Below, piece by piece: positions 1-64,000 of a stretch of 64,000 nucleotides of DNA. This DNA comes from Pseudofrankia saprophytica (lineage in GTDB: Bacteria > Actinomycetota > Actinomycetes > Frankiales > Frankiaceae). A program made the position numbers and the translations under genes. The stretch is taken from the NCBI RefSeq assembly GCF_000235425.2, contig NZ_KI912266.1, positions 4,109,293-4,173,292 on the forward strand, written 5' to 3'. Under the pieces are notes generated by a model. The model saw nothing but the letters and a program-made list of their open reading frames with translations, had not been told where the DNA came from and did not search any database. Each line of letters opens with the position of its first letter. The first letter of the stretch is position 1.

Positions 1-110
1 CGGCGGCGCTCGGCCAGCGACACGTGGCGCGGGTCGAGCGACTTCGCCGCGTCCTCGACGAACGCGCGCGCGGCCGGCTCCAGCACCGGGTCATGGGCGG
101 AGTTCGGCAT
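1..110 (-). CDS. Alpha/beta hydrolase, N-terminal fragment (runs off window)
   Basis: Only the first 36 codons are in the window. The protein begins MPNSAHDPVLEPAARAF, and LEPAARAFVE is the usual opening of actinobacterial acetyl-esterase-like alpha/beta hydrolases. The ATG at 110 is chosen because AGGAG sits 6 nt upstream. An in-frame ATG at 185 follows a TAG directly and would add 25 unconserved residues. The catalytic residues lie outside the window, so the family call rests on the N-terminus. It is divergent from the alpha/beta hydrolase at 493. Confidence 0.5.
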   Translation of the reverse strand, partial: MPNSAHDPVLEPAARAFVEDAAKSLDPRHVSLAERR

Positions 111-492
111 GAGCGGCTCCTGGAAGGTCGACGGCTTACTTCCGGTGCCAGACTCATGGCTCCGACCACCCAGGTCATCCGTCATCTAACTGTCCCCGCG
201 GTGATCCTTTGACGTTCCGGCGGCAGGCGCGCGGACCGTTCTCGCCGAGCCCTGCGCTCCCCGGCCGTGGGGACGAGCGCCCAGGAACGCGTAGCCTGAC
301 GGGGGAGTCGCCCGGCAACGGATACCCAAGTTCGACGGTGACTTCACGGTGCGCGGCACAGTCGACTGACTGAAGGCAGGCTCCCGCGCGAGGCCGCATC
401 GTTGTACGCAACATCCCGCCCGGCCCGAACGCCCAGCCCTGACGACGGGGCGTGGACAGCAGCCGGGGCGGCCGAAGCAAGGGGGCACACCG

Positions 493-1317
493 ATGACCGA
501 TCCCACCCGCATCCCCGTCGTGTTCGTGCACGGGCTGTGGATGCACCCGTCGAGCTGGGACAGCTGGATCGAACTGGTCGACGAGGCGGGCTACAGCGGC
601 CTCGCGCCGGGCTGGCCGGGTGACGCCGCCACCACCGAGGCGAGCCGTGAGAACCCCGGCCCGCTCGCGAACCGGGGCATCGCCGAGATCACCGAGCACT
701 ACGCCGAAGCCATCCGCGCGCTGCCGCAGGTCCCCATCGTCATCGGCCACTCGTTCGGCGGCCTGATCGCGCAGCGCCTGCTGGGGATGAACCTCGCCCG
801 CGGCGGCGTCGTCCTCTCCCCGGCCCAGTTCAGGGGCAACCGCAAGCTGCCGCTCGCGCAGTTGCAGTCCGGCTTTCCGGTGCTCGGCAACCCGGCCAAC
901 AAGAAGAAGACGGTCCTGCTGACCCAGGCGCAGTTCCACAAGGGGTTCGCGAACGCCGTCTCCCGCGAGGAGTCCGACGACCTGTGGACCCGCTACGCCA
1001 TCCCGGGGCCCGGGCTGCCGCTGTTCCAGGCGGCCACCGCGAACTTCTCCAAGAAGACCGAGGCGACCGTCGACGTGGCCAGTGAGCGCGGCCCACTGCT
1101 GATCATCGCCGGTGGCAAGGACCGGACCGTGCCGGCCGTGACGTCGAAGGCCGCCTACGGCCAGTACGCGAAGAACCCGTCGGTGACCGAGTACCACCTG
1201 TTCGAGGACCGGGCCCACTCGATGGCGATCGACAAGGGCTGGCGCGAGGTCGCCGACGTGGCGCTGAGCTTCCTGTCCCGCCAGGGGCTGGCCGCCACGT
1301 CGCAGCAGGTCGGCTGA
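493..1317 (+). CDS. Alpha/beta hydrolase
   Basis: This is a 274-aa cytoplasmic hydrolase of the alpha/beta fold with no signal peptide. The oxyanion-hole motif VHGLW is near residue 15. The nucleophile elbow GHSFGG (GxSxG, Ser as nucleophile) is near residue 87. The GGKDRTVP strand supplies the acidic residue, and the catalytic His is in EDRAHSMAID. The length is normal for a single-domain esterase or non-haem peroxidase-like member. The ATG at 493 follows AAGGGGG by about 8 nt. The substrate cannot be read from the sequence. The convergent neighbour is the DevR-like regulator, separated by a hairpin. Confidence 0.85.
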   Translation: MTDPTRIPVVFVHGLWMHPSSWDSWIELVDEAGYSGLAPGWPGDAATTEASRENPGPLANRGIAEITEHYAEAIRALPQVPIVIGHSFGGLIAQRLLGMNLARGGVVLSPAQFRGNRKLPLAQLQSGFPVLGNPANKKKTVLLTQAQFHKGFANAVSREESDDLWTRYAIPGPGLPLFQAATANFSKKTEATVDVASERGPLLIIAGGKDRTVPAVTSKAAYGQYAKNPSVTEYHLFEDRAHSMAIDKGWREVADVALSFLSRQGLAATSQQVG

Positions 1318-1334
1318 CCGGTTGGCCGTACAGG

Positions 1335-1373
1335 CGAGGCGCCTTCCGGGTGAACCCACCGGGAGGCGCCTCG
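1335..1373. terminator. Bidirectional hairpin terminator between convergent genes
   Basis: A perfect 10-bp inverted repeat (1335-1344 with 1364-1373, arms cgaggcgcct and aggcgcctcg) sits 18 nt after the hydrolase stop and 22 nt after the stop of the minus-strand regulator. It has no U-tract, as is common for actinobacterial intrinsic terminators, and could serve both genes. Confidence 0.6.
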
Positions 1374-1394
1374 CCGCACGTCCGGCGCCGTGCG

Positions 1395-2030
1395 CTACCT
1401 GCCGGCCTTGGTGGCGAAGACGGCGGCCTGGGTGCGGCTGGTCAGGCCGAGCTTGACCAGGATCGAGGAGACGTAGTTCTTGACGGTCTTCTCGGACAGG
1501 TGGATCCGGCCGGCGATCTGCCGGTTCGTCAGGCCCTCGGCGACCAGCCGCAGGATCTCACGCTCCCGGACCCCCAACGTGGCCAGCTTCGGGTCCCCCG
1601 TCGACCCCTCCCGCAGACGGGTAAGGACCCTCTGCGTGACCGCCGGGTCAAGCAACGACCGGCCCGCGGCGATCTCACGGATCCCACCGACGAGATCTGT
1701 CCCCCTGATCTGCTTGAGCAGGTAACCCGCCGCACCAGCCATGATCGCGGAGAACAGGGCGTCGTCGTCGTCATACGACGTCAGGATCAGACAACCGATC
1801 TCCGGATGCGCCGAACGGATCTCACGGCACACATCGATACCGCTGCCGTCCCCCAACCGGGCATCCAGCACGGCCACATCCGGCGACACCGCCGGAATCC
1901 GCCGCAACGCCTCCTCCGCCGTGGACGCCTCACCCACCACCCGCAGATCACCCGCGTCCTCGAGCATCTCCCGGATACCACGCCGAACGATCTCGTGATC
2001 ATCCAGGAGGAACACCCGCGGACCATTCAT
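1395..2030 (-). CDS. DevR/DosR-like NarL-family response regulator
   Basis: This 211-aa regulator has an N-terminal receiver domain (acidic pair DD near residues 10-11, phospho-acceptor D56 in AVLDARL, Lys in LLKQI) and a C-terminal LuxR-type HTH (VREREILRLVAEGLTNRQIA, then LSEKTVKNYVS). The motifs VFLLDDHEIVRRG, CLILTSYDDD and the ending KLGLTSRTQAAVFA resemble DevR/DosR of mycobacteria, which controls dormancy or hypoxia regulons. No histidine kinase is adjacent, so the partner must be elsewhere. The ATG at 2030 is preferred to the GTG at 2039 because the receiver begins directly after it. The ribosome site is weak. Confidence 0.85.
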   Translation of the reverse strand: MNGPRVFLLDDHEIVRRGIREMLEDAGDLRVVGEASTAEEALRRIPAVSPDVAVLDARLGDGSGIDVCREIRSAHPEIGCLILTSYDDDDALFSAIMAGAAGYLLKQIRGTDLVGGIREIAAGRSLLDPAVTQRVLTRLREGSTGDPKLATLGVREREILRLVAEGLTNRQIAGRIHLSEKTVKNYVSSILVKLGLTSRTQAAVFATKAGR

Positions 2031-2117
2031 GATCCACACGATACCGCGCCGGCCGGAACGGGACGGACACCCTGGCGAAGCCGCCGTGACGGTAGCCCTG
2101 CTCGGGCGACTGGGCTC

Positions 2118-3089
2118 CTAGGCGAACGCCGGTAGTACCTCGTGCTCAAACAGCCGCAGGCTCGACCAGGCCAGCTCGACCGGAATCCCCCCGCAGAACG
2201 GATGAAAGTGGGCGAAAGGCGCCGGCGTGGCCTTCAGCTCCTCGACGTACTGATCAGGCGTCAGCACGCGGAACCGGCCGGCCGACCGCAACGCGTCGGC
2301 GTCCGACAGCACGCGGTAGGGAGTCGCGATGTCGTCCTGGGCCTGCCAGGCGCCGTACGCGTTCGTGTGGTGCAGGAAGAAGGGCGCCAACTGCCGCCAG
2401 CCCTCTTCGGGGTCCTTCGCGAGTGCCACGGTCCCGGTCGCGCCCGTCGAACCGGGTCCCGGGTCCGGACGCCCGAGCCGCTGGACCTCGTCACGGTAGA
2501 ACTCCCAGACCCGCGGGTCCGTGGGGACGAAACCGTCGGCGATCCGTGCCGCCCGCCGCGCCGCGCCCTCGCTGCTGCCCCCGAGCGAGATCGAGGGGCC
2601 GCCGGGGCGGAAGGGCGCGGGCGTGAGGTGCACGCGGCGTCCGCGGTACTCGAAGGGCTGGCCGGTGAAGGCCGCCTTGAGTGTCGAGACCACCTCGGTG
2701 ACCCGGCGGGGACGTTCCTTCATCGGCACGTCGAAGAGCGCGAACTCCTCGCGCACGTAGCCGGCGGCCACGATGAGGTCGACCCGTCCTCTGCTCAGGT
2801 TGTCGAGCACGATCAGGTCCTCGGCCAGCCGCAGCGGGTCGTGGAACGACGCGATGAGTGCCGTGATGCTGAAGCGGACGTCCGTCGTGCGTGCCGCCAT
2901 CGCGGCGAGCATCGGGACAGGGCTCGGTAGGTAGCCGTCCGCCGATCCGTGGTGCTCCGCGACGGTGATGGTGGTGCAGCCCAGCCGGTCCGCCCACTGC
3001 GCCATGTCGAGGGCGGCGGCGTAGCGGTCCGCCGTCGAGGTCTGGGCGAACTCCGGGTTGCGGAAGTCGAAGTGCAGGCCGAAGCGCAT
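2118..3089 (-). CDS. LLM-class (luciferase-like) flavin-dependent oxidoreductase
   Basis: This is a 323-aa TIM-barrel flavoprotein of the bacterial luciferase superfamily. It opens MRFGLHFDFRNPE. Typical features are ADRLGCTTITVAEHHG (the EHH segment of alkanal monooxygenase-like members), DLIVLDNLSRGRVDLIVAAGY and the phosphate-binding ISLGGSSEGAARRAARIADGF. The cofactor could be FMN or F420; EHH-type members are usually FMN-dependent. It starts 9 nt after the MMPL gene stop and is probably co-transcribed with it, though no clear ribosome site is visible. The substrate is unknown. Confidence 0.8.
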   Translation of the reverse strand: MRFGLHFDFRNPEFAQTSTADRYAAALDMAQWADRLGCTTITVAEHHGSADGYLPSPVPMLAAMAARTTDVRFSITALIASFHDPLRLAEDLIVLDNLSRGRVDLIVAAGYVREEFALFDVPMKERPRRVTEVVSTLKAAFTGQPFEYRGRRVHLTPAPFRPGGPSISLGGSSEGAARRAARIADGFVPTDPRVWEFYRDEVQRLGRPDPGPGSTGATGTVALAKDPEEGWRQLAPFFLHHTNAYGAWQAQDDIATPYRVLSDADALRSAGRFRVLTPDQYVEELKATPAPFAHFHPFCGGIPVELAWSSLRLFEHEVLPAFA

Positions 3090-3098
3090 GCCGGCATG

Positions 3099-5426
3099 CT
3101 AGGAGGTCGCGGCCGGCGGGACCATAGTTTGACTTGGTTTAATTACCGCGGCGCGGCACCCGGCCGCGCCGCGGGTCGGCCTCGTCAGCCGGCACGTCAG
3201 CCGGCGCGCTTCGCCGCGTCTGCTGCCACCGGCCCGGCGTCCGCCTCCGGCCCGGCGTCCGCCACCGGTGTGTGGACCGCGATCGGTGCGCGTTGCCGAG
3301 GTACGTCGGCGCCGTGGGCGCACCCGCGGCAGCCGGCGGTCGAGCCATCGGGGTAGCCACCAGTTCGCGCGCCCGAGCAGGGCCATGGCCGCCGGGACGA
3401 GCACCATGCGCACGACCGTCGCGTCGAGCACGATCGCCACCGCCAGCCCCAGCCCCAGCATCTTGACCAGCGGCGACGGGTCCACGACGAAACCGAGGAA
3501 CACCACCGTCATGATCAGCGCCGCCGACGTGATCACGCGGCCGGTGCCCGCCATCCCGCGTGCCACCGCCTCGGCGTTGTCGCCGGTGGCGTCGTACTCC
3601 TCCCGGATGCGCGAGAGCAGGAAGACCTCGTAGTCGATGGACAGCCCGAACAGCACCGCGAAGAAGATCGTCGGCATCGGCGACGCGATCAGGTAGGTCT
3701 CGTGCAGGCCGAAGAGGCTCCCGAGCCACCCCCACTGGAACACGGCGACGAGGACGCCGTAGGAGCCGCCGATCGACAGCAGGTTCAGGACGGCGGCCTT
3801 CAACGGCAGCACCAACGACCGGAACACCACCATGAGCAGCAGGAACGACGCGATGAGGATCGCCGCGATGAAGATCGGCAGGGTGTCGGCGAGCTGGGTG
3901 GTCAGGTCGTCGGTCATGGCGGTCAGGCCGGACACGGCGACGTTGTCGGGGACGAGGCCACGGACGCGGGCGAGGGTCGCGGACGTCGCCGCGTCGGCGG
4001 GCTCCGTCGTCGGCAGCGCGCGCAGGACGGCCGTGTCCCCCGCGGCCGACACCCACGGCTCGTCGACGGTGACGATTCCCGGGTCGGCGGCGACCTGGGC
4101 GGCGAGCGCGGGCAGGTCGGCGAGCCGCGCGCCCGGCTCGCGCAGGTCGGCGACGAGCAGCAGCGGGCCGTTGACGCCCGGGCCGAAGCCCTCGGCCAGC
4201 AGGTCGTAGGCACGCCGGTGGGAGGTGCTGGTCGCGTCGTCGCCCGCGTCCGGGAAGCCGGTCTGCATCGACAGTGCCGGCGCGGCCAGCGCGAGCAGCA
4301 GGGCCACCGCGCCGAGCAGGTACGGCAGCGGCCGGCGGGAGACGCGGTGCGCGAAGCGCCACCAGACGGTGTCCTCGGCGCGCCGGGCCGCGCCCCGGGC
4401 GCGCCGGCCGCGGCGTGCCAGCCGGCCGGCGTCGATGCGGTCGCCGAGCAGCGTGAGCAGCGCCGGCAGCAGGGTCAGGGCGCTGGCCACGGCGAACAGG
4501 ACCACAAGCGACGTGCTGAGCCCGATCGACGTGAGAAACCCGAGGCCGGTCAGTGTCAGCGCGGCCATCGCGACGACGACGGTGCCGCCGGCGAGCAGCA
4601 CGGCCATGCCCGACGACGCCATCGCGTTCGACAGGGCGGCGCGGTTGTCCTGGCCGCGACCGCGGTTCTCCCGGTACCGGGCGACGACGAACAGGGCGTA
4701 GTCGATCCCGACGCCCAGGCCGATCATCGCGCCGATCGTCGGCGCCGCCCCGGAGACGTCCAGAAGGTTCGCCAGCAGCGCCACGCCGCCGAGGCCCGCG
4801 GCGACGGTCACCAGGGCCAGCGCGATCGGGACCAGCGCGGCCACGACCGTGCCGAACGCGGCGACCAGCACGACCAGCGCGACCAGCAGGCCGATCGCCT
4901 CGGTGCTGGACGTCCCAGACTCGGCGTTGATGAACGCGGCGTCTCCGCCGAGCTCCGTCACGACGCCGGCGTCCCGCGCCGGCGCCATCGCCGCGGTGAC
5001 CGCCGTCAGCGTTGACGGGTCGACCGCCTGCGCCGGCAGGTCAAAGGTGATCTCGGCGAAGGCGATCCGCCGGTCGGGGGAGACCGCGCCCACGGCGAAG
5101 GGATCGGTCACGGCCGCGACGTGCTCGACCTGCCCGACGCGGGTGACCGCGGCGGCGACGGCCGGCCGCCCGGCGTCGAGGCGCTGGCCCGCGGGCACGG
5201 CGAACACCGCCAGGGCGCTGCCACCGGCCGCGGCGGGGAAGCGTTCCTCGAGCAGCTCCTGTGCCTGCTCGCTCTGGCTGCCGGGCGCGACCAGATCGTC
5301 GACGAAGGAGCCGCCGACCGTGCCCGCCAGGGCCAGCAACAGGGCGGCGACGAGCATCCAGGCGGCGATCGTGAGCCTGGGTCTGGACGCGCTCGCGTCT
5401 CCGATGCGGCGCGTGAGCTGCTTCAT
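3099..5426 (-). CDS. MMPL/RND-family transporter
   Basis: This is a 775-aa integral membrane protein with two repeats of one TM helix, an extracytoplasmic loop and five TM helices. TM1 is TIAAWMLVAALLLALAGTV. Conserved pieces include GLGVGIDYALFVVARYREN and, in the second half, FGLSIDYEVFLLSRIREEYD (the GxxxDY signature of proton-relay helices). Such proteins export lipids or hydrophobic small molecules by proton motive force. The ATG at 5426 is chosen because AGGAGA lies about 9 nt upstream; an ORF extension to 5630 has shadow-like composition. The C-terminus is Arg/Gly-rich and disordered. It is divergent from the sensor kinase at 5693, which may regulate it. Confidence 0.88.
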   Translation of the reverse strand: MKQLTRRIGDASASRPRLTIAAWMLVAALLLALAGTVGGSFVDDLVAPGSQSEQAQELLEERFPAAAGGSALAVFAVPAGQRLDAGRPAVAAAVTRVGQVEHVAAVTDPFAVGAVSPDRRIAFAEITFDLPAQAVDPSTLTAVTAAMAPARDAGVVTELGGDAAFINAESGTSSTEAIGLLVALVVLVAAFGTVVAALVPIALALVTVAAGLGGVALLANLLDVSGAAPTIGAMIGLGVGIDYALFVVARYRENRGRGQDNRAALSNAMASSGMAVLLAGGTVVVAMAALTLTGLGFLTSIGLSTSLVVLFAVASALTLLPALLTLLGDRIDAGRLARRGRRARGAARRAEDTVWWRFAHRVSRRPLPYLLGAVALLLALAAPALSMQTGFPDAGDDATSTSHRRAYDLLAEGFGPGVNGPLLLVADLREPGARLADLPALAAQVAADPGIVTVDEPWVSAAGDTAVLRALPTTEPADAATSATLARVRGLVPDNVAVSGLTAMTDDLTTQLADTLPIFIAAILIASFLLLMVVFRSLVLPLKAAVLNLLSIGGSYGVLVAVFQWGWLGSLFGLHETYLIASPMPTIFFAVLFGLSIDYEVFLLSRIREEYDATGDNAEAVARGMAGTGRVITSAALIMTVVFLGFVVDPSPLVKMLGLGLAVAIVLDATVVRMVLVPAAMALLGRANWWLPRWLDRRLPRVRPRRRRTSATRTDRGPHTGGGRRAGGGRRAGGSRRGEARRLTCRLTRPTRGAAGCRAAVIKPSQTMVPPAATS

Positions 5427-5692
5427 GGCTGCGTTCTCCTGAACGTGCGTACGAATGCGAACCGTGGCCTGACTGTGCTCGCCGCGACCAGGTGTCGTCT
5501 TCCGCCGGCGGAGGGTCTGGGCGGTCCGCCGCGGGGCGGTTGCGCGGGCCCGAATCCGGGGTCGCTCTCCGCCTCGCGGGGGAGAGGGGAATAGGCCCGA
5601 AGACGGGCGACCGCGCATTCCCGCTCGCATACCGTGGGCCGGTGCTCGCCTGCGAATGCGCGGCAGACCGCCGTGCCGGTCACTGAGAAGCG

Positions 5693-6907
5693 ATGACGAA
5701 CCAGCCGCCCTCGTGGGGGCCGCCCGTGGCCGCGCCGAGAAGGTTTCGGGGCCCCTTCGCCCGCTGGCCGCGGACCGCGGACATCGCGCTCGCGCTCCTC
5801 GCCTACTTCATGACGGTGTTCGTCGTGGACGGCCCGGGCGACAGCAGCTCGCTGCGGTCCGTCGCCGACGTGCCGGTGCTCGTCCTGGTCGTCGTCACCG
5901 CGGTCGTCCCGGCGCTGTACTGGCGCCGGCGCGTGCCGCTGGTCGCGCTGTGCGTCTCCCTGGCCGGCTGGTGCGTGCTGCTCGCCGGCCACGACGCGAC
6001 GCTCGGCTGGCCGACGATCTTCTCCCTCTACGCGATGGGCCGCTACGCCGAGCCGGACTGGCACGGTCCGGCGGGCGTCACCGCGGGTGTCGTCCTGTCC
6101 ACCGTCGACGGCCTCGACGACCCGGGCCCGTGGTGGCAGGTGCCCGTGCTCGCCACCGTCGTCATGGGCGGCGCCTGGTACGTGGGGCGCCGGCTGCGGC
6201 TGCGGCGGGAGCGCCTGGCCCGCCAGGCCAGGGACGAGGTCGACCAGGCCCGCCGGATCGTCGCCGAGGAGCGCACCCGCATCGCCCGGGAGCTGCATGA
6301 CGTCGTCGCCCACCGGGTCAGCCTCATGACGATCCAGGCGAGCGGGGCCCGGGCGATCGCCACCGAGGACCTGCCGGCCGCGCTGCGGGCGATGAGCGCC
6401 GTGGAGGAGGCAGGGCGCCAGGCGCTGGACGAGCTTCGCCATCTGCTCGGTGTGCTGCGGCCGGAGTCCGACCTGGATGACCTGCGGCCGCAGCCGAGCC
6501 TCGCGGACCTGCCTCGGCTCATCGAGCAGGTCCGCGAGGCCGGCGCCGACGTGACGCTGGCGTCCGACGGCCTGCCGGTCGACCTGCCGGTCCGTACCGA
6601 CCTCTTCGCATACCGCATCATCCAGGAGGCGCTGACCAACGTGCTCAAGCACGCCGGTCCCGGTGCCCCGGCCCAAGTCCGCCTGTGCGCGGAGCGGAAC
6701 GGGATCGCCATCGAGATCCACGACGAGGGGCGCGGCACCGCTGGCGCGGCCACGGGCCAGGCCGCGCCGCCCGGTCCGGGAGGTCACGGCATCATCGGGA
6801 TGCGGGAGCGGGCGCTGCTGCTGGGCGGGAGCCTCGAGGCGGGGCCGCGTGCGGACGGGGGGTTCCGAGTGGTGGCTCATCTGCCGATCGAAGGAGAGCC
6901 CGCGTGA
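5693..6907 (+). CDS. NarL-type sensor histidine kinase
   Basis: This 404-aa membrane kinase has about four N-terminal TM segments (for example IALALLAYFMTVFVV and VPVLVLVVVTAVVPAL) and no large extracellular sensor. A HisKA_3 dimerisation helix follows, with the phospho-accepting His near residue 202 in RIARELHDVVAHRVS. A HATPase_c domain completes it, with N-box IIQEALTNVLKHAG and G-box GHGIIGMRERALLLGG. The stop codon overlaps the GTG start of the response regulator by GTGA, so the two are translationally coupled and form a cognate pair. By position it may control the divergent MMPL/LLM genes. Confidence 0.9.
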   Translation: MTNQPPSWGPPVAAPRRFRGPFARWPRTADIALALLAYFMTVFVVDGPGDSSSLRSVADVPVLVLVVVTAVVPALYWRRRVPLVALCVSLAGWCVLLAGHDATLGWPTIFSLYAMGRYAEPDWHGPAGVTAGVVLSTVDGLDDPGPWWQVPVLATVVMGGAWYVGRRLRLRRERLARQARDEVDQARRIVAEERTRIARELHDVVAHRVSLMTIQASGARAIATEDLPAALRAMSAVEEAGRQALDELRHLLGVLRPESDLDDLRPQPSLADLPRLIEQVREAGADVTLASDGLPVDLPVRTDLFAYRIIQEALTNVLKHAGPGAPAQVRLCAERNGIAIEIHDEGRGTAGAATGQAAPPGPGGHGIIGMRERALLLGGSLEAGPRADGGFRVVAHLPIEGEPA

Positions 6908-7581
6908 GCATCCGCGTCCTCATCGTCGACGACCAGGCACTGGTCCGCGGGGGCCTGGCCATGGTCCTGCGGGTACACCACGACATCGACGTCGTGGCCG
7001 AGGCCGGAACCGGACTCGAGGCGATCGAGGCGACCCGCCGGTCTCGCCCCGACGTGATTCTCATGGACATCCGGATGCCGGAGATGGATGGCCTTGAGGC
7101 GACGTCGAGGATTCTGGCCGAGGCCGACTGGGATGTTCGGGTGCTCATCCTGACCACGTTCGACCCGGACGAATACGTCTACGAGGCACTACGTGCCGGC
7201 GCGAGCGGCTTCGTGCTCAAGGACATCCCCGCCGACCAGCTCGCCGGCGCCGTGCGCACCGTGGCCGACGGCGGCGCGCTGCTGGCGCCGTCGATCACCC
7301 GGCGCCTCATCGGGCGGTTCACCGAGCGCCGGACCGTCGGTCCCGCCGTCTCGCGCCGGGTGGAACGCCTGACCGACCGGGAACGCGACGTGGTGGTCGC
7401 CGTCGCGCGAGGGTCCAGCAACTCGGAGATCGCCAGGGAGCTGTTCATCGGACCGGCCACCGTCAAGTCGCACATGTCGAGCGTTCTCACCAAGCTCGGC
7501 CTCCGTGACCGTGCCCAGGTAGTGGTCTTCGCCTACGAGAGCGGACTCGTCGAGGCCGGCGACCATGACATCGGCAACTGA
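6904..7581 (+). CDS. NarL/FixJ-family response regulator
   Basis: This 225-aa cytoplasmic DNA-binding regulator is the partner of the upstream kinase. The receiver domain has VDDQALVRGGL, phospho-acceptor D55 in VILMDIRMPEMDG, a conserved Thr in LILTTFD and the KDIPADQL lysine. The C-terminal LuxR HTH reads LTDRERDVVVAVARGSSNSEIA followed by IGPATVKSHMSSVLTKLGLRDR. GTG at 6904 overlaps the kinase stop. The target genes are not evident, and the divergent MMPL transporter is the natural candidate. Confidence 0.92.
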   Translation: MSIRVLIVDDQALVRGGLAMVLRVHHDIDVVAEAGTGLEAIEATRRSRPDVILMDIRMPEMDGLEATSRILAEADWDVRVLILTTFDPDEYVYEALRAGASGFVLKDIPADQLAGAVRTVADGGALLAPSITRRLIGRFTERRTVGPAVSRRVERLTDRERDVVVAVARGSSNSEIARELFIGPATVKSHMSSVLTKLGLRDRAQVVVFAYESGLVEAGDHDIGN

Positions 7582-7610
7582 GGCAAGTCCACCATCGACG
7601 ACCAGCGCCG

Positions 7611-7733
7611 GTGCTCGCCGGGAGCACGGACCTGGACGAGAGCGCCTACTCGCGGCTGACGGGCATCGAACCGGGGGACGTGGACCTGCTCATCACCCAC
7701 GACGGCCCGTACGGAATGTCGCGCGACCTCTGA
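7611..7733 (+). pseudogene. Metallophosphoesterase fragment (paralogue of the gene at 31525)
   Basis: Translated from 7611, 40 codons encode STDLDESAYSRL and then VDLLITHDGPYGMSRDL before a stop. The intact phosphoesterase at 31525-32403 reads MDLDETAYGRL and VDLLVTHDGPYGMSRNY in the same order and spacing, so this is a remnant of a related gene. The metal-binding N-terminal motifs (GDxHG, GNHE) and the C-terminal GHxH are missing, so it cannot be active. It sits in the gap between the response regulator and the end of the RiPP operon, a likely place for past rearrangement. Confidence 0.7.
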
Positions 7734-7794
7734 CGGCCTTCGGCCCGTTCCACGGCGAAGGCCGAGAACGTCCGGCATGACGTCGGCGGCGTGG

Positions 7795-7826
7795 CGGGCC
7801 GGGCCCTGATAGGAATTGCCGGCCCG
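7795..7826 (-). terminator. Hairpin after the last minus-strand gene of the RiPP region
   Basis: An 8-bp perfect inverted repeat, cgggccgg (7795-7802) with ccggcccg (7819-7826), lies 12 nt beyond the stop of the luciferase-like gene. It would end transcription of the minus-strand operon. The loop is long (16 nt) and there is no U-tract, so the call is tentative. Confidence 0.35.
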
Positions 7827-7837
7827 TCACTGCGGCT

Positions 7838-8719
7838 TCATGTCTGCAGAGGCATCAGCTCTCTTGCGAAGGCATCGACAAAGAGTCCGGCGGAAGCCGG
7901 CGGAACGGCCGGATACACGACGAACTTACTGATTCCGACCTTCACGAAATCCTCAATCGCGTCCCGGGCGGCGTCCCATCCGACCGGCATGAGTTCGGCT
8001 GGATCGACGTCCGGTCGATAGGCGCGCAGCGCCTCGACCTGACTGGGTGCGAGCCCGTCCAGAGACATCTGCAGCATAAGGCCGAAATGTTCTGGATCGA
8101 TTCGTCGGCCGGCTAGGTCGGCCTCTTCATTGATGATCTCGATACCGGCGGCGGCTTCTTCGGGTGTGATCATTCCGCCAAGCCAGCCGTCGCCTAGACG
8201 TGCTATCCGGCGCAGCGCCGCGGGTGAGGCGCCGCCAAGCCAGATGTCGAGCGGGCTGGCGGGGAGCTCGCCGAGCCCGAACTCGCGGACGGTGAAGAAC
8301 TCTCCCTGGAAAGTGACGTTCGGTTCGGAAAGCAGCCGCCGTAGAAGCAACAGGGCCTCATCGAACACGGCGCCGCGGAGCCCCGCCGGGACGGGGAAAG
8401 CGTCCCACTCGGAGCGACGGTACGGACGGACACCGACCACCGGCAGGACCCGGCGCGGCGCGAGGGATGAGAGGGACGCCAGCTGCTTGGCGAACAGGAC
8501 CGGATTGCGGCCGGGTAACACGGCCAACCCCGCTCCGACCTTGAGTCGATCGGTGCGCGCCAATGCGTATGCCATTCCCGTCATCGGCTCGATGGACGGG
8601 GTCGTCAGCTGTTCGGAGAACCACAGGGAGTCGACAGCACAGCTTGCCACCTTATCCACCAGGGACGGTAGCTGGGGACCACGGACCGATGCGAAGCTGA
8701 GACCTATCCGGACCTTCAC
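7838..8719 (-). CDS. LLM-class F420-type oxidoreductase
   Basis: This 293-aa luciferase-superfamily protein has the core RIGLSFASVRGPQ, a SLWFSEQLTTPSIEP segment in place of the EHH motif, LKVGAGLAVLPGRNPVLFAKQLASL, the cofactor phosphate region DIWLGGASPAALRRIARLGDGWLGG and a C-terminal VKVGISKFVV strand. The architecture resembles TIGR03854-like F420-dependent enzymes. The GTG at 8719 puts the core motif at the N-terminus; a TTG at 8755 is the alternative. It begins 99 nt after the TPR gene on the same strand, so it could be the last gene of the RiPP operon (a peptide dehydrogenase or reductase) or an unrelated gene. Confidence 0.75.
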   Translation of the reverse strand: MKVRIGLSFASVRGPQLPSLVDKVASCAVDSLWFSEQLTTPSIEPMTGMAYALARTDRLKVGAGLAVLPGRNPVLFAKQLASLSSLAPRRVLPVVGVRPYRRSEWDAFPVPAGLRGAVFDEALLLLRRLLSEPNVTFQGEFFTVREFGLGELPASPLDIWLGGASPAALRRIARLGDGWLGGMITPEEAAAGIEIINEEADLAGRRIDPEHFGLMLQMSLDGLAPSQVEALRAYRPDVDPAELMPVGWDAARDAIEDFVKVGISKFVVYPAVPPASAGLFVDAFARELMPLQT

Positions 8720-8818
8720 CGTTCCACTGTGAACGCTCTCGGCCGTCGGGATCAATGGTTTCCACCAGGCGACCTTCGATGCTTCGCACTCGGTTCTCCG
8801 ACGGCATGGCCTCGCCGC

Positions 8819-11290
8819 TCAGCCTCCGACCTGCGGCCGGCGGGCCGAAGCGATGTTGTCACGCAGCACGGCGAGCAGCGGATGATCTTTATCGAGCACC
8901 CTGGTCCCTTGTTCCAGAGACTTCTCGTATATCTCCATGGCTTCCGTCGGGCGGCCGGCGAGCTCGTACGCCCTACCGACGTTGCTATGTGAGGCGATCG
9001 TGTCGGGATGATCGTTTCCCAGAATCCGTCGCCGGCCGGCCAGCGTCGCCTCGAAGAGGGGGATCGCGCTGTCCAGCCGTCCGGCGGTCTGATGGACGTG
9101 GGCGAGGTTGTTCTGCGAGATCAACGTCTCAAGATGGTCCTCGCCCAGCACCCGACTATGCGCCGCCAGGGTCGCCCCGAAGATCCGGGTCGCCTCATCC
9201 AGGTGGCCCGCGGCCTGGTGGGCGGAGGCAAGGTTGTTCGACGAGCGCAATGTCTCCGGATGGTCCTCGCCGAGCACTCGCCGGCGGTCCCTCAGCACCG
9301 CGTCGAACAGCGGGAGCGACTCATCGAGGCGGCCCGCGACCTGATAGACGTGGGCGAGGTTGTTCCGCCAGCGCAGCGAGTCCGGGTGGTCCGCGCCGAG
9401 CGTCCGTTCCGCGTCGGTCAAAGTGGACTCGTAAAGTTCGATCGCCTCGTCCAGCCGGCCGATCCACGTGTATCCGTACGCCAGGCTGTTTCTCGTCGAA
9501 AGGGACACGGGGTCGTCGACGCCGAGGATCCGCTCCGCCTGAGCCAACGTGCGCTCGTAGATCCGGACCGCTTCGTGAACTCGCCTCGACTGCTGGTAGA
9601 CGATCCCGACGTGGTGCCGGGAGTCGATGGTGTCGCGGTGATCGGTGCCCAGGACCCGTGACCGGTCGGCGAGGTTCGCCTCGAACAGGCTGATGGCGTC
9701 GTCGAGCCGCCCCGACCGCCGGTACGCGTCCGCGAGGTGGTGCCGGGAGGCGAGAGTGTCGGGATGGTCGGGGCCGAGAAACGTCTCACGATCGTCCGCG
9801 GCCCGTCGCAACAGGGGAACAGCGGTCGGAACCTGGCCGTGCTCCATAAGGTAGGCCGCCGCCTGGACGCGGCACCACGAGACGTCAGCCGCGAGATGTT
9901 CCGGGGTCTCGCCGAGGTAGCCAAGCGTGGCCACGAGATGCGGCAGAATCCGCCGAGCTGGCGGCCACGAGGGCGGGTTCCGCACGAGATCCACCGGCAT
10001 CGCGTCGCGGAACAGGCCGACGAGCGTCTCCAGAAGCCGTGCCCGTAGCCCGTTGGTCATGGCCAGTCGCGTCACGGCGCCGATCAGCCGGTGCACGGCG
10101 ATCGAGCCGCCCTCCCGCCGAGCCAGGCTGTATCCGACGAGTGCGCCGACCGTGTCGGCCCACGCCACCGGGTCCTCGGCCACGTCCGCCAAGGGCGAGC
10201 CGCCGAGGCGTCCGCGAGAAGGAGAGAAAAGATCGAGAGGGATCGGCGCGGCGTCGCACAGCGCGGCCAGTTCGAGGAGTTCCACCGACGCGGGATTCTC
10301 CTTGCGCAGACGGTCCACCGATATTTCCCACAGGCCCGCGACCCGCCCTTTCGCGATCATCCGGTTAAAATATTTCTCCAGGAGCTTGAGGTACTCGGCC
10401 GGAGGTGTTCTGGTCGTGGTCAGGTATCCAGCCGCCTGTTCGACCGCCAGCGGCAGGTCACCAAGCAGCGCCACGATCCGCTCGGCCAGATCCGGCTCGA
10501 TGTCGCGGACGCGCAGTGCCAGCAGCCGAGCGGCGTCCGATCGGGCCAGCGTCGGAACCGTCAGCGCGACGCCGAGTGCGTCCATTCCGGTTCTGCGCGA
10601 GGTCAGCAGGACCTGACCGCCTCCGGATGGGCGAAACCTCGCGACCGCGTCGAGGTCCTCGACGTTGTCGAAGATCACCAGCCACGACTGGCGGCGGGAC
10701 AGCACCGACCAGACGGACGCGGCGTCGGAGTCCGGCGTGAGACCGAGCGGTGCAGCCAGCGCGGAGATGTTGGTGGCGACCGCGTCGGCCTGGTCGGCGG
10801 CGACCCACCACACGACCTCGAACTCGGACTGGTACCGGTAGGCGTACCTGATGGCTAGCGCCGTCTTGCCGACGCCGCCCATCCCCTCGAGGGCCACCAG
10901 CGCGACCAGATTCGACGCACGCAGCGACTCGTGGACGGCGGCGAGCAGTGAGTCCCGCCCGACGAGCCGGACCGGGCACGGCGGCACGTTCCACACCAGG
11001 GGCCAGTCGCGCGGCCCGTTCTTGCCCGAGCGGGCACAGAACACGGAGTTGTCCGGGAAGTCGCTGCACGCGGCCGCCAGCAGGCGGGTCGGGCCGTCGG
11101 CCAGGATCCCGTTGGCGAACAGCTCGGAGACCGCGGACCAGAACTGCCAGCCACTAGTTGCAGACCACGCCGGGTGCAGCCCCGGCGAGAGGCCCGCCTT
11201 GGTGAGCAGGAGGCAGGCTGACTCCCGATCCGGGAACGCGTCGGCCAGCGCTTTGATCTGGTCGTCGCACAGCCGGTCGAGGTCGGTCAT
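8819..11290 (-). CDS. NB-ARC/TPR protein, FxsT-like (FxSxx-COOH system TPR protein)
   Basis: This 823-aa protein has three parts. Residues 1-75 form a small helical domain (LADAFPDRESACLLLTKAGL) that resembles an effector-associated domain of bacterial conflict proteins. Residues 105-400 form an NB-ARC STAND ATPase with P-loop GMGGVGKT at 136-143, Walker B LVIFDNVED and GxP-type GDLPLAVEQAAGYL. From about residue 490 there are at least seven 42-residue kinesin-light-chain-type TPRs (LGxDHPDTL...A..Y...GR.DEAI.L). FxSxx-COOH peptide loci typically encode such a protein. Its role there is unknown; scaffolding or signalling is possible. The ATG at 11290 lies 8 nt beyond the preceding stop. Confidence 0.85.
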   Translation of the reverse strand: MTDLDRLCDDQIKALADAFPDRESACLLLTKAGLSPGLHPAWSATSGWQFWSAVSELFANGILADGPTRLLAAACSDFPDNSVFCARSGKNGPRDWPLVWNVPPCPVRLVGRDSLLAAVHESLRASNLVALVALEGMGGVGKTALAIRYAYRYQSEFEVVWWVAADQADAVATNISALAAPLGLTPDSDAASVWSVLSRRQSWLVIFDNVEDLDAVARFRPSGGGQVLLTSRRTGMDALGVALTVPTLARSDAARLLALRVRDIEPDLAERIVALLGDLPLAVEQAAGYLTTTRTPPAEYLKLLEKYFNRMIAKGRVAGLWEISVDRLRKENPASVELLELAALCDAAPIPLDLFSPSRGRLGGSPLADVAEDPVAWADTVGALVGYSLARREGGSIAVHRLIGAVTRLAMTNGLRARLLETLVGLFRDAMPVDLVRNPPSWPPARRILPHLVATLGYLGETPEHLAADVSWCRVQAAAYLMEHGQVPTAVPLLRRAADDRETFLGPDHPDTLASRHHLADAYRRSGRLDDAISLFEANLADRSRVLGTDHRDTIDSRHHVGIVYQQSRRVHEAVRIYERTLAQAERILGVDDPVSLSTRNSLAYGYTWIGRLDEAIELYESTLTDAERTLGADHPDSLRWRNNLAHVYQVAGRLDESLPLFDAVLRDRRRVLGEDHPETLRSSNNLASAHQAAGHLDEATRIFGATLAAHSRVLGEDHLETLISQNNLAHVHQTAGRLDSAIPLFEATLAGRRRILGNDHPDTIASHSNVGRAYELAGRPTEAMEIYEKSLEQGTRVLDKDHPLLAVLRDNIASARRPQVGG

Positions 11291-11298
11291 GGCAGGCG

Positions 11299-11943
11299 TC
11301 AGACCGGCGGGCTGGTGATGGCCGCGTCGACCGGCCATGACCGCGCGTCGAGCTCGGACTGAAGCTGTTCCGTGATGGACCGTAGTGCCGCGAAGTAGCT
11401 CGGCCAGGGCGCACGGCGCGCGCGGGCGAAGAACCAGGAGACCACCTCGCGCGTGTCGAGTTCGGTCTCGAGCCGGTGCTCGACGACACTGATCCGGACG
11501 GGTTCGCTCCGATGCACCTGGTTCACTGCCCGGCTCAGGTCGCTCAGCAACGCGACGATAGCCTGTCGCTCGGCACCGTCGCGTGGATAGAGGCCGATAT
11601 GGCGCTCGACCGGCGCCAGGACCGTCTCAGGGTAGCTGTGACCTTCGCAGCTCGTGTACGTGATGTAACCCAGCCGCTCGGCGAGGATTACCACCAGCGG
11701 CCGGATACCCGGTTCGAGCGCGGCACGGAACTTCGGGTGCCACCGCGACAGCGCGTGCCCGCGATAGTTTCCCAGCTCGCCGGTCTCGCTTATGTTGCCG
11801 AACCGGCTTTCCTGGAGCGAGACCGCCTCCAGGTTGCGTGGATGCCCGGGCTCCTCCCAGCTGGCCAGAAAGTCCTGAAATCCCGCCATCCGGTTCGTGT
11901 TGAAGAGCGCGCGGCCTCCGCGGCGCCATCTGGCGGTGTGCAT
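11299..11943 (-). CDS. Hypothetical protein with TSCEGH motif
   Basis: This is a 214-aa soluble protein I do not recognise. It begins MHTARWRRGGRALFN. A central segment reads ILAERLGYITYTSCEGHSYP; a strand ending in SCxGH is seen in several small uncharacterised families and could bind metal. The C-terminal half is helical (AIVALLSDLSRAVNQVHR, SYFAALRSITEQLQSELDA). No signal peptide or membrane segment is present. ATG at 11943 shares one base with the DinB-like stop (TGATG), so it is translationally coupled, which places it firmly in the RiPP operon. The ORF can be extended upstream to 12066, but that would overlap the DinB gene. Confidence 0.75.
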   Translation of the reverse strand: MHTARWRRGGRALFNTNRMAGFQDFLASWEEPGHPRNLEAVSLQESRFGNISETGELGNYRGHALSRWHPKFRAALEPGIRPLVVILAERLGYITYTSCEGHSYPETVLAPVERHIGLYPRDGAERQAIVALLSDLSRAVNQVHRSEPVRISVVEHRLETELDTREVVSWFFARARRAPWPSYFAALRSITEQLQSELDARSWPVDAAITSPPV

Positions 11944-12452
11944 CAGTGCTCCGCGAGTACCACTCGGACGTCGGCCGCGTGCTCTTCGAAATGAGCGCGG
12001 ACGACACCATAGGTCGATTCGACGGTTTCCCGGCCACGGAAGTTCTGGACTCCTCTGTTTCCCCATTCTTCAGCCTGCACGGTCGACAGGATCGAGGCGA
12101 GTCGGTGGTGTCCGCGGTCGAACTTTCGGCGGATTGAAGCGCCGTCGGCCCGACGTGCCCCCCACACGGTCATGACGTTGTTTATCCGGTTTCCCACCGT
12201 GACTGGGGGTGTGAAACTGAGGCTCCTGCGTGCTCCGCCCAAGCCAGACGCGAACAGCTCCTGACCCATGGCCAGGTGGTACATGATCTGACGAACGGTC
12301 CATTCCGAGCCGGGTGGCCGACGCTCCCAGTCCTTCTCTCGGATCGTCGCGACGAGTTCGTGGAAGTCCGCCCGCACGGAGTTCAGCTCAGCCATGAGCC
12401 GCGCCTGGGTCTCGCCGCTCGGCGTCGGTTGCGCGGCTTGGTCAGGGAACAC
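11943..12452 (-). CDS. DinB/YfiT-like metal-binding protein
   Basis: This 169-aa four-helix-bundle protein belongs to the DinB superfamily. Helix 1 is RLMAELNSVRADFHELV. GSEWTVRQIMYHLAMGQELF carries the first metal-ligand His (the WTVxxxxxHL pattern is characteristic), DRGHHRL is in the middle, and RAHFEEHAADV near the C-terminus supplies further His. DinB-like proteins include thiol-dependent S-transferases and proteins of unknown activity; some act in peptide or antibiotic pathways. Start GTG at 12452 has AAGGAG about 7 nt upstream and follows the carbamoyltransferase stop by 16 nt. Its role in the pathway is unknown. Confidence 0.75.
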   Translation of the reverse strand: MFPDQAAQPTPSGETQARLMAELNSVRADFHELVATIREKDWERRPPGSEWTVRQIMYHLAMGQELFASGLGGARRSLSFTPPVTVGNRINNVMTVWGARRADGASIRRKFDRGHHRLASILSTVQAEEWGNRGVQNFRGRETVESTYGVVRAHFEEHAADVRVVLAEH

Positions 12453-12468
12453 GTTCTGCTCCTTATGG

Positions 12469-14145
12469 TCATGTGCGTCCGGTGAGGGCGCTCCTCTTCT
12501 GGATGACGAGTCCTTCGACGACCAGCGCGTCCAGCGCGCTGGACGCGAAGCTGCGGATCGCGTCGCCGACGTTGTTCACAATCGACTCGCCGGACAGGTT
12601 GAAGGACGTGTTGAGGAGTGCCCCACGCCCGGTGCGCTCCTCGACGGCCTCCAACAGATGGTGGAAACGGGGATTCATCCGGTGCGACACGACCTGTGCC
12701 CGCGTGGTGCCGTCGACATGAACCGCCGCGGGTATCGCTTCCCGGGCGACGTCGGTCGTGGGGAGTGCAAGCAGCATGTAGGGCGAGTTCGTACGTCCGA
12801 TGAGCTCGGGCGCGCCGCGGTCGAGAATCGCCGGAGCGAGCGGACGCCAACTCTCCCGGCCCTTGAGGGCGTTCACTCGGTCTCGCATGCCAATACTGGC
12901 AGGCAAGGCGAGAATTGATCGATTACCCAACGCGCGCGGGCCGATCTCACCGCGGCCCTGCATCCAACCTATCACCTGGCCTTGGGCCAGCAAGTCGGCG
13001 GTATAGGCGAAGGGGTCGGGCGGCTCGGTGAATGGCAGACGCAGTTCACGCAGCCGGTCCGCGACCAGAGTCTGGTCGACGGCCGGTCCGTGATATGGGT
13101 GTTCCAGCGGCTCGACATCGGTTCCGGCGGCCGCGGTCAGCCACATGGCCGCGCCGAGCGCGCCGCCGCCATCGTGCGCCGCGGGCACCACGTAAAGATC
13201 GTCAACGAGGCCGCTGAGCGCGATCGCGCCGTTGGCGCTGCAGTTGAGGCCAACCCCTCCGGCGATGACCAGACGCCGCGTGTCGTAGCGGGTGGTCGCG
13301 ACGCGGGCGAGGTGCAGCATCACGAAGGTCAGGCGTGTCTGCGCACTGGCCGCGATATCGGCCTGATGCGGTGAGAACGCTGGCTGCCGGCGGGGGAGCC
13401 CTGCTCCGACGTCCCAGAAGTGGCGAGGTGGTCTGGGCGGCCCGAAACGGTCCTCCAGCCAGCGGAACCAGTGCGATGTCAGGGTCGAGAAACGCTCACC
13501 GGCGTCCAGGCCATCGACATTGGGCAGGTCCACCCGGTAGCCGTCCGGCTCCACCTGGATGGGTTCGACCGGATCGTTCGCCCTGCCGTATGCCGCGAGC
13601 CCCATTGTCTTCCCCTCGGCGTGGCCGCCGAGACCCAAATAGCTCGTGACACAGGTGTAGAACTGGCCAAGCGAGTGGCCTATCCCGAAACGTTGGTCAA
13701 GCCGCAGAGAACCTCCATGCCCGTAGCCGATGCTGGTCGAGACGTCCTCGCCGTTGCCGTCGACGACGACGACGGCGGCTTCGGGAAGCCCTGAACCGTA
13801 GTAGGTCGAGGCGGCGTGCGCGAGGTGGTGGTCGACGTACTCGACGGGAGGTCTCGGCTCGCCACGCCACATCTCGTGGCCGAGATATCGGTCGACGAAA
13901 TGCTTAAGGTACCGGGCTGACGGATCCCGTGCCGGGTCCCACGAGGCGGCGACGTGATCCAGGTCGCCCAGCCGCACGCCTGCCTCAGCCAGGCAGAACA
14001 TGGTCGACAGCAGCGGGAGCGTGCCCGGAGCGTGCGGCGTACGAACTCCGCGTTCCTCCTCCATCATCGCGATCAGCCTGCCGTCCCGTAGCAGGCAGGC
14101 GGCCGCGTCGTGGCCGAACACCCCGCTGATTCCTAGGACCAGCAT
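12469..14145 (-). CDS. NodU/CmcH-family O-carbamoyltransferase
   Basis: This 558-aa enzyme of the NodU/CmcH/TobZ family transfers a carbamoyl group from carbamoyl phosphate, via carbamoyl-adenylate, to a hydroxyl group. The N-terminal Kae1-like domain opens MLVLGISGVFGHDAAACLL and carries MEEERGVR and the metal-binding YVDHHLAHAASTYYGSG near residues 115-130. Further family blocks are GLGGHAEGKTMGLAAYG and GGVGLNCSANG. The C-terminal Carbam_trans_C domain has GEIGPRALGNRSILA and ESWRPLAPAIL. Length is typical. ATG at 14145 overlaps the preceding radical SAM stop by 13 nt. In this operon the acceptor is probably a Ser/Thr or enzyme-installed hydroxyl of the peptide; that is inference. Confidence 0.92.
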   Translation of the reverse strand: MLVLGISGVFGHDAAACLLRDGRLIAMMEEERGVRTPHAPGTLPLLSTMFCLAEAGVRLGDLDHVAASWDPARDPSARYLKHFVDRYLGHEMWRGEPRPPVEYVDHHLAHAASTYYGSGLPEAAVVVVDGNGEDVSTSIGYGHGGSLRLDQRFGIGHSLGQFYTCVTSYLGLGGHAEGKTMGLAAYGRANDPVEPIQVEPDGYRVDLPNVDGLDAGERFSTLTSHWFRWLEDRFGPPRPPRHFWDVGAGLPRRQPAFSPHQADIAASAQTRLTFVMLHLARVATTRYDTRRLVIAGGVGLNCSANGAIALSGLVDDLYVVPAAHDGGGALGAAMWLTAAAGTDVEPLEHPYHGPAVDQTLVADRLRELRLPFTEPPDPFAYTADLLAQGQVIGWMQGRGEIGPRALGNRSILALPASIGMRDRVNALKGRESWRPLAPAILDRGAPELIGRTNSPYMLLALPTTDVAREAIPAAVHVDGTTRAQVVSHRMNPRFHHLLEAVEERTGRGALLNTSFNLSGESIVNNVGDAIRSFASSALDALVVEGLVIQKRSALTGRT

Positions 14146-16343
14146 GTCAGGCCTTTTCCCGTGTCCTGGCGCTCGGTGCGCGTCACGTCGACGAACCCAG
14201 CCGACACCAGGGCTGTCAGTCCGCGCAGGACCGCCGGCTCGACCTCCCGCTCGTCCATCCCGAACCTGCTGGCCACCACGCCGATGAGGACGGCCACCCG
14301 ATCCGAATCCAGAGACTCGAGCGCTCCCGCGAGGAGGGCGTCAACCTGGACGAAGCCGTCGCGACCGGCCTGACTGACGAGCAGGCAGGCTCGCGACCGG
14401 GCCTCGACCTCTCCTCGTGCGATGCCCGCCACGTCCCAGGAGGCTCCAAGCCAGGCAGCGGGGTGGCGCCAGGACAGTCGATCGTCCCGTTCGAGGACGC
14501 TGGTGCCTGCGCTGGTGTCGGTGTCGGCGCGTGGCTCGGCCCGCGGGGTCCGGGCCCGCCAGGAGCCGGCGCCATGCCGCTCGCGGAACAGGGAGACGTG
14601 CGCCACGTGCGCCAGGGGCATCTCCAGCGTCTCGTCCAGCCGGGACTTCGAGGCGACGTATGCCCGACCTCGTTCTTCGGATGGACGGTCCGAACGGTGC
14701 TCGAAGCTGTGCCGGAATATCTCGCCTTGCCCGTCGTGGACGGTGACGCCGAAGTCGGCGGAGCGCTCGAACACCGGGGTGCCGTCGAACAGGACGAAGT
14801 CGGTGTAGGTCACCGCGTCGATCGCAGCGGAATGTTGTTCGAGAAAACGGGCCGTGGCCTGCGCCTCGGTCGACGTCTCGGTGGGGAAGCCGTGTATCAC
14901 GAGTGCATGTACGCCGATTCCCGCCCGGGCGCAGTCCGCGATGACGCGTTCGACGGTGTCCAGTCTGGTTCCCTTGTCCATCAGGTCGAGCACACGCTGG
15001 CTCGCGCTTTCGAGGCCGAACCAGATCTGTACGCAGCCGGCCCTGGCCATAAGGTCGAGAAGCTCGCGTGTGAAGGCCGGCTCGAACCGGGCTCGGCAGA
15101 GCCACCGAAACCGCTCGCCGCGCCGCAGGATCTCCGTGCTCAGGCTCCGCGCGTGTGCTGGCGAAAACAGCATGTCCCGGAAGTGGAACCAGCGCGCTCC
15201 GTGCCTCCTCCGGAGTTCCTGAAGATCATCGACGACGCGCGCCGTCGCGCGGCCGCGGAAGCTCAGGTGGTTCGTGGTGATCGCGCAGAAGGTGCACTTG
15301 CCCCAATAACAGCCACGGGAGGTGAGAAGGGAGATGACCGGCTCGGGGAAGAGATACCGATTCAGCTCGAGGTCCCGGTAGTCGGGGGTCGGGAGGCTGT
15401 CGAGGTCGGTGACATCGAATCTGGTGGGAGCGGCCAGGTGCTCGTCGCGGTATGTGGCGACATTGGCTGGTCTCTCGTCGATGTCGCGTCGTGACCGTGC
15501 GAGCCGCGTCACCTGGTCGAGCGCGGCCTCCGAGTCGTGGTAGATGACGCTGTCGACCAGCTCGAACAACCGAGGATAGTCCGGGTGTCGCTCGTGCCTG
15601 AGATAGCGTGCAAAAGTGACCTGGTCCTCCAGGTTTCCCAGGACCGTGACGTGACCGTCGAAGCCGGCGGAGCGCAGCGCGACCAGGAGCGTGACCAGCG
15701 GGATCATCTGGTCCGGGTGGACGTACACCATCGCGATGCACGTGGGCCGGCACGAAACGATCTCGGGCAGCGCGGCGGAGGCGACATAGTCGACGTAGGG
15801 ATTGGTGCCCGCGTCGGTAGCGGCCGCGATGCACTCGTCGAGCGAGGTCTGGTCGTGAGCCGGGCGGAAACGCTGAAGCCCGATCTCGGTGGGAGCGTGC
15901 GCGAGCGAGATCAGGTCCCATGCCCGGTTCATCGTCCGGACAGCGCGGCGATGCCTGGCGATGTCGTAGAAGGCGTCCGAGCGTATGCAGTCCAACGCGT
16001 CGGCTATACCGGAGAGAGTGTGCTCGCCGGACGCCAGCGCGTCGGCGAGAGCAAGCACACGCCGTCGCTGAGGCGCCGCCAGGTTTGGCCTCGCTCCCAG
16101 GTCCGCCCACTCGAGCAGGAGCCGTTCCCGCGTTCTTCTCAGGTACGGAACTGACAGGAAGTAGAGGGTTGAGCCGAGGTTGAGATCGTACGCCCGGGTC
16201 CGCAGGCCCCGCGCCCGCATCGACGCGGTCAGGCTCGCCAGCTCGTGTGGCGCATGGGGGTAGTACCAGTGCGGAGGGAAGATGACGGCCAGGTCCGCGG
16301 CATCGTGTGCCGGCGGCCTGCATGTCGCTGCCTCAGGTGTCAC
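14133..16343 (-). CDS. B12-binding-type radical SAM protein with CX4CX2C motif
   Basis: This is a 736-aa enzyme. The first 330 residues hold a Rossmann-like B12-binding-type region (LAVIFPPHWYYPHAPHELASLTASMRARG), though I see no clear DxHxxG motif. The radical SAM core follows. Its cluster motif is TSRGCYWGKCTFC with cysteines at 345, 350 and 353 (CX4CX2C, not the canonical CX3CX2C). Later elements are typical of cobalamin/Elp3-like radical SAMs: WLCRARFEPAF, CVQIWFGLESASQRVLDLMDKG and ALVIHGFPTET. C-methylation of the peptide is the usual role of such enzymes, but this is inference. GTG at 16343 has GGAG 8 nt upstream. Confidence 0.85.
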   Translation of the reverse strand: MTPEAATCRPPAHDAADLAVIFPPHWYYPHAPHELASLTASMRARGLRTRAYDLNLGSTLYFLSVPYLRRTRERLLLEWADLGARPNLAAPQRRRVLALADALASGEHTLSGIADALDCIRSDAFYDIARHRRAVRTMNRAWDLISLAHAPTEIGLQRFRPAHDQTSLDECIAAATDAGTNPYVDYVASAALPEIVSCRPTCIAMVYVHPDQMIPLVTLLVALRSAGFDGHVTVLGNLEDQVTFARYLRHERHPDYPRLFELVDSVIYHDSEAALDQVTRLARSRRDIDERPANVATYRDEHLAAPTRFDVTDLDSLPTPDYRDLELNRYLFPEPVISLLTSRGCYWGKCTFCAITTNHLSFRGRATARVVDDLQELRRRHGARWFHFRDMLFSPAHARSLSTEILRRGERFRWLCRARFEPAFTRELLDLMARAGCVQIWFGLESASQRVLDLMDKGTRLDTVERVIADCARAGIGVHALVIHGFPTETSTEAQATARFLEQHSAAIDAVTYTDFVLFDGTPVFERSADFGVTVHDGQGEIFRHSFEHRSDRPSEERGRAYVASKSRLDETLEMPLAHVAHVSLFRERHGAGSWRARTPRAEPRADTDTSAGTSVLERDDRLSWRHPAAWLGASWDVAGIARGEVEARSRACLLVSQAGRDGFVQVDALLAGALESLDSDRVAVLIGVVASRFGMDEREVEPAVLRGLTALVSAGFVDVTRTERQDTGKGLTCWS

Positions 16344-16442
16344 CAGAAATGCTCCGTTTCCGAGCGTGTCTGGTCGGCGACGTTCGGCCGAGATTCGGAC
16401 GGAAGGGCGGACTGACGCCTCGCGACACCACGACGGTCCTGG

Positions 16443-17438
16443 TCAGCCAGCGAAGTCGACCACGAACGGTACCTCCGGGCCGTAACGGTCGCTGACGGCT
16501 TGGTAGGTGCTGATCACAGAACTGCCCTGGTAGATCCGCACGACATCCCCCTCGATCTCGACACCGTCACCCGAGCTCAGGTCCGCCCCCAGGCGCTTGT
16601 TAGGACGATTGCTGGGAACGGCGCGCGCTGCACTGTAGTTGACGCGACCCGCAGGGGTGACCGTGCCGTCGAGCCGGAAGGCGTCCCACTCGGACAGAAC
16701 GACATACGGACGACGTAGCTGTTCGTCGACATAGGCGGCGAGATCAGGGCACACCTCGATGACCGCGTCTCGCACCGCCCGTGCCCGTTCCAGGCTCGCG
16801 GGACAGTCGAAGGAACACGGCAGGTGCACGGAATAGCTTAGACCGCTGTGTTTGAGGAGGCTGTTGCAGAGGTAGGACGCCGATTTCGTGCGGCGGAACG
16901 CCTGGTAGAGATTGTTGTCGTGGTTCCAATCATTGTGTCGGGCGAAGAAGCGTCGGCAGCACTCGGGGTACCCCAGATGGTGCCCGAAGTGAAAATGGTC
17001 GATCCACGGCTTGTCGACGACGCGGCCGTCGATCGCCAACGGGTACCAGCCATGGGCCACGGCCGCGTCGAGCCCACGCTGGTCGCGGGCGAGGAACACG
17101 TGGGCTGCACCGGTCGGGGCATGCCAGGGCGGATATCCGCGCGCCCGCGTGGTGTTCAGCTGGCTGCCACCGATGATCTCGTCCGTCTCCGCCGGATCAG
17201 CGATGAACCCGAAATAAGCGTTCACCACGGCGAACAGGCCCAGTCTCCGGGCGAAGGCCATGAACGTGTCCAGATCGCGCGCGTCGACCCAGTCGTCCAG
17301 TACAGGCTTGGCGCCGGCCAGCAACGCGACGAAGGCAACAAGCTGACCGGGTCCCCGCCGCAGCGAGACATACTCGCGCAGGGGATCCGGAAGCGGAACG
17401 GGCGACAGGGCGTCGGGTGCCGAGGGAAGGCCGTTCAT
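16443..17438 (-). CDS. DUF483-like protein with GYPECC motif
   Basis: This 331-aa protein has no assigned function. Its centre is rich in His and Cys: WIDHFHFGHHLGYPECCRRFF followed by NDWNHDNNLY and then LPCSFDCPAS. GYPxCC is reminiscent of the DUF483 family and suggests a metal or Fe-S site. The N-terminal part is helical (LDTFMAFARRLGLFAVVNAYFGF), and the C-terminus is beta-rich (GDVVRIYQGSSVISTY). ATG at 17438 overlaps the HExxH gene stop by ATGA, so translation is coupled; a GTG at 17450 is the alternative. By position it is a tailoring or accessory enzyme of the peptide pathway. Confidence 0.7.
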   Translation of the reverse strand: MNGLPSAPDALSPVPLPDPLREYVSLRRGPGQLVAFVALLAGAKPVLDDWVDARDLDTFMAFARRLGLFAVVNAYFGFIADPAETDEIIGGSQLNTTRARGYPPWHAPTGAAHVFLARDQRGLDAAVAHGWYPLAIDGRVVDKPWIDHFHFGHHLGYPECCRRFFARHNDWNHDNNLYQAFRRTKSASYLCNSLLKHSGLSYSVHLPCSFDCPASLERARAVRDAVIEVCPDLAAYVDEQLRRPYVVLSEWDAFRLDGTVTPAGRVNYSAARAVPSNRPNKRLGADLSSGDGVEIEGDVVRIYQGSSVISTYQAVSDRYGPEVPFVVDFAG

Positions 17439-19465
17439 CGCGTCTCGCACCCGATCCAGCGCAGCAGGAGCAGGTACGTGGCCACGGACTCATTGCCGAG
17501 GGCGTCGTCGTCCGGGCTCCTTCGGACACCGAGCCCGGCAAGGGTCGAACGGTCCGTAACGTGCGCCGAGGTGAACGCGACGACGAGAGCCAGGTTGAAC
17601 AACGCGGTGTCGGCCTCCTCCCGGAATCCGAGGTGGCGTAGCGCAAAGGCGAGGTCACGCCAGAGGTCGACGTTGTCCGGCGCGCCGTCCAGGCAGCGTG
17701 CGTACCGCTCTGCCGCATGCGCGTACCGTCGTTCGACGTAGGCGAGGTGTCCGGTGAGAAGCCAGATCACGCCGTCCTCACCGTCGGCTTCTCGCAGGCT
17801 GCTCGCCAGCCGGGCGAACTCGGCGGGTTCGACGACGCTCAGGCGGCCGAGCAGGTCGAGCGTCGGGTCACGGCGACCCGCGTGGTCGGCCAGCCGATTG
17901 GTCGGTATGACGGTAGGCAGACCAAGCAGCTGGCACGCCTCCAGGGCTACCTTGTCGGCTGACGTCATCGGTTGGGTGGGGGCGGGCAGGCCAGCCAGGA
18001 CCAGCGAGTCCTGGAGAGCGGACGGACAGGCGCCGGAGCTTGGCCGACGCTTTCCGCCGGCATGCGCCCAGCGCTGGGCGAGCCGTCCCAGGCGGCTGTC
18101 TGTCTCGTGCCGCGGCTGATCGTGTCGTTCCAGCCACCGCGCTCTGTGCTCGAGCAGCTCGCCGCGGACCGCCCGCGCGACCTCGGGTGGCACAGTGATC
18201 TCGGGAAGATCGTCCAGACGCGTCAGCAGCTCGCCGAGAAGCGTCTTCCCGACCTCCGTGAGCTGGGCGTGCTCAAGAAGTTGGTCGACGCCGGTCCGTA
18301 CCTGCTCCCGCCGACGGGCGAACTCCCGGACGGCGCGGTCCTGGCCGGCGGCGCTGGGGTCCACCGCGGCGCACGCCGCCCAGAAGACGACGACGCTGTA
18401 GAAGGAAAACACCGCATGAAGTAGACCGTGGAGAGGCCTCGCGTCGTCCCGCCAGGGTGAATAGCACCGGGAATGCTCAGCCTGACCGACAACAAGCGGG
18501 TCAATGTCGAGAAGAGCGTTGAGCTTGTTGTGGTAGTACTCGTGCAGCAAAGCCTCGGCAAGCTGGAAAGGTGCGCCGCTCCAAGACATCTGCACCATAC
18601 CGAATGTTTCTGCCGTGGCGGCGCTGCGGTGGATGGTCGGCGACTGGCTCACCAGCGGTACCAGTACCTGGATGTACTCGCTCACCTCGGCCGCGCCGGC
18701 CGGGAGCACCCGATGCAGTAGCGCGACGGCGTCCCCTGCGGCCGACAGCCATCGGCGCGCTGCCTCGTCGGTCAGCCGCTCGAAGTCGTGCGAGGGAAAA
18801 CCGGTGCGTAGGAGCGGATCGACGTCGTTGAGCTCTAGGCGCCCCGCCAGACGTTCTAACTCGCGAACACAGACCCCTGCGGGCCGCGGGCCGGCCATCG
18901 TGTCACGGGGTGATTCGACGGAGATGGCCGGGCCGTCGGGCAGCTCCACATCGAAGCGTCCACCCGGACTGACCGAGCAGGTGACCTTCGAGCCGGCGTA
19001 CTCGCGGGGCGCCTCGACCACGATGCCCAGCCCCGGGAGGCATATTCGTCCGTCGTGGTCAAACGCCAGCGTCAGTCGGCCACCGCGATGACGCGCCGTC
19101 GCAGAAAGGGCGAACGATCCCAGTAGCCTTAGGTGCGACGCTACCTGCCCGTCAGGAAGATTCACATGGGATCGGCTGATGACGAACGTCTCCGCCAGAT
19201 CGCACCAGCGGCCAAAGGATGGATAGCCGGCGGCCAGGCTGACCTGCTCGGCCGGGCATTCCTTCAGCATCTCGTAGGCGGCAAGGAAACCCGAGCGCTC
19301 GGCGAGCTCGGGTGCGTCGGATCTCAGGCGGCGAGCGACGAACGCGAGCTGCAGTATCCGTTTCCGGACCTGCGCCCGGTACAGGCCGTTCAGGAGGTCG
19401 GAGCTGGTGCCTGGACCGACGAAGTCCCGCACCGCGCCGGAACTCAGCACTAGCTGGTCTTTCAT
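17435..19465 (-). CDS. HExxH-motif peptide modification protein (aKG-HExxH beta-hydroxylase type)
   Basis: This 676-aa protein belongs to the HEXXH motif domain family associated with FxsB-type radical SAM loci. Members studied elsewhere are 2-oxoglutarate-dependent iron enzymes that beta-hydroxylate peptide residues. The motif HEYYH is at residues 308-312, followed by CYSPWRDDARPLHGLLHAVF (residues 334-353), where R339/R343 and H346 or H350 fit the family's cofactor and third-ligand positions. The C-terminal 200 residues are helical with a TPR-like segment (AAERYARCLDGAPDNVDLWRDLAFALRHLGF). In some relatives this domain is fused to the radical SAM enzyme; here it is a separate gene. ATGA overlap with the radical SAM stop. 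Confidence 0.85.
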   Translation of the reverse strand: MKDQLVLSSGAVRDFVGPGTSSDLLNGLYRAQVRKRILQLAFVARRLRSDAPELAERSGFLAAYEMLKECPAEQVSLAAGYPSFGRWCDLAETFVISRSHVNLPDGQVASHLRLLGSFALSATARHRGGRLTLAFDHDGRICLPGLGIVVEAPREYAGSKVTCSVSPGGRFDVELPDGPAISVESPRDTMAGPRPAGVCVRELERLAGRLELNDVDPLLRTGFPSHDFERLTDEAARRWLSAAGDAVALLHRVLPAGAAEVSEYIQVLVPLVSQSPTIHRSAATAETFGMVQMSWSGAPFQLAEALLHEYYHNKLNALLDIDPLVVGQAEHSRCYSPWRDDARPLHGLLHAVFSFYSVVVFWAACAAVDPSAAGQDRAVREFARRREQVRTGVDQLLEHAQLTEVGKTLLGELLTRLDDLPEITVPPEVARAVRGELLEHRARWLERHDQPRHETDSRLGRLAQRWAHAGGKRRPSSGACPSALQDSLVLAGLPAPTQPMTSADKVALEACQLLGLPTVIPTNRLADHAGRRDPTLDLLGRLSVVEPAEFARLASSLREADGEDGVIWLLTGHLAYVERRYAHAAERYARCLDGAPDNVDLWRDLAFALRHLGFREEADTALFNLALVVAFTSAHVTDRSTLAGLGVRRSPDDDALGNESVATYLLLLRWIGCETR

Positions 19466-20730
19466 GCACCGATAATTTCGTGCCGCGGGTTCGCCGTTCT
19501 CAACACGCCGACATCGACTCGCATACGCCCGGCGATGTGGAGTATCAGCTTCAGCAGGTCGGCACAGTACACCGAGGGGTTCCGGAAACCGGACTCCGCT
19601 CGGAACCTGTGCGGATAGTAGCCTCCTCCGCAGACATCGCGGACCTCGCAGGCCAGGCAGGTGTGATGGAGTGCATCGACACCGACCTGGCGAGCGATCA
19701 CGGACGGGTGACGCAGTGCGTCGTCGAACGAGTGGGTGAAGACGTTCATAGCCAGTGAAGGAGCCCCGTCGAAGACCGCCTTGAGCGAGTCGACGCCCTC
19801 AAGCTCGCCGCCCGTGTCGATCGTAATGAGTGTCACCGGGCTGAGGCCAATCGACTCGAATCCGGTCGTCCCGCCCAGGATGAGATGCATGATCTCCTGG
19901 AAGATTCTGATCTGTGTCGGAGGCTTCCTGCTCAGATACCAGTGGTCGAAAATCTGGATGAGCCAGTCAGCATATGGCGTCAGGGTGAGGTCCTCCTTGC
20001 CCGGCGGACGTCTGTCTGCGTCCCCCAGGCGAAAGAGGAAATCGATTCCGGGTGGGTTGAAGGACAGTAACTGGTTGTAGGTGGCAAGTGGGTCCTCTTC
20101 GATGTCTATGACGCACAGGATGGCGCCGAACACCTTCCGGTACTCCGGCTGCTCCAGCAGTCTCAGCGCGCGTTCTACATGGTTGTAGCTGGGCTGGCCG
20201 TTGCGGAACGGGCGATGGACATCGTTCGTGCGGCGCTCTCCGTCCAGGCTGATACCCAGCCGGATGTCCAGCTCCGCCAGCAGCTGGCACGTGGCCTCGT
20301 CCAGCAGCGTGCCGTTGGACTGCATCAGGAAAACGATCTCCGTGAGATCGCCCAGCGCCGCCTGCATGATGCTGACGAATCTGCGGATATAGTCCAGACC
20401 GGCCAGGAGCGGCTCGCCGCCGTGCAGCACGATGTTTATCTTCTCGAGATCGTGCGTCCGCACGTGGTCGCGAATGCGTTCCGCGAGGCGGTGGATTACC
20501 GGCTCGTCCATCAGTCTCGGCTTCTCCCGCCACGACTGGTCGGCGAGGTTGTACACGTAGCAGTAGTCGCAGTTCAGGTTGCAGCGAGTATGGATCTTGC
20601 AAAGGAACAGGCGGAACGGCTCTGGTCGCCAACCCGACGAGACGAGATCGTCGAAGTCTAGGTCCGACGGCCCGGGCCAGGAATGAGCACCGGATCCGCG
20701 GCTGACGAGAGGTAGCTGGACACGGTCCAC
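19462..20730 (-). CDS. FxsB-like radical SAM/SPASM peptide maturase
   Basis: This is a 422-aa enzyme. The radical SAM cluster motif CNLNCDYCYVY has cysteines at 50, 54 and 57 (CX3CX2C) after FRLFLCKIHTR. The SAM-binding GGEPLL segment is in NIVLHGGEPLLAGL. The SPASM-type C-terminus has HHTCLACEVRDVCGGGYYPHRF and YCADLLK. This matches the FxsB family, which joins an aromatic ring to the beta-carbon of a residue two positions on (three-residue cyclophanes). The GTG at 20730 is preferred because AAGGA is 7 nt upstream. The ORF stays open to 21075, but that stretch overlaps the precursor gene in another frame. If a non-standard start is used, the N-terminus could be up to about 40 residues longer. 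Confidence 0.85.
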   Translation of the reverse strand: MDRVQLPLVSRGSGAHSWPGPSDLDFDDLVSSGWRPEPFRLFLCKIHTRCNLNCDYCYVYNLADQSWREKPRLMDEPVIHRLAERIRDHVRTHDLEKINIVLHGGEPLLAGLDYIRRFVSIMQAALGDLTEIVFLMQSNGTLLDEATCQLLAELDIRLGISLDGERRTNDVHRPFRNGQPSYNHVERALRLLEQPEYRKVFGAILCVIDIEEDPLATYNQLLSFNPPGIDFLFRLGDADRRPPGKEDLTLTPYADWLIQIFDHWYLSRKPPTQIRIFQEIMHLILGGTTGFESIGLSPVTLITIDTGGELEGVDSLKAVFDGAPSLAMNVFTHSFDDALRHPSVIARQVGVDALHHTCLACEVRDVCGGGYYPHRFRAESGFRNPSVYCADLLKLILHIAGRMRVDVGVLRTANPRHEIIGA

Positions 20731-20855
20731 TGGCGGGTCCTTCGCGAACGCGTCGAAGAATGAAGGAACGCGGTGCTGGCGAAGGGGCGGAGTCTTTCGA
20801 AAGGTTCGCCAGAGGATAGCGGCCGGCCCGAACCCCGACCAACCTTCGAGTTCCG

Positions 20856-21056
20856 CTACCAGGTACCCTGCGAGAAGGAGCTGTTGTGGGTGGTGCTGGT
20901 GTGGGCGCTGATGCCATCCGACTTCATGCCCGACTCGCGGGACAGCCGCCGAAGCGCCTGCAGAAGCGCCGAGTCGTCCGTCGCGTCCAGCTCGGCTAGA
21001 GCGACGTCGGAGATGTCGACGAGCGGCATTTTGTCCTGCGCCTGGCTGCTTCCCAT
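20856..21056 (-). CDS. RiPP precursor peptide with FxSxx-COOH-type leader
   Basis: This is a 66-aa peptide. The leader PLVDISDVALAELDATDDSA followed by LLQALRRL matches the FxSxx-COOH leader pattern (LxDLSxxxLxxLxxLDDxxLxxALRR), the recognition helix for FxsB enzymes. The likely core is residues 45-66, KSDGISAHTSTTHNSSFSQGTW read in two parts: rich in Ser/Thr, with H52, H57, F61 and W66 as aromatic residues and no Cys. Classical members end F-x-S-x-x; this one ends F-S-Q-G-T-W, so it is a variant. It precedes the maturase by about 125 nt and follows a promoter at 21102-21130. ATG at 21056 has only a weak purine-rich site; an inner ATG (residue 10) has AGGA 4 nt upstream. Confidence 0.8.
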   Translation of the reverse strand: MGSSQAQDKMPLVDISDVALAELDATDDSALLQALRRLSRESGMKSDGISAHTSTTHNSSFSQGTW

Positions 21057-21101
21057 CGCTGCTGGCCCCGTTCATGGAAATTACGACACCGAGTGTGATG
21101 A

Positions 21102-21130
21102 AGGGTAACTCGGTGGAGAATACCCGTCAA
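21102..21130 (-). promoter_or_regulatory. Sigma-70-like promoter of the precursor/maturase operon
   Basis: On the minus strand TTGACG (21130-21125) and TACCCT (21107-21102) are separated by exactly 17 nt. Both resemble actinobacterial housekeeping promoter boxes. The predicted transcript start is near 21095, about 40 nt before the precursor ATG, giving a short leader. This separates the precursor operon from the upstream prenyltransferase. Confidence 0.6.
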
Positions 21131-21409
21131 GCTGCCTCAGGGCGTTTCTTCGGACTGGGACTCATGGCCGCCGGTACTCCCTTAGCGGCGAATAGGCGCA
21201 GGTCAAGGCCCTTCTGGGACGAAGTGTTCGGGCGTCCGCGTGGTGCCCTACGCGTAGCGCATCGAAGGATCGACGGAAGGCTGCCGTCAACTCGGCTGAC
21301 CGGCGTGCTCGGTCCCGCGCGGAATGGCCCCGGCGGATCGCCGGCCTGGAGCGGGCGACCCGCGCGACCCGTCGGTGCCGGCCTCTCGGTCCCTCTGGGG
21401 GTATTTGTA
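21131..21409. other. Intergenic region between prenyltransferase and precursor promoter
   Basis: Apart from the promoter there is no credible coding sequence between the prenyltransferase stop and the precursor start (21057-21409). ORFs here are Arg/Pro-rich shadows without ribosome sites. I see no convincing terminator hairpin, so read-through from the prenyltransferase is possible. Confidence 0.5.
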
Positions 21410-22339
21410 CTAACTCGGCAGGTATAAGATGCTTCCGCGCGCTCGGGCCGCTGGCAGCGCCCGTGCGTAGCTCTTCTCAAGCTTCGTGTAGGGAGCGGCG
21501 GCGCCAAAGGACCATGCGACGTTGACCTGGGGATCGGTACTCAACGTCGGCGACTGCTTCAAGAAGATCCGCAGTCGTTCAGGCAGGGCGGGCAGGCTGC
21601 GACCGGCCTGCGGGTCGAGGTAGGGTACGTTAAGTCCGTAGAGCGACCAGCGGTGCATGCCTGGGCTGTTCCAGCTGAAGGTCATTCCCAGGCAGGCAGC
21701 AGCCGAAAGCGCGGCAAGCATCCGCGCCTGGTCGGGCACGTCCTCGGTCGCACCGCCGGTCTCGCCGACCAGCCGGCGTAGCCAGTCCGCGGTGGCGGTA
21801 CCCGGCTCAACGACGGTGTAGACGTTCATTGTCTGATGCTGGAAGTCCGATGCGACGAAGAACGCTCGTGGCATCGCGTGACGCTCGAAGAATTCCGCGT
21901 GCGCCGGCACCGCCTCGGGGATCGTCTCCAACATGAACAGGTCTGAAATCGGCCGTAGCCCTGTGAACGTCCAGCACTTGGCCAGGCCATAGCCCGTGTC
22001 GAAATCCAGGCCCGCCCGCGCCGCGCCCGGGAGCCGCAGAAGGATCTCGCGCTGCAACATCCCGATCGGAGAGTCGCAGGACCGGAGCAGGCCGTGTCGA
22101 CGCGCGGTGTCCAGCGGGTCCTGCTCACTACTGTGGAAGAAGCGGTAGTACAGCCCGTCTCCCGCCCTGCTGGTCGTCTTGAGCTGGACGACCGAGGAAC
22201 CTATCTCCGAGTCGAAGGTCTCGATGGACCGGCGGACCTTCGACTCGTCAAATCGAGCGCCCACGGCTGTCGCCGCGTCGCGGAGGTCGAGGATGAAGCG
22301 GGCGGAATCGTGGGGGGCTCGATCGATGTCTTCGGCCAC
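21410..22339 (-). CDS. ABBA-type aromatic prenyltransferase (CloQ/NovQ/NphB-like)
   Basis: This 309-aa soluble prenyltransferase resembles the CloQ/NovQ/NphB group, which attach dimethylallyl or longer prenyl groups to aromatic rings without metal. Landmarks that align with CloQ are ARFILDLRDAATAVGA near the N-terminus, KTTSRAGDGLYYRFF, FDTGYGLAKCWTFTGLRP, HQTMNVY and NVAWSFGAAAPYTKLEKSY. GTG at 22339 gives 11 residues before the first conserved helix, exactly as in CloQ, and has GGAGG just upstream. An ATG at 22429 and an ORF extending to 22942 are less likely. It lies on the same strand as the RiPP operon, 350 nt upstream of the precursor; W66 or another aromatic of the peptide is a possible acceptor. 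Confidence 0.85.
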   Translation of the reverse strand: MAEDIDRAPHDSARFILDLRDAATAVGARFDESKVRRSIETFDSEIGSSVVQLKTTSRAGDGLYYRFFHSSEQDPLDTARRHGLLRSCDSPIGMLQREILLRLPGAARAGLDFDTGYGLAKCWTFTGLRPISDLFMLETIPEAVPAHAEFFERHAMPRAFFVASDFQHQTMNVYTVVEPGTATADWLRRLVGETGGATEDVPDQARMLAALSAAACLGMTFSWNSPGMHRWSLYGLNVPYLDPQAGRSLPALPERLRIFLKQSPTLSTDPQVNVAWSFGAAAPYTKLEKSYARALPAARARGSILYLPS

Positions 22340-22563
22340 CAGTCCTCCAGCGAACCTGTCGGTGTGATGGCAAAGGTAGCCGTGATCGTCACCGTCTACC
22401 CGCCAATTCACCCGGGTCGGGCACGACATCCCGGATGCCGCGCGCCCAAGACGCCTTCGTCGACGCGGCCAGGGCGAACGGGTGACGCTCGGTGTGCCCG
22501 TGCCACCCGTCCGGCCGTTGCCGGCAGGGCCCCGGGCGGCGTCGACCGCCCGTGGTTCACCGT

Positions 22564-25500
22564 TCAGGCGGGCCCGCCCGCGACCGCGCGACGCAGGTCG
22601 GCCACGGAGGTCGCGCCCAGCCGTTCCCTGGCTGCCGCCAGGGTGAGTCGGACCGTGCGCGGCGTGAGGAACAGCGCCTCGGCGATCTCGCTTTCGCCGG
22701 CGCCGGCGACGTGCCTGGCCACGATCTGGCGTTCCAGGGTGGTGAGGCTGGTGGCGGCGGGCGCCCGAGCCGCGAGCGGCTCGCCGGCGTCCGCGAGGTG
22801 GCCCGCGATCTGCCGGTAGAGCCCGGCCGCGCCGCACCGCCATGCCAGGTCGGCGGCGCGGACGAGCATCGGCACGCCCTGCGCCGGCGCGCTGTGCATC
22901 GCCAGCGCGTGCAGCGCGCGAGCCTGTTCCAGGCGGGCCCACGTCGGCTCCAGCAGCGCCGCCGCCTCCCGCAGTTCGTTGACCCCATCCACGCCGCGCA
23001 GTTCACCCAGCAGCCGCAGCGTGCGGCCGACGAGGCTCGGCGCGCCCCAGGCCCGGGCCAGGGCCAGCTCCTGCTCGACCAGGGAGATCGCCTCGGCGCG
23101 CCGGCCGAGTCCGGCCAGCGCCTGCGCCCGCAGCGACCGCCACGGCCGCCAGCCTGGGTTACGGCCACAGGGCATCAGCGAGCGGACCTCATCCAGGCTC
23201 GCCAACGCCTCCGCGTGGTGGCCCTCGGCGGTCAGGACACGGGCATGCATCTCCCCGAACAGCCGCGCACCCTCCGCGAACCGGGGCTGGTGGCGAATGC
23301 GGTCCACCAGGCTGCGGGCCGCCGCAAGGTCGCCCTGATCAAGCAGCGTCCCGATCGAGTACGAGTCGCTGTACGCCGAACCGAAACTCACGCCCCAGGC
23401 CACCGACTGCTCGCTGACGGTCTGGAACGACTGGTACGCCTCGCGCAGGTCGCCCCGCTCCCACTCGAGGAAGCCACGCCACAGGTTGGTCGCGAGCGCG
23501 CCGAACACGGCGCCGCGCTGGTACGCGTGGGACAGCCCGTCCTCCCACAACGCCTCGGTCTCCTCGCCGGCGAGGTGCAGCGTCACGCCGGCCACCGCCC
23601 ACAGCAGCCCGACGTCCACCCGGGTGAGCACGCCGTCGGCGCTGGCGAAGCGGGCCAGCTCGACCGCCCTCGCCCGGTCCACCCCGTCGAGCGCGGCCTC
23701 CCACGCGAGCGCCGAGGCCAGCATCCGGGCGCCCGGACCGTCCCCGACCACGGCCGGCTCGGGGCTGCGCCGCCAGACCGCCGGGTCGACGTCATGCATG
23801 TAGCCACCGATCCGGGCGAGGCCGAGCAGGCCCTGCCGGTCGTCGTCGAGCTCGGCCGGCAGCTCGGCCGCGACCCGGTAGGCGAACCGGGTCGCCTCTC
23901 CTGGCGTCCCCGCGAAGATCATTGCCCTGGCCAGCATCTGCGCCACCTGCGCGCGCTGCGGGGCGAGGTCGAGCGCCTCGTAGGCCTCGGTCAGGTGGGT
24001 CACCGCCGCGACCCCGTTGCTGAGCACCTCCACCCGGCCGAGATCGAGGAGCAGGAGCGCCCGCACGGCCGGCTCCGGCTGTTCCTGCAGTGCACGGGCC
24101 AGGTAGGCGGCCGCGGCGTCGGGGGCTCCACGGTCGGTCGCTCTGGCCGCGGCCTGCCGTAGGACGTCGACCACCCATGGGTCGTCGCGGTGCGGGACCT
24201 GGAGCAGGTGCGCCGCGAGCTGCTCGGGGGCCGCGCCGGCCTGGTGCAGCGCCCGGGCGGCCCGGTCATGGTGCAGCTGCCGCTCGCCGGGCGGGATGTC
24301 GCGGTAGACCGCGTCGGCGACGAGGGGGTGGACGAAGCTCAGCGGGTACTCGTCGCGCAGGACCTCGGCTCGCGCCAGCGCGCCGACGGCGGCCGCGGCC
24401 GCGGCCTCGGACAGGCCGGCCAGGGTGGCGACGATGGGCAACGCCGCCCCGCTGCCCAGGATCGCGATCCACCTGGCGACGACCGTGCTGTCGCGGGGCA
24501 GCCGGGCCAGCCGCATCAGGACCAGGCTCGACACGGCCCGCGAGCCGATCGCGGTGACGGTGTCGGTGTGGGTGGTGTCGGGCCGGACTCCCTCGGCCTG
24601 CAGCGCCCGCAGCAACTGCCGCAGCAACAGCGGGTTGCCGGCGGTGGTCCGGTGGCAGGCGGCCACGAACCCGTCCTCCGCGGAGTCACCGAGCCGGTCG
24701 CGGACCAGGTCCGCGACGCCGTCCACGGTGAGCGGGGCGGGGCGGATCCACACCGTGGCGGGATCATGGGTCAGCTCGGCGAGCAGGCCCTCGTCGTCGT
24801 GCGGCTCACCGGTGCGCAGGGTGGCGACGACGAGCAGGGGCAGGCCTTCCGCCCGGCGTACCAGGTAGGAGAAGAACCGCAGCGACGCGCTGTCACACCA
24901 CTGCAGGTCGTCGATGGCGAGCACCACCGGGCCGTTCGAGGTCAGGTGGACGGTCAGCCAGTACAGCCCGTGCAACACCGCCATCGATCCGTCGGCGCGC
25001 TGCGCCGGTTCCCCCGCCGGTCCACCCGCGGACAGGGGCGGGGTGGCGGCCTCGGCCGGCGCGGCCTGGTCGACGTCGAACACCGTCGCCGCCCGCGCGG
25101 CCGCCCCGGCCAGGGCATCCTGGCCAGCCGCCGGCGCGGCCACGGACGCCTCGAAAAGCTGGCGCACGGTGCCGAAGCCGTACTCCTTCTCCAGCTGGCT
25201 CCCGCGCGCGGTGAAGATCCGCGCCGCCCGCGCGGCGGCGAGGCGGCGGGCCTCCGCCAGCAGTCGGGTCTTGCCGATCCCGGCGGGGCCCTCGATGACC
25301 ACCACCCGCGCCTGGCCGGCGCACGCCTCGGCCACGCAACCGGCCAGCTCGGCGACCTCGCGGTCGCGGTCGACCAGGTCGTCGGGCGCCGGCGGCCGCC
25401 GCTCGGGCGGCGGGCCGAGCGTCGTCGTAGCCCCCGTCGCTGCTCCTGATGTCGCGGGCGCGGGCGCCGGTGCGGGCATCGCCGCCGAGGTCGACGGCGT

Positions 25501-26421
25501 GAGACGGCCCGGCGACGGTGGGTGACCCGCTGACGGCGGGCGTGGTGTCGACGGTGGCTGCAGGGCGGGGGACTGGCTGAGCACCTCGACCTCCAGGGCA
25601 CGCAGCGCCGGCCCCGGATCGACCCCGAGCTCCTCCGCGAGGACCTCCCGGGCCCGGCGCAGTGCCCGCAGCGCGTCGCCCTGGCGATGCGAACGGTAGA
25701 GCGCCAGCACGAGCAGCCGCCACCGCTCCTCCCGCAGTGGCTGCTCCGCGACCAGCGCCTCGACCTCCGGCACCACCACCGCGGTCTCGCCGCAGGCGAG
25801 GCGGGCCGCGAGCAGCTGCTCGCGGGCCACCTCCCGCAGTTCGGTCAGCCGCGCCACCTCCGCCAGTGCCCACGGCTCGTCCCGGTACTCGGCGAGCGCG
25901 GGCCCCCGCCACAGCGCCAACGCGCCCGCCAGCGCGGCGACGGTGCCGGCCGGGTCGGTGCCCGTGCCCGTGCCCGTCTCCGTGCTCGTGCCGGCCCGGC
26001 GCACCAGCGTTTCGAACCGCCAGGCGTCCACGGCGTCGGGGCCGACCGTCAGCGCGTAGCCCGGGCCCATCCTGGCGATCACGGAGCCACGGGACCGGGC
26101 GTGGCGATCCGGCTCGAGCCGCCGCCGCAGGTGGGACACATACGACTGCAGGGCGCCACTCGCGCCAGGCGGCGGCTGGTCCCCCCACAGCAGGTCGACC
26201 AGCCGGTCGGCGGGAACGGCGTCGCCGCGGGCCAGCACGAGCAGACCGAGCACCGCGCGCTGGCGCCGTCCACCGAGGTCCAGGACACCGCCGTCACGCG
26301 TGACGGTCAGGTCACCGAGCACGTTGACGCGCAGTCCGTCCTGCGCGCTCGTCAGGTCTCGGTCACCGACGCCGGCTGGAACCGCGGCGTCGGGTGCCGA
26401 GCCGTCGGCGGTCGTCCGCAC
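22564..26421 (-). CDS. Large SARP/STAND-ATPase/LuxR hybrid transcriptional regulator
   Basis: This 1285-aa regulator begins with an OmpR-like winged helix (LRVNVLGDLTVTRDGGVLDLGGRRQRAVLGLL). A BTAD helical domain follows, typical of SARP antibiotic regulators, then a Pro/Ala linker near residue 290. An AAA/NTPase domain has P-loop GPAGIGKTR near residue 377 and LAIDDLQW as Walker B. Long TPR-like helices lead to a C-terminal LuxR-type HTH (LTTLERQIVARHVAGAGESEIA, LFLTPRTVRLTLAAARERL). Having both SARP and LuxR DNA-binding ends is unusual. GTG at 26421 has GGAGG 9 nt upstream. It lies directly upstream of the prenyltransferase and is a good candidate pathway-specific activator. Confidence 0.88.
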   Translation of the reverse strand: MRTTADGSAPDAAVPAGVGDRDLTSAQDGLRVNVLGDLTVTRDGGVLDLGGRRQRAVLGLLVLARGDAVPADRLVDLLWGDQPPPGASGALQSYVSHLRRRLEPDRHARSRGSVIARMGPGYALTVGPDAVDAWRFETLVRRAGTSTETGTGTGTDPAGTVAALAGALALWRGPALAEYRDEPWALAEVARLTELREVAREQLLAARLACGETAVVVPEVEALVAEQPLREERWRLLVLALYRSHRQGDALRALRRAREVLAEELGVDPGPALRALEVEVLSQSPALQPPSTPRPPSAGHPPSPGRLTPSTSAAMPAPAPAPATSGAATGATTTLGPPPERRPPAPDDLVDRDREVAELAGCVAEACAGQARVVVIEGPAGIGKTRLLAEARRLAAARAARIFTARGSQLEKEYGFGTVRQLFEASVAAPAAGQDALAGAAARAATVFDVDQAAPAEAATPPLSAGGPAGEPAQRADGSMAVLHGLYWLTVHLTSNGPVVLAIDDLQWCDSASLRFFSYLVRRAEGLPLLVVATLRTGEPHDDEGLLAELTHDPATVWIRPAPLTVDGVADLVRDRLGDSAEDGFVAACHRTTAGNPLLLRQLLRALQAEGVRPDTTHTDTVTAIGSRAVSSLVLMRLARLPRDSTVVARWIAILGSGAALPIVATLAGLSEAAAAAAVGALARAEVLRDEYPLSFVHPLVADAVYRDIPPGERQLHHDRAARALHQAGAAPEQLAAHLLQVPHRDDPWVVDVLRQAAARATDRGAPDAAAAYLARALQEQPEPAVRALLLLDLGRVEVLSNGVAAVTHLTEAYEALDLAPQRAQVAQMLARAMIFAGTPGEATRFAYRVAAELPAELDDDRQGLLGLARIGGYMHDVDPAVWRRSPEPAVVGDGPGARMLASALAWEAALDGVDRARAVELARFASADGVLTRVDVGLLWAVAGVTLHLAGEETEALWEDGLSHAYQRGAVFGALATNLWRGFLEWERGDLREAYQSFQTVSEQSVAWGVSFGSAYSDSYSIGTLLDQGDLAAARSLVDRIRHQPRFAEGARLFGEMHARVLTAEGHHAEALASLDEVRSLMPCGRNPGWRPWRSLRAQALAGLGRRAEAISLVEQELALARAWGAPSLVGRTLRLLGELRGVDGVNELREAAALLEPTWARLEQARALHALAMHSAPAQGVPMLVRAADLAWRCGAAGLYRQIAGHLADAGEPLAARAPAATSLTTLERQIVARHVAGAGESEIAEALFLTPRTVRLTLAAARERLGATSVADLRRAVAGGPA

Positions 26422-26541
26422 GGTTCGCCCCCTCCGCGCCACCTGCGGCCGGCGCGTATCGCCGAATGTACGACAGGCCAGGTCAGTAGGTCGCAGGTTG
26501 CCCGCAAGGTTCCCGGCGGACGGTGGGGAGTTGCGCCCGGC

Positions 26542-27453
26542 TCAGCGGCCGTGCGTCGCGAACGCGCGCACCGCCAGCGGGATGAAGACCGCGAGCAGCA
26601 GGGCGGACCAGGCCAGCGCCGCGACGACCGGATGCGCCAGCGGCCAGGCGGCGGAGGAGGCCCCGGGCGCCTCGTTGCCGAACAGGTCGCGGGCCGCCGC
26701 GGCGACGGCGCTGATCGGGTTCCACTCGGCGATGACCCGTAGCCACGCCGGCATCCCGGTCGTCGGCACGAACACGTTGGTGACCATGGCAAGCGGGAAG
26801 ACCAGCACGGACAGCTGCGCGGCGGTGTCCTCCCGGCCGATGGCCAGCCCGAAACCGACGCCGATCCAGTTCGTCACGAACCGGAAGAGCAGGAGCAGCG
26901 CCACCCCGGCCGCCGCGTGGGACAGGCCGTCGTGCGCGCGCCACCCGAGAGCGAGCGCGAGCCCGAGCAGCATGACCAGGACGGCGGCGCTGACCACCAG
27001 GTCGGCCGCGGTCTGCCCGAACAGCGTGGCGGAGCGGGAGATGGGCATCGTCCGCAGCCGGTCGGTGACGCCGCGCCCCGCGTCGCGGGCGGCCCCGGTC
27101 ATGCTCGGCATGATGCCGTTCGCGGCGATCAGCGTGAACAGGCCAGGCATCAGGTACTCGCGGTAACCCGCGTCGCCGGGCACCCGGATGGCGCTGCCGA
27201 AGATGTAGCCGAACACGACGAGCATCGTCAGGGGCGCCAGCAGCGAGGCCACGATCAGCCCCGGCGAGTGCCGGTAGTAGAGCAGCACGCGCAGCGCGAG
27301 GGTCCACGCGTCGGAGATCGCGAACCTCACCCGTCCGGTCAGGGAGGCTGGGGGGAGGCTGCCTGCGGGCGTGCCCCCGGGACCGGACGCCGGGGCGCCC
27401 AGGCCGTCCGCCTCGCCGGGAAGGCTCCGGCCGCTCGGGACGAGGGTGCTCAC
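26542..27453 (-). CDS. ABC-2-type transporter permease (DrrB-like)
   Basis: This 303-aa membrane protein has about six TM segments after a 40-residue Gly/Pro-rich cytoplasmic start. Examples are SLLAPLTMLVVFGYIFGSAI, LVVSAAVLVMLLGLALALGW and, near the C-terminus, VVAALAWSALLLAVFIPLAV. The segment FGYIFGSAIRVPGDAGYREYLMPGLF and the later GRGVTDRLRTMPISR are typical of daunorubicin-type DrrB permeases. Its GTG start overlaps the stop of the ATPase gene by GTGA, making an exporter pair. It may export the product of the downstream minus-strand pathway. Confidence 0.88.
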   Translation of the reverse strand: MSTLVPSGRSLPGEADGLGAPASGPGGTPAGSLPPASLTGRVRFAISDAWTLALRVLLYYRHSPGLIVASLLAPLTMLVVFGYIFGSAIRVPGDAGYREYLMPGLFTLIAANGIMPSMTGAARDAGRGVTDRLRTMPISRSATLFGQTAADLVVSAAVLVMLLGLALALGWRAHDGLSHAAAGVALLLLFRFVTNWIGVGFGLAIGREDTAAQLSVLVFPLAMVTNVFVPTTGMPAWLRVIAEWNPISAVAAAARDLFGNEAPGASSAAWPLAHPVVAALAWSALLLAVFIPLAVRAFATHGR

Positions 27454-28460
27454 GGTGTCACCGCCGCGGCGAGGTCGAGACCGGCGGCAGGCTCTTCGGG
27501 CCCGGTTCGCCCGGTCAGGGCGAGGAAGACGTCATCCAGCGACGGATGTCCCAGCGCGACGTCGAGAACCTGGACGCCGGCGGCGTCGAGGTCCCGGACG
27601 AGCGCGGGCAGCACGACCGGGTGGCCAGGACCGCTGACCGCGACGACCCGGCGCTCGGTCTCGTAGCGCGCGGGCTCGCCGCCGGTGAGCGCGGCGAGTA
27701 CCGCCGCGGCCGCGTCCAGCTGGGTGGCGTCCGCCAGGGTCACCTCGACTCTGGTGCCGATCGCGGCCTTGAGCGCGCCCGGCGAGCCGGAGGCGATGAG
27801 GCGGCCGTGGTCGAGCACGGCGACGTCGTCGGCGAGGCGGTCGGCCTCGTCGAGGTACTGCGTGGTGAGCAGCACCGTGGTGCCGTCCGCGACGAGCTCC
27901 CGCACGATCGTCCAGATGTCGTTCCGGCTGCGTGGGTCCAGCCCGGTGGTGGGCTCGTCCAGGAACAGCACGGCGGGGCGGACGACCAGGCTCGCGACCA
28001 CGTCGAGACGCCGCCGCATGCCGCCGGAGTAGGCGCGGACCAGCCGGTCGGCCGCGTCGGCCAGCCCGAAGCGTTCCAGCAGCTCGTCGGCCCGCCGGCG
28101 GGCCGGGCGGGCACCGAGATGGTGCAGCCGCCCGATCAGGCGCAGGTTCTCCCGGCCGGTGATGCCCTCCTCCAGCGCCGCGTGCTGGCCGGCGAACCCG
28201 ATCCGCCGGCGTACCTCGTCGGGATGGCGGACGACGTCGAACCCGGCGACGTGGGCGCGGCCGGCGTCCGGGCGGGTCAGGGTCGCCAGGATCCGCACCG
28301 CGGTGGTCTTGCCCGCGCCGTTGGGCCCGAGCAGCCCGCACACGGTGCCGGCAGGAACGGCCAGGTCCAGGCCACTGAGTGCGAGCGTGTCACCGAAGCG
28401 CTTGTGGATGCCCTGGACCTCGATGGCCGGGGGGCCGGAAGAGCTGCTGGGTGGGCTCAT
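27450..28460 (-). CDS. Daunorubicin-resistance-type ABC transporter ATP-binding protein (DrrA-like)
   Basis: This 336-aa ATPase has Walker A GPNGAGKTT, Q-loop GFAGQHAAL, signature YSGGMRRRLD, Walker B AVLFLDEPTTGLD and H-loop LTTQYLDEAD. The C-terminal DUF4162-like extension ends with SLDDVFLALTG, typical of DrrA. ATG at 28460 has AAAGG 7 nt upstream; a GTG at 28466 is possible. It is divergent from a TetR regulator, with paired palindromes between them. That is the usual layout for a TetR-controlled drug exporter. Confidence 0.92.
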   Translation of the reverse strand: MSPPSSSSGPPAIEVQGIHKRFGDTLALSGLDLAVPAGTVCGLLGPNGAGKTTAVRILATLTRPDAGRAHVAGFDVVRHPDEVRRRIGFAGQHAALEEGITGRENLRLIGRLHHLGARPARRRADELLERFGLADAADRLVRAYSGGMRRRLDVVASLVVRPAVLFLDEPTTGLDPRSRNDIWTIVRELVADGTTVLLTTQYLDEADRLADDVAVLDHGRLIASGSPGALKAAIGTRVEVTLADATQLDAAAAVLAALTGGEPARYETERRVVAVSGPGHPVVLPALVRDLDAAGVQVLDVALGHPSLDDVFLALTGRTGPEEPAAGLDLAAAVTP

Positions 28461-28476
28461 GGGCACACCTTTCTAG

Positions 28477-28533
28477 GTACAGCGTACGTAGAAGAGGCGC
28501 TCAAGGTACCACGGGCGACGGCGTACGCTGTAC
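28477..28533. promoter_or_regulatory. Twin palindromic operator between exporter and tetR
   Basis: The 12-mer gtacagcgtacg (28477-28488) recurs in exact inverse, cgtacgctgtac (28522-28533). Each arm is itself a small palindrome, GTAC-N3-GTAC. The pair lies between the divergent drrA-like and tetR genes and overlaps the minus-strand promoter region (TTGAGC box near 28501). It is a strong candidate for cooperative binding of two TetR dimers that repress both genes. Confidence 0.65.
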
Positions 28534-28566
28534 GGCGCCAGGAGTCCGAACCCGAGGTGATCACAG

Positions 28567-29328
28567 ATGCCGTCCGGCTCGTCCGGCCCCGCCGGGTCCG
28601 ATCGGACCGCTCCGGCGAAGGTCGCGCCGGGGATGATCTGGCTTCGCCCGGAACGCAGCGGCCGTGGGCCGGAGCCGGTCCACAGCCGGGCCGAGATCGC
28701 CGCCGCCGCGATCGGCCTGGCGGATGCCGCCGGCCTCGAGTCGGTGTCCATGCGCAAGGTCGCCGCGGCCATCGGCGCTGGCACGATGTCGCTCTACAAC
28801 TACGTGCCGAAGAAGGAGCATCTGTTCGATCTGATGCTCGACGCGGCCGCGGGCGAGATCATGCTCCCCGACGAGCCGTGCGGCGACCCGCGCGCCGACC
28901 TGACCCGGCTGGCCCGCGAGACGCTGGCCGTGATGCGCCGGCACCCCTGGGTGCCCGGCCTGACGGCCACCCGCCCCTCGATGGGGCCGAACGCCCTGCG
29001 CTGCGTCGAGTTCTTCCTCGGCGCCCTGGCCGGCTCACCGCTGGACGGCGCCACCAAGATGGAGATGTTCGCGCTGCTCAGCGGTTTCATCACCCAGTTC
29101 GCGGAATGGGAGCGCACCGCGGCGGGCCAGGCCGCCGAGCAGTGGCAGGTCGACCTGGTCGCCTACCTGGGCACGGTGATCGCCACCGGTCGCTACCCGC
29201 ATCTCGCCGCCGCGTTGACCAGCGGCGCGGGCACGCCGCCGGCGGACGCGGACACGATCTTCACCCGGTCGCTGGCCCGCCAGCTTTCGCTGATCCTCGA
29301 CCCGCCAACGGATCAGCCACGGTCCTGA
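28567..29328 (+). CDS. TetR-family transcriptional regulator
   Basis: This 253-aa repressor has an N-terminal extension of about 40 residues. The TetR HTH follows (RAEIAAAAIGLADAAGLESVSMRKVAAAIGAGTMSLYNYVPKKEHLFDLML), and then a TetR_C ligand domain (RADLTRLARETLAVMRRHPWVPGLT). Members of this branch control efflux pumps in response to their drugs. ATG at 28567 has GAGGTG about 7 nt upstream. Divergence from the DrrAB pair and the twin operator in between point to exporter control and autoregulation. The P450 gene follows on the same strand after a 224-nt gap. Confidence 0.9.
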   Translation: MPSGSSGPAGSDRTAPAKVAPGMIWLRPERSGRGPEPVHSRAEIAAAAIGLADAAGLESVSMRKVAAAIGAGTMSLYNYVPKKEHLFDLMLDAAAGEIMLPDEPCGDPRADLTRLARETLAVMRRHPWVPGLTATRPSMGPNALRCVEFFLGALAGSPLDGATKMEMFALLSGFITQFAEWERTAAGQAAEQWQVDLVAYLGTVIATGRYPHLAAALTSGAGTPPADADTIFTRSLARQLSLILDPPTDQPRS

Positions 29329-29489
29329 CCAGTGCTCCGGTCCTGACCGGCGCTCCACCCTGGACGCCGCTCGGGTATGGCGTTCGCCAGGCGGACTGGT
29401 GGCAGGACGGGGCCATGGCGATCCCGCCGCGCACACCCGTTCGTCCTCAACGTGGAACCGGTGGAACGGCGGGACGAACGAGCGGCCGG

Positions 29490-29523
29490 ACCAGGTTGCC
29501 TGGATTTTGTACCTGGTATAAAT
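29490..29523 (+). promoter_or_regulatory. Promoter candidate for the P450 gene
   Basis: In an otherwise GC-rich gap there is an AT-rich box tataaat (29517-29523) preceded by ttgcct (29496-29501) with 15-16 nt spacing. An inverted repeat accagg (29490-29495) with cctggt (29512-29517) brackets the spacer and may be an operator. The P450 start is 30 nt further on. Confidence 0.4.
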
Positions 29524-29552
29524 TGCGCGCCAGGCAGCGACAAGGAGATGAG

Positions 29553-30761
29553 ATGTCGGTTGACAGCGCGTCGTCGAGCGCGGCCCCCGCGGCCGGCAAT
29601 CCCATGGAGAACCCGGCGTTCCTGGCCGCCCCGCAGGCGATCTTCCCGGGGTTACGGGCCAGGGGCGCGCTGCCGCTGGGCGACCGGGGCGTGCTGCTGA
29701 CCCGCGGCGCCGACATCGCCGCCCTGCTCACCAACCCCGAGGTCTTCTCCTCCGGCATGGCGACCACGCAGACGGGCACCGAGCGGCCGCTGATCCCGCT
29801 GCAGATCGACCCGCCGAAGCACCGCGAGTACCGCAAGATCCTCGACCCGCTGTTCTCGCCGCAGCGGATGAAGGAGATGGACGGGCCGATCACCCAGCTC
29901 GCCCGCCGCCTCGTCGACGCGATCGCCGCCGAGGACGAGGTGGACTTCGTCCAGCAGTTCTCCCTGCGGTTCCCGTCGCAGGTCTTCCTCACGCTGCTCG
30001 GGCTGCCGCTCGACGAGCTGCCCACCTTCCTGGAGATGAAGGACGGCTTCATCCGGCCGGAGTCCATCACCGGGCAGCCGCGCGACCACGAGGACTCCGT
30101 CGCGCTGCTGAAGAAGACCGCGTCGGCCGTCTACGAGTACTTCGACGCCGTCATCGCCGACCGGCGGGCCGCTCCCGGCGACGACATCGTGAGCCGCTTC
30201 CTGGAAACCGAGGTCGAGGGCGCCCGCCTCAGCCACGAGGACATCCTCGACATCTGCTTCCTGTTCCTCGTCGCCGGGCTCGACACCGTCTCGGCCTCGC
30301 TCGACTGCATGATGCTGCACCTCGCGCAGCACCCTGACCGGCGCGCGTCGCTCGTGGCCGACCCGGCGCTGATCCCGGGTGCCGTCGAGGAGCTGCTGCG
30401 GTGGGAGTCGCCGGTGATGATGGTGGCGCGTTTCGCGACCCGCGACACGGAGATCGGCGGCTGCCCGGTCCGAAAGGGCCAGGTGGTCACCGGCCTGCTC
30501 GGCTCGGCGAACACCGACGAGCAGGAGCTACCCGACCCGGGCGTCGTCCGCTTCGACCGCGACCCGAACCGGCACATCGCGTTCGGGCGCGGGCCGCATC
30601 GCTGCCTGGGCTCCCACCTGGCCCGTCTGGAGCTGCGCATCGCCCTGCGGGAATGGCACGCGCGCATCCCGGACTACCGGGTGCCGGACGGTTTCGAGCC
30701 CGGGTTCACGACGACGATCCGCTCGCTGACGACGCTTCCCCTCCGGCTAGGCGGCCGCTGA
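29553..30761 (+). CDS. Cytochrome P450
   Basis: This is a 402-aa soluble actinobacterial P450. The I-helix oxygen-binding motif is AGLDTV. The ExxR motif is in VEELLRWESPV. The haem loop FGRGPHRCLG has its cysteine ligand near residue 351. The substrate-binding N-terminal half includes IPLQIDPPKHREYRKILDPLFSP, the conserved DPPxHxxxR segment. ATG at 29553 follows AAGGAG by 6 nt; a long upstream in-frame extension is antisense to the DrrA-like gene and is not real. No ferredoxin or reductase is adjacent, so electron partners must come from elsewhere. The substrate is unknown. The 3' end overlaps the convergent hydrolase gene by 56 nt. Confidence 0.93.
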   Translation: MSVDSASSSAAPAAGNPMENPAFLAAPQAIFPGLRARGALPLGDRGVLLTRGADIAALLTNPEVFSSGMATTQTGTERPLIPLQIDPPKHREYRKILDPLFSPQRMKEMDGPITQLARRLVDAIAAEDEVDFVQQFSLRFPSQVFLTLLGLPLDELPTFLEMKDGFIRPESITGQPRDHEDSVALLKKTASAVYEYFDAVIADRRAAPGDDIVSRFLETEVEGARLSHEDILDICFLFLVAGLDTVSASLDCMMLHLAQHPDRRASLVADPALIPGAVEELLRWESPVMMVARFATRDTEIGGCPVRKGQVVTGLLGSANTDEQELPDPGVVRFDRDPNRHIAFGRGPHRCLGSHLARLELRIALREWHARIPDYRVPDGFEPGFTTTIRSLTTLPLRLGGR

Positions 30762-31476
30762 CCCAGGTCATGGCCTGGGTCACGGCGGCGCGGGACTCGT
30801 CGGTGTGGTCGAGGTTGTCGAAGCTGTGCTGCCCGCCGGGGACCTCGATGAGGTCCACCGCGACGCGGGCCGCCCGCGCGGCGGCGAGAAACACGTCCTG
30901 GGTGCGGGCGGCCTCCGGGTACTCGCGCCCGACCCGGGTCAGCAGGATCGGCAGTCTCGCCGCGGCCGGCGGCTCGGCCACGGTGCCGGCCGAGCCGTCC
31001 GCCGCGCCGTCCGCCCACCCTGGCGGCGGGACGAGCAGCGGGTAGGTCAGGGCAATGCAGCGCAGCCACGGCGGCGGGGCCGCGAGCCAGCGCGTCGCGA
31101 GCGGGCCGCCGCCGGAGAAGAACCACAGCGCGACGCGGTCGGGGTCGACGCCCGGCACGCCGCGGGCCTGCTCGACGGCTGAGGCGACATCCTGCGCGGC
31201 GGCAGGGTAGTCCGCCACTCTGTGCAGCCGATGCTCGACGGTCACGCCCGCCAGGCCATACGCGGCAGCCAGTGCCCCGTAGCCGAGGAACGTCGGCCAG
31301 TCCCGCGGCCTGGGGTGCGCCTCGGGCGGCACCGGACCGCCGTGGACGAACACGACGGCGGGCCGCGGCGCCGCGGCGTCCAGCCGGTCCGCGTGCACGT
31401 CGATGATGCCCAGGCGCTGCCGTTCCACCGGCGCGACGTCGAGAACGAACGGGTGCATGAACGGAGGGACTGCCAT
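30706..31476 (-). CDS. Alpha/beta hydrolase (dienelactone hydrolase/esterase-like)
   Basis: This is a 256-aa hydrolase. The oxyanion segment is VVFVHGGPVPP near residue 43. Nucleophile elbow ALWFFSGGGPLATRW has Ser in FSGGG, a variant of GxSxG. The catalytic His is in PGGQHSFDNLD. No signal peptide is visible. ATG at 31476 (MAVPPFMHPF) is preferred to the upstream 31497 start, although the ribosome site is unclear. The C-terminus is Ser-rich and overlaps the P450 end. The substrate is not evident. Confidence 0.75.
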   Translation of the reverse strand: MAVPPFMHPFVLDVAPVERQRLGIIDVHADRLDAAAPRPAVVFVHGGPVPPEAHPRPRDWPTFLGYGALAAAYGLAGVTVEHRLHRVADYPAAAQDVASAVEQARGVPGVDPDRVALWFFSGGGPLATRWLAAPPPWLRCIALTYPLLVPPPGWADGAADGSAGTVAEPPAAARLPILLTRVGREYPEAARTQDVFLAAARAARVAVDLIEVPGGQHSFDNLDHTDESRAAVTQAMTWVSGRLAGGEASSASGSSS

Positions 31477-31524
31477 TGCCCCATCCTTGCGTCGCACCCG
31501 CAGGCCCGCTACCGAGTAGCGGCG

Positions 31525-32403
31525 TCAGCGCGCGGCGACCAGGGCGGCGAGGTCGAGGGCGTCGCCGTGCACCTCGGCCAGCCAGTCGTCGTCGAGGTAG
31601 GCGAAGGCGTCGGTGTCGGTGTCGAGCAGGCCGATGCTGCCGGCCGTCACCCGCTGCTCGGGGTTCGGCGGCGTCGACTCGCCGCGGGTGACCCTGGGGC
31701 GTACGAGCTGGGCGAGCGCGTACGAGGTCGTCCGGCCGTAGACCCGGGGGCCGTTGGGGTGGTGGTAGTGGCCGCTGATGTGCAGGCGCGGCTGCAGGTG
31801 TTCCAGCAGCCGGGTCAGCTTCGTCGAGCCCTGCACGTCGCCGCGGTAGTTGCGGGACATCCCGTACGGGCCGTCGTGGGTGACGAGGAGGTCCACCGCG
31901 CCCGGATCGAGCGCCATCAGGCGGCCGTAGGCGGTCTCATCGAGGTCCATGTACCCGGCGGCCTCGATGAGCCCGAGGAACGCCGTGCGCTGGCCGGCCA
32001 CCTCGACGATGCTCCCGCAGGAGACATGCCGGAAGGCGCCGAGCGGGTCCACCGGCACGATCTCGGCGCCCGCGGCCGCGGCGTGCAGGGTCTCCAGCCA
32101 GTCGTGGTCCTCGTGGTTGCCGCTCACGAACAGCGCGGACGGGATCCGGCCGAGGGCGAGACGGATGCCGCCGGCGAACGAGGGCGACGGGTCAAGAAGC
32201 CGCAGGAAGTCACCCTGGGCGGGATGATCACGCCCGAACCTGCGGGTTGGCTCGTCGTACCGCTCCTCCGACGGGTACGCCCCCAGGTCCCCGACCTGGA
32301 CGACGGCGTCGAGCCGGATCCCCCGGCGTTCCTGGAGCAGTATCGCCGCCCCCAGCGCATGCTGCACACACCCGTGGACGTCGCCTACAAAAGCGATGTT
32401 CAT
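31525..32403 (-). CDS. Metallophosphoesterase
   Basis: This 292-aa calcineurin-like phosphoesterase carries the full set of dinuclear-metal motifs: GDVHG near residue 7, VGDLGAY, SGNHEDHDW, LVTHDGPYGMSRN and ISGHYHHPNGP. The ATG at 32403 (MNIAFVGD) begins at the first strand; an ORF extending to 33396 is antisense to the helicase gene. AAAGG lies about 10 nt upstream. A broken relative lies at 7611-7733. It sits downstream of the NERD-helicase gene on the same strand, with a 269-nt gap. The substrate (nucleotide, protein phosphate or other) cannot be inferred. Confidence 0.88.
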   Translation of the reverse strand: MNIAFVGDVHGCVQHALGAAILLQERRGIRLDAVVQVGDLGAYPSEERYDEPTRRFGRDHPAQGDFLRLLDPSPSFAGGIRLALGRIPSALFVSGNHEDHDWLETLHAAAAGAEIVPVDPLGAFRHVSCGSIVEVAGQRTAFLGLIEAAGYMDLDETAYGRLMALDPGAVDLLVTHDGPYGMSRNYRGDVQGSTKLTRLLEHLQPRLHISGHYHHPNGPRVYGRTTSYALAQLVRPRVTRGESTPPNPEQRVTAGSIGLLDTDTDAFAYLDDDWLAEVHGDALDLAALVAAR

Positions 32404-32672
32404 TGCTTTTCGACCTTTCAGCAGAGCCATGCGGACATGGCTCGGCACGGTCGAGCGGCGCAACGATGTGGTGTCAACCACCGGCCTGGACGCAACAATG
32501 CTGTTTCCAGACCGGTGACTCACATCCCAGCGCTCCACCGCCGTCTCGACGACCGAGCCGCTTCGAGCATCACACCCGCCCGAATGCCCGTCAACGCCCG
32601 CCGCTGCCGCGCCCCGCGGCCCACCACGGGAGCCGGCTCGCGGGGAGATCCCGAACAGCCGTCTCGGCCGCG

Positions 32673-35039
32673 TCAGCTGGAAAGTGCCTCGCGCGCCGGG
32701 ACCTCGCGGATACCAGCCCAGACGCTGTCGCGCGCCCTCGTGATGGCGACGTACAGCTGCCGGCGCTCCAGCTGGCTGCGCTCGCGGAAGGCGTCGGCGG
32801 ACTCGGACGGCCGTCGCGGGCCCGGGAAGAGGTTGCGGTCGGGAATGCAGACGTGGGCGAAGTCGAGGCTCTTCACCCGGTGGTACGTGCCAACCTTGAC
32901 CGCCTCGTGGCTGGCTCCGTCGTAATCCCGGAGGGAGACGGCCGGAATCTTCCGCTCGGCAAGGACGCGAAGCCAGTGCGCGGCCGCCGCGTTGGTCGGC
33001 ACGAGCACCGCCATGTCGCCGAAACGCACGTTCCGGTCGTCGTGGAACTGGGCGAGGTGCTCGCAGAGCGCCGCGTCCTGCGCGACGGCGTCGGCGACCG
33101 TGACCTCGTGGACCTCGCCTCCAGGCCGGTCGACGTCGACCTCGCGCCGTCCCTGTTCCGGTATGCCGTCGAGGTCGTCGAAACTGTCGTCGACGACGAC
33201 CGCCTGGGCGTAGCGCAGGATCTTCTCGCCGTTGCGGTAGTTGCGGGTGAGCACGGTGGAGCGTCCGACGACGGAGACGCCGGCCTCGGCGAGGGTGAAG
33301 CCACCGGGATAGATGGACTGCTGGCCGTCGCCGACCACGAGAAGCCCGTCCGGCCGGTCGCCGACGAACGCGTGCAGGAGCTGCAGGCCGACGCACGTCA
33401 GGTCCTGCACCTCGTCGACGATCACCGCGTCGTACCGGCGCTCGGAGCTGCCGCGCACCAGGTCCCGGGCCAGCAGCAGCGCGTCGTCCCGGTCGAGGAC
33501 GCCGCGCTCGGTCCGGAGCTGCTCATACCGCTCGTACAGCTCCCACACGGCCCGGCGGTGGCCTGGCTGCAGGGGAGTGCTGCGCCCGACGCGCGCCAGC
33601 CTGGCGTACTGCCCGAAGGTGGTCAGGCCTCGGCCCTTGATGACTGTCGCGATCTCGTCCTGCCAGTACTTGTGGGTCAGGCCGAGCCCGGGAAGCACGG
33701 AGAACTGCCCGACCTGCGCCCAGGCGCGCCAGAAGCAGGTTTCTGCGACCTCCTGCTGGTGGCGGTCCGCGAGGCCATGCTCACGAAGACAACGCGCGGC
33801 GACGGCGTGGACCGTGGCGAACTCGATCCGGTCGACCTGCTCGGGGGCCATCCGGGTGAGCAGGGCACGGTAGACCGGCCCCAACGTGCGCACCAGCGAG
33901 GTGAGCAGCACCCGTTCCCCGCGGGCCGCCAGGTACTTGGCGCGGTGCAACGCGACGACTGTCTTGCCGGTGCCGGCCGCGCCGCGCACGCGGGCCGGAC
34001 CCGACCAGTGCCGGCCGGAGAGGCGGGCCTGCGTCGGATGCAGCCAGGTCATCCAGGTCTCGATCGGCTCCCGGGCGGCGGCGTCGAGGAGCTCCCGCCA
34101 CAGCTGCTCGCGGCTCAGCAGAGCGCCCTGCTCCGGCTCGCCACCCGCCGTGATCTCAGGACTGGCCGTACCGGCCGCCCCGGCCGCTCCCGTCGTCCCG
34201 GCTGACCTGGCGCCGTGCGGGACCGCGCGAGCTGGCGGAACCGGCGGCGGCTCGGTCGGGCCGGTCCGGCGCGCGACCGGGTGGCGGGCAGGCCGGGCGG
34301 GCGGCCCCGCGGCGACCGCGGAGCGAGGCATCGGCGGGCAGCCGTCCGCCAGGCAGCTCAGCAGGCGTTCGACCAGGCCCGAGGCCAGCCGGGCACCCCG
34401 GCGGCCCAGGTGGAGGGCCAGGTCCCCCTCACCGATGACCGTCACCCGGTCGAGCTGCGCCCGTACGTTCCGACGCCCGGCCAGCACCAGCAGCGGAACC
34501 ACCTCGGTCGGTGGCAGGCCCGCGTTCGCGAGCACCTCTTCCACGGCGACGGTCTGGTCCTCCAGCTTGCGCAGGTCGTCGGCGGCGTCGGCCTCTCCTC
34601 GGAACAGCCGGCCGCCTTCGACGGTGACGTCCCGCCAGTTCTTCACGTCGAGCACGAAGACGCCGCCGGAGCCGACGACGATGGCGTCGATGTTGGCCCG
34701 GCGGGTTCCAGGCCACTGCCGGTCCGGCAGCACATGCCACCCGGAGTCGTCCATGCCGATCAGCACCCGGACGACGCTCTGCTCGGCCCGGCCGCCGGCC
34801 TCCCAGCGCTGTCGGTGCCGACGTAGCTGGCGCAGCACGTCCGTCAGCTGCTGGATCTGCCGCTGGACACCGTCGATCTCCAGGCCGAGCTGGACGGCCT
34901 GGCCGAAGGCCGACGGCCGCGCGGGCGGGTCGACGTCTCGGATCGGCGGCGCGTCGGGGCCAGCCAGGCCGGCGGTCGGCGCGGGGGTGGCGGGGGTGGC
35001 GGCGGTGAGGAAGGCCGCTGGCTGCTCACGCGAAAGCAC
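32673..35039 (-). CDS. NERD-domain UvrD/REP-type helicase
   Basis: This is a 788-aa protein. Residues about 95-200 form a NERD nuclease-related domain (RANIDAIVVGSGGVFVLDVKNW, with the catalytic D and VKNW lysine). An SF1A helicase follows with Walker A GAAGTGKTVVALHRAKYL near residue 350, Walker B VIVDEVQDL, motif III GDGQQSIYPGG, motif IV TVLTRNYRNGEKIL and motif VI RRQLYVAITRARDSVWAG. Motif V is replaced by VGTYHRVKSLDFAHV. Such proteins are thought to act in DNA processing or defence. GTG at 35039 has a GGGGG box about 7 nt upstream. A Pro/Ala-rich linker separates the nuclease and helicase parts. Confidence 0.9.
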   Translation of the reverse strand: MLSREQPAAFLTAATPATPAPTAGLAGPDAPPIRDVDPPARPSAFGQAVQLGLEIDGVQRQIQQLTDVLRQLRRHRQRWEAGGRAEQSVVRVLIGMDDSGWHVLPDRQWPGTRRANIDAIVVGSGGVFVLDVKNWRDVTVEGGRLFRGEADAADDLRKLEDQTVAVEEVLANAGLPPTEVVPLLVLAGRRNVRAQLDRVTVIGEGDLALHLGRRGARLASGLVERLLSCLADGCPPMPRSAVAAGPPARPARHPVARRTGPTEPPPVPPARAVPHGARSAGTTGAAGAAGTASPEITAGGEPEQGALLSREQLWRELLDAAAREPIETWMTWLHPTQARLSGRHWSGPARVRGAAGTGKTVVALHRAKYLAARGERVLLTSLVRTLGPVYRALLTRMAPEQVDRIEFATVHAVAARCLREHGLADRHQQEVAETCFWRAWAQVGQFSVLPGLGLTHKYWQDEIATVIKGRGLTTFGQYARLARVGRSTPLQPGHRRAVWELYERYEQLRTERGVLDRDDALLLARDLVRGSSERRYDAVIVDEVQDLTCVGLQLLHAFVGDRPDGLLVVGDGQQSIYPGGFTLAEAGVSVVGRSTVLTRNYRNGEKILRYAQAVVVDDSFDDLDGIPEQGRREVDVDRPGGEVHEVTVADAVAQDAALCEHLAQFHDDRNVRFGDMAVLVPTNAAAAHWLRVLAERKIPAVSLRDYDGASHEAVKVGTYHRVKSLDFAHVCIPDRNLFPGPRRPSESADAFRERSQLERRQLYVAITRARDSVWAGIREVPAREALSS

Positions 35040-35958
35040 GTCACTGCCCCCTCACCTTGGGTCACAGGTGAGAGTACGGCAATGAGTTCTCGTTTGCCTG
35101 TGTTTGTGAATGGCTGTGGTCTATCGACCCCAAGGGGAGTGGTTGTCGCCGGGCGCGCGCGTCTGCCTTCGAATGCCTGTTCGAAATTGTCGGTCCCTTT
35201 GGGTGAAGGGGACCGGATGTCGCTACTGGGCACCTTGATCGGGTGTCGCGATCGGGTGATCGGGGTGCCGTCGCCGGGCGGCGCGATCGAGCGTGGGGGT
35301 ACGCGACTGGGCGCGAGGGCGGGCGTAGGGGTGCCGCGACTGAGCGCGAAGGCGGGGCGCGTCGCCGTTGGCGCGCCCCGCCTCTCTCCGTGTGCCCCTT
35401 GCGTGGCTTTTAGACCATCCGCCAGAAAAATTTGATTCGACGTCGTCTGGCGGGTCGCGCCCGGCGCCGCTTCGGCGACGCCGGCCCGGCGACCTCCCCG
35501 CCTGGCGACCTCCCCGCGCCGTGCGCTGGTCGCCGGGGCGGTGGCCGTGGAATGGCGTGCGGCCCGGGTGGTGCCTGAGAGCTGGGTCACATTGGCGGTC
35601 GAATGCACCCGGAACACCGGCGAAGGGCTGTTCGCGCGTCTTACGCTTTTGTAGGCCAAACAGGGGGTAATTTCGCCACGCCACCATCGGGTAGTCGGCG
35701 GTGGCATCACGTGCCGCGCCACTGCGGCGCGCTCTTTCCTTTCTCGGGTATTCCGGTTCCCTCTTCCTCTCCCTTTCGTTCTCTATCCATCTTCCGTGAG
35801 GCCATACGGCGACTGCGCCGTATTGGTCCGCCTTCCTGCGCCGATGAAGCTCGCACCGGCGACGTACCTGGCCGTGGCACCGCCGGGCATCGTGCCTCCT
35901 CCGTGTCCAGCAGATCTTCACCACGGCAACCGTCAGGTCACGCCCACCCGGAGACGAG
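35040..35958. other. 919-bp gene-free stretch between helicase and type III PKS
   Basis: No ORF here has a credible ribosome site plus coding-like composition. The region has lower GC patches (35600-35760) and a run of related GC-rich segments around 35280-35350 (gggtacgcgactgggcgcga, then ggtgccgcgactgagcgcga). A perfect hairpin lies at 35350-35383. It may carry promoters for the divergent helicase and polyketide synthase genes, but I cannot assign boxes with confidence. Confidence 0.4.
35350..35383. terminator. Perfect GC hairpin in the divergent gap
   Basis: A 12-bp inverted repeat, aggcggggcgcg (35350-35361) with cgcgccccgcct (35372-35383), has a 10-nt loop. It lies in a gap between divergent genes, so a terminator role is not obvious; it could instead bound a small RNA or be a remnant. 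Confidence 0.3.
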
Positions 35959-37107
35959 ATGCCCGCCGGAATTTCTCCCGTGATGCTCGCCGTGAGTGCC
36001 GCCGCGCCCGGTGAACCGATCGCCCAGACCGACATCTGGGACGACTTCTACGCCCCGGTCTTCGACGCCGTCCCGGATGCGCGCCGGTTGTTCGTCGAGA
36101 CGAACACCGTCGCGCGCCGACATCTGAACTGGGACCCGAGGACCGCGTTCCGCGACGGCTTCCCCGCGGTCGGCGCGCGGGTGGACGCCTGGGAGCGGTG
36201 TGCCGTCGAGCTCGGCCGGCGCACGCTGCCCGCCGTCCTCGCTGGCCAGGACCGCGCCAAGGTCGGCACCTTCGTGATGGTGAGCACCAGCGGCTACGCG
36301 TGCCCAGGCCCGGACTCCCAGCTGGTCGCGGAGCTCGGTCTGCGCCAGGACATACGGCGGGTGTCCATCGGCCACATGGGCTGCTACGCGGCGCTGGTCG
36401 GACTTCGGGCCGCGATCGACGCCCTCGCGGCCCGCCCGGACGAGTTGGTACTGCTGACGTGCGTCGAGGTCATCTCGGCCCACTTCCGCTCGGAGCCGAC
36501 CCGCGAGCAGGCGGTGACGCACGGCCTGTTCGGCGACGCGTGCGCGAGCGTGCTTCTCGGTGCGGTCCCCGACGGTGCCGCCCCGCCGACGCTTCCGCCC
36601 CATCCTCTTTCCGGGATACCGGCGCCCGCCGCGGCGGATCCTGGGGATGCCGCGGTGCCGATCGGCGCGCGGGTGCTGGCGACCCGCACCGAGGTGGCAC
36701 CCGGTACGGCCGACCAGATGTCGATCCGGGTGCGTGAGGACGCCTTTCATCTGCGGCTGTCGCCGGCCATCCCGTCGCTGCTGCGCGAGAGCACCCCGGG
36801 CTTCGTGGAACGCCTGCTCGCCGGGACCGGCGTTGGTGTCGGCGACATCCGGCACTGGGTGCTGCACCCGGGCGGCCCGAAGATCGTCGACAAGGTGGGC
36901 GCGGCGTTCGGGCTGTCGGACGCGCAGCTGCGGCCGTCCCGGGAAACGCTGCGCGACTATGGCAACTGCTCGTCGGTGACGGTGCTGCTCGCATTGCGCC
37001 GGCTGCTGACGGGCGATGAGGGGGAGAGGCCGGTACCCGGCGACCTAGCCATCCTGATCGCCTTCGGGCCTGGTCTGACGACGGAGGCCGCGCTGTTGCG
37101 GTTCTGA
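35959..37107 (+). CDS. Type III polyketide synthase (chalcone synthase-like)
   Basis: This 382-aa ketosynthase homodimer subunit makes polyketides directly from acyl-CoA and malonyl-CoA. The catalytic triad is visible: C142 in GHMGCYAALVG, H303 in VLHPGGPK and N336 in DYGNCSSVTVL. FGDACASVLLG is also conserved. The length is normal. ATG at 35959 has GGAG 5 nt upstream. No methyltransferase or oxidase gene adjoins it, so the starter unit and product cannot be guessed. A strong hairpin follows the gene, so it looks monocistronic. Confidence 0.92.
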   Translation: MPAGISPVMLAVSAAAPGEPIAQTDIWDDFYAPVFDAVPDARRLFVETNTVARRHLNWDPRTAFRDGFPAVGARVDAWERCAVELGRRTLPAVLAGQDRAKVGTFVMVSTSGYACPGPDSQLVAELGLRQDIRRVSIGHMGCYAALVGLRAAIDALAARPDELVLLTCVEVISAHFRSEPTREQAVTHGLFGDACASVLLGAVPDGAAPPTLPPHPLSGIPAPAAADPGDAAVPIGARVLATRTEVAPGTADQMSIRVREDAFHLRLSPAIPSLLRESTPGFVERLLAGTGVGVGDIRHWVLHPGGPKIVDKVGAAFGLSDAQLRPSRETLRDYGNCSSVTVLLALRRLLTGDEGERPVPGDLAILIAFGPGLTTEAALLRF

Positions 37108-37194
37108 CTCGACAGCGGTCCGGGGCGTTTCGTCGACCAGTACGTACGCTGCGTCGACCCGGGGCTCGTGGGGCGCTTGCGCTTGTCGGGCCGG

Positions 37195-37246
37195 CGAGGA
37201 CGTCGTCTCGGACCTCCCCCCGCTGAGGTCCGAGACGACGTCCTCG
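37195..37246 (+). terminator. Long hairpin terminator after the type III PKS gene
   Basis: A perfect 21-bp stem (37195-37215 with 37226-37246; core ggacgtcgtctcggacct) closes a 10-nt loop about 90 nt after the PKS stop. No U-tract follows. The rest of the 37108-37501 gap shows no gene and must hold the promoter of the next gene. Confidence 0.65.
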
Positions 37247-37501
37247 ACAGCCTTCCTTGAGGGTGCCCCCATCCCTCAGGTCACCAGGCAAAGGCCCCCA
37301 GTGCCCTCCTTGGCCCGGTGCCGAAGCCCAAGCCTGGACTAGTCCGATCGGCGTCGCCAGCCTCGGAGATTGGTCCTCCCCCGTTCGACCTCGAAGGGCC
37401 GACCTCGCACGTTCGAGGATGTTCCGGCGTGCGCGGTCGGATCTCTTGCTACGCTGTGGATCTCTGTGGTACCGCCAGCGTCTCGCGCAAGGGGTACGAC
37501 C

Positions 37502-38395
37502 TTGACGGATGTGCCAGCCGAGGACCTGTCCACGCTCCTGTCCGGCCTCATGCGCGCTGCCCGGCGCAAGACCGACGCCGGCCGGCAGGCGCTCGCCAAC
37601 GACGGGCTGACCCGTGAGTACCTGGAAGCCGGGCTGAGGTTGATCGACACGCAGCTCGGTCCCGGCGACGGCGCTGATTCCGAGGACCGGCCGCTGTTCC
37701 GCTGGCTGTCGCAGCGCGCGGTCATCGACGAGGTCAGCCAGGGAGGCCGGCTGCGCGGCTCGGAGGGCAGCTTCCGTGACCGCTGGCCCTACCAGCCCGA
37801 CTACATCCGCGATGTGCTCGCGTACAGCCTGCGCGGCGCGCACTGGCGGGGCTTCCTGGACAGCACCGAGAACGCCCGCAACCGGCTCGCCGACGCCGAG
37901 GACGCGGTCCGCGCCGTCCACGACGCCGGCTACGACGACCTGACCGCCACCCGGCGCACCCCCGCGCTGCGCGCCCAGCTGATCGGCGCCGCGATGGCCG
38001 AGCGCGACGAGATCGCCCGCACGACGCTGCAGGAAATGTACCGGATCAGCACCCAGGCGTGGCTCGAGGCGTACGAGAAGACGGTCGCGGTCCGCGGCCT
38101 GCGCATCCGCCCCGGGCTGACCCTCGAGGACATCAACTTCATCATGACCGCGACCGCCGAGGGAATGCAGCTTCGCCTCATGGTCGAACCGGACGACGGC
38201 GTCATCGACCACGAGAAGCGCACCTCGCTGCTCGGCACCGCGGCCCTCGCGCTGATCGTTGCCTGCTTCGACCACCTCGGCGACGGCATGAGCCTGGAGG
38301 ACGTCGTCGCCCTCGCCACCAGCCCTGGTCCGAAAGTCCAGGATGAGCCGGGCGACGGCACCCAGGACGCCGGCGGCACCGCCGGCCTCGGCTGA
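37502..38395 (+). CDS. Putative TetR-like regulator with divergent HTH
   Basis: This 297-aa cytoplasmic protein's N-terminal half resembles a degenerate TetR HTH: RAVIDEVSQGGRLRGSEGSFRDRWPYQPDYIRDVLAYSL, where SFRDRWP parallels the FYxxWPSK segment of TetR proteins. The C-terminal region (LRIRPGLTLEDINFIMTATAEGMQLRLMVEPD) resembles TetR C-terminal dimerisation domains. TTG at 37502 is chosen because AAGGGG lies 8 nt upstream; GTG at 37511 is possible. No operator or target is evident. Assignment is by pattern only; it could be a regulator of the polyketide synthase. Confidence 0.6.
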   Translation: MTDVPAEDLSTLLSGLMRAARRKTDAGRQALANDGLTREYLEAGLRLIDTQLGPGDGADSEDRPLFRWLSQRAVIDEVSQGGRLRGSEGSFRDRWPYQPDYIRDVLAYSLRGAHWRGFLDSTENARNRLADAEDAVRAVHDAGYDDLTATRRTPALRAQLIGAAMAERDEIARTTLQEMYRISTQAWLEAYEKTVAVRGLRIRPGLTLEDINFIMTATAEGMQLRLMVEPDDGVIDHEKRTSLLGTAALALIVACFDHLGDGMSLEDVVALATSPGPKVQDEPGDGTQDAGGTAGLG

Positions 38396-38476
38396 CCCGG
38401 CTTCCGAAGCGGAGACTCCCGCGCGATCGGGCCGGTCCTGCACGTCCTGCCGGTCCTGCCGGTTCCGCCGGAAGGG

Positions 38477-39094
38477 CTAGCCGGCCGCGCCTGGCAGGGG
38501 GTCGTTCTGGTCGAGCTGACGGGTGGCGGCCTGGCAGGCGGACTCGACCTGGGTCGGGTCGAGGACGACGAGGTGCGCGACGACCCGGCGGGCCATCGCG
38601 GTGAAGGCCGCCCGCTCGTCGGCGGACAGCGGGGCGAGCACGTGGTCCTCGACGAGGCGTAGCCGGGTCTGCGCGTCCTCGTAGGCGGCGCGGCCGCGCT
38701 CGGTGCCGACGATCCTGCGGGCCCGGCGGTCGGCGGGGTCCGGCTGGCGCTCGACGAGGCCCGCCTTCTCCATGTCGTCGACGAGGCGGACCATGACCGT
38801 CCGGTCGATGCCGAACCGGCGGGCGACCTCGATCTGGTTCGGCGCCTTGCCATGGACCGCGTCGCCGAGGACGCGCAGGCCGCGCAGGCCGCCAGGCAGC
38901 GAGTCGATGGCGGCCGAGGCGGTGATCAGGTACCCGTGCTGGATCTGACCGACCAGCCAGCCGACGTCCTTCGTGATGTCGTCGTCGTCGGCCGCGTCGC
39001 AGGCCGAGAGGTCCGCTGGGACACAGGGCTCTTCGAGAGCGCCAGGCGCGTCCGGGCGCGGCGCGTCCGGCTGGGCTCCCGTCAGCTGCGTCAC
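38477..39094 (-). CDS. MarR-family transcriptional regulator
   Basis: This 205-aa regulator has a 40-residue acidic N-terminal extension. The winged helix includes GLRGLRVLGDAVHGKAPNQIEVARRFGIDRTVMVRLVDDMEKAGLVERQPDPADRRARRIVGT, with the DRR wing motif of MarR proteins. The C-terminal helix supports dimerisation. It is divergent from the azoreductase at 39263, the common arrangement for MarR repressors that sense quinones or oxidants. The intergenic repeats at 39123-39209 are the probable operator. It starts with GTG at 39094. Confidence 0.9.
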   Translation of the reverse strand: MTQLTGAQPDAPRPDAPGALEEPCVPADLSACDAADDDDITKDVGWLVGQIQHGYLITASAAIDSLPGGLRGLRVLGDAVHGKAPNQIEVARRFGIDRTVMVRLVDDMEKAGLVERQPDPADRRARRIVGTERGRAAYEDAQTRLRLVEDHVLAPLSADERAAFTAMARRVVAHLVVLDPTQVESACQAATRQLDQNDPLPGAAG

Positions 39095-39122
39095 CGGATC
39101 ACCATACCCCGGAACACAACCC

Positions 39123-39209
39123 GATCGTCTGTGTTTAAGATGAGCGCCACAGCAGTTAATCTACTTGAGAGACGATCTGGATGCAGACGATCTGCCTGTA
39201 GATGATCTG
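39123..39209. promoter_or_regulatory. Operator candidate: three 15-bp tandem repeats plus one inverted copy
   Basis: The decamer agacgatctg occurs at 39170 and 39185 and, with one change (agatgatctg), at 39200: three direct repeats with an exact 15-bp period. An inverted copy, gatcgtctgt, is at 39123-39132. All lie in the gap between the divergent marR-type and azoreductase genes, so they are likely regulator binding sites. Confidence 0.6.
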
Positions 39210-39262
39210 TCTGGTAACCGACCGGACCTCCGGTCCCACGACGCCCTCACGAGGAGAGCCCG

Positions 39263-39898
39263 ATGTCCCACCTGCTGCACCTCGACTCGAGCATCGCCGG
39301 CGACAACTCGGTCTCACGCGCCGTGGCGCGCGAGTACGTCGCGGCCTGGCAGGAGAGGAACCCCGGCGGCGCGGTGACCCACCGCGACCTGGCCGCCGCT
39401 CCGCCGGCTCACCTGGACTGGACCATCGTCTCCGCCGGCATGACCCCGGAGGAGCAGCGGACGCCGGAGCAGACCGAGGCGCTCAAGGCCCGCCACGGCT
39501 ACATCGGCGAGGTCACCGCGGCCGACGAGGTCGTGATCACCGCTCCGATGTACAACTGGTCGCTGCCGACGACCCTGAAGTCCTGGATCGACCAGCTGAT
39601 CATCCCTGGGGTCACGCTGGCGGACGCGGAGAACCCGGGCCTGTTCAACGGCAAGAAGGTCACCGTCGTCACCACGCAGGGCGGCTCCTACTCGCCGGGG
39701 GCTCCGAAGGAGGGCTGGGACCACGTCTCCCCGTACCTCGAGCACGTGCTGGAGGCCCTCGGCGCGGACAACGTCGAGTTCGTCAACGTCGAGATGACGC
39801 TGTCCGTGGTCAACCCGGCGCTGGCCCAGTTCACCGACGTCTTCCACGCGTCCCGCGCCGCCGCGACCGAGAGCATCAAGGCCCGCGCCCTCGTCTGA
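39263..39898 (+). CDS. azoR: FMN-dependent NADH-azoreductase
   Basis: This 211-aa flavodoxin-fold oxidoreductase reduces quinones and azo dyes using NAD(P)H. The start MSHLLHLDSSIAGDNSVSR supplies the FMN-phosphate-binding SSIxGxxSxSR loop. APMYNWSLPTTLKSWIDQLI is the AzoR isoalloxazine-binding segment. VTTQGGSYSPG is also characteristic. Length matches the family. ATG at 39263 follows GAGGAGAG. Divergence from a MarR repressor suggests induction by quinones or electrophiles. Confidence 0.93.
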   Translation: MSHLLHLDSSIAGDNSVSRAVAREYVAAWQERNPGGAVTHRDLAAAPPAHLDWTIVSAGMTPEEQRTPEQTEALKARHGYIGEVTAADEVVITAPMYNWSLPTTLKSWIDQLIIPGVTLADAENPGLFNGKKVTVVTTQGGSYSPGAPKEGWDHVSPYLEHVLEALGADNVEFVNVEMTLSVVNPALAQFTDVFHASRAAATESIKARALV

Positions 39899-40091
39899 GC
39901 CGACCGGTGAGCCTCATCGGCCCACCCGGCTGACCAGCGCCCGCCGGTGCCCGCCATCCGTCCCCGAGACCGATGGTGGGCGCTGGCGGGCGTCGTCGCC
40001 AGGCGGGTGTCCGGCCGCGGCCGTGCTGCCGGAGACGGCCGTGCCACCGGAAGCAGCGAAGGCGGCGTGGGGCGGGTAGATCGTTGCTACT

Positions 40092-40628
40092 GTGCCCGGT
40101 GTGGGACAGGAGCAGCCGCGGTGGGAGCTGGCGCAGGTCAACATCGCCCGGCTGCGGGAGCCGCTGGACAGTCCGCGGCTGGCTGACTTCGTCGCCGCGC
40201 TCGACCCGGTCAACGCGCTGGCGGACGCCGCCCCCGGGTTCCGCTGGCGGCTGCAGACCGAGGACGGCGACGCCACCGCGGTCATCGCGTTCGAGTGGGA
40301 CACCGGGAGCAGCGCCGGAGTGATCGTCAACCTCACCGTCTGGGAGTCGGTGGAGGCGCTGGCCGCCTTCGCCTTCTCAGGGCTGCACCGCGAGGTGCTG
40401 CGCCGCCGCCGGGAGTGGTTCGAGGCGATGGCCGAGGCCTACGCGGCCCTGTGGTGGGTCCCCGCCGGCCAGTGGCCTTCCACCGCCGACGCCGAGGACC
40501 GCGTCCGCCACCTGCGCGCCCACGGCCCCACCCCCCGGGCCTTCAGCCTGCGCAATCACTTCCCCCCGCCGGACCAGCCCGTGGCCGGCCCGAGCGCCGG
40601 CCGGACCGACTGGATGTGCCCGGCCTGA
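40092..40628 (+). CDS. DUF3291 domain protein
   Basis: This 178-aa protein belongs to the DUF3291 family (dimeric ferredoxin-like fold related to antibiotic monooxygenases). Diagnostic pieces are WELAQVNIARLREPLDSPRLADFVAALDPVNALAD, GFRWRLQTEDGDA, VNLTVWESVEAL, HREVLRRRREWFEAM and ALWWVPAGQWPS. The biological role is not established. GTG at 40092 or 40101 could start it; neither has a strong ribosome site. It stands alone between the azoreductase and the MFS gene (convergent to the latter). Confidence 0.85.
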   Translation: MPGVGQEQPRWELAQVNIARLREPLDSPRLADFVAALDPVNALADAAPGFRWRLQTEDGDATAVIAFEWDTGSSAGVIVNLTVWESVEALAAFAFSGLHREVLRRRREWFEAMAEAYAALWWVPAGQWPSTADAEDRVRHLRAHGPTPRAFSLRNHFPPPDQPVAGPSAGRTDWMCPA

Positions 40629-40679
40629 CCGACCGGCCGAAGCCCGGCCCCGGCGTTCCCCTCAACCTCGCGGCGAGCG

Positions 40680-42149
40680 TCAGCCGGCCTCGGCCGCCAT
40701 CGCGGGGGCTGGGCGCGGCGCTCGCAGGCCGCGGGCGATGAGCAGTGCGCCGGCGAGCACCACCGCGGCGTCGACGCCGATGGCCAGGCGCAGGGCGGTC
40801 AGGGAGTCCAGGCCGCCGGCGGCGATGGCGACGGCGCTCATGACCGGCACCCCCAGCGCGATGGCGACCTGCTGGGTCATCGTCGCGACGCCGGTGGCCA
40901 GGCCCTGCTCGTGGTCGGGCAGCCCGGACGTCGCCGCCACCATGAAGCCGACGATCGCGCACACGTGCCCGATCGCGCCGACGAAGGTCGTCGCGGCCAC
41001 CAGCCACAGCGAGCCGTCCGTGTCTCCCACGAACACGAGCAGACCGGTCAGCACCGACTGGACGGCGAGCCCGCCGACGACGGCGCGGCGCACCCCGAAC
41101 GCGGCGGTCACCCGGGGCCCGACCACACCGCCGAGGATCGCGCCGGCTCCCATCGCGACCAGCATCAGGCCCGTCTGGAGCGGGTTCAGGCCGAGCACGT
41201 GCTGCAGGTACATCGTCAGGAGGAACACCAGCGCCGGCTCCATCGAGAACGTGACGAACCCGGCCACGTTGCCCCAGCCCACCGTGCGCCGCGTCAGGAT
41301 CGTGACCGGCACGAGCGGATGGGAGTGGTGCCGCTCGGCGGCCCAGAACCCGGCGAGCAGGGCCACGGCGGCCAGGACGCAACCGATGGCCCACGGGTCG
41401 TCGGCACCGTGCTCGCCCAGCCGGGTCGCGCCGTAGACGAGCGCGAGCAGGCCTGACGTCACGAGCGCCGCCCCCGGAAGGTCCAGCCGGGTCCGCACCC
41501 TGGCTGCCGGGTCGGCCAGCACGAACGGCGCGACCGCGACGACGACCGCGGCGATCGGCACGTTGATGAGGAACGCCCAGCGCCAGCTCGCCACGTCGGT
41601 CAGGACGCCGCCGAGAATCGCGCCGCAGGTGAACCCGGTGGACATCATCACGCTGTTCAGCCCGAGCGCGCGCTGGCGGGCCGGGCCCTCCGGGAAGGTC
41701 GTGGTCAGCAGCGACAACGCGGCCGGGGTGACCGCCGCCGTCGCCAGGCCCTGCGCGGCGCGGGCCGTGAGCAGGAGCGCGGGACTGGTGGCGAGGCCGC
41801 CGAGCAGCGAGGCGAGGCCCAGCGCCGCCATGCCGACGAGGAAGACGCGCAGCTTGCCGACGTAGTCGCCGATGCGGCCGAACAGGAGCGTGAAGCCGGC
41901 GGCGCACAGCGCGAACGCCGTCGCGATCCACTGCGCGTTCGCGTCGGAGAACCCGAGGTTCGCCCCGACCGTCGGCAGCGCCACGTTCAGGACCGAGAAG
42001 TCGACACAGAGCGTGAACTGGGAGGCCAGCAGCAGCACCAGCACGAGCGCCTGGCCGCGGCTCATGCGGGCGGTGGCCGGGGCGGCCGGGGTGGCCGTGC
42101 CGGCCGGGTGCGCCTGGTCGGTGGTCGCGGTGGAGGTCAGTGTGGTCAC
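40680..42149 (-). CDS. MFS drug exporter (DHA2/EmrB-type)
   Basis: This 489-aa membrane protein has about 14 TM helices. TM1 contains LVLLLASQFTLCVDFSVLNVALPTVGANLGFS (motif D1-like NVALP). Motif A is GRIGDYVGKLRVF, and motif C-like glycine-rich GFTCGAILGGVLTD lies in TM5. It likely exports drugs or metabolites by proton antiport. GTG at 42149 gives a 30-residue cytoplasmic leader before TM1; the longer ORF to 42323 would run into the divergent regulator. The ribosome site is weak. The divergent XRE-type regulator at 42268 probably controls it. Confidence 0.88.
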   Translation of the reverse strand: MTTLTSTATTDQAHPAGTATPAAPATARMSRGQALVLVLLLASQFTLCVDFSVLNVALPTVGANLGFSDANAQWIATAFALCAAGFTLLFGRIGDYVGKLRVFLVGMAALGLASLLGGLATSPALLLTARAAQGLATAAVTPAALSLLTTTFPEGPARQRALGLNSVMMSTGFTCGAILGGVLTDVASWRWAFLINVPIAAVVVAVAPFVLADPAARVRTRLDLPGAALVTSGLLALVYGATRLGEHGADDPWAIGCVLAAVALLAGFWAAERHHSHPLVPVTILTRRTVGWGNVAGFVTFSMEPALVFLLTMYLQHVLGLNPLQTGLMLVAMGAGAILGGVVGPRVTAAFGVRRAVVGGLAVQSVLTGLLVFVGDTDGSLWLVAATTFVGAIGHVCAIVGFMVAATSGLPDHEQGLATGVATMTQQVAIALGVPVMSAVAIAAGGLDSLTALRLAIGVDAAVVLAGALLIARGLRAPRPAPAMAAEAG

Positions 42150-42267
42150 GCTGCCCACGGTGCGTCCGCCGGCCGATGCCAGCGACCGCCCTGCGCCGCC
42201 ACCCCTCGGCGTGACTACCACCGGCAGGGATACCCAGCGTTCCCCGCGGTCCGGCACGATGGAGGTC

Positions 42268-43092
42268 ATGGCGACCGAGCTAGGCGACTTCCTGCGCACC
42301 CGGCGGGCCGCGGTCAGCCCCACGGACGTCGGGCTCGTCTCCTACGGCGCGCGGCGCGTCCCCGGCCTGCGCCGCGAGGAGCTCGCCCACCTGGCCGGCG
42401 TGAGCCCGACGTACTACACGCGCCTGGAGCAGTCCGACCACCACAACGTCTCCGACAGCGTCCTCGACGCGCTCGCCCGGGTGCTGACGCTGACCGACGC
42501 GGAGCACGAGCACCTGCGCCGGCTGGCCCGCCCCGAGCCCCGGCCGGTCCGCCGCCGCCGCGTCGAGCGGCCGCGGCCCGCGGCGCTCGGGCTCGTCCAC
42601 GCCGCACCGGGGCCCGCGCTCCTCGTCGACCACCGCAACGACGTGCTCGCCTGGAACGCTCTAGGCCACCGGCTTCTCGGCCTCGGCTACCCGTTCGAGG
42701 CACCGGACGACATCCGCGACCGGCCGAACTTCGCCCGGATGTTCTTCCTGGCGCGGGGCGGGCGCGATCTTTACGCCGAGCCGGACAACATGGCCCGGCA
42801 GCTGGTTGGTTTCCTGCGCTACTCCTCTGGGCTGCACCCCGACGACCACGATCTGAGCTGCCTGGTCGGCGAGCTCGTCCAGCGCAGCGACCAGTTCGCC
42901 GCCCTGTGGGCCAGGCACCCCGTCCTGGACTGCGGCCACGGCGTGAAGAAGTTCCAGCACCCGCTGGTCGGGCGCCTCGACCTCACCTACGAGGCGATGC
43001 CGCTGCCCGGGAGCAGCCACCGCATGGTCCTCTACCACGCCGACCCCGGCACCCCCGCCGCCGACGCCCTCGCCCTGCTGGCCCGGCGCTGA
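42268..43092 (+). CDS. XRE-family regulator with MmyB-like ligand domain
   Basis: This 274-aa regulator has an N-terminal HTH_31 (MATELGDFLRTRRAAVSPTDVG, VPGLRREELAHLAGVSPTYYTRLEQS). A MmyB-like C-terminal domain follows (ALLVDHRNDVLAWNALGHRLLG, GLHPDDHDLSCLVGELVQRSDQFAALWARHPV). This architecture is widespread in actinobacteria next to transporters or dehydrogenases and often acts as a repressor. An in-frame ATG at 42259 is an alternative start. Its divergent position suggests it controls the MFS exporter. Confidence 0.88.
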   Translation: MATELGDFLRTRRAAVSPTDVGLVSYGARRVPGLRREELAHLAGVSPTYYTRLEQSDHHNVSDSVLDALARVLTLTDAEHEHLRRLARPEPRPVRRRRVERPRPAALGLVHAAPGPALLVDHRNDVLAWNALGHRLLGLGYPFEAPDDIRDRPNFARMFFLARGGRDLYAEPDNMARQLVGFLRYSSGLHPDDHDLSCLVGELVQRSDQFAALWARHPVLDCGHGVKKFQHPLVGRLDLTYEAMPLPGSSHRMVLYHADPGTPAADALALLARR

Positions 43093-43119
43093 CAGCGGCC
43101 CGACTCACGGACCACCACG

Positions 43120-43419
43120 TTCCTCACTGTCTGGAACCACGAGGAGCACTCCCACGGCGTCACGCTCGGCTCGGTGCTCGCCGCGCACGGCGAGCCGCCC
43201 GGCGACGAGCGCAACGCCGCGGTCCGCGACAGCCAGGGTCGCCTCGACGGCGTGAAACCTGTGCTGTCCGCCGGGGCGTCCTCACTTGTCGGCGACGACT
43301 TCGTCGCCGTGCACATGAGCTGGGGCGCGGTGAACGAATGGACCACCAGGTCGGGCTACGCGCGGCTGATCGAGCGCGAGCGACACCCCGCGCTGTCCGG
43401 GCTGAACCTCAGTCGGTCT
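43120..43419 (+). pseudogene. Degraded gene remnant (family uncertain)
   Basis: Frame 1 from 43120 reads coding-like sequence (FLTVWNHEEHSHGVTLGSVL, later VGDDFVAVHMSWGAVNEWT, then SGYARLIERERHPAL) but has no start codon upstream, and the similarity-like texture stops abruptly near 43400. The regular His and Glu placement recalls ferritin-like oxygenases, but I cannot identify the family. It looks like the middle of a truncated gene. Confidence 0.4.
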
Positions 43420-43958
43420 TGTGTTCGTTGCGAGTCGGTCCTCGAGGTGGCCCGTGCGGTCGCGGACCGCGGCAAGGACGAGGTGCTCGCAGCGTCGCCC
43501 GTCGAGTCGGTCCAGGTCACGGTCGACCTCCCCGGCATGATCGCAGAGGGTGTTCAGATGCACACGGCTGAAATGGCCGTGGAAGGCCGCGCGCGGCCTG
43601 GGTGGGTAGCCTGGCCCAGCTCCACGCGCGACGGGACGAGGTGGTTGTCCGCCGAGGCGCGGGCGCAAACGCGAATCGTGTCGGATCAGCCAGTCTCTGG
43701 GCTCGCCTATCTGACACACATCGACGGGGTCGGGGCGAACTGTGTCGGATAGGCCTGCCTATGGACCTGCCCAAATGCCACAGTTCAAGCTCGGAGGCCA
43801 CCCCGGCGCGACACGGACGGCTCGGCTTCGGCTCCCTGTCGGGCCGGCCGTTCGACCCTGGGCTGACCTGGGCCTGGGTCAGGCCGCTCGCTGACGGACG
43901 GGTGTGCCGCGACGTGGCCAAACTGGCCCGTGGCATCGACCCGGCGACCTGGTGATCA
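43420..43958. other. Stretch without a supportable gene
   Basis: Between the degraded gene and the ABC-F gene the frames are open in places but lack ribosome sites, consistent codon bias or known motifs. A short plus-strand end (…RGIDPATW, stop near 43955) could be another gene remnant. I assign no function. Confidence 0.4.
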
Positions 43959-45653
43959 TCAGACAGTCGACTCGGTGACCTTGCCGTCCTCGACGACCAG
44001 GCGGCGGGTGACGTGGACGGCGTCGAGCATGCGGCGGTCGTGGGTGACCAGCAGCAGGGTGCCGGGGTAGGTGTCGAGGGCGGACTCCAACTGCTCGATC
44101 GCGGGCAGGTCCAGATGGTTGGTGGGCTCGTCGAGGACCAGGCAGTTCACGCCGACCGCCTGCAGCAGCGCGAGACCGGCCCGGGTCCGCTCGCCAGGCG
44201 ACAGGGCCCCGGCGGGGCGGGTCATCTGGTCGGCGCTGAGGCCGAACTTGGCGAACAGGGTGCGGACCTCCGCCATCGCCCAGCCGGTGGCGCGCTCGGC
44301 GACCGCGAGCGTGCTCTCCTCGCCGCGGAAGCGGTCGCGCGCCTGGTCGACCTCGCCGAGGCGCACCCCGGAGCCGAGCGTCGCCTTACCGGTGGCGAGC
44401 GGCACCCGGCCGAGCAGCGCCGCGAGCAGCGTCGACTTCCCGCCGCCGTTCGGCCCGGTGATCACGATCCGGTCCGCCCAGGAGATGGTGAGATCGACGG
44501 GGCCGAGCCGGAACCCGCCCGCGCCGCTCGCCGCTTCGTCGCCGGACGCCGCCGGTGCCGGCGCCGGCGGGTAGGCGACGACGGCGCCGGCGAGCGCCGC
44601 GACGACGTCGCCGGAACGGGGCGCGGCGGCGATCGTCATCCGTAGCTGCCACTCCTTGCGCGGCTCCTCGACCTCCTCCAGCCGGCCCAGCTTGGTCTCC
44701 AGATTGCGGACGCGCGACGCGCTCTTCGTCGCCGCCTCGATCTTGTAACTGCGCACCGACCGGTCGTTGTCCGGGACCTTGCGCTTCGCCCGGATCGCCC
44801 CGCGCACCGACTGCTCGCGCTGGCGCTGCACCTGGGAGACGAGGTTCGCGCGGGTGTCGGCGAACTCGTCATAGTGCTCGCGGGCGTGCCGACGGGCGAG
44901 TTCGCGCGCCTCCAGGTAGGTCGACCAGCCGCCCGCGTACTCGGTGACGTCGCGGCGGTGCTGGTCGATCTCGGCGACGCTGGTGATCGTCCGGTCGAGG
45001 AACGCCCGGTCGTGGCTGACGACGACGAGAGCGCCGGAGATCCCGGCGACGAAGCGCTCCAACCGCTCCAGGCCGTCGAAGTCGAGGTCGTTCGTCGGCT
45101 CGTCGAGCAGGGTGATGTCGAAGCGGGACAGCAGCACCGCGGCGAGCGAGCCGCGGGCCGCCTGCCCACCGGACAGCGCCGTCGTCGGCGCGTCCAGCGC
45201 GTCCGCCGGCAGGCCGAGCTCGGCGCAGACCTGCTCGGCGCGCACGTCCAGGTCGGCGCCGCCGATCGCTAGCCAGCGCTCCAGCGCCTCCGCGTAGGCG
45301 TCGTCCGCGCCGGGGCGGGCGGCGGTGAGCGCCTCGGTCGCCTCGTCGAGCGCCGCCTGGGCGGCGGCGACACCGGTGCGCCGTTCCAGGAACGCGCGCA
45401 GCGTCTCGCCGGGGCGGCGGTCGGGCTCCTGTGGCAGCAGGCCGACGTTCGCCGACGGGGGTGAGAGCTCGACCCGGCCGGTGTCGAGCGCGACCTGGCC
45501 GGCGAGCGCGCGCAGCAGCGTGGACTTGCCGACGCCGTTGGGCCCGACGACCCCGATCCGGTCGCCCGGCGCGACGGTGAGCGAGACGCCGTCCAGCACG
45601 ACCTGCCCCCCTCGTACGACGGACAACTCGGAGGCGACAAGGGTGGCGGACAT
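43959..45653 (-). CDS. ABC-F family ATPase
   Basis: This 564-aa soluble protein has two ABC domains and no TM segments, the ABC-F layout (translation factors or ribosome-protection resistance proteins). Domain 1 has VGPNGVGKSTLLRALAG and LSGGQAARGSLA with LDEPTNDLD. Domain 2 has ITGPNGGGKSTLLAALLG, LSPGERTRAGLALL and LDEPTNHLDLP. The linker between them is Arg/Lys-rich (RAKRKVPDNDRSVRSYKIEAATKSASRV), as in ribosome-binding members. ATG at 45653 (MSATLVASELSVVRGG) is preferred over 45662. Whether it gives antibiotic resistance cannot be told. Confidence 0.92.
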   Translation of the reverse strand: MSATLVASELSVVRGGQVVLDGVSLTVAPGDRIGVVGPNGVGKSTLLRALAGQVALDTGRVELSPPSANVGLLPQEPDRRPGETLRAFLERRTGVAAAQAALDEATEALTAARPGADDAYAEALERWLAIGGADLDVRAEQVCAELGLPADALDAPTTALSGGQAARGSLAAVLLSRFDITLLDEPTNDLDFDGLERLERFVAGISGALVVVSHDRAFLDRTITSVAEIDQHRRDVTEYAGGWSTYLEARELARRHAREHYDEFADTRANLVSQVQRQREQSVRGAIRAKRKVPDNDRSVRSYKIEAATKSASRVRNLETKLGRLEEVEEPRKEWQLRMTIAAAPRSGDVVAALAGAVVAYPPAPAPAASGDEAASGAGGFRLGPVDLTISWADRIVITGPNGGGKSTLLAALLGRVPLATGKATLGSGVRLGEVDQARDRFRGEESTLAVAERATGWAMAEVRTLFAKFGLSADQMTRPAGALSPGERTRAGLALLQAVGVNCLVLDEPTNHLDLPAIEQLESALDTYPGTLLLVTHDRRMLDAVHVTRRLVVEDGKVTESTV

Positions 45654-45809
45654 GGCCCCCATTCTGCTCGCCCGCGCGCGGCCGTCGGCGGTGCTGGCGA
45701 GGGACAGTCACCGCTGGGACTTTGCGGGGGTGTGCCCGAGTCGTCTGACCGAAGCGGGAACGTCCCGTTGTGGCGCAGCATGGGGGCACTACGGCGGATG
45801 GAGCACTCG

Positions 45810-46535
45810 ATGAACGCGGGCGGCAGGACGGGAACGGGCGTCGGACGGCGCGTCGGCGGGCACCGGACCGGCGGGCGGGTGGTGCTGGCGGCGTTGGGCG
45901 CCGTGCTCGCGGTGACGATGACGGTGATGGTGACAGCCTGCAGCAACGACGGTGGTTCCGCCGCCGAGCCGCCCGTGGGCACGCCGACGGTTCCGGCGAG
46001 CGAGTCCGCGACGCCGGGCGCAGGCGGTTCGACAGGTCCGACGGCGTCGGCCTCGCACGGGTCCGGCGGGGGCACGACGAAGCCCGCGACGACCGCGCCA
46101 GCGGTACCCATCTGTGCGGCGTCGGTGCTGGCCGCGGCGATCGTCGGCAGCGACGGCGCGGCCGGCACGATCTACACCCAGCTCACGCTGACGAACAACT
46201 CCTCGGCGCGCTGCACGCTGCGCGGCTACCCCGGGGTGTCGTTCGTCGACACGGCCGGCAACCAGCTTGGCGCCCCCGCCGACCGGACCGGGGAGGCCGG
46301 GTCGGCGGTGGTCCTCGCGGGCGGCGGCAAGGCCCAGTTCACGGTGCAGGTCACGCAGCCCGGTGTGCTTCCGGGCTGCGACACCGAGGGCAGCTTCACC
46401 AGTGCCGCGAACCTTCGGATCTACCCGCCCGACAACACCGTCGCCCTGCTCGTCCCGGTTCCGCAGGGCCGCCAGGCCTGCAAGAGCCCGTCCGTCCACC
46501 AGCTCAAGGTCACCAGCCTCGCCGCGGCCCGCTGA
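45810..46535 (+). CDS. DUF4232 lipoprotein
   Basis: This 241-aa exported lipoprotein has a basic N-terminus (TGVGRRVGGHRTGGR), hydrophobic core VVLAALGAVLAVTMTVMV and lipobox VTAC, giving a lipidated Cys followed by SNDGG. A Gly/Ser/Thr/Pro-rich spacer leads to a DUF4232 beta-sandwich: LTLTNNSSARCTLRGYPGVSFVD, FTVQVTQPGVLPGCDTEGS and LRIYPPDN, with four Cys that could pair. ATG at 45810 has GGAG 8 nt upstream; the ATG at 45798 is an alternative. Function is unknown; these are common on actinobacterial cell surfaces. Confidence 0.85.
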   Translation: MNAGGRTGTGVGRRVGGHRTGGRVVLAALGAVLAVTMTVMVTACSNDGGSAAEPPVGTPTVPASESATPGAGGSTGPTASASHGSGGGTTKPATTAPAVPICAASVLAAAIVGSDGAAGTIYTQLTLTNNSSARCTLRGYPGVSFVDTAGNQLGAPADRTGEAGSAVVLAGGGKAQFTVQVTQPGVLPGCDTEGSFTSAANLRIYPPDNTVALLVPVPQGRQACKSPSVHQLKVTSLAAAR

Positions 46536-46604
46536 CGCGCGGCCGGGGGACCGGGTGCCGGGAGTCACGGCCCGGCAGCGGCTCGGCTCCTGACGCCCGG
46601 TCCG

Positions 46605-47039
46605 TCAGGGGAGGCGCCGGCGCCAGTCGCCGTCGGGCACGAGGGGGCGGCCATCCGTGGCGGCGGCCTCGCAGAGATAGCCGAGGACGCGGCGGCCGTC
46701 GGCGAGGTCGACCCAGCCGAACCCGAGCGGGGGCGGGGTCTCCAGCAGCAGCTCGGCGATCGCGGGGCGGGGGAGCAGCCACAGCTCGCCGGTCGCGCTG
46801 GTGGCGACGGCCGGGTCGCGGACCAGGCCGGGCCGCGGCGGGTCGCCGCCGAGGTCGTGCAGTCGGTAGCCCGGTGTGGTCCGCACGCGGCCGAGTGGGA
46901 CGGCGCCGTGCCGGCTGATCCGCGCGTGCGCCGGGAAGCCGGCCATGTGCGCCCCGACCACGAGCAGCGGGACCGGCGCCTCGGGCGCCTCGGGCTCGGC
47001 GGGCGGGCTGGGCCGCGGCGGATTGGTCACGTCGGGCAT
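46605..47039 (-). CDS. Allophanate hydrolase C-terminal-domain-like protein
   Basis: This 144-aa protein resembles only the C-terminal domain of allophanate hydrolase (AtzF), a gamma-glutamylcyclotransferase-like fold. Matches are VPLLVVGAHMAGFPAHARIS, TTPGYRLHDLGGDPPRPGLV, ELWLLPRPAIAELL and GFGWVDLADGRRVLGYLCE. The amidase domain is absent, so it stands alone. In AtzF this domain catalyses decarboxylation of the intermediate. The substrate of the stand-alone form is unknown. ATG at 47039 (MPDVTNPP) starts before a Pro-rich tail; the ORF extension upstream looks non-coding. It lies downstream of the substrate-binding protein genes. Confidence 0.75.
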   Translation of the reverse strand: MPDVTNPPRPSPPAEPEAPEAPVPLLVVGAHMAGFPAHARISRHGAVPLGRVRTTPGYRLHDLGGDPPRPGLVRDPAVATSATGELWLLPRPAIAELLLETPPPLGFGWVDLADGRRVLGYLCEAAATDGRPLVPDGDWRRRLP

Positions 47040-47181
47040 CGTCGCGGCCTTCCCACCGATTGACCACTGGGAGGTCTGACACTGTCGGCCCCGTTCGGCA
47101 ATGCCGCCCCTCCGGCAGCCCTTCACCGGGGTTCCGGGTGCCGTGGACCGGGAGCACCTCGGCGGCGAGCGGCGCGCGACG

Positions 47182-47217
47182 CTGAACGGCCCCGCCGCGA
47201 GCGACGGGGCCGTTCAG
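47182..47217 (-). terminator. Terminator of substrate-binding protein gene 1
   Basis: A perfect 13-bp stem, ctgaacggccccg (47182-47194) with cggggccgttcag (47205-47217), lies 78 nt beyond the stop of the first gene. The same core (gaacggcccc) recurs after each of the other three paralogues. Confidence 0.75.
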
Positions 47218-47294
47218 GGAGGGGACACGCCGGGCGGATCTCGTCGAGGCCCCGCCCGGCGGGCCGGTTCAGGTACTGATGTTGGACCTGTGTG

Positions 47295-48647
47295 CTAGTC
47301 CTCGATCGGGCTGGTGCCGAGGATCTTGTACTCGGCGGGCTGGCCCTTGTCGTCCAGAGTGGACGCCAGTCCACCGCGGACGCAGGACGCCGGAGAGTCG
47401 GCCACGGCCTTGCCGTTGCAGCGGAACTTCATCCCGCCGGCGCCGGGCAGCTCGGTCTCCTTCATGCCCTTGATGGTGGAGGTGAGGGTCGCCGGGGTGA
47501 TGTCTCCGGTGATGCCCTGCGTCGCCGCCTGCAGGGCGGAGACCAGCGTGAACATGATCATGCCGTCCTGGAAGCTGAGGTCGATACCCTTGCCGTAGGT
47601 TTCGGCGACCTTGGTATAGAGGTTCATCGACGGGTTGTCCGTGCCGAGTGGCACGTTGGCGCTGATGACCATGTCCTTCAGCGTCGCGCCTGGGACCGAC
47701 TTGCGGGTGGAGTCGGTGATGCACTGGGCGATGGCGCTGATGGTGCCGGTGAAGCCGACGGCCTTGAGGCCGTTCATGGCGCTGATGCAGAACGAGTCGT
47801 TACCGATGATGAAGACCTCGTCGGAGCCGTTGTCGACAACCCCCTGCATCTGGGGCGTCATGTCGGCGGTGCCGGGGGCGACGCGGATGAGGTTGTAGCC
47901 GATGCCGGCCTTCTGGAACAGGGGCGGGGCGACCTCCTGCGCGGAGTGCAGCGCGGAGGGGACATCGATGACGACGGTGGTGACCTTCTTGTTGCCCTCG
48001 TCCTTGGCGACCTGGATCGGCAGTTGGATGATGCCGAAGGTCGGGTCAGCCAGGACGAACGTCGTCGGGCTGGCCAGCACGTCGGGTTCGCCCGATCCGT
48101 AGATCACCACGGGGATCTTGGCGTCGCTCATCGGCTTCCACGCGGGCTCGAGGACGGCCGACGTACCGATGATGGCCGCGGAGACGCCCTTCTCGACCAT
48201 CTGGTTGCCGCAGTCGGAGGCCTTGGCCGGGTCGCCCAGGGTCTCGCAGATGGTGATCTCGATCGGCCGGCCGCCGATCCCGCCCTTGTGCTCGTTGAGG
48301 TACTTGGTGGTGGCCTCGGCGACCTTGTTGTCGTTGGTGTGGTCGGCGGTCGGGCTGGCCCCGTCCGTGATCACACCGATCTTGACCGGTGCGCCGGACG
48401 CCTTGTCCACCGGGCCCAGAGGGTCGGCGGCGCCTGCTGAGCCGCTCGCCGATGGGGGCGTGGAGTCGCCCTTGTCATCGGAGCCACCGCCGCATGCCGA
48501 GACGAAGGCCAGGCTGGCGGCGAGGACGGCGACGCCGGCTACCCGTAACCGTAAGGTGGCGGTGGCGTGGGTGTGCGATGGCGTCGCCGCGGCAAGCGGG
48601 TGCGGTCGCTCCAATGCTGGTCGACCGGTCAGTCCACGGAGTGGCAT
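47295..48647 (-). CDS. Substrate-binding lipoprotein 1 (branched-chain amino-acid type, Peripla_BP_6)
   Basis: This is a 450-aa exported lipoprotein. An N-terminal region of about 35 residues is followed by hydrophobic VAGVAVLAASLAFV and lipobox VSAC, then a Gly/Ser-rich spacer. The mature part is a type-1 periplasmic binding fold: VKIGVITDGASPTADHTNDN, GGIGGRPIEITICETLGD, VFIIGNDSFCISAMNGLKAVGF and a C-terminal Cys pair (FRCNGKAV, ASCVRGG). ATG at 48647 has AGGGG 6 nt upstream. It is the most divergent of the four paralogues. It has its own promoter and terminator, and no permease gene is nearby. Confidence 0.9.
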   Translation of the reverse strand: MPLRGLTGRPALERPHPLAAATPSHTHATATLRLRVAGVAVLAASLAFVSACGGGSDDKGDSTPPSASGSAGAADPLGPVDKASGAPVKIGVITDGASPTADHTNDNKVAEATTKYLNEHKGGIGGRPIEITICETLGDPAKASDCGNQMVEKGVSAAIIGTSAVLEPAWKPMSDAKIPVVIYGSGEPDVLASPTTFVLADPTFGIIQLPIQVAKDEGNKKVTTVVIDVPSALHSAQEVAPPLFQKAGIGYNLIRVAPGTADMTPQMQGVVDNGSDEVFIIGNDSFCISAMNGLKAVGFTGTISAIAQCITDSTRKSVPGATLKDMVISANVPLGTDNPSMNLYTKVAETYGKGIDLSFQDGMIMFTLVSALQAATQGITGDITPATLTSTIKGMKETELPGAGGMKFRCNGKAVADSPASCVRGGLASTLDDKGQPAEYKILGTSPIED

Positions 48648-48823
48648 GTCCCCTACCTTGTCTTCAGACATTGCGCGGATACCAGGAACAGGTCGGCCCA
48701 TGGGGGCAGTGGGCAGCGGCCGGGAGGTACCGCTCCGGCCTACCTGTACGTGGTGTTTGTTGGTGTCGCGACAGCCTTGAGGCGGTCCGCCACGATTGCG
48801 TGGTCGAAATGCGATGGAGTAAG

Positions 48824-48852
48824 TGCTTACTCGGCTCCGACGTCGGCGTCAA
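48824..48852 (-). promoter_or_regulatory. Conserved promoter of substrate-binding protein gene 1
   Basis: TTGACG (48852-48847), a 17-nt spacer containing the palindrome ccgacgtcgg, and TAAGCA (48829-48824). The same layout stands in front of all four paralogues, about 180 nt before each start codon. The palindrome inside the spacer is a likely repressor or activator site. Confidence 0.65.
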
Positions 48853-49015
48853 CAGACGGTGACTCGCCGAGTCGCGGAGGGACGCTGAGCTGGCGCTTCG
48901 CGTCGGCGGTCCCGGTGATCTGATCCCACCACGATCTGGGTCGGCCGCGGGACGCGATCGTCATCGCCCCCAGCCACCATGACCTGGAAGAGCCTTCGCC
49001 GGGAGCAGGGACACC

Positions 49016-49045
49016 GAACGGCCCGCCGCGAGCGACGGGCCGTTC
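49016..49045 (-). terminator. Terminator of substrate-binding protein gene 2
   Basis: A perfect 10-bp stem gaacggcccg (49016-49025) with cgggccgttc (49036-49045) and loop ccgcgagcga, identical to the loop of the first gene's terminator. It lies 75 nt after the stop. Confidence 0.7.
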
Positions 49046-49119
49046 AGGGAGGGGACCCGCCGGGCGGGGTTTTGGGGAGACTCCGCCCGGCAGGCCAGTT
49101 CAGCTGTTGAAGTTGTGCG

Positions 49120-50475
49120 CTAGTCCGCGATCGGGCTGTTGCCGAGGACCTTGTAGGCGCTCGGCTGGCCCTTGTCGTCGAGGGTCGTCGAAAGGCCGCC
49201 GAGGACGCAGGTGGCCAGGGAGCCCGGGATGGCCTTGCCATTGCAGCGGAACTTGATCCCGCCGCCGCCGACCAGCTCGGTCTCCTTCATCGACCGCATA
49301 GTCGAGGTGATGGTCGCCGGGGTGACGTCCCCGGTGATGCCCTGCGTGGCGGTCTGGATGGCGGAGATGATCGTGAACATGATCATGCCGTCCTGGAAGC
49401 TGAGGTCGATGCCCTTGCCGTAGGTCTCGGAGACCTTGGTGTAGAGGTCCATCGAGGGGCTGGGCGGGCCGAGGGGCACGGTGGCGCTGATGACCATGCC
49501 CTTGAGGGTGGCGCCGGGGACGGACTTGCGGGTGGAGTCGGTGATGCACTGGGAGATGCCGCTGATGGTGCCGGTGAAGCCGACGGCCTTGAGGCCGTTG
49601 ATGGCGCTGATGCAGAACGAGTCGTTGCCGATGATGAAGACCTCATCGGACTTGTTCGAGACGATCTGCTGCATCTGCGGGGTCATGTCGGCGGTGCCGG
49701 GGGCGACGCGGACGAGCTCGTAGCCGATGCCGGCCTTCGCGAACAGCGGCGGGGCGATGTCCTGGGCGGAGTGCAGGGCGGCTGGGACGTCGATGACGAT
49801 CGACGTGACCTTCTTGTTGCCCTCGTCCTTGGCGAGCTGGATCGGGAAGTCGATGACCGGGAAGGTCGGGTTGCCGAGGGCGAACGTGGTCGGGCTGGCG
49901 AGCAGGCCGGGATCGCTGGAGCCGTACACCATCACCGGGATCTTCGCGTCGTTCAGCGGCTTCCACGCGGCCTCTACCACGCCGGACGTGCCGATGGCGA
50001 CGACGGAGACGCCCTTCTCGACCATCTGGTTGCCACAGTCGGTGGCCTTGGACAGGTCGCCGAGGGTCTCGCAGAGGGTCATCTCGATCGGCCGGCCGCC
50101 GATCCCGCCCTTGCGCTCGTTGAGCCACTTGATCGTGGCCTCGGCGACCTTGTTGTCGTTGGTGTGGTCGGCGGTCGGGCTGGCCCCGTCCGTGATCACA
50201 CCGAGCTTGACGGGCGCGCCGGTCGCCTTGTTGACCGCGCCGAGGATGTCTCCCGCGGCCGCCGAGCCGCTGGCCGCCGGCGTGGGGTCGTCCTTCTTGT
50301 CGTCGGAGCCGCCGCCGCAGGCCGAGACGAAGGCGAGGGCCGCGGCCAGGACCGCGACGCCGCCGACTCGTAACCGTAAGGCCGCGGCGGGGTGGGCGTG
50401 CGATGGCGTGACATCGGCGCGCGGGTGCGGCCGTTCCGATGCTGGTCGACCGGTCAGTCCACGAATGAGTGGCAT
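49120..50475 (-). CDS. Substrate-binding lipoprotein 2 (Peripla_BP_6)
   Basis: This is a 451-aa paralogue of the other three binding proteins. The start MPLIRGLTGRPASERPHP is nearly the same as in copy 1. Signal core VGGVAVLAAALAFV and lipobox VSAC are followed by a spacer with Lys/Asp. The binding fold shows VKLGVITDGASPTADHTNDN, IEMTLCETLGD, and the block FPVIDFPIQLAKDEGNKKV that is shared with copy 3. The coding DNA 49366-49863 is almost identical to copy 3. ATG at 50475 has a GGGGAC ribosome site. Confidence 0.9.
   Translation of the reverse strand: MPLIRGLTGRPASERPHPRADVTPSHAHPAAALRLRVGGVAVLAAALAFVSACGGGSDDKKDDPTPAASGSAAAGDILGAVNKATGAPVKLGVITDGASPTADHTNDNKVAEATIKWLNERKGGIGGRPIEMTLCETLGDLSKATDCGNQMVEKGVSVVAIGTSGVVEAAWKPLNDAKIPVMVYGSSDPGLLASPTTFALGNPTFPVIDFPIQLAKDEGNKKVTSIVIDVPAALHSAQDIAPPLFAKAGIGYELVRVAPGTADMTPQMQQIVSNKSDEVFIIGNDSFCISAINGLKAVGFTGTISGISQCITDSTRKSVPGATLKGMVISATVPLGPPSPSMDLYTKVSETYGKGIDLSFQDGMIMFTIISAIQTATQGITGDVTPATITSTMRSMKETELVGGGGIKFRCNGKAIPGSLATCVLGGLSTTLDDKGQPSAYKVLGNSPIAD
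49366..49863 (-). repeat. 498-bp block nearly identical to 51113-51610
   Basis: Aligned by eye at an offset of 1747 nt, this block differs from its copy in gene 3 at a single base (near 49412: gcccttg versus gtccttg). The flanking coding sequence on both sides is clearly more divergent. This is the pattern of gene conversion or very recent duplication. Confidence 0.85.
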
Positions 50476-50633
50476 GTCCCCTACCTTGTCGTCGGACGTT
50501 GCGTGAATACGAGGAACACGTCGGCCCATGGGGGCGGTGGGCACCGGCCGGGTGGCACGTCCCGGCCTAGCTGTACGTGGTGTGCGTCGCGTGGCAGGAC
50601 GGGCTGTGATGTCCGCCACGATTGTGTGTTCAG

Positions 50634-50662
50634 TGCTTACTCGATTCCGACGTCGGCGTCAA
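50634..50662 (-). promoter_or_regulatory. Conserved promoter of substrate-binding protein gene 2
   Basis: TTGACG (50662-50657), 17-nt spacer with palindrome ccgacgtcgg, then TAAGCA (50639-50634). Spacer and boxes match the other three copies; the start codon is 160 nt downstream. Confidence 0.65.
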
Positions 50663-50735
50663 CAGACGGCGGCGCGCCGGGGAGGGGGCAACACGCCCGC
50701 GACCTGGCCGGGGGTCGTGCGGAGGCGGTGGGACA

Positions 50736-50771
50736 CAGAACGGCCCCGCCGCGCAGGACGGGGCCGTTCTG
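50736..50771 (-). terminator. Terminator of substrate-binding protein gene 3
   Basis: A perfect 12-bp stem cagaacggcccc (50736-50747) with ggggccgttctg (50760-50771) and a 12-nt loop, about 95 nt after the stop of gene 3 and 75 nt upstream of the gene 2 promoter. Confidence 0.75.
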
Positions 50772-50866
50772 GGAGGGGACGTGCCGGGCGGGTCTCGGCG
50801 AGGCCGTCCGCCCGGCACGCTGGTGCGGTTGTTGGATCCGCTGGACCCGGTTGCCGGAGTGGCGTG

Positions 50867-52210
50867 CTAGCCGGCGATCGGGGTGTTGCCGAGGACCTTG
50901 TACGCGGCGGGCTGGCCCTTGTCGTCCAGGGTGGTCGACAGGCCGCCGACGACGCAGGGGGCTGCGAGGCCCGCGACCGCCTTGCCGTTGCAGCGGAACT
51001 TGATGCCGCCGCCGCCGGGCAGCTCGGTCTCCTTCATCGCCTTGATGGTGGAGGTGATGGTCGCCGGGGTGATGTCGCCGGTGATGCCCTGGGTGGCCGC
51101 CTGGAAGCCGGACATGATCGTGAACATGATCATGCCGTCCTGGAAGCTGAGGTCGATGTCCTTGCCGTAGGTCTCGGAGACCTTGGTGTAGAGGTCCATC
51201 GAGGGGCTGGGCGGGCCGAGGGGCACGGTGGCGCTGATGACCATGCCCTTGAGGGTGGCGCCGGGGACGGACTTGCGGGTGGAGTCGGTGATGCACTGGG
51301 AGATGCCGCTGATGGTGCCGGTGAAGCCGACGGCCTTGAGGCCGTTGATGGCGCTGATGCAGAACGAGTCGTTGCCGATGATGAAGACCTCATCGGACTT
51401 GTTCGAGACGATCTGCTGCATCTGCGGGGTCATGTCGGCGGTGCCGGGGGCGACGCGGACGAGCTCGTAGCCGATGCCGGCCTTCGCGAACAGCGGCGGG
51501 GCGATGTCCTGGGCGGAGTGCAGGGCGGCTGGGACGTCGATGACGATCGACGTGACCTTCTTGTTGCCCTCGTCCTTGGCGAGCTGGATCGGGAAGTCGA
51601 TGACCGGGAATGTCGGGTTGCCCAGCGAGAAGGTCGTCGGGCTGGCGAGCAGGCCGGGGTCGCTCGAGCCGTAGAGCATGACCGGGATCTTGGCGTCGTT
51701 CAGCGGCTTCCAGGCGGCCTCGACGACGCCGGACGTGCCGATGAGGACGGCGGAGACGCCCTTCTCGACCATCTGGTTGCCGCAGTCGCCGGCCTTGGAC
51801 AGGTCGCCGAGGGTCTCGCAGATGGTGATCTCGATGGGCCGGCCGCCGATCCCGCCCTTGTGTTCGTTGAGGTACTTGGCGGTGGCCTCGGCGACCTTGT
51901 TGTCGTTGGTGTGGTCGGCGGTCGGGCTGGCCCCGTCCGTGATCACACCGAGCTTGACGGCCGCGCCGGCTGCCTTGTCGACCGGGCCGAGAACGTCCGC
52001 GCCCCCGGCGGAGCCGCTGGCCGGGGGGGTGGCGTTGTCCTTGTCGCCAGAGCCGCCGCCACAGGCCGAAACGAAGGCCAGGCTCGCGGCCAAAACGGCG
52101 ACGCCAGCCAACCGTAACCTGGCCGGGCGGGTGGACGACTGCGCGGATGCAACGGGCTGGAGCGGCTGCTCGGGGGTTCGCCGGCTGGCCAGTCGCCAGA
52201 GATGCGACAT
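50867..52210 (-). CDS. Substrate-binding lipoprotein 3 (Peripla_BP_6)
   Basis: This 447-aa binding lipoprotein starts MSHLWRLASRRTPEQPLQP, with the signal core LRLAGVAVLAASLAFV and lipobox VSAC. The mature fold has VKLGVITDGASPTADHTNDN, IEITICETLGDLSKAGDCGNQM, VLIGTSGVVEAAWKPLNDA and the block shared with copy 2. C-terminal Cys pair FRCNGKAV/APCVVGG. ATG at 52210 has AAGGTGG about 6 nt upstream. Its N-terminal half matches copy 4 more closely than copy 2, while the middle matches copy 2, so the gene is mosaic. Confidence 0.9.
   Translation of the reverse strand: MSHLWRLASRRTPEQPLQPVASAQSSTRPARLRLAGVAVLAASLAFVSACGGGSGDKDNATPPASGSAGGADVLGPVDKAAGAAVKLGVITDGASPTADHTNDNKVAEATAKYLNEHKGGIGGRPIEITICETLGDLSKAGDCGNQMVEKGVSAVLIGTSGVVEAAWKPLNDAKIPVMLYGSSDPGLLASPTTFSLGNPTFPVIDFPIQLAKDEGNKKVTSIVIDVPAALHSAQDIAPPLFAKAGIGYELVRVAPGTADMTPQMQQIVSNKSDEVFIIGNDSFCISAINGLKAVGFTGTISGISQCITDSTRKSVPGATLKGMVISATVPLGPPSPSMDLYTKVSETYGKDIDLSFQDGMIMFTIMSGFQAATQGITGDITPATITSTIKAMKETELPGGGGIKFRCNGKAVAGLAAPCVVGGLSTTLDDKGQPAAYKVLGNTPIAG
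51113..51610 (-). repeat. 498-bp block nearly identical to 49366-49863
   Basis: Second member of the near-identical pair described at 49366-49863, inside substrate-binding protein gene 3. The identity ends at the GGGAA of tgaccgggaa, after which the two genes diverge. Confidence 0.85.
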
Positions 52211-52402
52211 GTTTTCCACCTTGTCGTCGGACGTCGGGTGACTGCGAAGATCGCCAAACCCGGATGCGAGGCGTAACTGGCTAGCGGGGCAAGGCCTCCC
52301 GGGCACCTGTTCGTTCGGGTACGACTCGCTGCGGGTTCACCGATGGTTCGCCAATGGAGTTGCGCGTGCAGCGACCAAATGGTCGCAGTGTGGTGCTGCA
52401 AG

Positions 52403-52431
52403 TGAATACTCGATTCCGACGTCGGCGTCAA
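52403..52431 (-). promoter_or_regulatory. Conserved promoter of substrate-binding protein gene 3
   Basis: TTGACG (52431-52426), 17-nt spacer with ccgacgtcgg, then TATTCA (52408-52403). The 5' untranslated region that follows (for example cacctgttcgttcgggtac near 52305) is shared with gene 4 but not with genes 1 and 2. Confidence 0.65.
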
Positions 52432-52632
52432 CAGATGACGGCTCGCCGACGCGTGAAAGGGGCCGCGACCTGCACGTTTTCCCGGCGGTGGCCAGGCGGT
52501 CGGGGGACCGGCGGCCCGATCTTGCGCCACCCACGCGGGCCGTCGAGGCACATGATCGTTATCGCCGCTGGCCCGACGACCTGAACCTCCAGGGGTTGAC
52601 GACTTGAGCCTTTCGGGGTTGGCGCAACGCGA

Positions 52633-52662
52633 AACGGCCCCGTCGCACGCGACGGGGCCGTT
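52633..52662 (-). terminator. Terminator of substrate-binding protein gene 4
   Basis: A perfect 13-bp stem aacggccccgtcg (52633-52645) with cgacggggccgtt (52650-52662) and a 4-nt loop, about 90 nt after the stop of gene 4. It is the tightest of the four hairpins. Confidence 0.8.
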
Positions 52663-52752
52663 CGGGACGGGACACCTGCCGGGCGGGACGCTGACGAGTC
52701 CCGTCCGGCAGGTGTGCCGGTCTGATGGTGGATCGATGTCGGGCGGGGCGTG

Positions 52753-54096
52753 CTAGCCCTCGATCGGGGTGTTGCCGAGGACCTTGTACTCGGCGGGCTT
52801 GCCCTTGCTGTCCAGGGTCGTCGTCAGGCCGCCCCGGACGCAGACGGCCGGAGTGGCGGGATAGGCCTTGCCGTTGCAGCGGAACTTCAGACCCGCGCCG
52901 CCGGGAACCTCGGTCTCCTTCATCGCCTTGATGGCCGCCGTGATGGTCGCCGGAGTGACGTCACCCGAGAGGCCGTCCAGAGATGCCTGGAAGCCGGACA
53001 TGATCATAAACATGATCATGCTGTCCTGGAAGCTGAGGTCGACGTCCTTGCCGTAGGTCTCGGCGACCTTGGTGTAGAGCTGCATCGACGGGCTGTCCGG
53101 GCCGAGCGGGGCGGTGGCGCTGACGACCATGCCCTTGAGCGTGGCGCCCGGTACCGCCTTGCGGGTGGAGTCGGTGATGCACTGGGAGATGGCGCTGATG
53201 GTGCCGGTGAAGCCGACGGCCTTGAGGCCGTTGATGGCGCTGATGCAGAACGAGTCGTTGCCGATGATGAAGACCTCATCGGACTTGTTCGAGACGATCT
53301 GCTGCATCTGCGGCGTCATGTCGGCCGTGCCCGGTGCCACGCGGACCAGGTTGTAGCCGATGCCGGCCTTCTGGAACAGCGGCGGGGCGATGTCCTGCGC
53401 GGAGTGCAGCGCGGCCGGCACATCGATGACGATGGCGGAGACCTTCTTGTTGCCCTTGTCCTTCGCGACCTGGATCGGCAGGTCGATGACGGGGAACTCC
53501 GGGTCACCCAGGGAGAAGGTCGTCGTGCTGGCGAGCAGGGCGGGGTCGCTGGAGCCGTAGAGCATGACGGGGATCTTGGCGTCGTTCAGGGGCTTCCAGG
53601 CGGCCTCGACGACGCCGGAGGTGCCGATGAGGACGGCGGAGACGCCCTTCTCGACCATCTGGTTGCCGCAGTCGCCAGCCTTCGACAGGTCGCCGAGGGT
53701 CTCACAGATCGTGACCTCGATCGGCCTGCCGGCGATCCCGGACTTGTGCTCGTTGAGGTACTTGGTGGTGGCCTCGACGACCTTGTTGTCGTTGGTGTGG
53801 TCGGCGGTCGGGCTGGCCCCGTCCGTGATCACGCCGATCTTGACGGCCGCGCCGGTGGCCTTCGCCACCGGGCCGAGAATGTCGTCCGCCCCGGCGGAGG
53901 CGCTGGCCGCTGGGGTGGAGTCGCCCTTGTCGTCGGAGCCGCCGCCGCAGGCCGACACGAAGGCCAGGCTCGCGGCCAGGACGGCGACGCCAGTCAGCCT
54001 TAACGCGGTCGGGCGGGTGGACGACTGCGTGGAGGCGACGGGCCGGAGCGGCTGCTCGGGCGTTCGCCCGCTGGCCGACCTCCAGGGATACGACAT
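52753..54096 (-). CDS. Substrate-binding lipoprotein 4 (Peripla_BP_6)
   Basis: This 447-aa binding lipoprotein begins MSYPWRSASGRTPEQPLRP, with the signal core LRLTGVAVLAASLAFV and lipobox VSAC. The mature fold shows VKIGVITDGASPTADHTNDN, KSGIAGRPIEVTICETLGD, YGSSDPALLASTTTF and VFIIGNDSFCISAINGLKAVGF. C-terminal Cys pair FRCNGKAY/AVCVRGG. ATG at 54096 has AAGGTGGG about 5 nt upstream. It is first in the array and has its own promoter and terminator. The ligand is unknown; the fold binds amino acids, amides or aromatic acids in relatives. Confidence 0.9.
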   Translation of the reverse strand: MSYPWRSASGRTPEQPLRPVASTQSSTRPTALRLTGVAVLAASLAFVSACGGGSDDKGDSTPAASASAGADDILGPVAKATGAAVKIGVITDGASPTADHTNDNKVVEATTKYLNEHKSGIAGRPIEVTICETLGDLSKAGDCGNQMVEKGVSAVLIGTSGVVEAAWKPLNDAKIPVMLYGSSDPALLASTTTFSLGDPEFPVIDLPIQVAKDKGNKKVSAIVIDVPAALHSAQDIAPPLFQKAGIGYNLVRVAPGTADMTPQMQQIVSNKSDEVFIIGNDSFCISAINGLKAVGFTGTISAISQCITDSTRKAVPGATLKGMVVSATAPLGPDSPSMQLYTKVAETYGKDVDLSFQDSMIMFMIMSGFQASLDGLSGDVTPATITAAIKAMKETEVPGGAGLKFRCNGKAYPATPAVCVRGGLTTTLDSKGKPAEYKVLGNTPIEG

Positions 54097-54278
54097 GTTT
54101 CCCACCTTGGACGTTGTCATCGCGAAGATCGCCAGACTCGTGCGCGAGGCGTAACTGGCCGCTGGGCAGGGCCTCCCGGACACCTGTTCGTTCGGGTACG
54201 ACTCGCTACGGGTTCGCCGATGGTTCGTCGATGGAACTAGGTTGTTTGGACCGAGCGGTCGAAACATGGTGCTGCATG

Positions 54279-54307
54279 TGAATACTTGATTCTGACGTCG
54301 GCGTCAA
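54279..54307 (-). promoter_or_regulatory. Conserved promoter of substrate-binding protein gene 4
   Basis: TTGACG (54307-54302), 17-nt spacer with the slightly altered palindrome ccgacgtcag, then TATTCA (54284-54279). The rest of the 54097-54458 gap has no gene; the plus-strand promoter of the nuclease operon must lie near 54310-54440, but I cannot pick boxes. Confidence 0.6.
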
Positions 54308-54458
54308 TAGAAGCCGATTGCAGGGTACAGGCGGTGGCGGGTGCGTGCGCTCGGGCGGCGTCTGAGACGCTTGATCCACCAGAGTCGGTCCAGGTGACGG
54401 GCCAGGCGCAGGGACGGCGATCACCGCCGCGACAGTGCCGGGGAGGTGGAGGCGGCGA

Positions 54459-55673
54459 GTGCGGCACGAGGGCAAGACCGAGGCCCGGCTGGGGCGCATC
54501 CGGGGGTCCGAGCCGCCGCGGCGGCACAATGCCCGGACGATCGCGGCGCTGACCAGCAACCCGGGGTGCGCGCGACGGGCGGTACTGGACGCGGCCGGGG
54601 TCGATAAGGAGCGGCTCGCGGAGCGGGTCGACTTCCCGGCGGCGTTCGGGCAGTCACGGTTCGCCATCGTGCGGGGCAACGCGTTCGAGCGGCAGGTCAA
54701 GGCGGACGGCTGCGCCGAGCTGCTGCGGTTGCTTCAGGACGTGCTCGGCCTGGACCTGCGCGACGCGGCGTACACCGACCTCGGCGCGGCGGATTCCGCG
54801 GACGGCCTGGCCGCGCGACACGTCGCCGCGAGGGAGCGGCTGGCTGATGCACCGGGCGACGAGGGCGGCGTGTACGGGGCGTTGTTCGACCATCCGCTGC
54901 TGCGGCTCGAGGTGGCCGGGCAGGACGTCTATCTGGAGCCGGACCTGGTGGCGTTCCAGCACGGCGGGGCGTTCCACGTCGTCGAGATCAAGTCGTTCCC
55001 GGTGATCGACGGGCAGGCGGACGGGGAGAAGGTCGCGGCGGCGGCGGTCCAGTCCGCCGTCTACGTGCTGGCGCTGCGCCGGCTGCTCGGCCGCGACGAC
55101 GCCGTCTCACACGAGGTGGTGCTCGTCTGCCCGAAGGATTTCTCCAACGTTCCGGTCGCGGTGCGCCTCGACGTCCGTCGGCAGTTGATCGTGCTGGAGC
55201 ATCAGCTCGCCCGGCTGACCCGGATCGACACCCTGCTCGACGCCCTGCCGGACGACCTGGCGCTCGATCTCGGACACGACGGCGCCGGGGCGCCGGTCAT
55301 GGCGGCGGGTGCGTTGACGGCGGCGCTTGGCCAGGTGACGGCGCGCTACGCGCCCGGGTGCCTGTCGACGTGCGAGCTGGCCTTCTTCTGCCGGCGGGAG
55401 GCCTCCGGGCGCACGGCCGCGCTCGGGGTCGGCGTCCGGGAGGAGCTGGGCGGGGTGGAGACCGTCGACGAGGCGCTCGGGCTCGCGCACGGGACGGCGA
55501 CGCCCGACGACGACCTGGCCGAGTCGGCGGCGATGCTGCGGACCACCGCGCGGGTGTACGCCGAGGCGCTTGGGTCGGTGCCGGGCATGCCGCGCGTGCC
55601 GGGCGCACCCGGCACGCCCGGTGGCGAGGCGGGGGCCGGTGACCTGGCCGAAGCCGGCGGGGACGCTGAATGA
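54459..55673 (+). CDS. Cas4/AddB-like PD-(D/E)XK nuclease with probable Fe-S cluster
   Basis: This 404-aa protein has the RecB-family nuclease motifs: RGNAFERQ (E77), LEPDLVAF (D162), VVEIKSF (E176, K178) and QSAVYVLAL (Q198, Y202). Cysteines C37 (NPGCARRAVL, like the CPRR motif of Cas4) and C301, C305 and C311 (CLSTCELAFFC) form the one-plus-three pattern that binds a 4Fe-4S cluster in Cas4, AddB and Dna2. GTG at 54459 is chosen because GGAGG is 6 nt upstream. The C-terminus is Gly/Pro-rich. Its stop overlaps the next ATG (ATGA), so it is coupled to the unknown protein and helicase. Role in DNA end processing, repair or defence is inference. Confidence 0.75.
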   Translation: MRHEGKTEARLGRIRGSEPPRRHNARTIAALTSNPGCARRAVLDAAGVDKERLAERVDFPAAFGQSRFAIVRGNAFERQVKADGCAELLRLLQDVLGLDLRDAAYTDLGAADSADGLAARHVAARERLADAPGDEGGVYGALFDHPLLRLEVAGQDVYLEPDLVAFQHGGAFHVVEIKSFPVIDGQADGEKVAAAAVQSAVYVLALRRLLGRDDAVSHEVVLVCPKDFSNVPVAVRLDVRRQLIVLEHQLARLTRIDTLLDALPDDLALDLGHDGAGAPVMAAGALTAALGQVTARYAPGCLSTCELAFFCRREASGRTAALGVGVREELGGVETVDEALGLAHGTATPDDDLAESAAMLRTTARVYAEALGSVPGMPRVPGAPGTPGGEAGAGDLAEAGGDAE

Positions 55674-57445
55674 GCGTGATCGGCGCGTATGCGCGGGCGC
55701 TGGCGGTCCAGACGGGGTTCGCCCAGCCGGTCGCATCGGTGCGGCACGTCCATCTCGCCCAGGCCCCGCTGGTGCTCGTGCCGTTGACGATGGCCGGCGA
55801 GGCGAACGCGCCGCTCGCGGCGATGATCGGCACGGACGAGCTCGACGCGACGTTGCTCGTCGTCCCGCAGCCACGCGACCGTGACCTGCGGTTCGCGTTC
55901 GCCGGCCTGCTCGGGGACCTTCTCCTCGACCACGTGGAGCGGTGCGCGGCCGCGGGCAGCGAGCCGGTGGGCGCCCCGCGGGTGCCGAAGCCGTCCGCTG
56001 ACAGGTCCTCGCCGGGTGGTGCCGGCAAGGCGACGGCACTGGCCGGCTCCGGTGCCGCCCCCGGAACCCTCGGCGGCGCCGCCGGAGACCTGCGCGCGGA
56101 CGAGGACGCGCTGGCCGCGGCGGAGGCCGCCGGGCCGGAGCGGTTCCTCGCCGCGCCGCAGGTGTTGGTGCCCAACCGGGCCGGCGTCGAGTTCATCCGG
56201 CTGTTCGGCCGGTCGACCCGGTTTCGCTCGGCGGCCGGGGAGTACGCCGTTCCGGCCGGGGTGCCGCTGCTCGGCCGCTGGCTGACCTTTCTCGCCCAGC
56301 GGGCCGAGCACCCGGGCTCGTCGGCGCTGGTCGCGATGACGGAGGCGCTGGCGCTGCACTGGGCGACCGGGCAGAGCGCCCTGGAGGACGCGAACCTCGC
56401 CGCGCTGCTGGCCTGGATCGACCCGCCGGCCGCCCTTGCCGGCCCGGAGGCCGCCCGGCTGGCCGAGGACCCGCTGGCCTGGCCACCGGCAGGCCCGACG
56501 ACCGACCCCCAGTTCGACAACCGGGTGCTCGCGCCCGCCATCGCGGCCTACGACGAGGCGGTCGCGCTGATGCGGGCGCAGGCCGGGGCCGCCGGGGCTC
56601 CCGACCCGTTCGGCGCGGGGCCGGACGTCATCGACAGCCGCCGCGGTGTCGCGCCGTCGTGGCGCGGTGCCCCCGGTGCCCCCGGCGCGGCGGTCGAGGC
56701 GTGGCTGCGCGCCCGGGACGAGATCGCGCGGGCGGTGCGCGGGCAGGTCGAGCCGACGTGGGGGCTGATGTGGCGGGCCGTCCGGCGGCTGCGTGAGCTG
56801 CCGGAGGCAGCCTCCGTGCCACGGCGCTGGGAGCGGGACCGGGCGCGGTTCAGCTCGTACTACACCTACCTGCGGGACGAGGACGGCGGCCTGCCGCAGG
56901 CCCGCCGCGACGGCGCGGTCGCCGCGGCCCGCCGGCTCGCCATGCTGGAACGAGAGCTTGCCGCTTACGAGGCCGACCAGGCCTTCGACGACCCGTTGGT
57001 GTTCGCGAACTACCGGGTGACCGGCGAGGCGTTCGTGGGCACGGTGGTCGCCGCCGAACGGGACCGCCGGATCGCGAACGAGCGCGGATCGCTGGTCACC
57101 AGGCCCGTCGTCGAGGTGCTCACGGTGGACCCGGTCCGGCTTGCGCTCGGTACGAAGGTCTGCTCGCCCACCCGGCCAGGCCAGGTCGGGGTGATCATGT
57201 CGCTGGAGCCGGCGGCGGGCGGGCTGCTGGTGTCGCTGGAGCTCAGCGGCGGGATGGGCCGGGCCAAGGTGCCGCCGCCGGGCAGCGTCCCGGAGGTGGG
57301 CGAGGCGATCGGTTACACCAGCGTGCTGCCGGACGGCGCGTTCTCCGCCGCCCTGCCCGCGCCCGAGGACACCCCATGGACCCACGGCGGCCCGCCGACG
57401 TCCTACGAGCCCACCGAGGGCGACGCGAAGGAGATGTGGGCATGA
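55670..57445 (+). CDS. Unknown protein coupled to nuclease and helicase genes
   Basis: This is a 591-aa cytoplasmic protein I do not recognise. The N-terminal part has beta strands (VHLAQAPLVLVPLTMAGEAN, LDATLLVVPQPRDRDLRFAFAGLL). A Gly/Pro/Ala-rich linker is near residues 105-150, then a helical middle (EFIRLFGRSTRFRSAAGEYAVPAGVPLLGRWLTFLAQR, ALHWATGQSALEDANLAALL). The C-terminal beta-rich part from about residue 460 includes VLTVDPVRLALGTKVCSPTRPGQVGVIMSLEP, like an OB or SH3 domain. It overlaps both neighbours by ATGA, so the three proteins are made together and may form one complex. No catalytic motif is visible. Confidence 0.75.
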   Translation: MSVIGAYARALAVQTGFAQPVASVRHVHLAQAPLVLVPLTMAGEANAPLAAMIGTDELDATLLVVPQPRDRDLRFAFAGLLGDLLLDHVERCAAAGSEPVGAPRVPKPSADRSSPGGAGKATALAGSGAAPGTLGGAAGDLRADEDALAAAEAAGPERFLAAPQVLVPNRAGVEFIRLFGRSTRFRSAAGEYAVPAGVPLLGRWLTFLAQRAEHPGSSALVAMTEALALHWATGQSALEDANLAALLAWIDPPAALAGPEAARLAEDPLAWPPAGPTTDPQFDNRVLAPAIAAYDEAVALMRAQAGAAGAPDPFGAGPDVIDSRRGVAPSWRGAPGAPGAAVEAWLRARDEIARAVRGQVEPTWGLMWRAVRRLRELPEAASVPRRWERDRARFSSYYTYLRDEDGGLPQARRDGAVAAARRLAMLERELAAYEADQAFDDPLVFANYRVTGEAFVGTVVAAERDRRIANERGSLVTRPVVEVLTVDPVRLALGTKVCSPTRPGQVGVIMSLEPAAGGLLVSLELSGGMGRAKVPPPGSVPEVGEAIGYTSVLPDGAFSAALPAPEDTPWTHGGPPTSYEPTEGDAKEMWA

Positions 57446-58860
57446 CGCCCGAGCCGGGGGGCGTCGGCGAGGCTCCGGGCGAGAACCCAGGCAGGCTTGC
57501 CGCGGGGGTGACCGACGCGATCCTGGCGGATCTGCGCTCGGGGCGGCACAGGGGAGTGGTCGTCGACTCGCCGCCGGGGGCGGGCAAGTCGACGTTGGTG
57601 GTCCGGGCCGCGGCCGAGTTCGCGCTCGCTGACGAGCCGCTGATGATCGTCGCGCAGACGAACGAGCAGGTCGACGACCTCGTCGAGCGGCTCGCCGCGG
57701 ACCTCGCCGACCGGGCGCCCGAGGCACGGGTCGGCCGGCTCGGCCGTGCCGGCTACGTCGCGCCGCCGCGGATCGACGGGCTGCCGAACGTCGCCGTCGG
57801 CAGCGACCTGCGGACGATGGGGGACCCGCAGGTCGTGATCGCCACGGCGGCCAAGTGGGCCTATGTGAAGGACCGGGCCTGGCGGTGGGCGATCGTCGAC
57901 GAGGCCTACCAGATGCGCTCGGACGCGCTGCTCGCGATCGCCCGGCTGTTCGAGCAGGCGCTGTTCGTCGGCGACCCGGGCCAGCTCGACCCGTTCTCCA
58001 CCGTCGACAACGACCGCTGGCGCGGGCTGACCTGGGACCCGATGCAGAGTGCCGTCGCGGTTCTGCTGCGCAGCAACCCGGAGCTGCCTGTGCACCGGCT
58101 GCCGGTCTCGTGGCGGCTGCCGCGCAGCGCCGAACGGGTCGTCGCCGACGCCTTCTACCCGTTCACCGGCTTCCGGACCGGCAACGGCCCGGGCGACCGC
58201 CTCCTCACCTTCACCGGCACGCCCGGCCCCGGCTCGGCCAGCGCCAGGCCCACCGGCTCGAACGTGGCTCGGGGTGGCACCGCGGCCGGAGCCGTCGACG
58301 ACGTGCTGGACGTGGCCGCGGCGACCGGGTGGGGGCTGCTGGAGCTGCCCGCCCGGCACACACCACGGACCGATGCCGAAGCGGTGCGCGCGGTCGCCGA
58401 CGTCGCCCGCCGGCTGGCGGCCCGCGGCGCCGTGGCCCGCTCGCTCGACCGCGGCGGCGAGGCACACCCGGTGACGGCGAGCCGGATCGCGATCGGCACC
58501 GCCCACCGTGACCAGGCGGCCGCGGTCCGCGCCGCGCTCGGCGAGGACCTGCCGGGGGTCGTGGTCGACACCGCCAATCGGCTGCAGGGCCGGGAGTACG
58601 ACGTGACCGTGGTGCTGCACCCGCTGTCGGGCCGCCGGGACGCGACGGCGTTCCACCTGGAGGCCGGCCGGCTGTGCGTGCTGGCGTCGCGGCACCGGCA
58701 GGCGTGCGTCGTCGTCGCCCGGGCCGGCATCCGTGACCTGCTCGACACCCACCCGTCCGGCGGGCCCGTCCACCTGCACGAGCCGGTCCGCTTCCCCGAC
58801 GGCTGGGCCGCGAACCAGGCCGTGCTGGCCCACCTGGAACGCCACGCGGTCAGGCTCTGA
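57442..58860 (+). CDS. SF1 (Upf1/Dna2-like) helicase
   Basis: This 472-aa helicase has Walker A DSPPGAGKSTLV at residues 42-53, motif Ia IVAQTNEQVDDLVERL, Walker B WAIVDEAYQM (DEA-type as in AAA_11/12 helicases), motif III FVGDPGQLDPF, motif IV-like VHRLPVSWRLP, and C-terminal VVDTANRLQGREYDVTVVLHPL and LCVLASRHRQACVVVA (motifs V and VI). It is compact for the family. AAGGAG lies 8 nt before the ATG. With the Fe-S nuclease two genes upstream it reconstitutes the nuclease-plus-SF1 helicase pairing of Dna2 or AddAB, with an extra unknown subunit. Confidence 0.85.
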   Translation: MTPEPGGVGEAPGENPGRLAAGVTDAILADLRSGRHRGVVVDSPPGAGKSTLVVRAAAEFALADEPLMIVAQTNEQVDDLVERLAADLADRAPEARVGRLGRAGYVAPPRIDGLPNVAVGSDLRTMGDPQVVIATAAKWAYVKDRAWRWAIVDEAYQMRSDALLAIARLFEQALFVGDPGQLDPFSTVDNDRWRGLTWDPMQSAVAVLLRSNPELPVHRLPVSWRLPRSAERVVADAFYPFTGFRTGNGPGDRLLTFTGTPGPGSASARPTGSNVARGGTAAGAVDDVLDVAAATGWGLLELPARHTPRTDAEAVRAVADVARRLAARGAVARSLDRGGEAHPVTASRIAIGTAHRDQAAAVRAALGEDLPGVVVDTANRLQGREYDVTVVLHPLSGRRDATAFHLEAGRLCVLASRHRQACVVVARAGIRDLLDTHPSGGPVHLHEPVRFPDGWAANQAVLAHLERHAVRL

Positions 58861-58988
58861 CACCACCCGGCTCGGCGCGGGAATCACCACGGTGCGTGTC
58901 GGACGCTGGACAGCGCGGGCGGCGTCGGCGGCCGCGGAGCTGGATAGGGTCGAGGGCCGAGGTTGCGTGCGGCGGGAAGGCGGCGGCG

Positions 58989-59834
58989 ATGCTGGACGGG
59001 GCGGGCTCGGCGCCGGCGGAGGTGCTGCGGGCCGAGAAGGTCGACCTGGCCCGGGGCGGGCGGTACCTGCTGCGCGGGGTCGACCTGACCGTGCGGGCCG
59101 GGGAGCACTGGACGCTGCTCGGGCCGAACGGAGCGGGCAAGAGCACCCTGCTCGGCCTGCTCGGCGCCGTGACCCACCCGACGCGCGGCACGGTGCGGGT
59201 GCTGGGCCGCCAGCTCGGCAAGGTCGACGTCCGGGCACTGCGCGCCGACATCGGGCACGTCAACCCGCGCCACCCGCTGCTGTCGCCGCTGACCGTGCGC
59301 GAGGTCGTCCTCACCGGCGCGACCAGCACGATCGACCTGGTTCCGCGCTGGCGGCCGTCCGCCGAGCAGGAACGCGACGCGGACGAGCTGATCGACCTCC
59401 TCGGCATCGACGGCATCCGTGAGGCGCGCTGGCCCGACCTGTCGCAGGGCGAGCGCGGGCGGGCGCTGGTCGCCCGCGCGCTGATGCCCCGCCCCCGGCT
59501 GCTGCTGCTCGACGAGCCGACGACCGGACTCGACGTGGCCGCCCGTGAGCAGCTGCTCACCGGGCTCGACGAGCTGCGCGCCGAGCATCCCGACCTGGCG
59601 AGCGTCCTCGTCACCCACCACCTCGAGGAGATCCCGGTCAGCTCCACGCACGCCTTGCTGCTGCGGGGCGGCGAGGTGGTCGCGTCCGGTGACATCGACG
59701 AGGTGCTGACCACCGACCGGGTAAGCGACTGCTTCGGCCACCCGATCCGGGTCGCGCGCCTCGACGGCCGCTTCGTCGCCCGTGCCCACGCGGGCCGCTC
59801 CCTCGCGAGCCGCCGCCGGTCCCCGGAACGCTGA
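58989..59834 (+). CDS. Orphan ABC transporter ATP-binding protein (YlmA-like)
   Basis: This is a 281-aa ATPase. Walker A is LGPNGAGKSTLLGLLG near residue 47. The signature is LSQGERGRALVARAL, and Walker B is LLLLDEPTTGLD. The H-loop is VLVTHHLEEIPVSSTHALLL, a motif seen in YlmA/ModF-type proteins. No permease or binding-protein gene is adjacent, so the partner, if any, is elsewhere. ATG at 58989 follows GGGAAGG by 6 nt. It starts about 130 nt after the helicase stop and may be a separate unit. Confidence 0.85.
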   Translation: MLDGAGSAPAEVLRAEKVDLARGGRYLLRGVDLTVRAGEHWTLLGPNGAGKSTLLGLLGAVTHPTRGTVRVLGRQLGKVDVRALRADIGHVNPRHPLLSPLTVREVVLTGATSTIDLVPRWRPSAEQERDADELIDLLGIDGIREARWPDLSQGERGRALVARALMPRPRLLLLDEPTTGLDVAAREQLLTGLDELRAEHPDLASVLVTHHLEEIPVSSTHALLLRGGEVVASGDIDEVLTTDRVSDCFGHPIRVARLDGRFVARAHAGRSLASRRRSPER

Positions 59835-59880
59835 GGACGGGCGTCCGCCGAGCGGCTTCGTGGAGGCGCCACGGACGGCG

Positions 59881-60138
59881 TCAGCTGGCGGGGCCGCAGG
59901 CGCTGGCGGGTTGGCCGGCGGGTGTGTCGGGTGTGTCGGGCGTCGCCACCCCGGCGGACGCCGACCCGGCGGTCGCTGGCTGGGCGGCGACGGCGGCAGC
60001 GGCGGCGCAGGTGCGGTAGGACGGGGAGCCGACGCCGGCGCAGGCCGCCCAGGTCAGGAGGCAGCCGGCGGCGACGGCGAGCAGCCAGAGCAGCTGTGTG
60101 CCGCCCGGCCCCTGGACGCGGGCACGGATGTTGGTCAT
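59881..60138 (-). CDS. Small secreted or membrane-anchored protein
   Basis: This 85-aa protein is not recognised. It has a positively charged start (MTNIRARVQ), one hydrophobic segment (LLWLLAVAAGCLLTWAACAG) and an Ala/Thr/Pro-rich tail with a repeated TPDTP/ATPDT flavour ending in CGPAS. The segment could be a signal peptide with a lipobox-like WAAC or a TM anchor. ATG at 60138 has AGGAG 5 nt upstream, which supports translation. The ORF continues upstream to 60840 without a ribosome site and is not credible there. Confidence 0.6.
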   Translation of the reverse strand: MTNIRARVQGPGGTQLLWLLAVAAGCLLTWAACAGVGSPSYRTCAAAAAVAAQPATAGSASAGVATPDTPDTPAGQPASACGPAS

Positions 60139-60985
60139 CGCGACTCCTCGGGGGACCTGACCGGAACCTGGCAGCTGGAGCCGCCGAGCGGTCCGAGAGG
60201 TCCCGCTCGACGCTGGTGGGGACGGACGGCCGCCGCCAGGTGCCGGCGAGCCGAGGCAACGTGGTTTGCCTCGGGCACGTCGGCGGAGCTTGGGCGGCCG
60301 GGAAAAATCGCTGGGTGAAGCCGGAAATCGTCCAGCGGCGCGATGCCGGGTGACAGACGAGGCGGTAAGGATGGTGTTCCCGCGCGCCGCGCGATTTAGT
60401 GAGCGTCCGATGGTGGGAATAGCGCCTGGCGGTCGGGTGCCGGACAACCATCGCGCCGGATATGGCCATCGGTTGTCACGGGTGCCCCGGTGAGCGGCGC
60501 GGAGGCGACGATAGTCCGCGGCGGGGAAACCGGCAAATGGCCCACGACCGACGCCGTTTGCGCGCGGTCCGCGAGAACCGCGCTGGACAGGTGGGCCGCA
60601 CCACCCGCACGGCGCGACCGGGTGACCGTGGGTGGTACCGCGGCGGTCGGCGCCGGAGCGGTGAGCCACGCGGCGCGCGAGGGCCCGGCCGGGCAGGGGC
60701 CGGTCAGCAGGGGTTCGCTCGGAGGGGGTCCGGTCGGGGCGGAGCCCGCACGTCGGTCGGCGGGGCCGGTGAGCCGGAGGCCCCACCGTCGGCGGCTGGA
60801 TGACCGCCGAGTCCTTCGGGTGTGTCCTCCTCGTTACCATCGGCAGAACCGGAAGGGTCTTCTGGCGGCCGAGGGGTCAGATCGGAACGTGGAGCGTCCA
60901 ATTAGTCACGTTATGTCGATGTTGGGTGAACGGCTCCTTCGATTGGCGCGCGCGAGACTTGGTTGGCGCGGCTCGATCCGGCACG
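60139..60985. other. 847-bp stretch without a supportable gene
   Basis: Open frames on both strands here are Arg/Gly/Ala-rich and have no ribosome site or family motif. AT-richer patches at 60230-60330 and 60880-60950 probably hold promoters for the small secreted protein (minus) and the NYN protein (plus). No hairpin or repeat stands out. Confidence 0.4.
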
Positions 60986-62968
60986 ATGGCCGACATGAAC
61001 GCGGTGGGTGAGGGGCAGCAGGTCCCGTTACGGGTCCGCAGCGCCCTGTTCGTCGACTTCGAGAACATCCACATGGGGCTGCAGCGGCTGGATCCCGCCG
61101 CCGCCAACCGGTTCGCGGTTAATCCGCAGGGCTGGCTCGGCTGGCTGGAGAAGCTCGGCTATCCAGCGCTCGCGACGGATGACTTCCGCAGGGACCTTCT
61201 CATCCGGTACTGCTATCTGAACCCGGTGAGCTCCGCACGCTACCGGGCGTATTTCACGCGAGCGGGCTTCCACGTCGTCGACTGTCCGCCGCTCACCGCC
61301 GCGGGGAAGAACTCGGCCGACATTCACATCGTCATCGATGTTCTGGACATCCTCGTCCATCCGACCCGTTTCGACGAGGTCATTCTGCTGTCGGCCGATG
61401 CGGATTACACCCCGGTCATGCTTCGGTTACGCGCCCACGACCGCCGAACGGTGATCATTACCAGCGGGCCGTCGGCCAGGGCGTTCCGCGCTGCCTGCGA
61501 CCACGTCGTCGGTGAGGACGCGTTCATCGACGAGGCGCTGTCCGCCGAGTCCCGGCCGCTGGTCGGCAACGCCGGCGCGCAGGTCTACGGCGGATCTCAT
61601 GGCTACGCCGGCGCGCACGGATATGCCCACGCCCACGACACCGCCCCGGCGTTGAACGGGATCGGTCACGCGGCCGGCCAGGTCGCCGCGCTGTCGGGGG
61701 CCGGGGCGCATCCGGGCGAGCCGGCCGCGCTCGTCCACGCCGGCCAGGTGACCTCCGATGCGCACCGGGACTCGTCCGGCGCGAGCCGTCCGGCGAGCGG
61801 CCCGGCGCCCGGGGACCCGGCCGCCGCCGGAGCGGTGGCCGACGGGCGGTGGGGATCACACACCGAGGGCCCGCCGCGGTCCTTATCGGCTTCCACGGAC
61901 CTCACCCCGGGACACTTATCGGCGTCTGGGCGTCCCCTCGCTTCGCCACGGCCCCCGGCCGCGTCGCCCGCGCTGTCCCCCCTGCTCTCCCCGGTGCCGA
62001 CGCACCCGCCCGCCCCTGGGTTCGTTCCGATCCCGGCCCCGCCGAACGGCCAGTACGACAGCCAGCTGCGCCGGGTCATCGCCGCCAGGGTCCACGAACT
62101 GGTCGTCGCGTCCGACCGGCCGATCACGCTGGCCTCGGCCGCCCAGCTGGTACGCGCGGACCTCGGCCAGGATGTCACCGACGGCTGGGCGGGCACCGGC
62201 TCGTTCAAGAAGCTGCTAGCCCAGGCCGACCTGCCGGGGCTCGCGATCTCCGCCGCGCCGGAGTACATCTACGATCCGCGCAGGCACAGCCCACCGCCCA
62301 GTGGCCAGGCGTCCGGCACGGGCCAGTCCGACCAGGACGGCCCGCGCGCCGACCTCGTCAACCGGATCTCTCAGGTCACCGACATCCCGCGGCTGTCCTC
62401 GCGCGAGTTCCGGACGCTGTTCGAGGAGCTCGCCGCCGAGGTCGGCGGGCACGGGTTCAGTCGGACCGGCACCTCACGCGCCGTCCGCGACCGGTGCGCC
62501 CAGCGCGGCGAGCACGTCGGCCGGGGCGCGGTGAACTTCGTCCTCAACGGCCTCCTGTACGCCGGCCGGCCGCCGCGCCCGGGCGACGACGCGGGCACGC
62601 TGGCCTGCGCGTTCGCAGACAATGCCGTCGTGCTCTGCCAGAACGCCCGGATGGAGCTGTCCGTCGAGGAGATGGCCCACCTGCGCGCCTGGATCGTCGA
62701 CGCGCCCGTCCTCGTCGACAACCCGTCCGTTGCTCCCGCCACTCCCGCCGAGTCTGCCGGGGCCGCTGCGTCCGACGGGTCCGTCGAGCCCGGCTCTCCC
62801 GCTCAACCTGCCGGGTCCGCCGACCTTGCCGCCCCCGCCGCTTCCGCCAGCGCCACTGAGTCCGCCGAGCTTGCGGGGTCCGCAGAGCTCGCGGGGTCCG
62901 CCGAGCTGGCCGCTCCCGCCGAACCCGTCACCTCCAGCCCTGACCTGGTCGGACAGGCCGGCGCGTGA
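60986..62968 (+). CDS. NYN-domain RNase with LOTUS-like domain
   Basis: This is a 660-aa protein. The N-terminal NYN (PIN-like) nuclease has ALFVDFENIHMGL (first Asp), KNSADIHIVIDVLDIL and VILLSADADYTPVMLRL (catalytic Asp cluster). A His/Gly and Pro-rich linker (residues 200-350) leads to a LOTUS/OST-HTH-like domain: LRRVIAARVHELVVASDRPITLASAAQLV, SFKKLLAQADLPGLAIS, EYIYDP. A second helical domain follows (SREFRTLFEELAAEVGGHGFSRTGTSRAV). The tail has ESAELAGSAELAGSAELA-type repeats. It probably cleaves RNA. ATG at 60986 has a weak site; 60995 is possible. Confidence 0.85.
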   Translation: MADMNAVGEGQQVPLRVRSALFVDFENIHMGLQRLDPAAANRFAVNPQGWLGWLEKLGYPALATDDFRRDLLIRYCYLNPVSSARYRAYFTRAGFHVVDCPPLTAAGKNSADIHIVIDVLDILVHPTRFDEVILLSADADYTPVMLRLRAHDRRTVIITSGPSARAFRAACDHVVGEDAFIDEALSAESRPLVGNAGAQVYGGSHGYAGAHGYAHAHDTAPALNGIGHAAGQVAALSGAGAHPGEPAALVHAGQVTSDAHRDSSGASRPASGPAPGDPAAAGAVADGRWGSHTEGPPRSLSASTDLTPGHLSASGRPLASPRPPAASPALSPLLSPVPTHPPAPGFVPIPAPPNGQYDSQLRRVIAARVHELVVASDRPITLASAAQLVRADLGQDVTDGWAGTGSFKKLLAQADLPGLAISAAPEYIYDPRRHSPPPSGQASGTGQSDQDGPRADLVNRISQVTDIPRLSSREFRTLFEELAAEVGGHGFSRTGTSRAVRDRCAQRGEHVGRGAVNFVLNGLLYAGRPPRPGDDAGTLACAFADNAVVLCQNARMELSVEEMAHLRAWIVDAPVLVDNPSVAPATPAESAGAAASDGSVEPGSPAQPAGSADLAAPAASASATESAELAGSAELAGSAELAAPAEPVTSSPDLVGQAGA

Positions 62969-63056
62969 CGCCTGGCCGCCGTCCACGGACGGGCGGCCCG
63001 ACCTCAACCGGCGTCCGTCCGGTGGGTCACACGGCGAAGGGCATGGCGGCGCGGGG

Positions 63057-63917
63057 TCAGTGAGACGACTGGCCGGCGCCTCCGAACGGCGCGAGCAGGC
63101 CGGTGTAGGGCTTGGGCGGCGGCGCGGCGTACTCGCCGCGCTGGCTGGTGGCCAGGCCAAGGCGGATCAGGCCCTCGACGAGGACGGTCGCGGCGGCCAC
63201 GCCGTCGACGACCGGGACGCCGAGCTCGGCCGTGAGCGCCTGGCACAGGTCGGCCATGCCTGCGCAGCCGAGAACGATCACCTCCGCCTCGTCGTCGGCC
63301 ACCGCCGCGCGGCACTCCGCGAGGACCTTCGCCCTCGCCAGCGGGTCCGTCTCCAGCTCCAGCACGGGCACCTCGCAGGCCCGGACGCCGCAGCACAGCA
63401 CCCGCAGGCCGTACCGGTCGGCCAGGTCCCACGTCCGGCCGCGGGTGCGGCCGAGGGTGGTCACCACGCCGAACGACCGGCCGAGGAAGCTCGCCGCGCG
63501 CATCGCCGCCTCGGCTATCCCGATGACCGGGCCGCGGGCCAGCTCCCTGGCCGCGTCGAGACCAGGGTCGCCGAAGCAGGCGATCACGTAGCCGGCCGCC
63601 CCGGCCTCCTCGCCGCGCGCGATCTCGGCCAGCACGCCGGGCACGGCGAGCGCCTCGTCGTAGTGGCTCTCGATCGACGCCGGCCCCATCGCGGGGCTGG
63701 TCGCCTCGATCCGGGTGCCGGGCTGGGCCACCTGCCGGGCACTGGTGCCGATCAGCTCGGTCATCGCGCGGGAGGTGTTCGGGTTGATGACCCTGATCAA
63801 CGGCCCGGTCGGGGCGGTCGAGGAGCCTTCAGGGCCCGCCGCGGTCGCGGGGTGCGCCTCGGCCGCGGGAGCGGCCCCCGGGGTCAGGGCGGGCCGCTCT
63901 TCCTGCGTCGTGGGCAT
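63057..63917 (-). CDS. Hydantoin/Asp-Glu racemase family protein
   Basis: This 286-aa racemase of the Asp/Glu/hydantoin racemase superfamily has a 40-residue disordered N-terminal extension. The core starts IRVINPNTSRAMTELI (the INPNTS motif of hydantoin racemases). The two catalytic cysteines are in YVIACFGDPGLDAA and VIVLGCAGMADL. ATSPAMGPASIESHYDEALA is also conserved. It interconverts D- and L-hydantoins in purine or pyrimidine-like nitrogen scavenging. ATG at 63917 starts 9 nt after the stop of an upstream minus-strand gene, so the two are an operon. The C-terminus is Pro/Gly-rich. Confidence 0.9.
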   Translation of the reverse strand: MPTTQEERPALTPGAAPAAEAHPATAAGPEGSSTAPTGPLIRVINPNTSRAMTELIGTSARQVAQPGTRIEATSPAMGPASIESHYDEALAVPGVLAEIARGEEAGAAGYVIACFGDPGLDAARELARGPVIGIAEAAMRAASFLGRSFGVVTTLGRTRGRTWDLADRYGLRVLCCGVRACEVPVLELETDPLARAKVLAECRAAVADDEAEVIVLGCAGMADLCQALTAELGVPVVDGVAAATVLVEGLIRLGLATSQRGEYAAPPPKPYTGLLAPFGGAGQSSH

Positions 63918-63926
63918 CGGGGGCGG

Positions 63927-64000
63927 CTATGCCTCGGGCGCGACCGGCGCCGGGTTCGGCGTCGGCTGCGCCGGGATGCTCGCCGCGGCCGTGGCCGCGG
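63927..64000 (-). CDS. C-terminal end of an upstream minus-strand gene (runs off window)
   Basis: The last 23 codons and TAG stop are visible: AATAAASIPAQPTPNPAPVAPEA. The Ala/Pro-rich tail gives no family signal. Its 9-nt distance to the racemase start indicates co-transcription. In hydantoin-utilisation loci the neighbour is often a permease or hydantoinase, but nothing in these residues tests that. Confidence 0.45.
   Translation of the reverse strand, partial: AATAAASIPAQPTPNPAPVAPEA

What the first reader, a model, noticed from the sequence alone, without database searches (positions are those of the whole stretch)
8819..22339. RiPP operon combining FxsB-type crosslinking, HExxH hydroxylation, carbamoylation, a B12-type radical SAM and an aromatic prenyltransferase
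The sequence shows, on one strand and mostly with overlapping or tightly spaced genes, a precursor with an FxSxx-COOH-type leader, a CX3CX2C radical SAM/SPASM enzyme, an HEYYH protein, a GYPECC protein, a CX4CX2C radical SAM enzyme, a NodU/CmcH carbamoyltransferase, a DinB-like protein, an unknown protein and an NB-ARC/TPR protein. A CloQ-like prenyltransferase lies just upstream. From family knowledge, FxsB enzymes make three-residue cyclophanes, aKG-HExxH enzymes beta-hydroxylate peptides, and CmcH-type enzymes carbamoylate hydroxyls. I know of no described FxsB-type locus with a carbamoyltransferase and an ABBA prenyltransferase. The product would be a new type of heavily tailored peptide. 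Novelty itself is inference.
Basis: partly seen in the sequence, partly recalled or inferred. Interest (0 to 1): 0.93.

Follow-up and report, generated by a model that had tools for sequence, protein, structure and literature searches.

The report
Heavily tailored cyclophane peptide gene island
A 15-kilobase gene island, absent from the matching site in two related bacteria, encodes one small peptide and enzymes predicted to cross-link, hydroxylate, methylate, carbamoylate and possibly prenylate it, and a core of this enzyme set appears to recur in other microbes, so it is likely a new subtype of a known family of modified peptides.

Summary
In detail: ten co-directional genes (8.8-22.4 kb, minus strand) encode an FxsA-like precursor, FxsB, an aKG-HExxH protein, a DUF483-like 'GYPECC' protein, a cobalamin-type radical SAM enzyme, a TobZ-like carbamoyltransferase, a DinB-like protein, an unknown protein, an EAD1-NB-ARC-TPR protein and a CloQ-like prenyltransferase. 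Precursor, FxsB, HExxH and NB-ARC/TPR are the known FxS system; all 20 FxS loci fetched from this genome and relatives lack the tailoring genes. Yet homologues of carbamoyltransferase, cobalamin enzyme and DUF483-like protein share five exact contig lengths elsewhere, and GC (66.6% against 72%) plus empty sites in two relatives mark one acquired island that includes the prenyltransferase. New here: DUF483-like proteins accompany peptide maturases in FxS and His-Xaa-Ser systems; 17 of the 21 closest such loci also encode a TPR domain that is fused to the hydroxylase here and in a Chloroflexota MAG. The precursor lacks C-terminal FxSxx and carries HTS, HNS and a terminal Trp. Most likely: a cyclophane RiPP, beta-hydroxylated, C-methylated, O-carbamoylated and perhaps Trp-prenylated. 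No chemistry was tested. New variant of a known kind.

The parts
20856..21056 (-). FxsA-like precursor, 66 aa; leader MPLVDISDVALAELDATDD..., C-terminus SAHTSTTHNSSFSQGTW
   Evidence: TIGR04268 43.1 bits over cut-off 28; C-terminal FxSxx absent (read from the sequence); the genome's other match, at C1:6051929, is canonical
19462..20730 (-). FxsB radical SAM/SPASM cyclophane maturase (start inferred at GTG 20730)
   Evidence: TIGR04269 430.3 bits over 370, scanned from 20700; start list
17435..19465 (-). aKG-HExxH peptide beta-hydroxylase with a C-terminal TPR-like domain (about residues 536-676)
   Evidence: TIGR04267 135.4 bits; similar to 22nu and ChlH 8s5f; tail shared with L014 and with stand-alone proteins near DUF483-like genes
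16443..17450 (-). DUF483-like 'GYPECC' protein, 331 aa from ATG 17438 or 335 aa from GTG 17450
   Evidence: PF04467 19.8 bits, below cut-off 25; 17 hits including itself; AlphaFold model pLDDT 92.3
14133..16343 (-). cobalamin-type radical SAM enzyme, CX4CX2C, predicted C-methyltransferase
12469..14145 (-). TobZ-like O-carbamoyltransferase
   Evidence: PF02543, PF16861; TobZ 337 bits over residues 2-548
11943..12452 (-). DinB/maleylpyruvate-isomerase-type protein
   Evidence: PF12867 46.0 bits, PF11716 43.4 bits
11299..11943 (-). protein of unknown family (start at ATG 11943 or 11889)
   Evidence: no NCBIfam, Pfam or PADLOC family at the thresholds used
8819..11338 (-). EAD1-NB-ARC-TPR (STAND) protein of the FxS system
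   Evidence: NF040586 474 bits; PF19955 EAD1 56.0, NB-ARC 40.5
7838..8755 (-). F420-type LLM oxidoreductase, last gene of the island; role unknown
   Evidence: TIGR03854 386.9 bits over 295.6; GC 64.6%
21410..22411 (-). ABBA (CloQ-like) aromatic prenyltransferase, first gene of the island (start 22429, 22411 or 22339)
   Evidence: PF11468 173.1 bits; CloQ 110.8 bits, AmbP1 94.3; GC 65.2%; starts
7616..7727 (.). left border: relic of a native gene, by its translation a metallophosphoesterase (name recalled, not scanned), whose longer copy lies in the window near 31.5-32.6 kb
   Evidence: 79% match to window 31849-31960; 79-84% to L177, L178 and L181
22408..22489 (.). right border: short stretch that looks native; it overlaps the two upstream start candidates of the prenyltransferase
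   Evidence: 83.5% over 85 bases to L178
22564..26442 (-). flanking AfsR/SARP-type regulator, native to the genus, not counted as part of the island
   Evidence: NF053617 142.5 bits, far below its cut-off 1430; GC 76.3%; 81% match over most of it in G030, 3' end only in G032

Best explanation
The island encodes a variant FxS-type RiPP pathway in which one FxsA-like peptide is predicted to be cross-linked by FxsB and then likely hydroxylated, methylated, carbamoylated and perhaps prenylated by the neighbouring enzymes. Step by step (all chemistry inferred): (1) FxsB reads the FxsA-like leader and makes a three-residue cyclophane, most simply at F-S-Q and possibly at H-T-S and H-N-S. (2) The HExxH-TPR enzyme, helped by the DUF483-like protein that would pair with its TPR domain, puts a beta-hydroxyl on a residue of the cyclised core, His being the first candidate because a characterised fused relative hydroxylates Asp and His and needs the cyclophane in place. 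(3) The cobalamin radical SAM enzyme C-methylates, and the TobZ-like enzyme carbamoylates a hydroxyl (the new beta-OH, or one of the many Ser/Thr). (4) The ABBA prenyltransferase would act on the C-terminal Trp. (5) The EAD1-NB-ARC-TPR protein probably senses a signal linked to the peptide and recruits EAD1-tagged effectors. Shown here: genes, families, island borders, shared contig lengths of three tailoring proteins, and the gene linkage and fusion that tie DUF483-like proteins, the TPR domain and the hydroxylase. Not shown: that any enzyme acts on this peptide.
For: Family scores over curated cut-offs for precursor, FxsB, HExxH and NB-ARC/TPR. Tight operon: from FxsB to the NB-ARC gene neighbouring ORFs overlap or lie at most 99 bases apart, the 99 being before the cobalamin enzyme. 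Recurrence by exact contig length (lists compared): carbamoyltransferase + DUF483-like at 9001, 6853, 41972, 34464; carbamoyltransferase + cobalamin enzyme at 6853, 106281, 41972; all three at 6853 and 41972. The coincidences fall within the best 15 of 119 listed carbamoyltransferases and best 6 of 120 listed cobalamin enzymes; 0 among the rest of these lists. The proteins of each group share at least one source label. Same order FxsB-HExxH-DUF483-like in an Anaerolineae MAG, L014; its HExxH and the window's form one side of a split supported 100/100 against 17 HExxH proteins of FxS loci, this genome's own included. The TPR tail is in 2 of 19 HExxH proteins (window, L014) and, at E 1, in 0 of the 17 others; matches to it occur in 17 of the 21 closest DUF483-like loci, L014 included. 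Island borders from GC and empty sites. Enzyme resemblance: TobZ, ChlH and 22nu, CloQ, OxsB/TsrM fold.
Against: No biochemical data. That proteins lie on one contig is inferred from equal length, not read. L014 shows no carbamoyltransferase, cobalamin enzyme or prenyltransferase relative at E 1e-5 in its 20.9 kb, so these are accessories. The prenyltransferase has no recurrence evidence and lies 353 bases from the precursor. The H-x-S motifs in the core are weak on their own: 1331 of 20000 shuffles of the last 25 residues reach two (window), 2442 of 20000 for L014. The L014 precursor is assigned mainly by place. No transporter, protease or immunity gene was recognised in the island. The cobalamin enzyme is below the curated C-methyltransferase cut-off, and AprD4, a diol dehydratase, fits its model about as well as TsrM.
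Confidence: 0.62

Rival explanations
1. Two pathways side by side: an FxS core (precursor, FxsB, HExxH, NB-ARC/TPR) and an unrelated small-molecule set (carbamoyltransferase, cobalamin enzyme, prenyltransferase, LLM) that was inserted into it and does not touch the peptide.
For: FxS loci of relatives lack the tailoring genes, 0 of 20 fetched. The nearest solved relatives of the carbamoyltransferase and prenyltransferase are TobZ, a novobiocin enzyme, GdmN and CloQ, which serve small-molecule pathways (recalled).
Against: The carbamoyltransferase and cobalamin enzyme lie between DUF483-like and NB-ARC genes in one tight operon; homologues share contig lengths with the DUF483-like protein, itself found beside peptide maturases. 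RiPP recognition elements fused to PF02543 carbamoyltransferases are reported (PMC12710340, passages).
Confidence: 0.17
2. Everything but the prenyltransferase and the LLM gene acts on the peptide; these two were merely carried in on the same DNA.
For: Prenyltransferase separated by 353 bases from the precursor; besides this genome, 2 of 197 class genomes have a relative, at 25-26% identity. The LLM family TIGR03854 is a common type (recalled).
Against: Both are low-GC like the operon (64.6 and 65.2%), co-directional, and inside the island borders; the core ends in Trp, a usual target of aromatic prenyltransferases (recalled).
Confidence: 0.4
3. The system is mainly a conflict module: the modified peptide is a ligand or effector for the EAD1-NB-ARC-TPR protein rather than a secreted product. 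This concerns role and is compatible with the main explanation.
For: EAD1 on the window protein, not reported at E 0.001 in 7 of 7 TPR proteins scanned from FxS loci of this genome and relatives (6 with an NB-ARC match, 1 with TIR); 32 EAD1 matches in this genome; EAD1 is described as a homotypic coupling domain of conflict systems, with 22 EAD1 proteins in Frankia inefficax (PMC7159879, passages); no transporter recognised in the island.
Against: No other EAD1 protein was found in the island; PADLOC gives no hit for the NB-ARC protein.
Confidence: 0.35

Closest known systems
FxS RiPP system (TIGR04268 FxsA, TIGR04269 FxsB, TIGR04267 aKG-HExxH, NF040586 TPR protein)
   Same: leader, maturase, hydroxylase family and NB-ARC/TPR partner
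   Different: no C-terminal FxSxx; HExxH apart from those of 17 FxS loci and with a TPR tail; DUF483-like, cobalamin enzyme, carbamoyltransferase, DinB, unknown protein, prenyltransferase added; EAD1 on the NB-ARC protein
ChlBH-type fused radical SAM/aKG-HExxH pathway (PMC12636437, passages)
   Same: cyclophane formation followed by aKG-HExxH beta-hydroxylation
   Different: separate genes here; many further tailoring genes
His-Xaa-Ser system (HxsA-D)
   Same: DUF483-like partner near HxsB over cut-off in L021 (428.2 of 370) and L026 (495 of 370); H-x-S motifs in the core
   Different: no island protein reaches an Hxs cut-off (FxsB scores 58.1 of 370 with HxsB)
ApyD- and BpmH-containing RiPP pathways (ApyD model; BpmH, PMC12636437 passages)
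   Same: radical SAM enzyme related to ApyD, and an aKG-HExxH protein, in RiPP pathways
   Different: ApyD score far below cut-off (104.5 of 750); no MNIO gene recognised here
Prenylated RiPPs (cyanobactins, ComX; search listing only)
   Same: prenyl transfer to a ribosomal peptide
   Different: CloQ/Orf2 family (PF11468) enzyme, next to a cyclophane maturase

Membership tests
FxS system | precursor matches TIGR04268 over cut-off | tested here: met
   43.1 of 28 bits
FxS system | precursor ends FxSxx-COOH | tested here: not met
   ends SFSQGTW; F at -6, G at -3. In relatives 15 of 28 distinct precursors end exactly so and 25 of 28 have F-x-S in the last 28 residues
FxS system | FxsB maturase over cut-off | tested here: met
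   430.3 of 370
FxS system | aKG-HExxH and FxSxx_TPR partners | tested here: met
   135.4 of 40 and 474 of 300
FxS system | cyclophane formed on the precursor | not testable with these tools
   needs co-expression and NMR or MS
His-Xaa-Ser system | HxsB, HxsC and HxsD proteins | tested here: not met
   of the 10 proteins scanned none reaches such a cut-off; FxsB scores 58.1 of 370 with HxsB
DUF483 (PF04467) | gathering score | tested here: not met
   19.8 of 25; homologues in L010 (26.9) and L014 (25.3) pass, P0005, P0007 and L023 do not
RiPP radical SAM C-methyltransferase TIGR03975 | curated cut-off | tested here: not met
   110.5 of 281.85
cobalamin-dependent radical SAM enzymes | N-terminal cobalamin-binding fold plus radical SAM barrel | tested here: inconclusive
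TobZ-type O-carbamoyltransferase | both Pfam halves and full-length similarity | tested here: met
   PF02543, PF16861; TobZ residues 8-570
ABBA aromatic prenyltransferase PF11468 | gathering score | tested here: met
   173.1 of 22
fused FxsBH (ChlBH) type | radical SAM and HExxH in one chain | tested here: not met
   separate ORFs 19462-20730 and 17435-19465

The most novel reading that the evidence does not exclude
A new RiPP subclass: carbamoylated, C-methylated, beta-hydroxylated and Trp-prenylated cyclophane peptides with hybrid F-x-S/H-x-S cores, in which a DUF483-like/TPR pair is a general accessory of the FxS and His-Xaa-Ser maturases that directs the hydroxylase to H-x-S motifs, and in which the finished peptide talks to an EAD1-NB-ARC sensor that commands the host's EAD1 effectors.
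Probability: 0.22. Interest if true: 0.88.

Novelty: new variant of a known kind. Interest (0 to 1): 0.68.

Why it matters
If true, one operon would join cyclophane formation, beta-hydroxylation, C-methylation, O-carbamoylation and prenylation on one ribosomal peptide, giving five late-stage peptide tools at once. It also gives a likely role to a DUF483-like family that Pfam lists as of unknown function: partner of radical SAM peptide maturases in bacteria and archaea, testable in either the FxS or the His-Xaa-Ser setting. Finally, it links a RiPP pathway to an EAD1-tagged NB-ARC protein, making it testable whether FxS peptides serve in bacterial conflict or cell-death circuits.

Tried and rejected

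Rows left out: of 23 genomes over the FxsA cut-off long loci were fetched for 20; G011, G018 and G026 were seen only as 3-kb loci. Three of the 20 loci are shorter than 18.3 kb (L152, L158, L161). The L014 precursor gives no NCBIfam match (scanned without its first and last residue); it is the best of 400 small ORFs of its locus with the window precursor (E 0.023) and with a local model (E 0.64), both weak, so it rests mainly on its place about 120 bases before FxsB. Precursor counts are of 28 distinct sequences at E under 1e-3 to a model built from the window precursor and found relatives; this genome's own canonical precursor, ending SGFQSSL, was not in that set and was read separately. The HExxH tree is unrooted in effect (midpoint), and L014 has a long branch and unusual composition there.
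Full report
1. What is there. The window lies at G000:C1:4109293-4173292 of a 9.98-Mb two-contig genome. On the minus strand, in transcription order, stand an ABBA prenyltransferase (21410-22411), a 66-aa FxsA-like precursor (20856-21056), FxsB (19462-20730), an aKG-HExxH protein (17435-19465), a DUF483-like 'GYPECC' protein (16443-17450), a CX4CX2C radical SAM enzyme (14133-16343), a carbamoyltransferase (12469-14145), a DinB-like protein (11943-12452), a protein of no known family (11299-11943), an EAD1-NB-ARC-TPR protein (8819-11338) and an LLM oxidoreductase (7838-8755).

2. The core is a known system. A TIGR04268 search of 117 genomes (this one and relatives) found matches in 34, over cut-off in 23. 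Twenty loci of about 12-20 kb were fetched, one of them a second FxS locus of this very genome (L150). FxsB relatives occur in 20 of 20, HExxH in 17 of 20, relatives of the NB-ARC/TPR protein in 18 of 20; the DUF483-like protein, cobalamin enzyme, carbamoyltransferase, prenyltransferase, DinB-like and unknown proteins in 0 of 20 at E 1e-4. So precursor, maturase, hydroxylase and NB-ARC protein make up a standard FxS system, and the rest is special to this island.

3. The precursor is not standard. Of 28 distinct FxsA relatives, 15 end exactly in FxSxx and 25 have F-x-S in the last 28 residues; 0 have H-x-S in the last 25. This genome's own canonical precursor ends SGFQSSL. The window precursor ends AHTSTTHNSSFSQGTW: HTS, HNS, FSQ and a terminal Trp. 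The shuffle test is weak: 1331 of 20000 shuffles of its last 25 residues also hold two H-x-S.

4. The tailoring genes recur together. The DUF483-like protein is rare: 17 hits at E 0.001, one of them the window's own, among 7998 scored candidates of a 5.8-billion-protein database. Homologues of the cobalamin enzyme (best 120 of 382 listed) and carbamoyltransferase (best 120 of 7086 listed) show the same longest-contig lengths: 9001, 6853, 41972 and 34464 for carbamoyltransferase + DUF483-like; 6853, 106281 and 41972 for carbamoyltransferase + cobalamin enzyme; 6853 and 41972 for all three. Of 119 listed carbamoyltransferases (own left out) the coincidences are at ranks 1, 2, 6, 10 and 15; of 120 listed cobalamin enzymes at ranks 1, 3 and 6; none elsewhere in these lists. 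Equal length is not proof of one contig, but five exact agreements limited to the best-scoring homologues, each with a shared source label, are hard to get by chance (inference). The set is rare in sequenced species: of 393 class genomes only this one has a match to the cobalamin enzyme at E 1e-40 or to the carbamoyltransferase at E 1e-110.

5. The island. GC is 66.6% for 7731-22589, against 72.1% before, 72.5% after 26.5 kb and 76.3% for the regulator next door; each island gene lies between 61.5 and 68.7%, the prenyltransferase at 65.2% and the LLM gene at 64.6%. In two relatives of the same genus (L177, L178) DNA matching window up to 7599 and 7582 is followed, after one inverted stretch that in the window lies at 31.5-32.6 kb, by DNA matching 22596-22748 (L177 only) and then 26541 or 26540 onward (both). 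Short stretches that look native remain at 7616-7727 and 22408-22489. The island thus runs from about 7.73 to 22.4 kb and takes in the prenyltransferase and the LLM gene. This supports joint acquisition, not joint function.

6. The DUF483-like protein. Scanning 84,980 species genomes (size as given by the tool) gave 75 loci. Of the 21 closest (L010-L030), 17, L014 included, encode within about 3 kb a protein matching the C-terminal TPR-like part of the window's HExxH protein; at first these looked like hydroxylases, but the match is to that tail. L014, an Anaerolineae MAG, has FxsB, HExxH and DUF483-like genes in the window's order; its HExxH and the window's form one side of a split supported 100/100 against 17 others, though L014 has a long branch and unusual composition. 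The tail occurs in these two HExxH proteins and, at E 1, in none of the 17. Other DUF483-like genes sit near His-Xaa-Ser maturases: HxsB over cut-off in L026 (495 of 370, with HxsD 54.4 of 50) and L021, an archaeal MAG (428.2 of 370), just below in L055 (361.9) and lower in L039 (275.9); L023 has three ORFs with 16 to 18 H-x-S each. HxsC-like proteins lie within 5 kb in 13 of the 21, with the limits that the queries came from L023 and L055, that L023 matches itself, that the two queries scanned are below the TIGR03977 cut-off, and that one query carries a TPR-like part. Of the other 54 loci most show no such neighbour at these thresholds. The small ORF before FxsB in L014 ends DFGSHGSFGSHGSSHL, mixing F-G-S and H-G-S; its kinship to FxsA is weak by score. 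In a 39-sequence alignment G155, P157, C159, C160, F164, N191, P206 and C211 are invariant and D146, H204 and C207 among the nearly invariant, which would suit a metal or cluster site (inference). The AlphaFold model is confident (pLDDT 92.3, pTM 0.90), but its only clear neighbour is an uncharacterised protein.

8. The NB-ARC protein. EAD1 scores 56.0 bits and was not reported at E 0.001 in 7 of 7 TPR proteins scanned from FxS loci (6 with an NB-ARC match, 1 with TIR); the genome has 32 EAD1 matches. PMC7159879 (passages) describes EADs as homotypic coupling domains of conflict systems and counts 22 EAD1 proteins in Frankia inefficax. A sensor role is inference.

9. Verdict. A horizontally acquired variant of the FxS RiPP system (acquisition inferred from GC and empty sites) with a tailoring triad that appears to recur, a DUF483-like/TPR accessory shared with His-Xaa-Ser systems, and a prenyltransferase of unproven membership. 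New variant of a known kind; chemistry untested.

Noticed in passing
L150 (G000:C1:6042100-6062000): The same genome holds a second FxS locus with FxsB, HExxH and NB-ARC/TPR protein and a standard precursor ending SGFQSSL.
   Followed up: partly
window 47178-54311: Tandem copies of about 1.7 kb, 80-87% alike, seen in a self-comparison.
   Followed up: no
L026:8808-9917: Next to the DUF483-like gene lies a second ORF that by eye joins TPR-like repeats to a GFPACC motif, a possible TPR-DUF483 fusion; weak matches to the DUF483-like alignment fall in a 372-aa frame there.
   Followed up: partly
L086-L115 (viral contigs): Thirty viral contigs encode short matches to the conserved DUF483-like motifs, so such a core may occur in phages.
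   Followed up: no
G000 whole genome: 32 EAD1 (PF19955) matches in one genome, one of them with a TGA inside.
   Followed up: no
P0146/P0150 and P0151/P0158: Pairs of carbamoyltransferase homologues share the contig lengths 53009 and 9761, hinting at loci with two carbamoyltransferases.
   Followed up: no
window 26542-28466: DrrB-like ABC permease and its ATPase beside the AfsR-type regulator, native to the genus by synteny; not counted with the island.
   Followed up: partly
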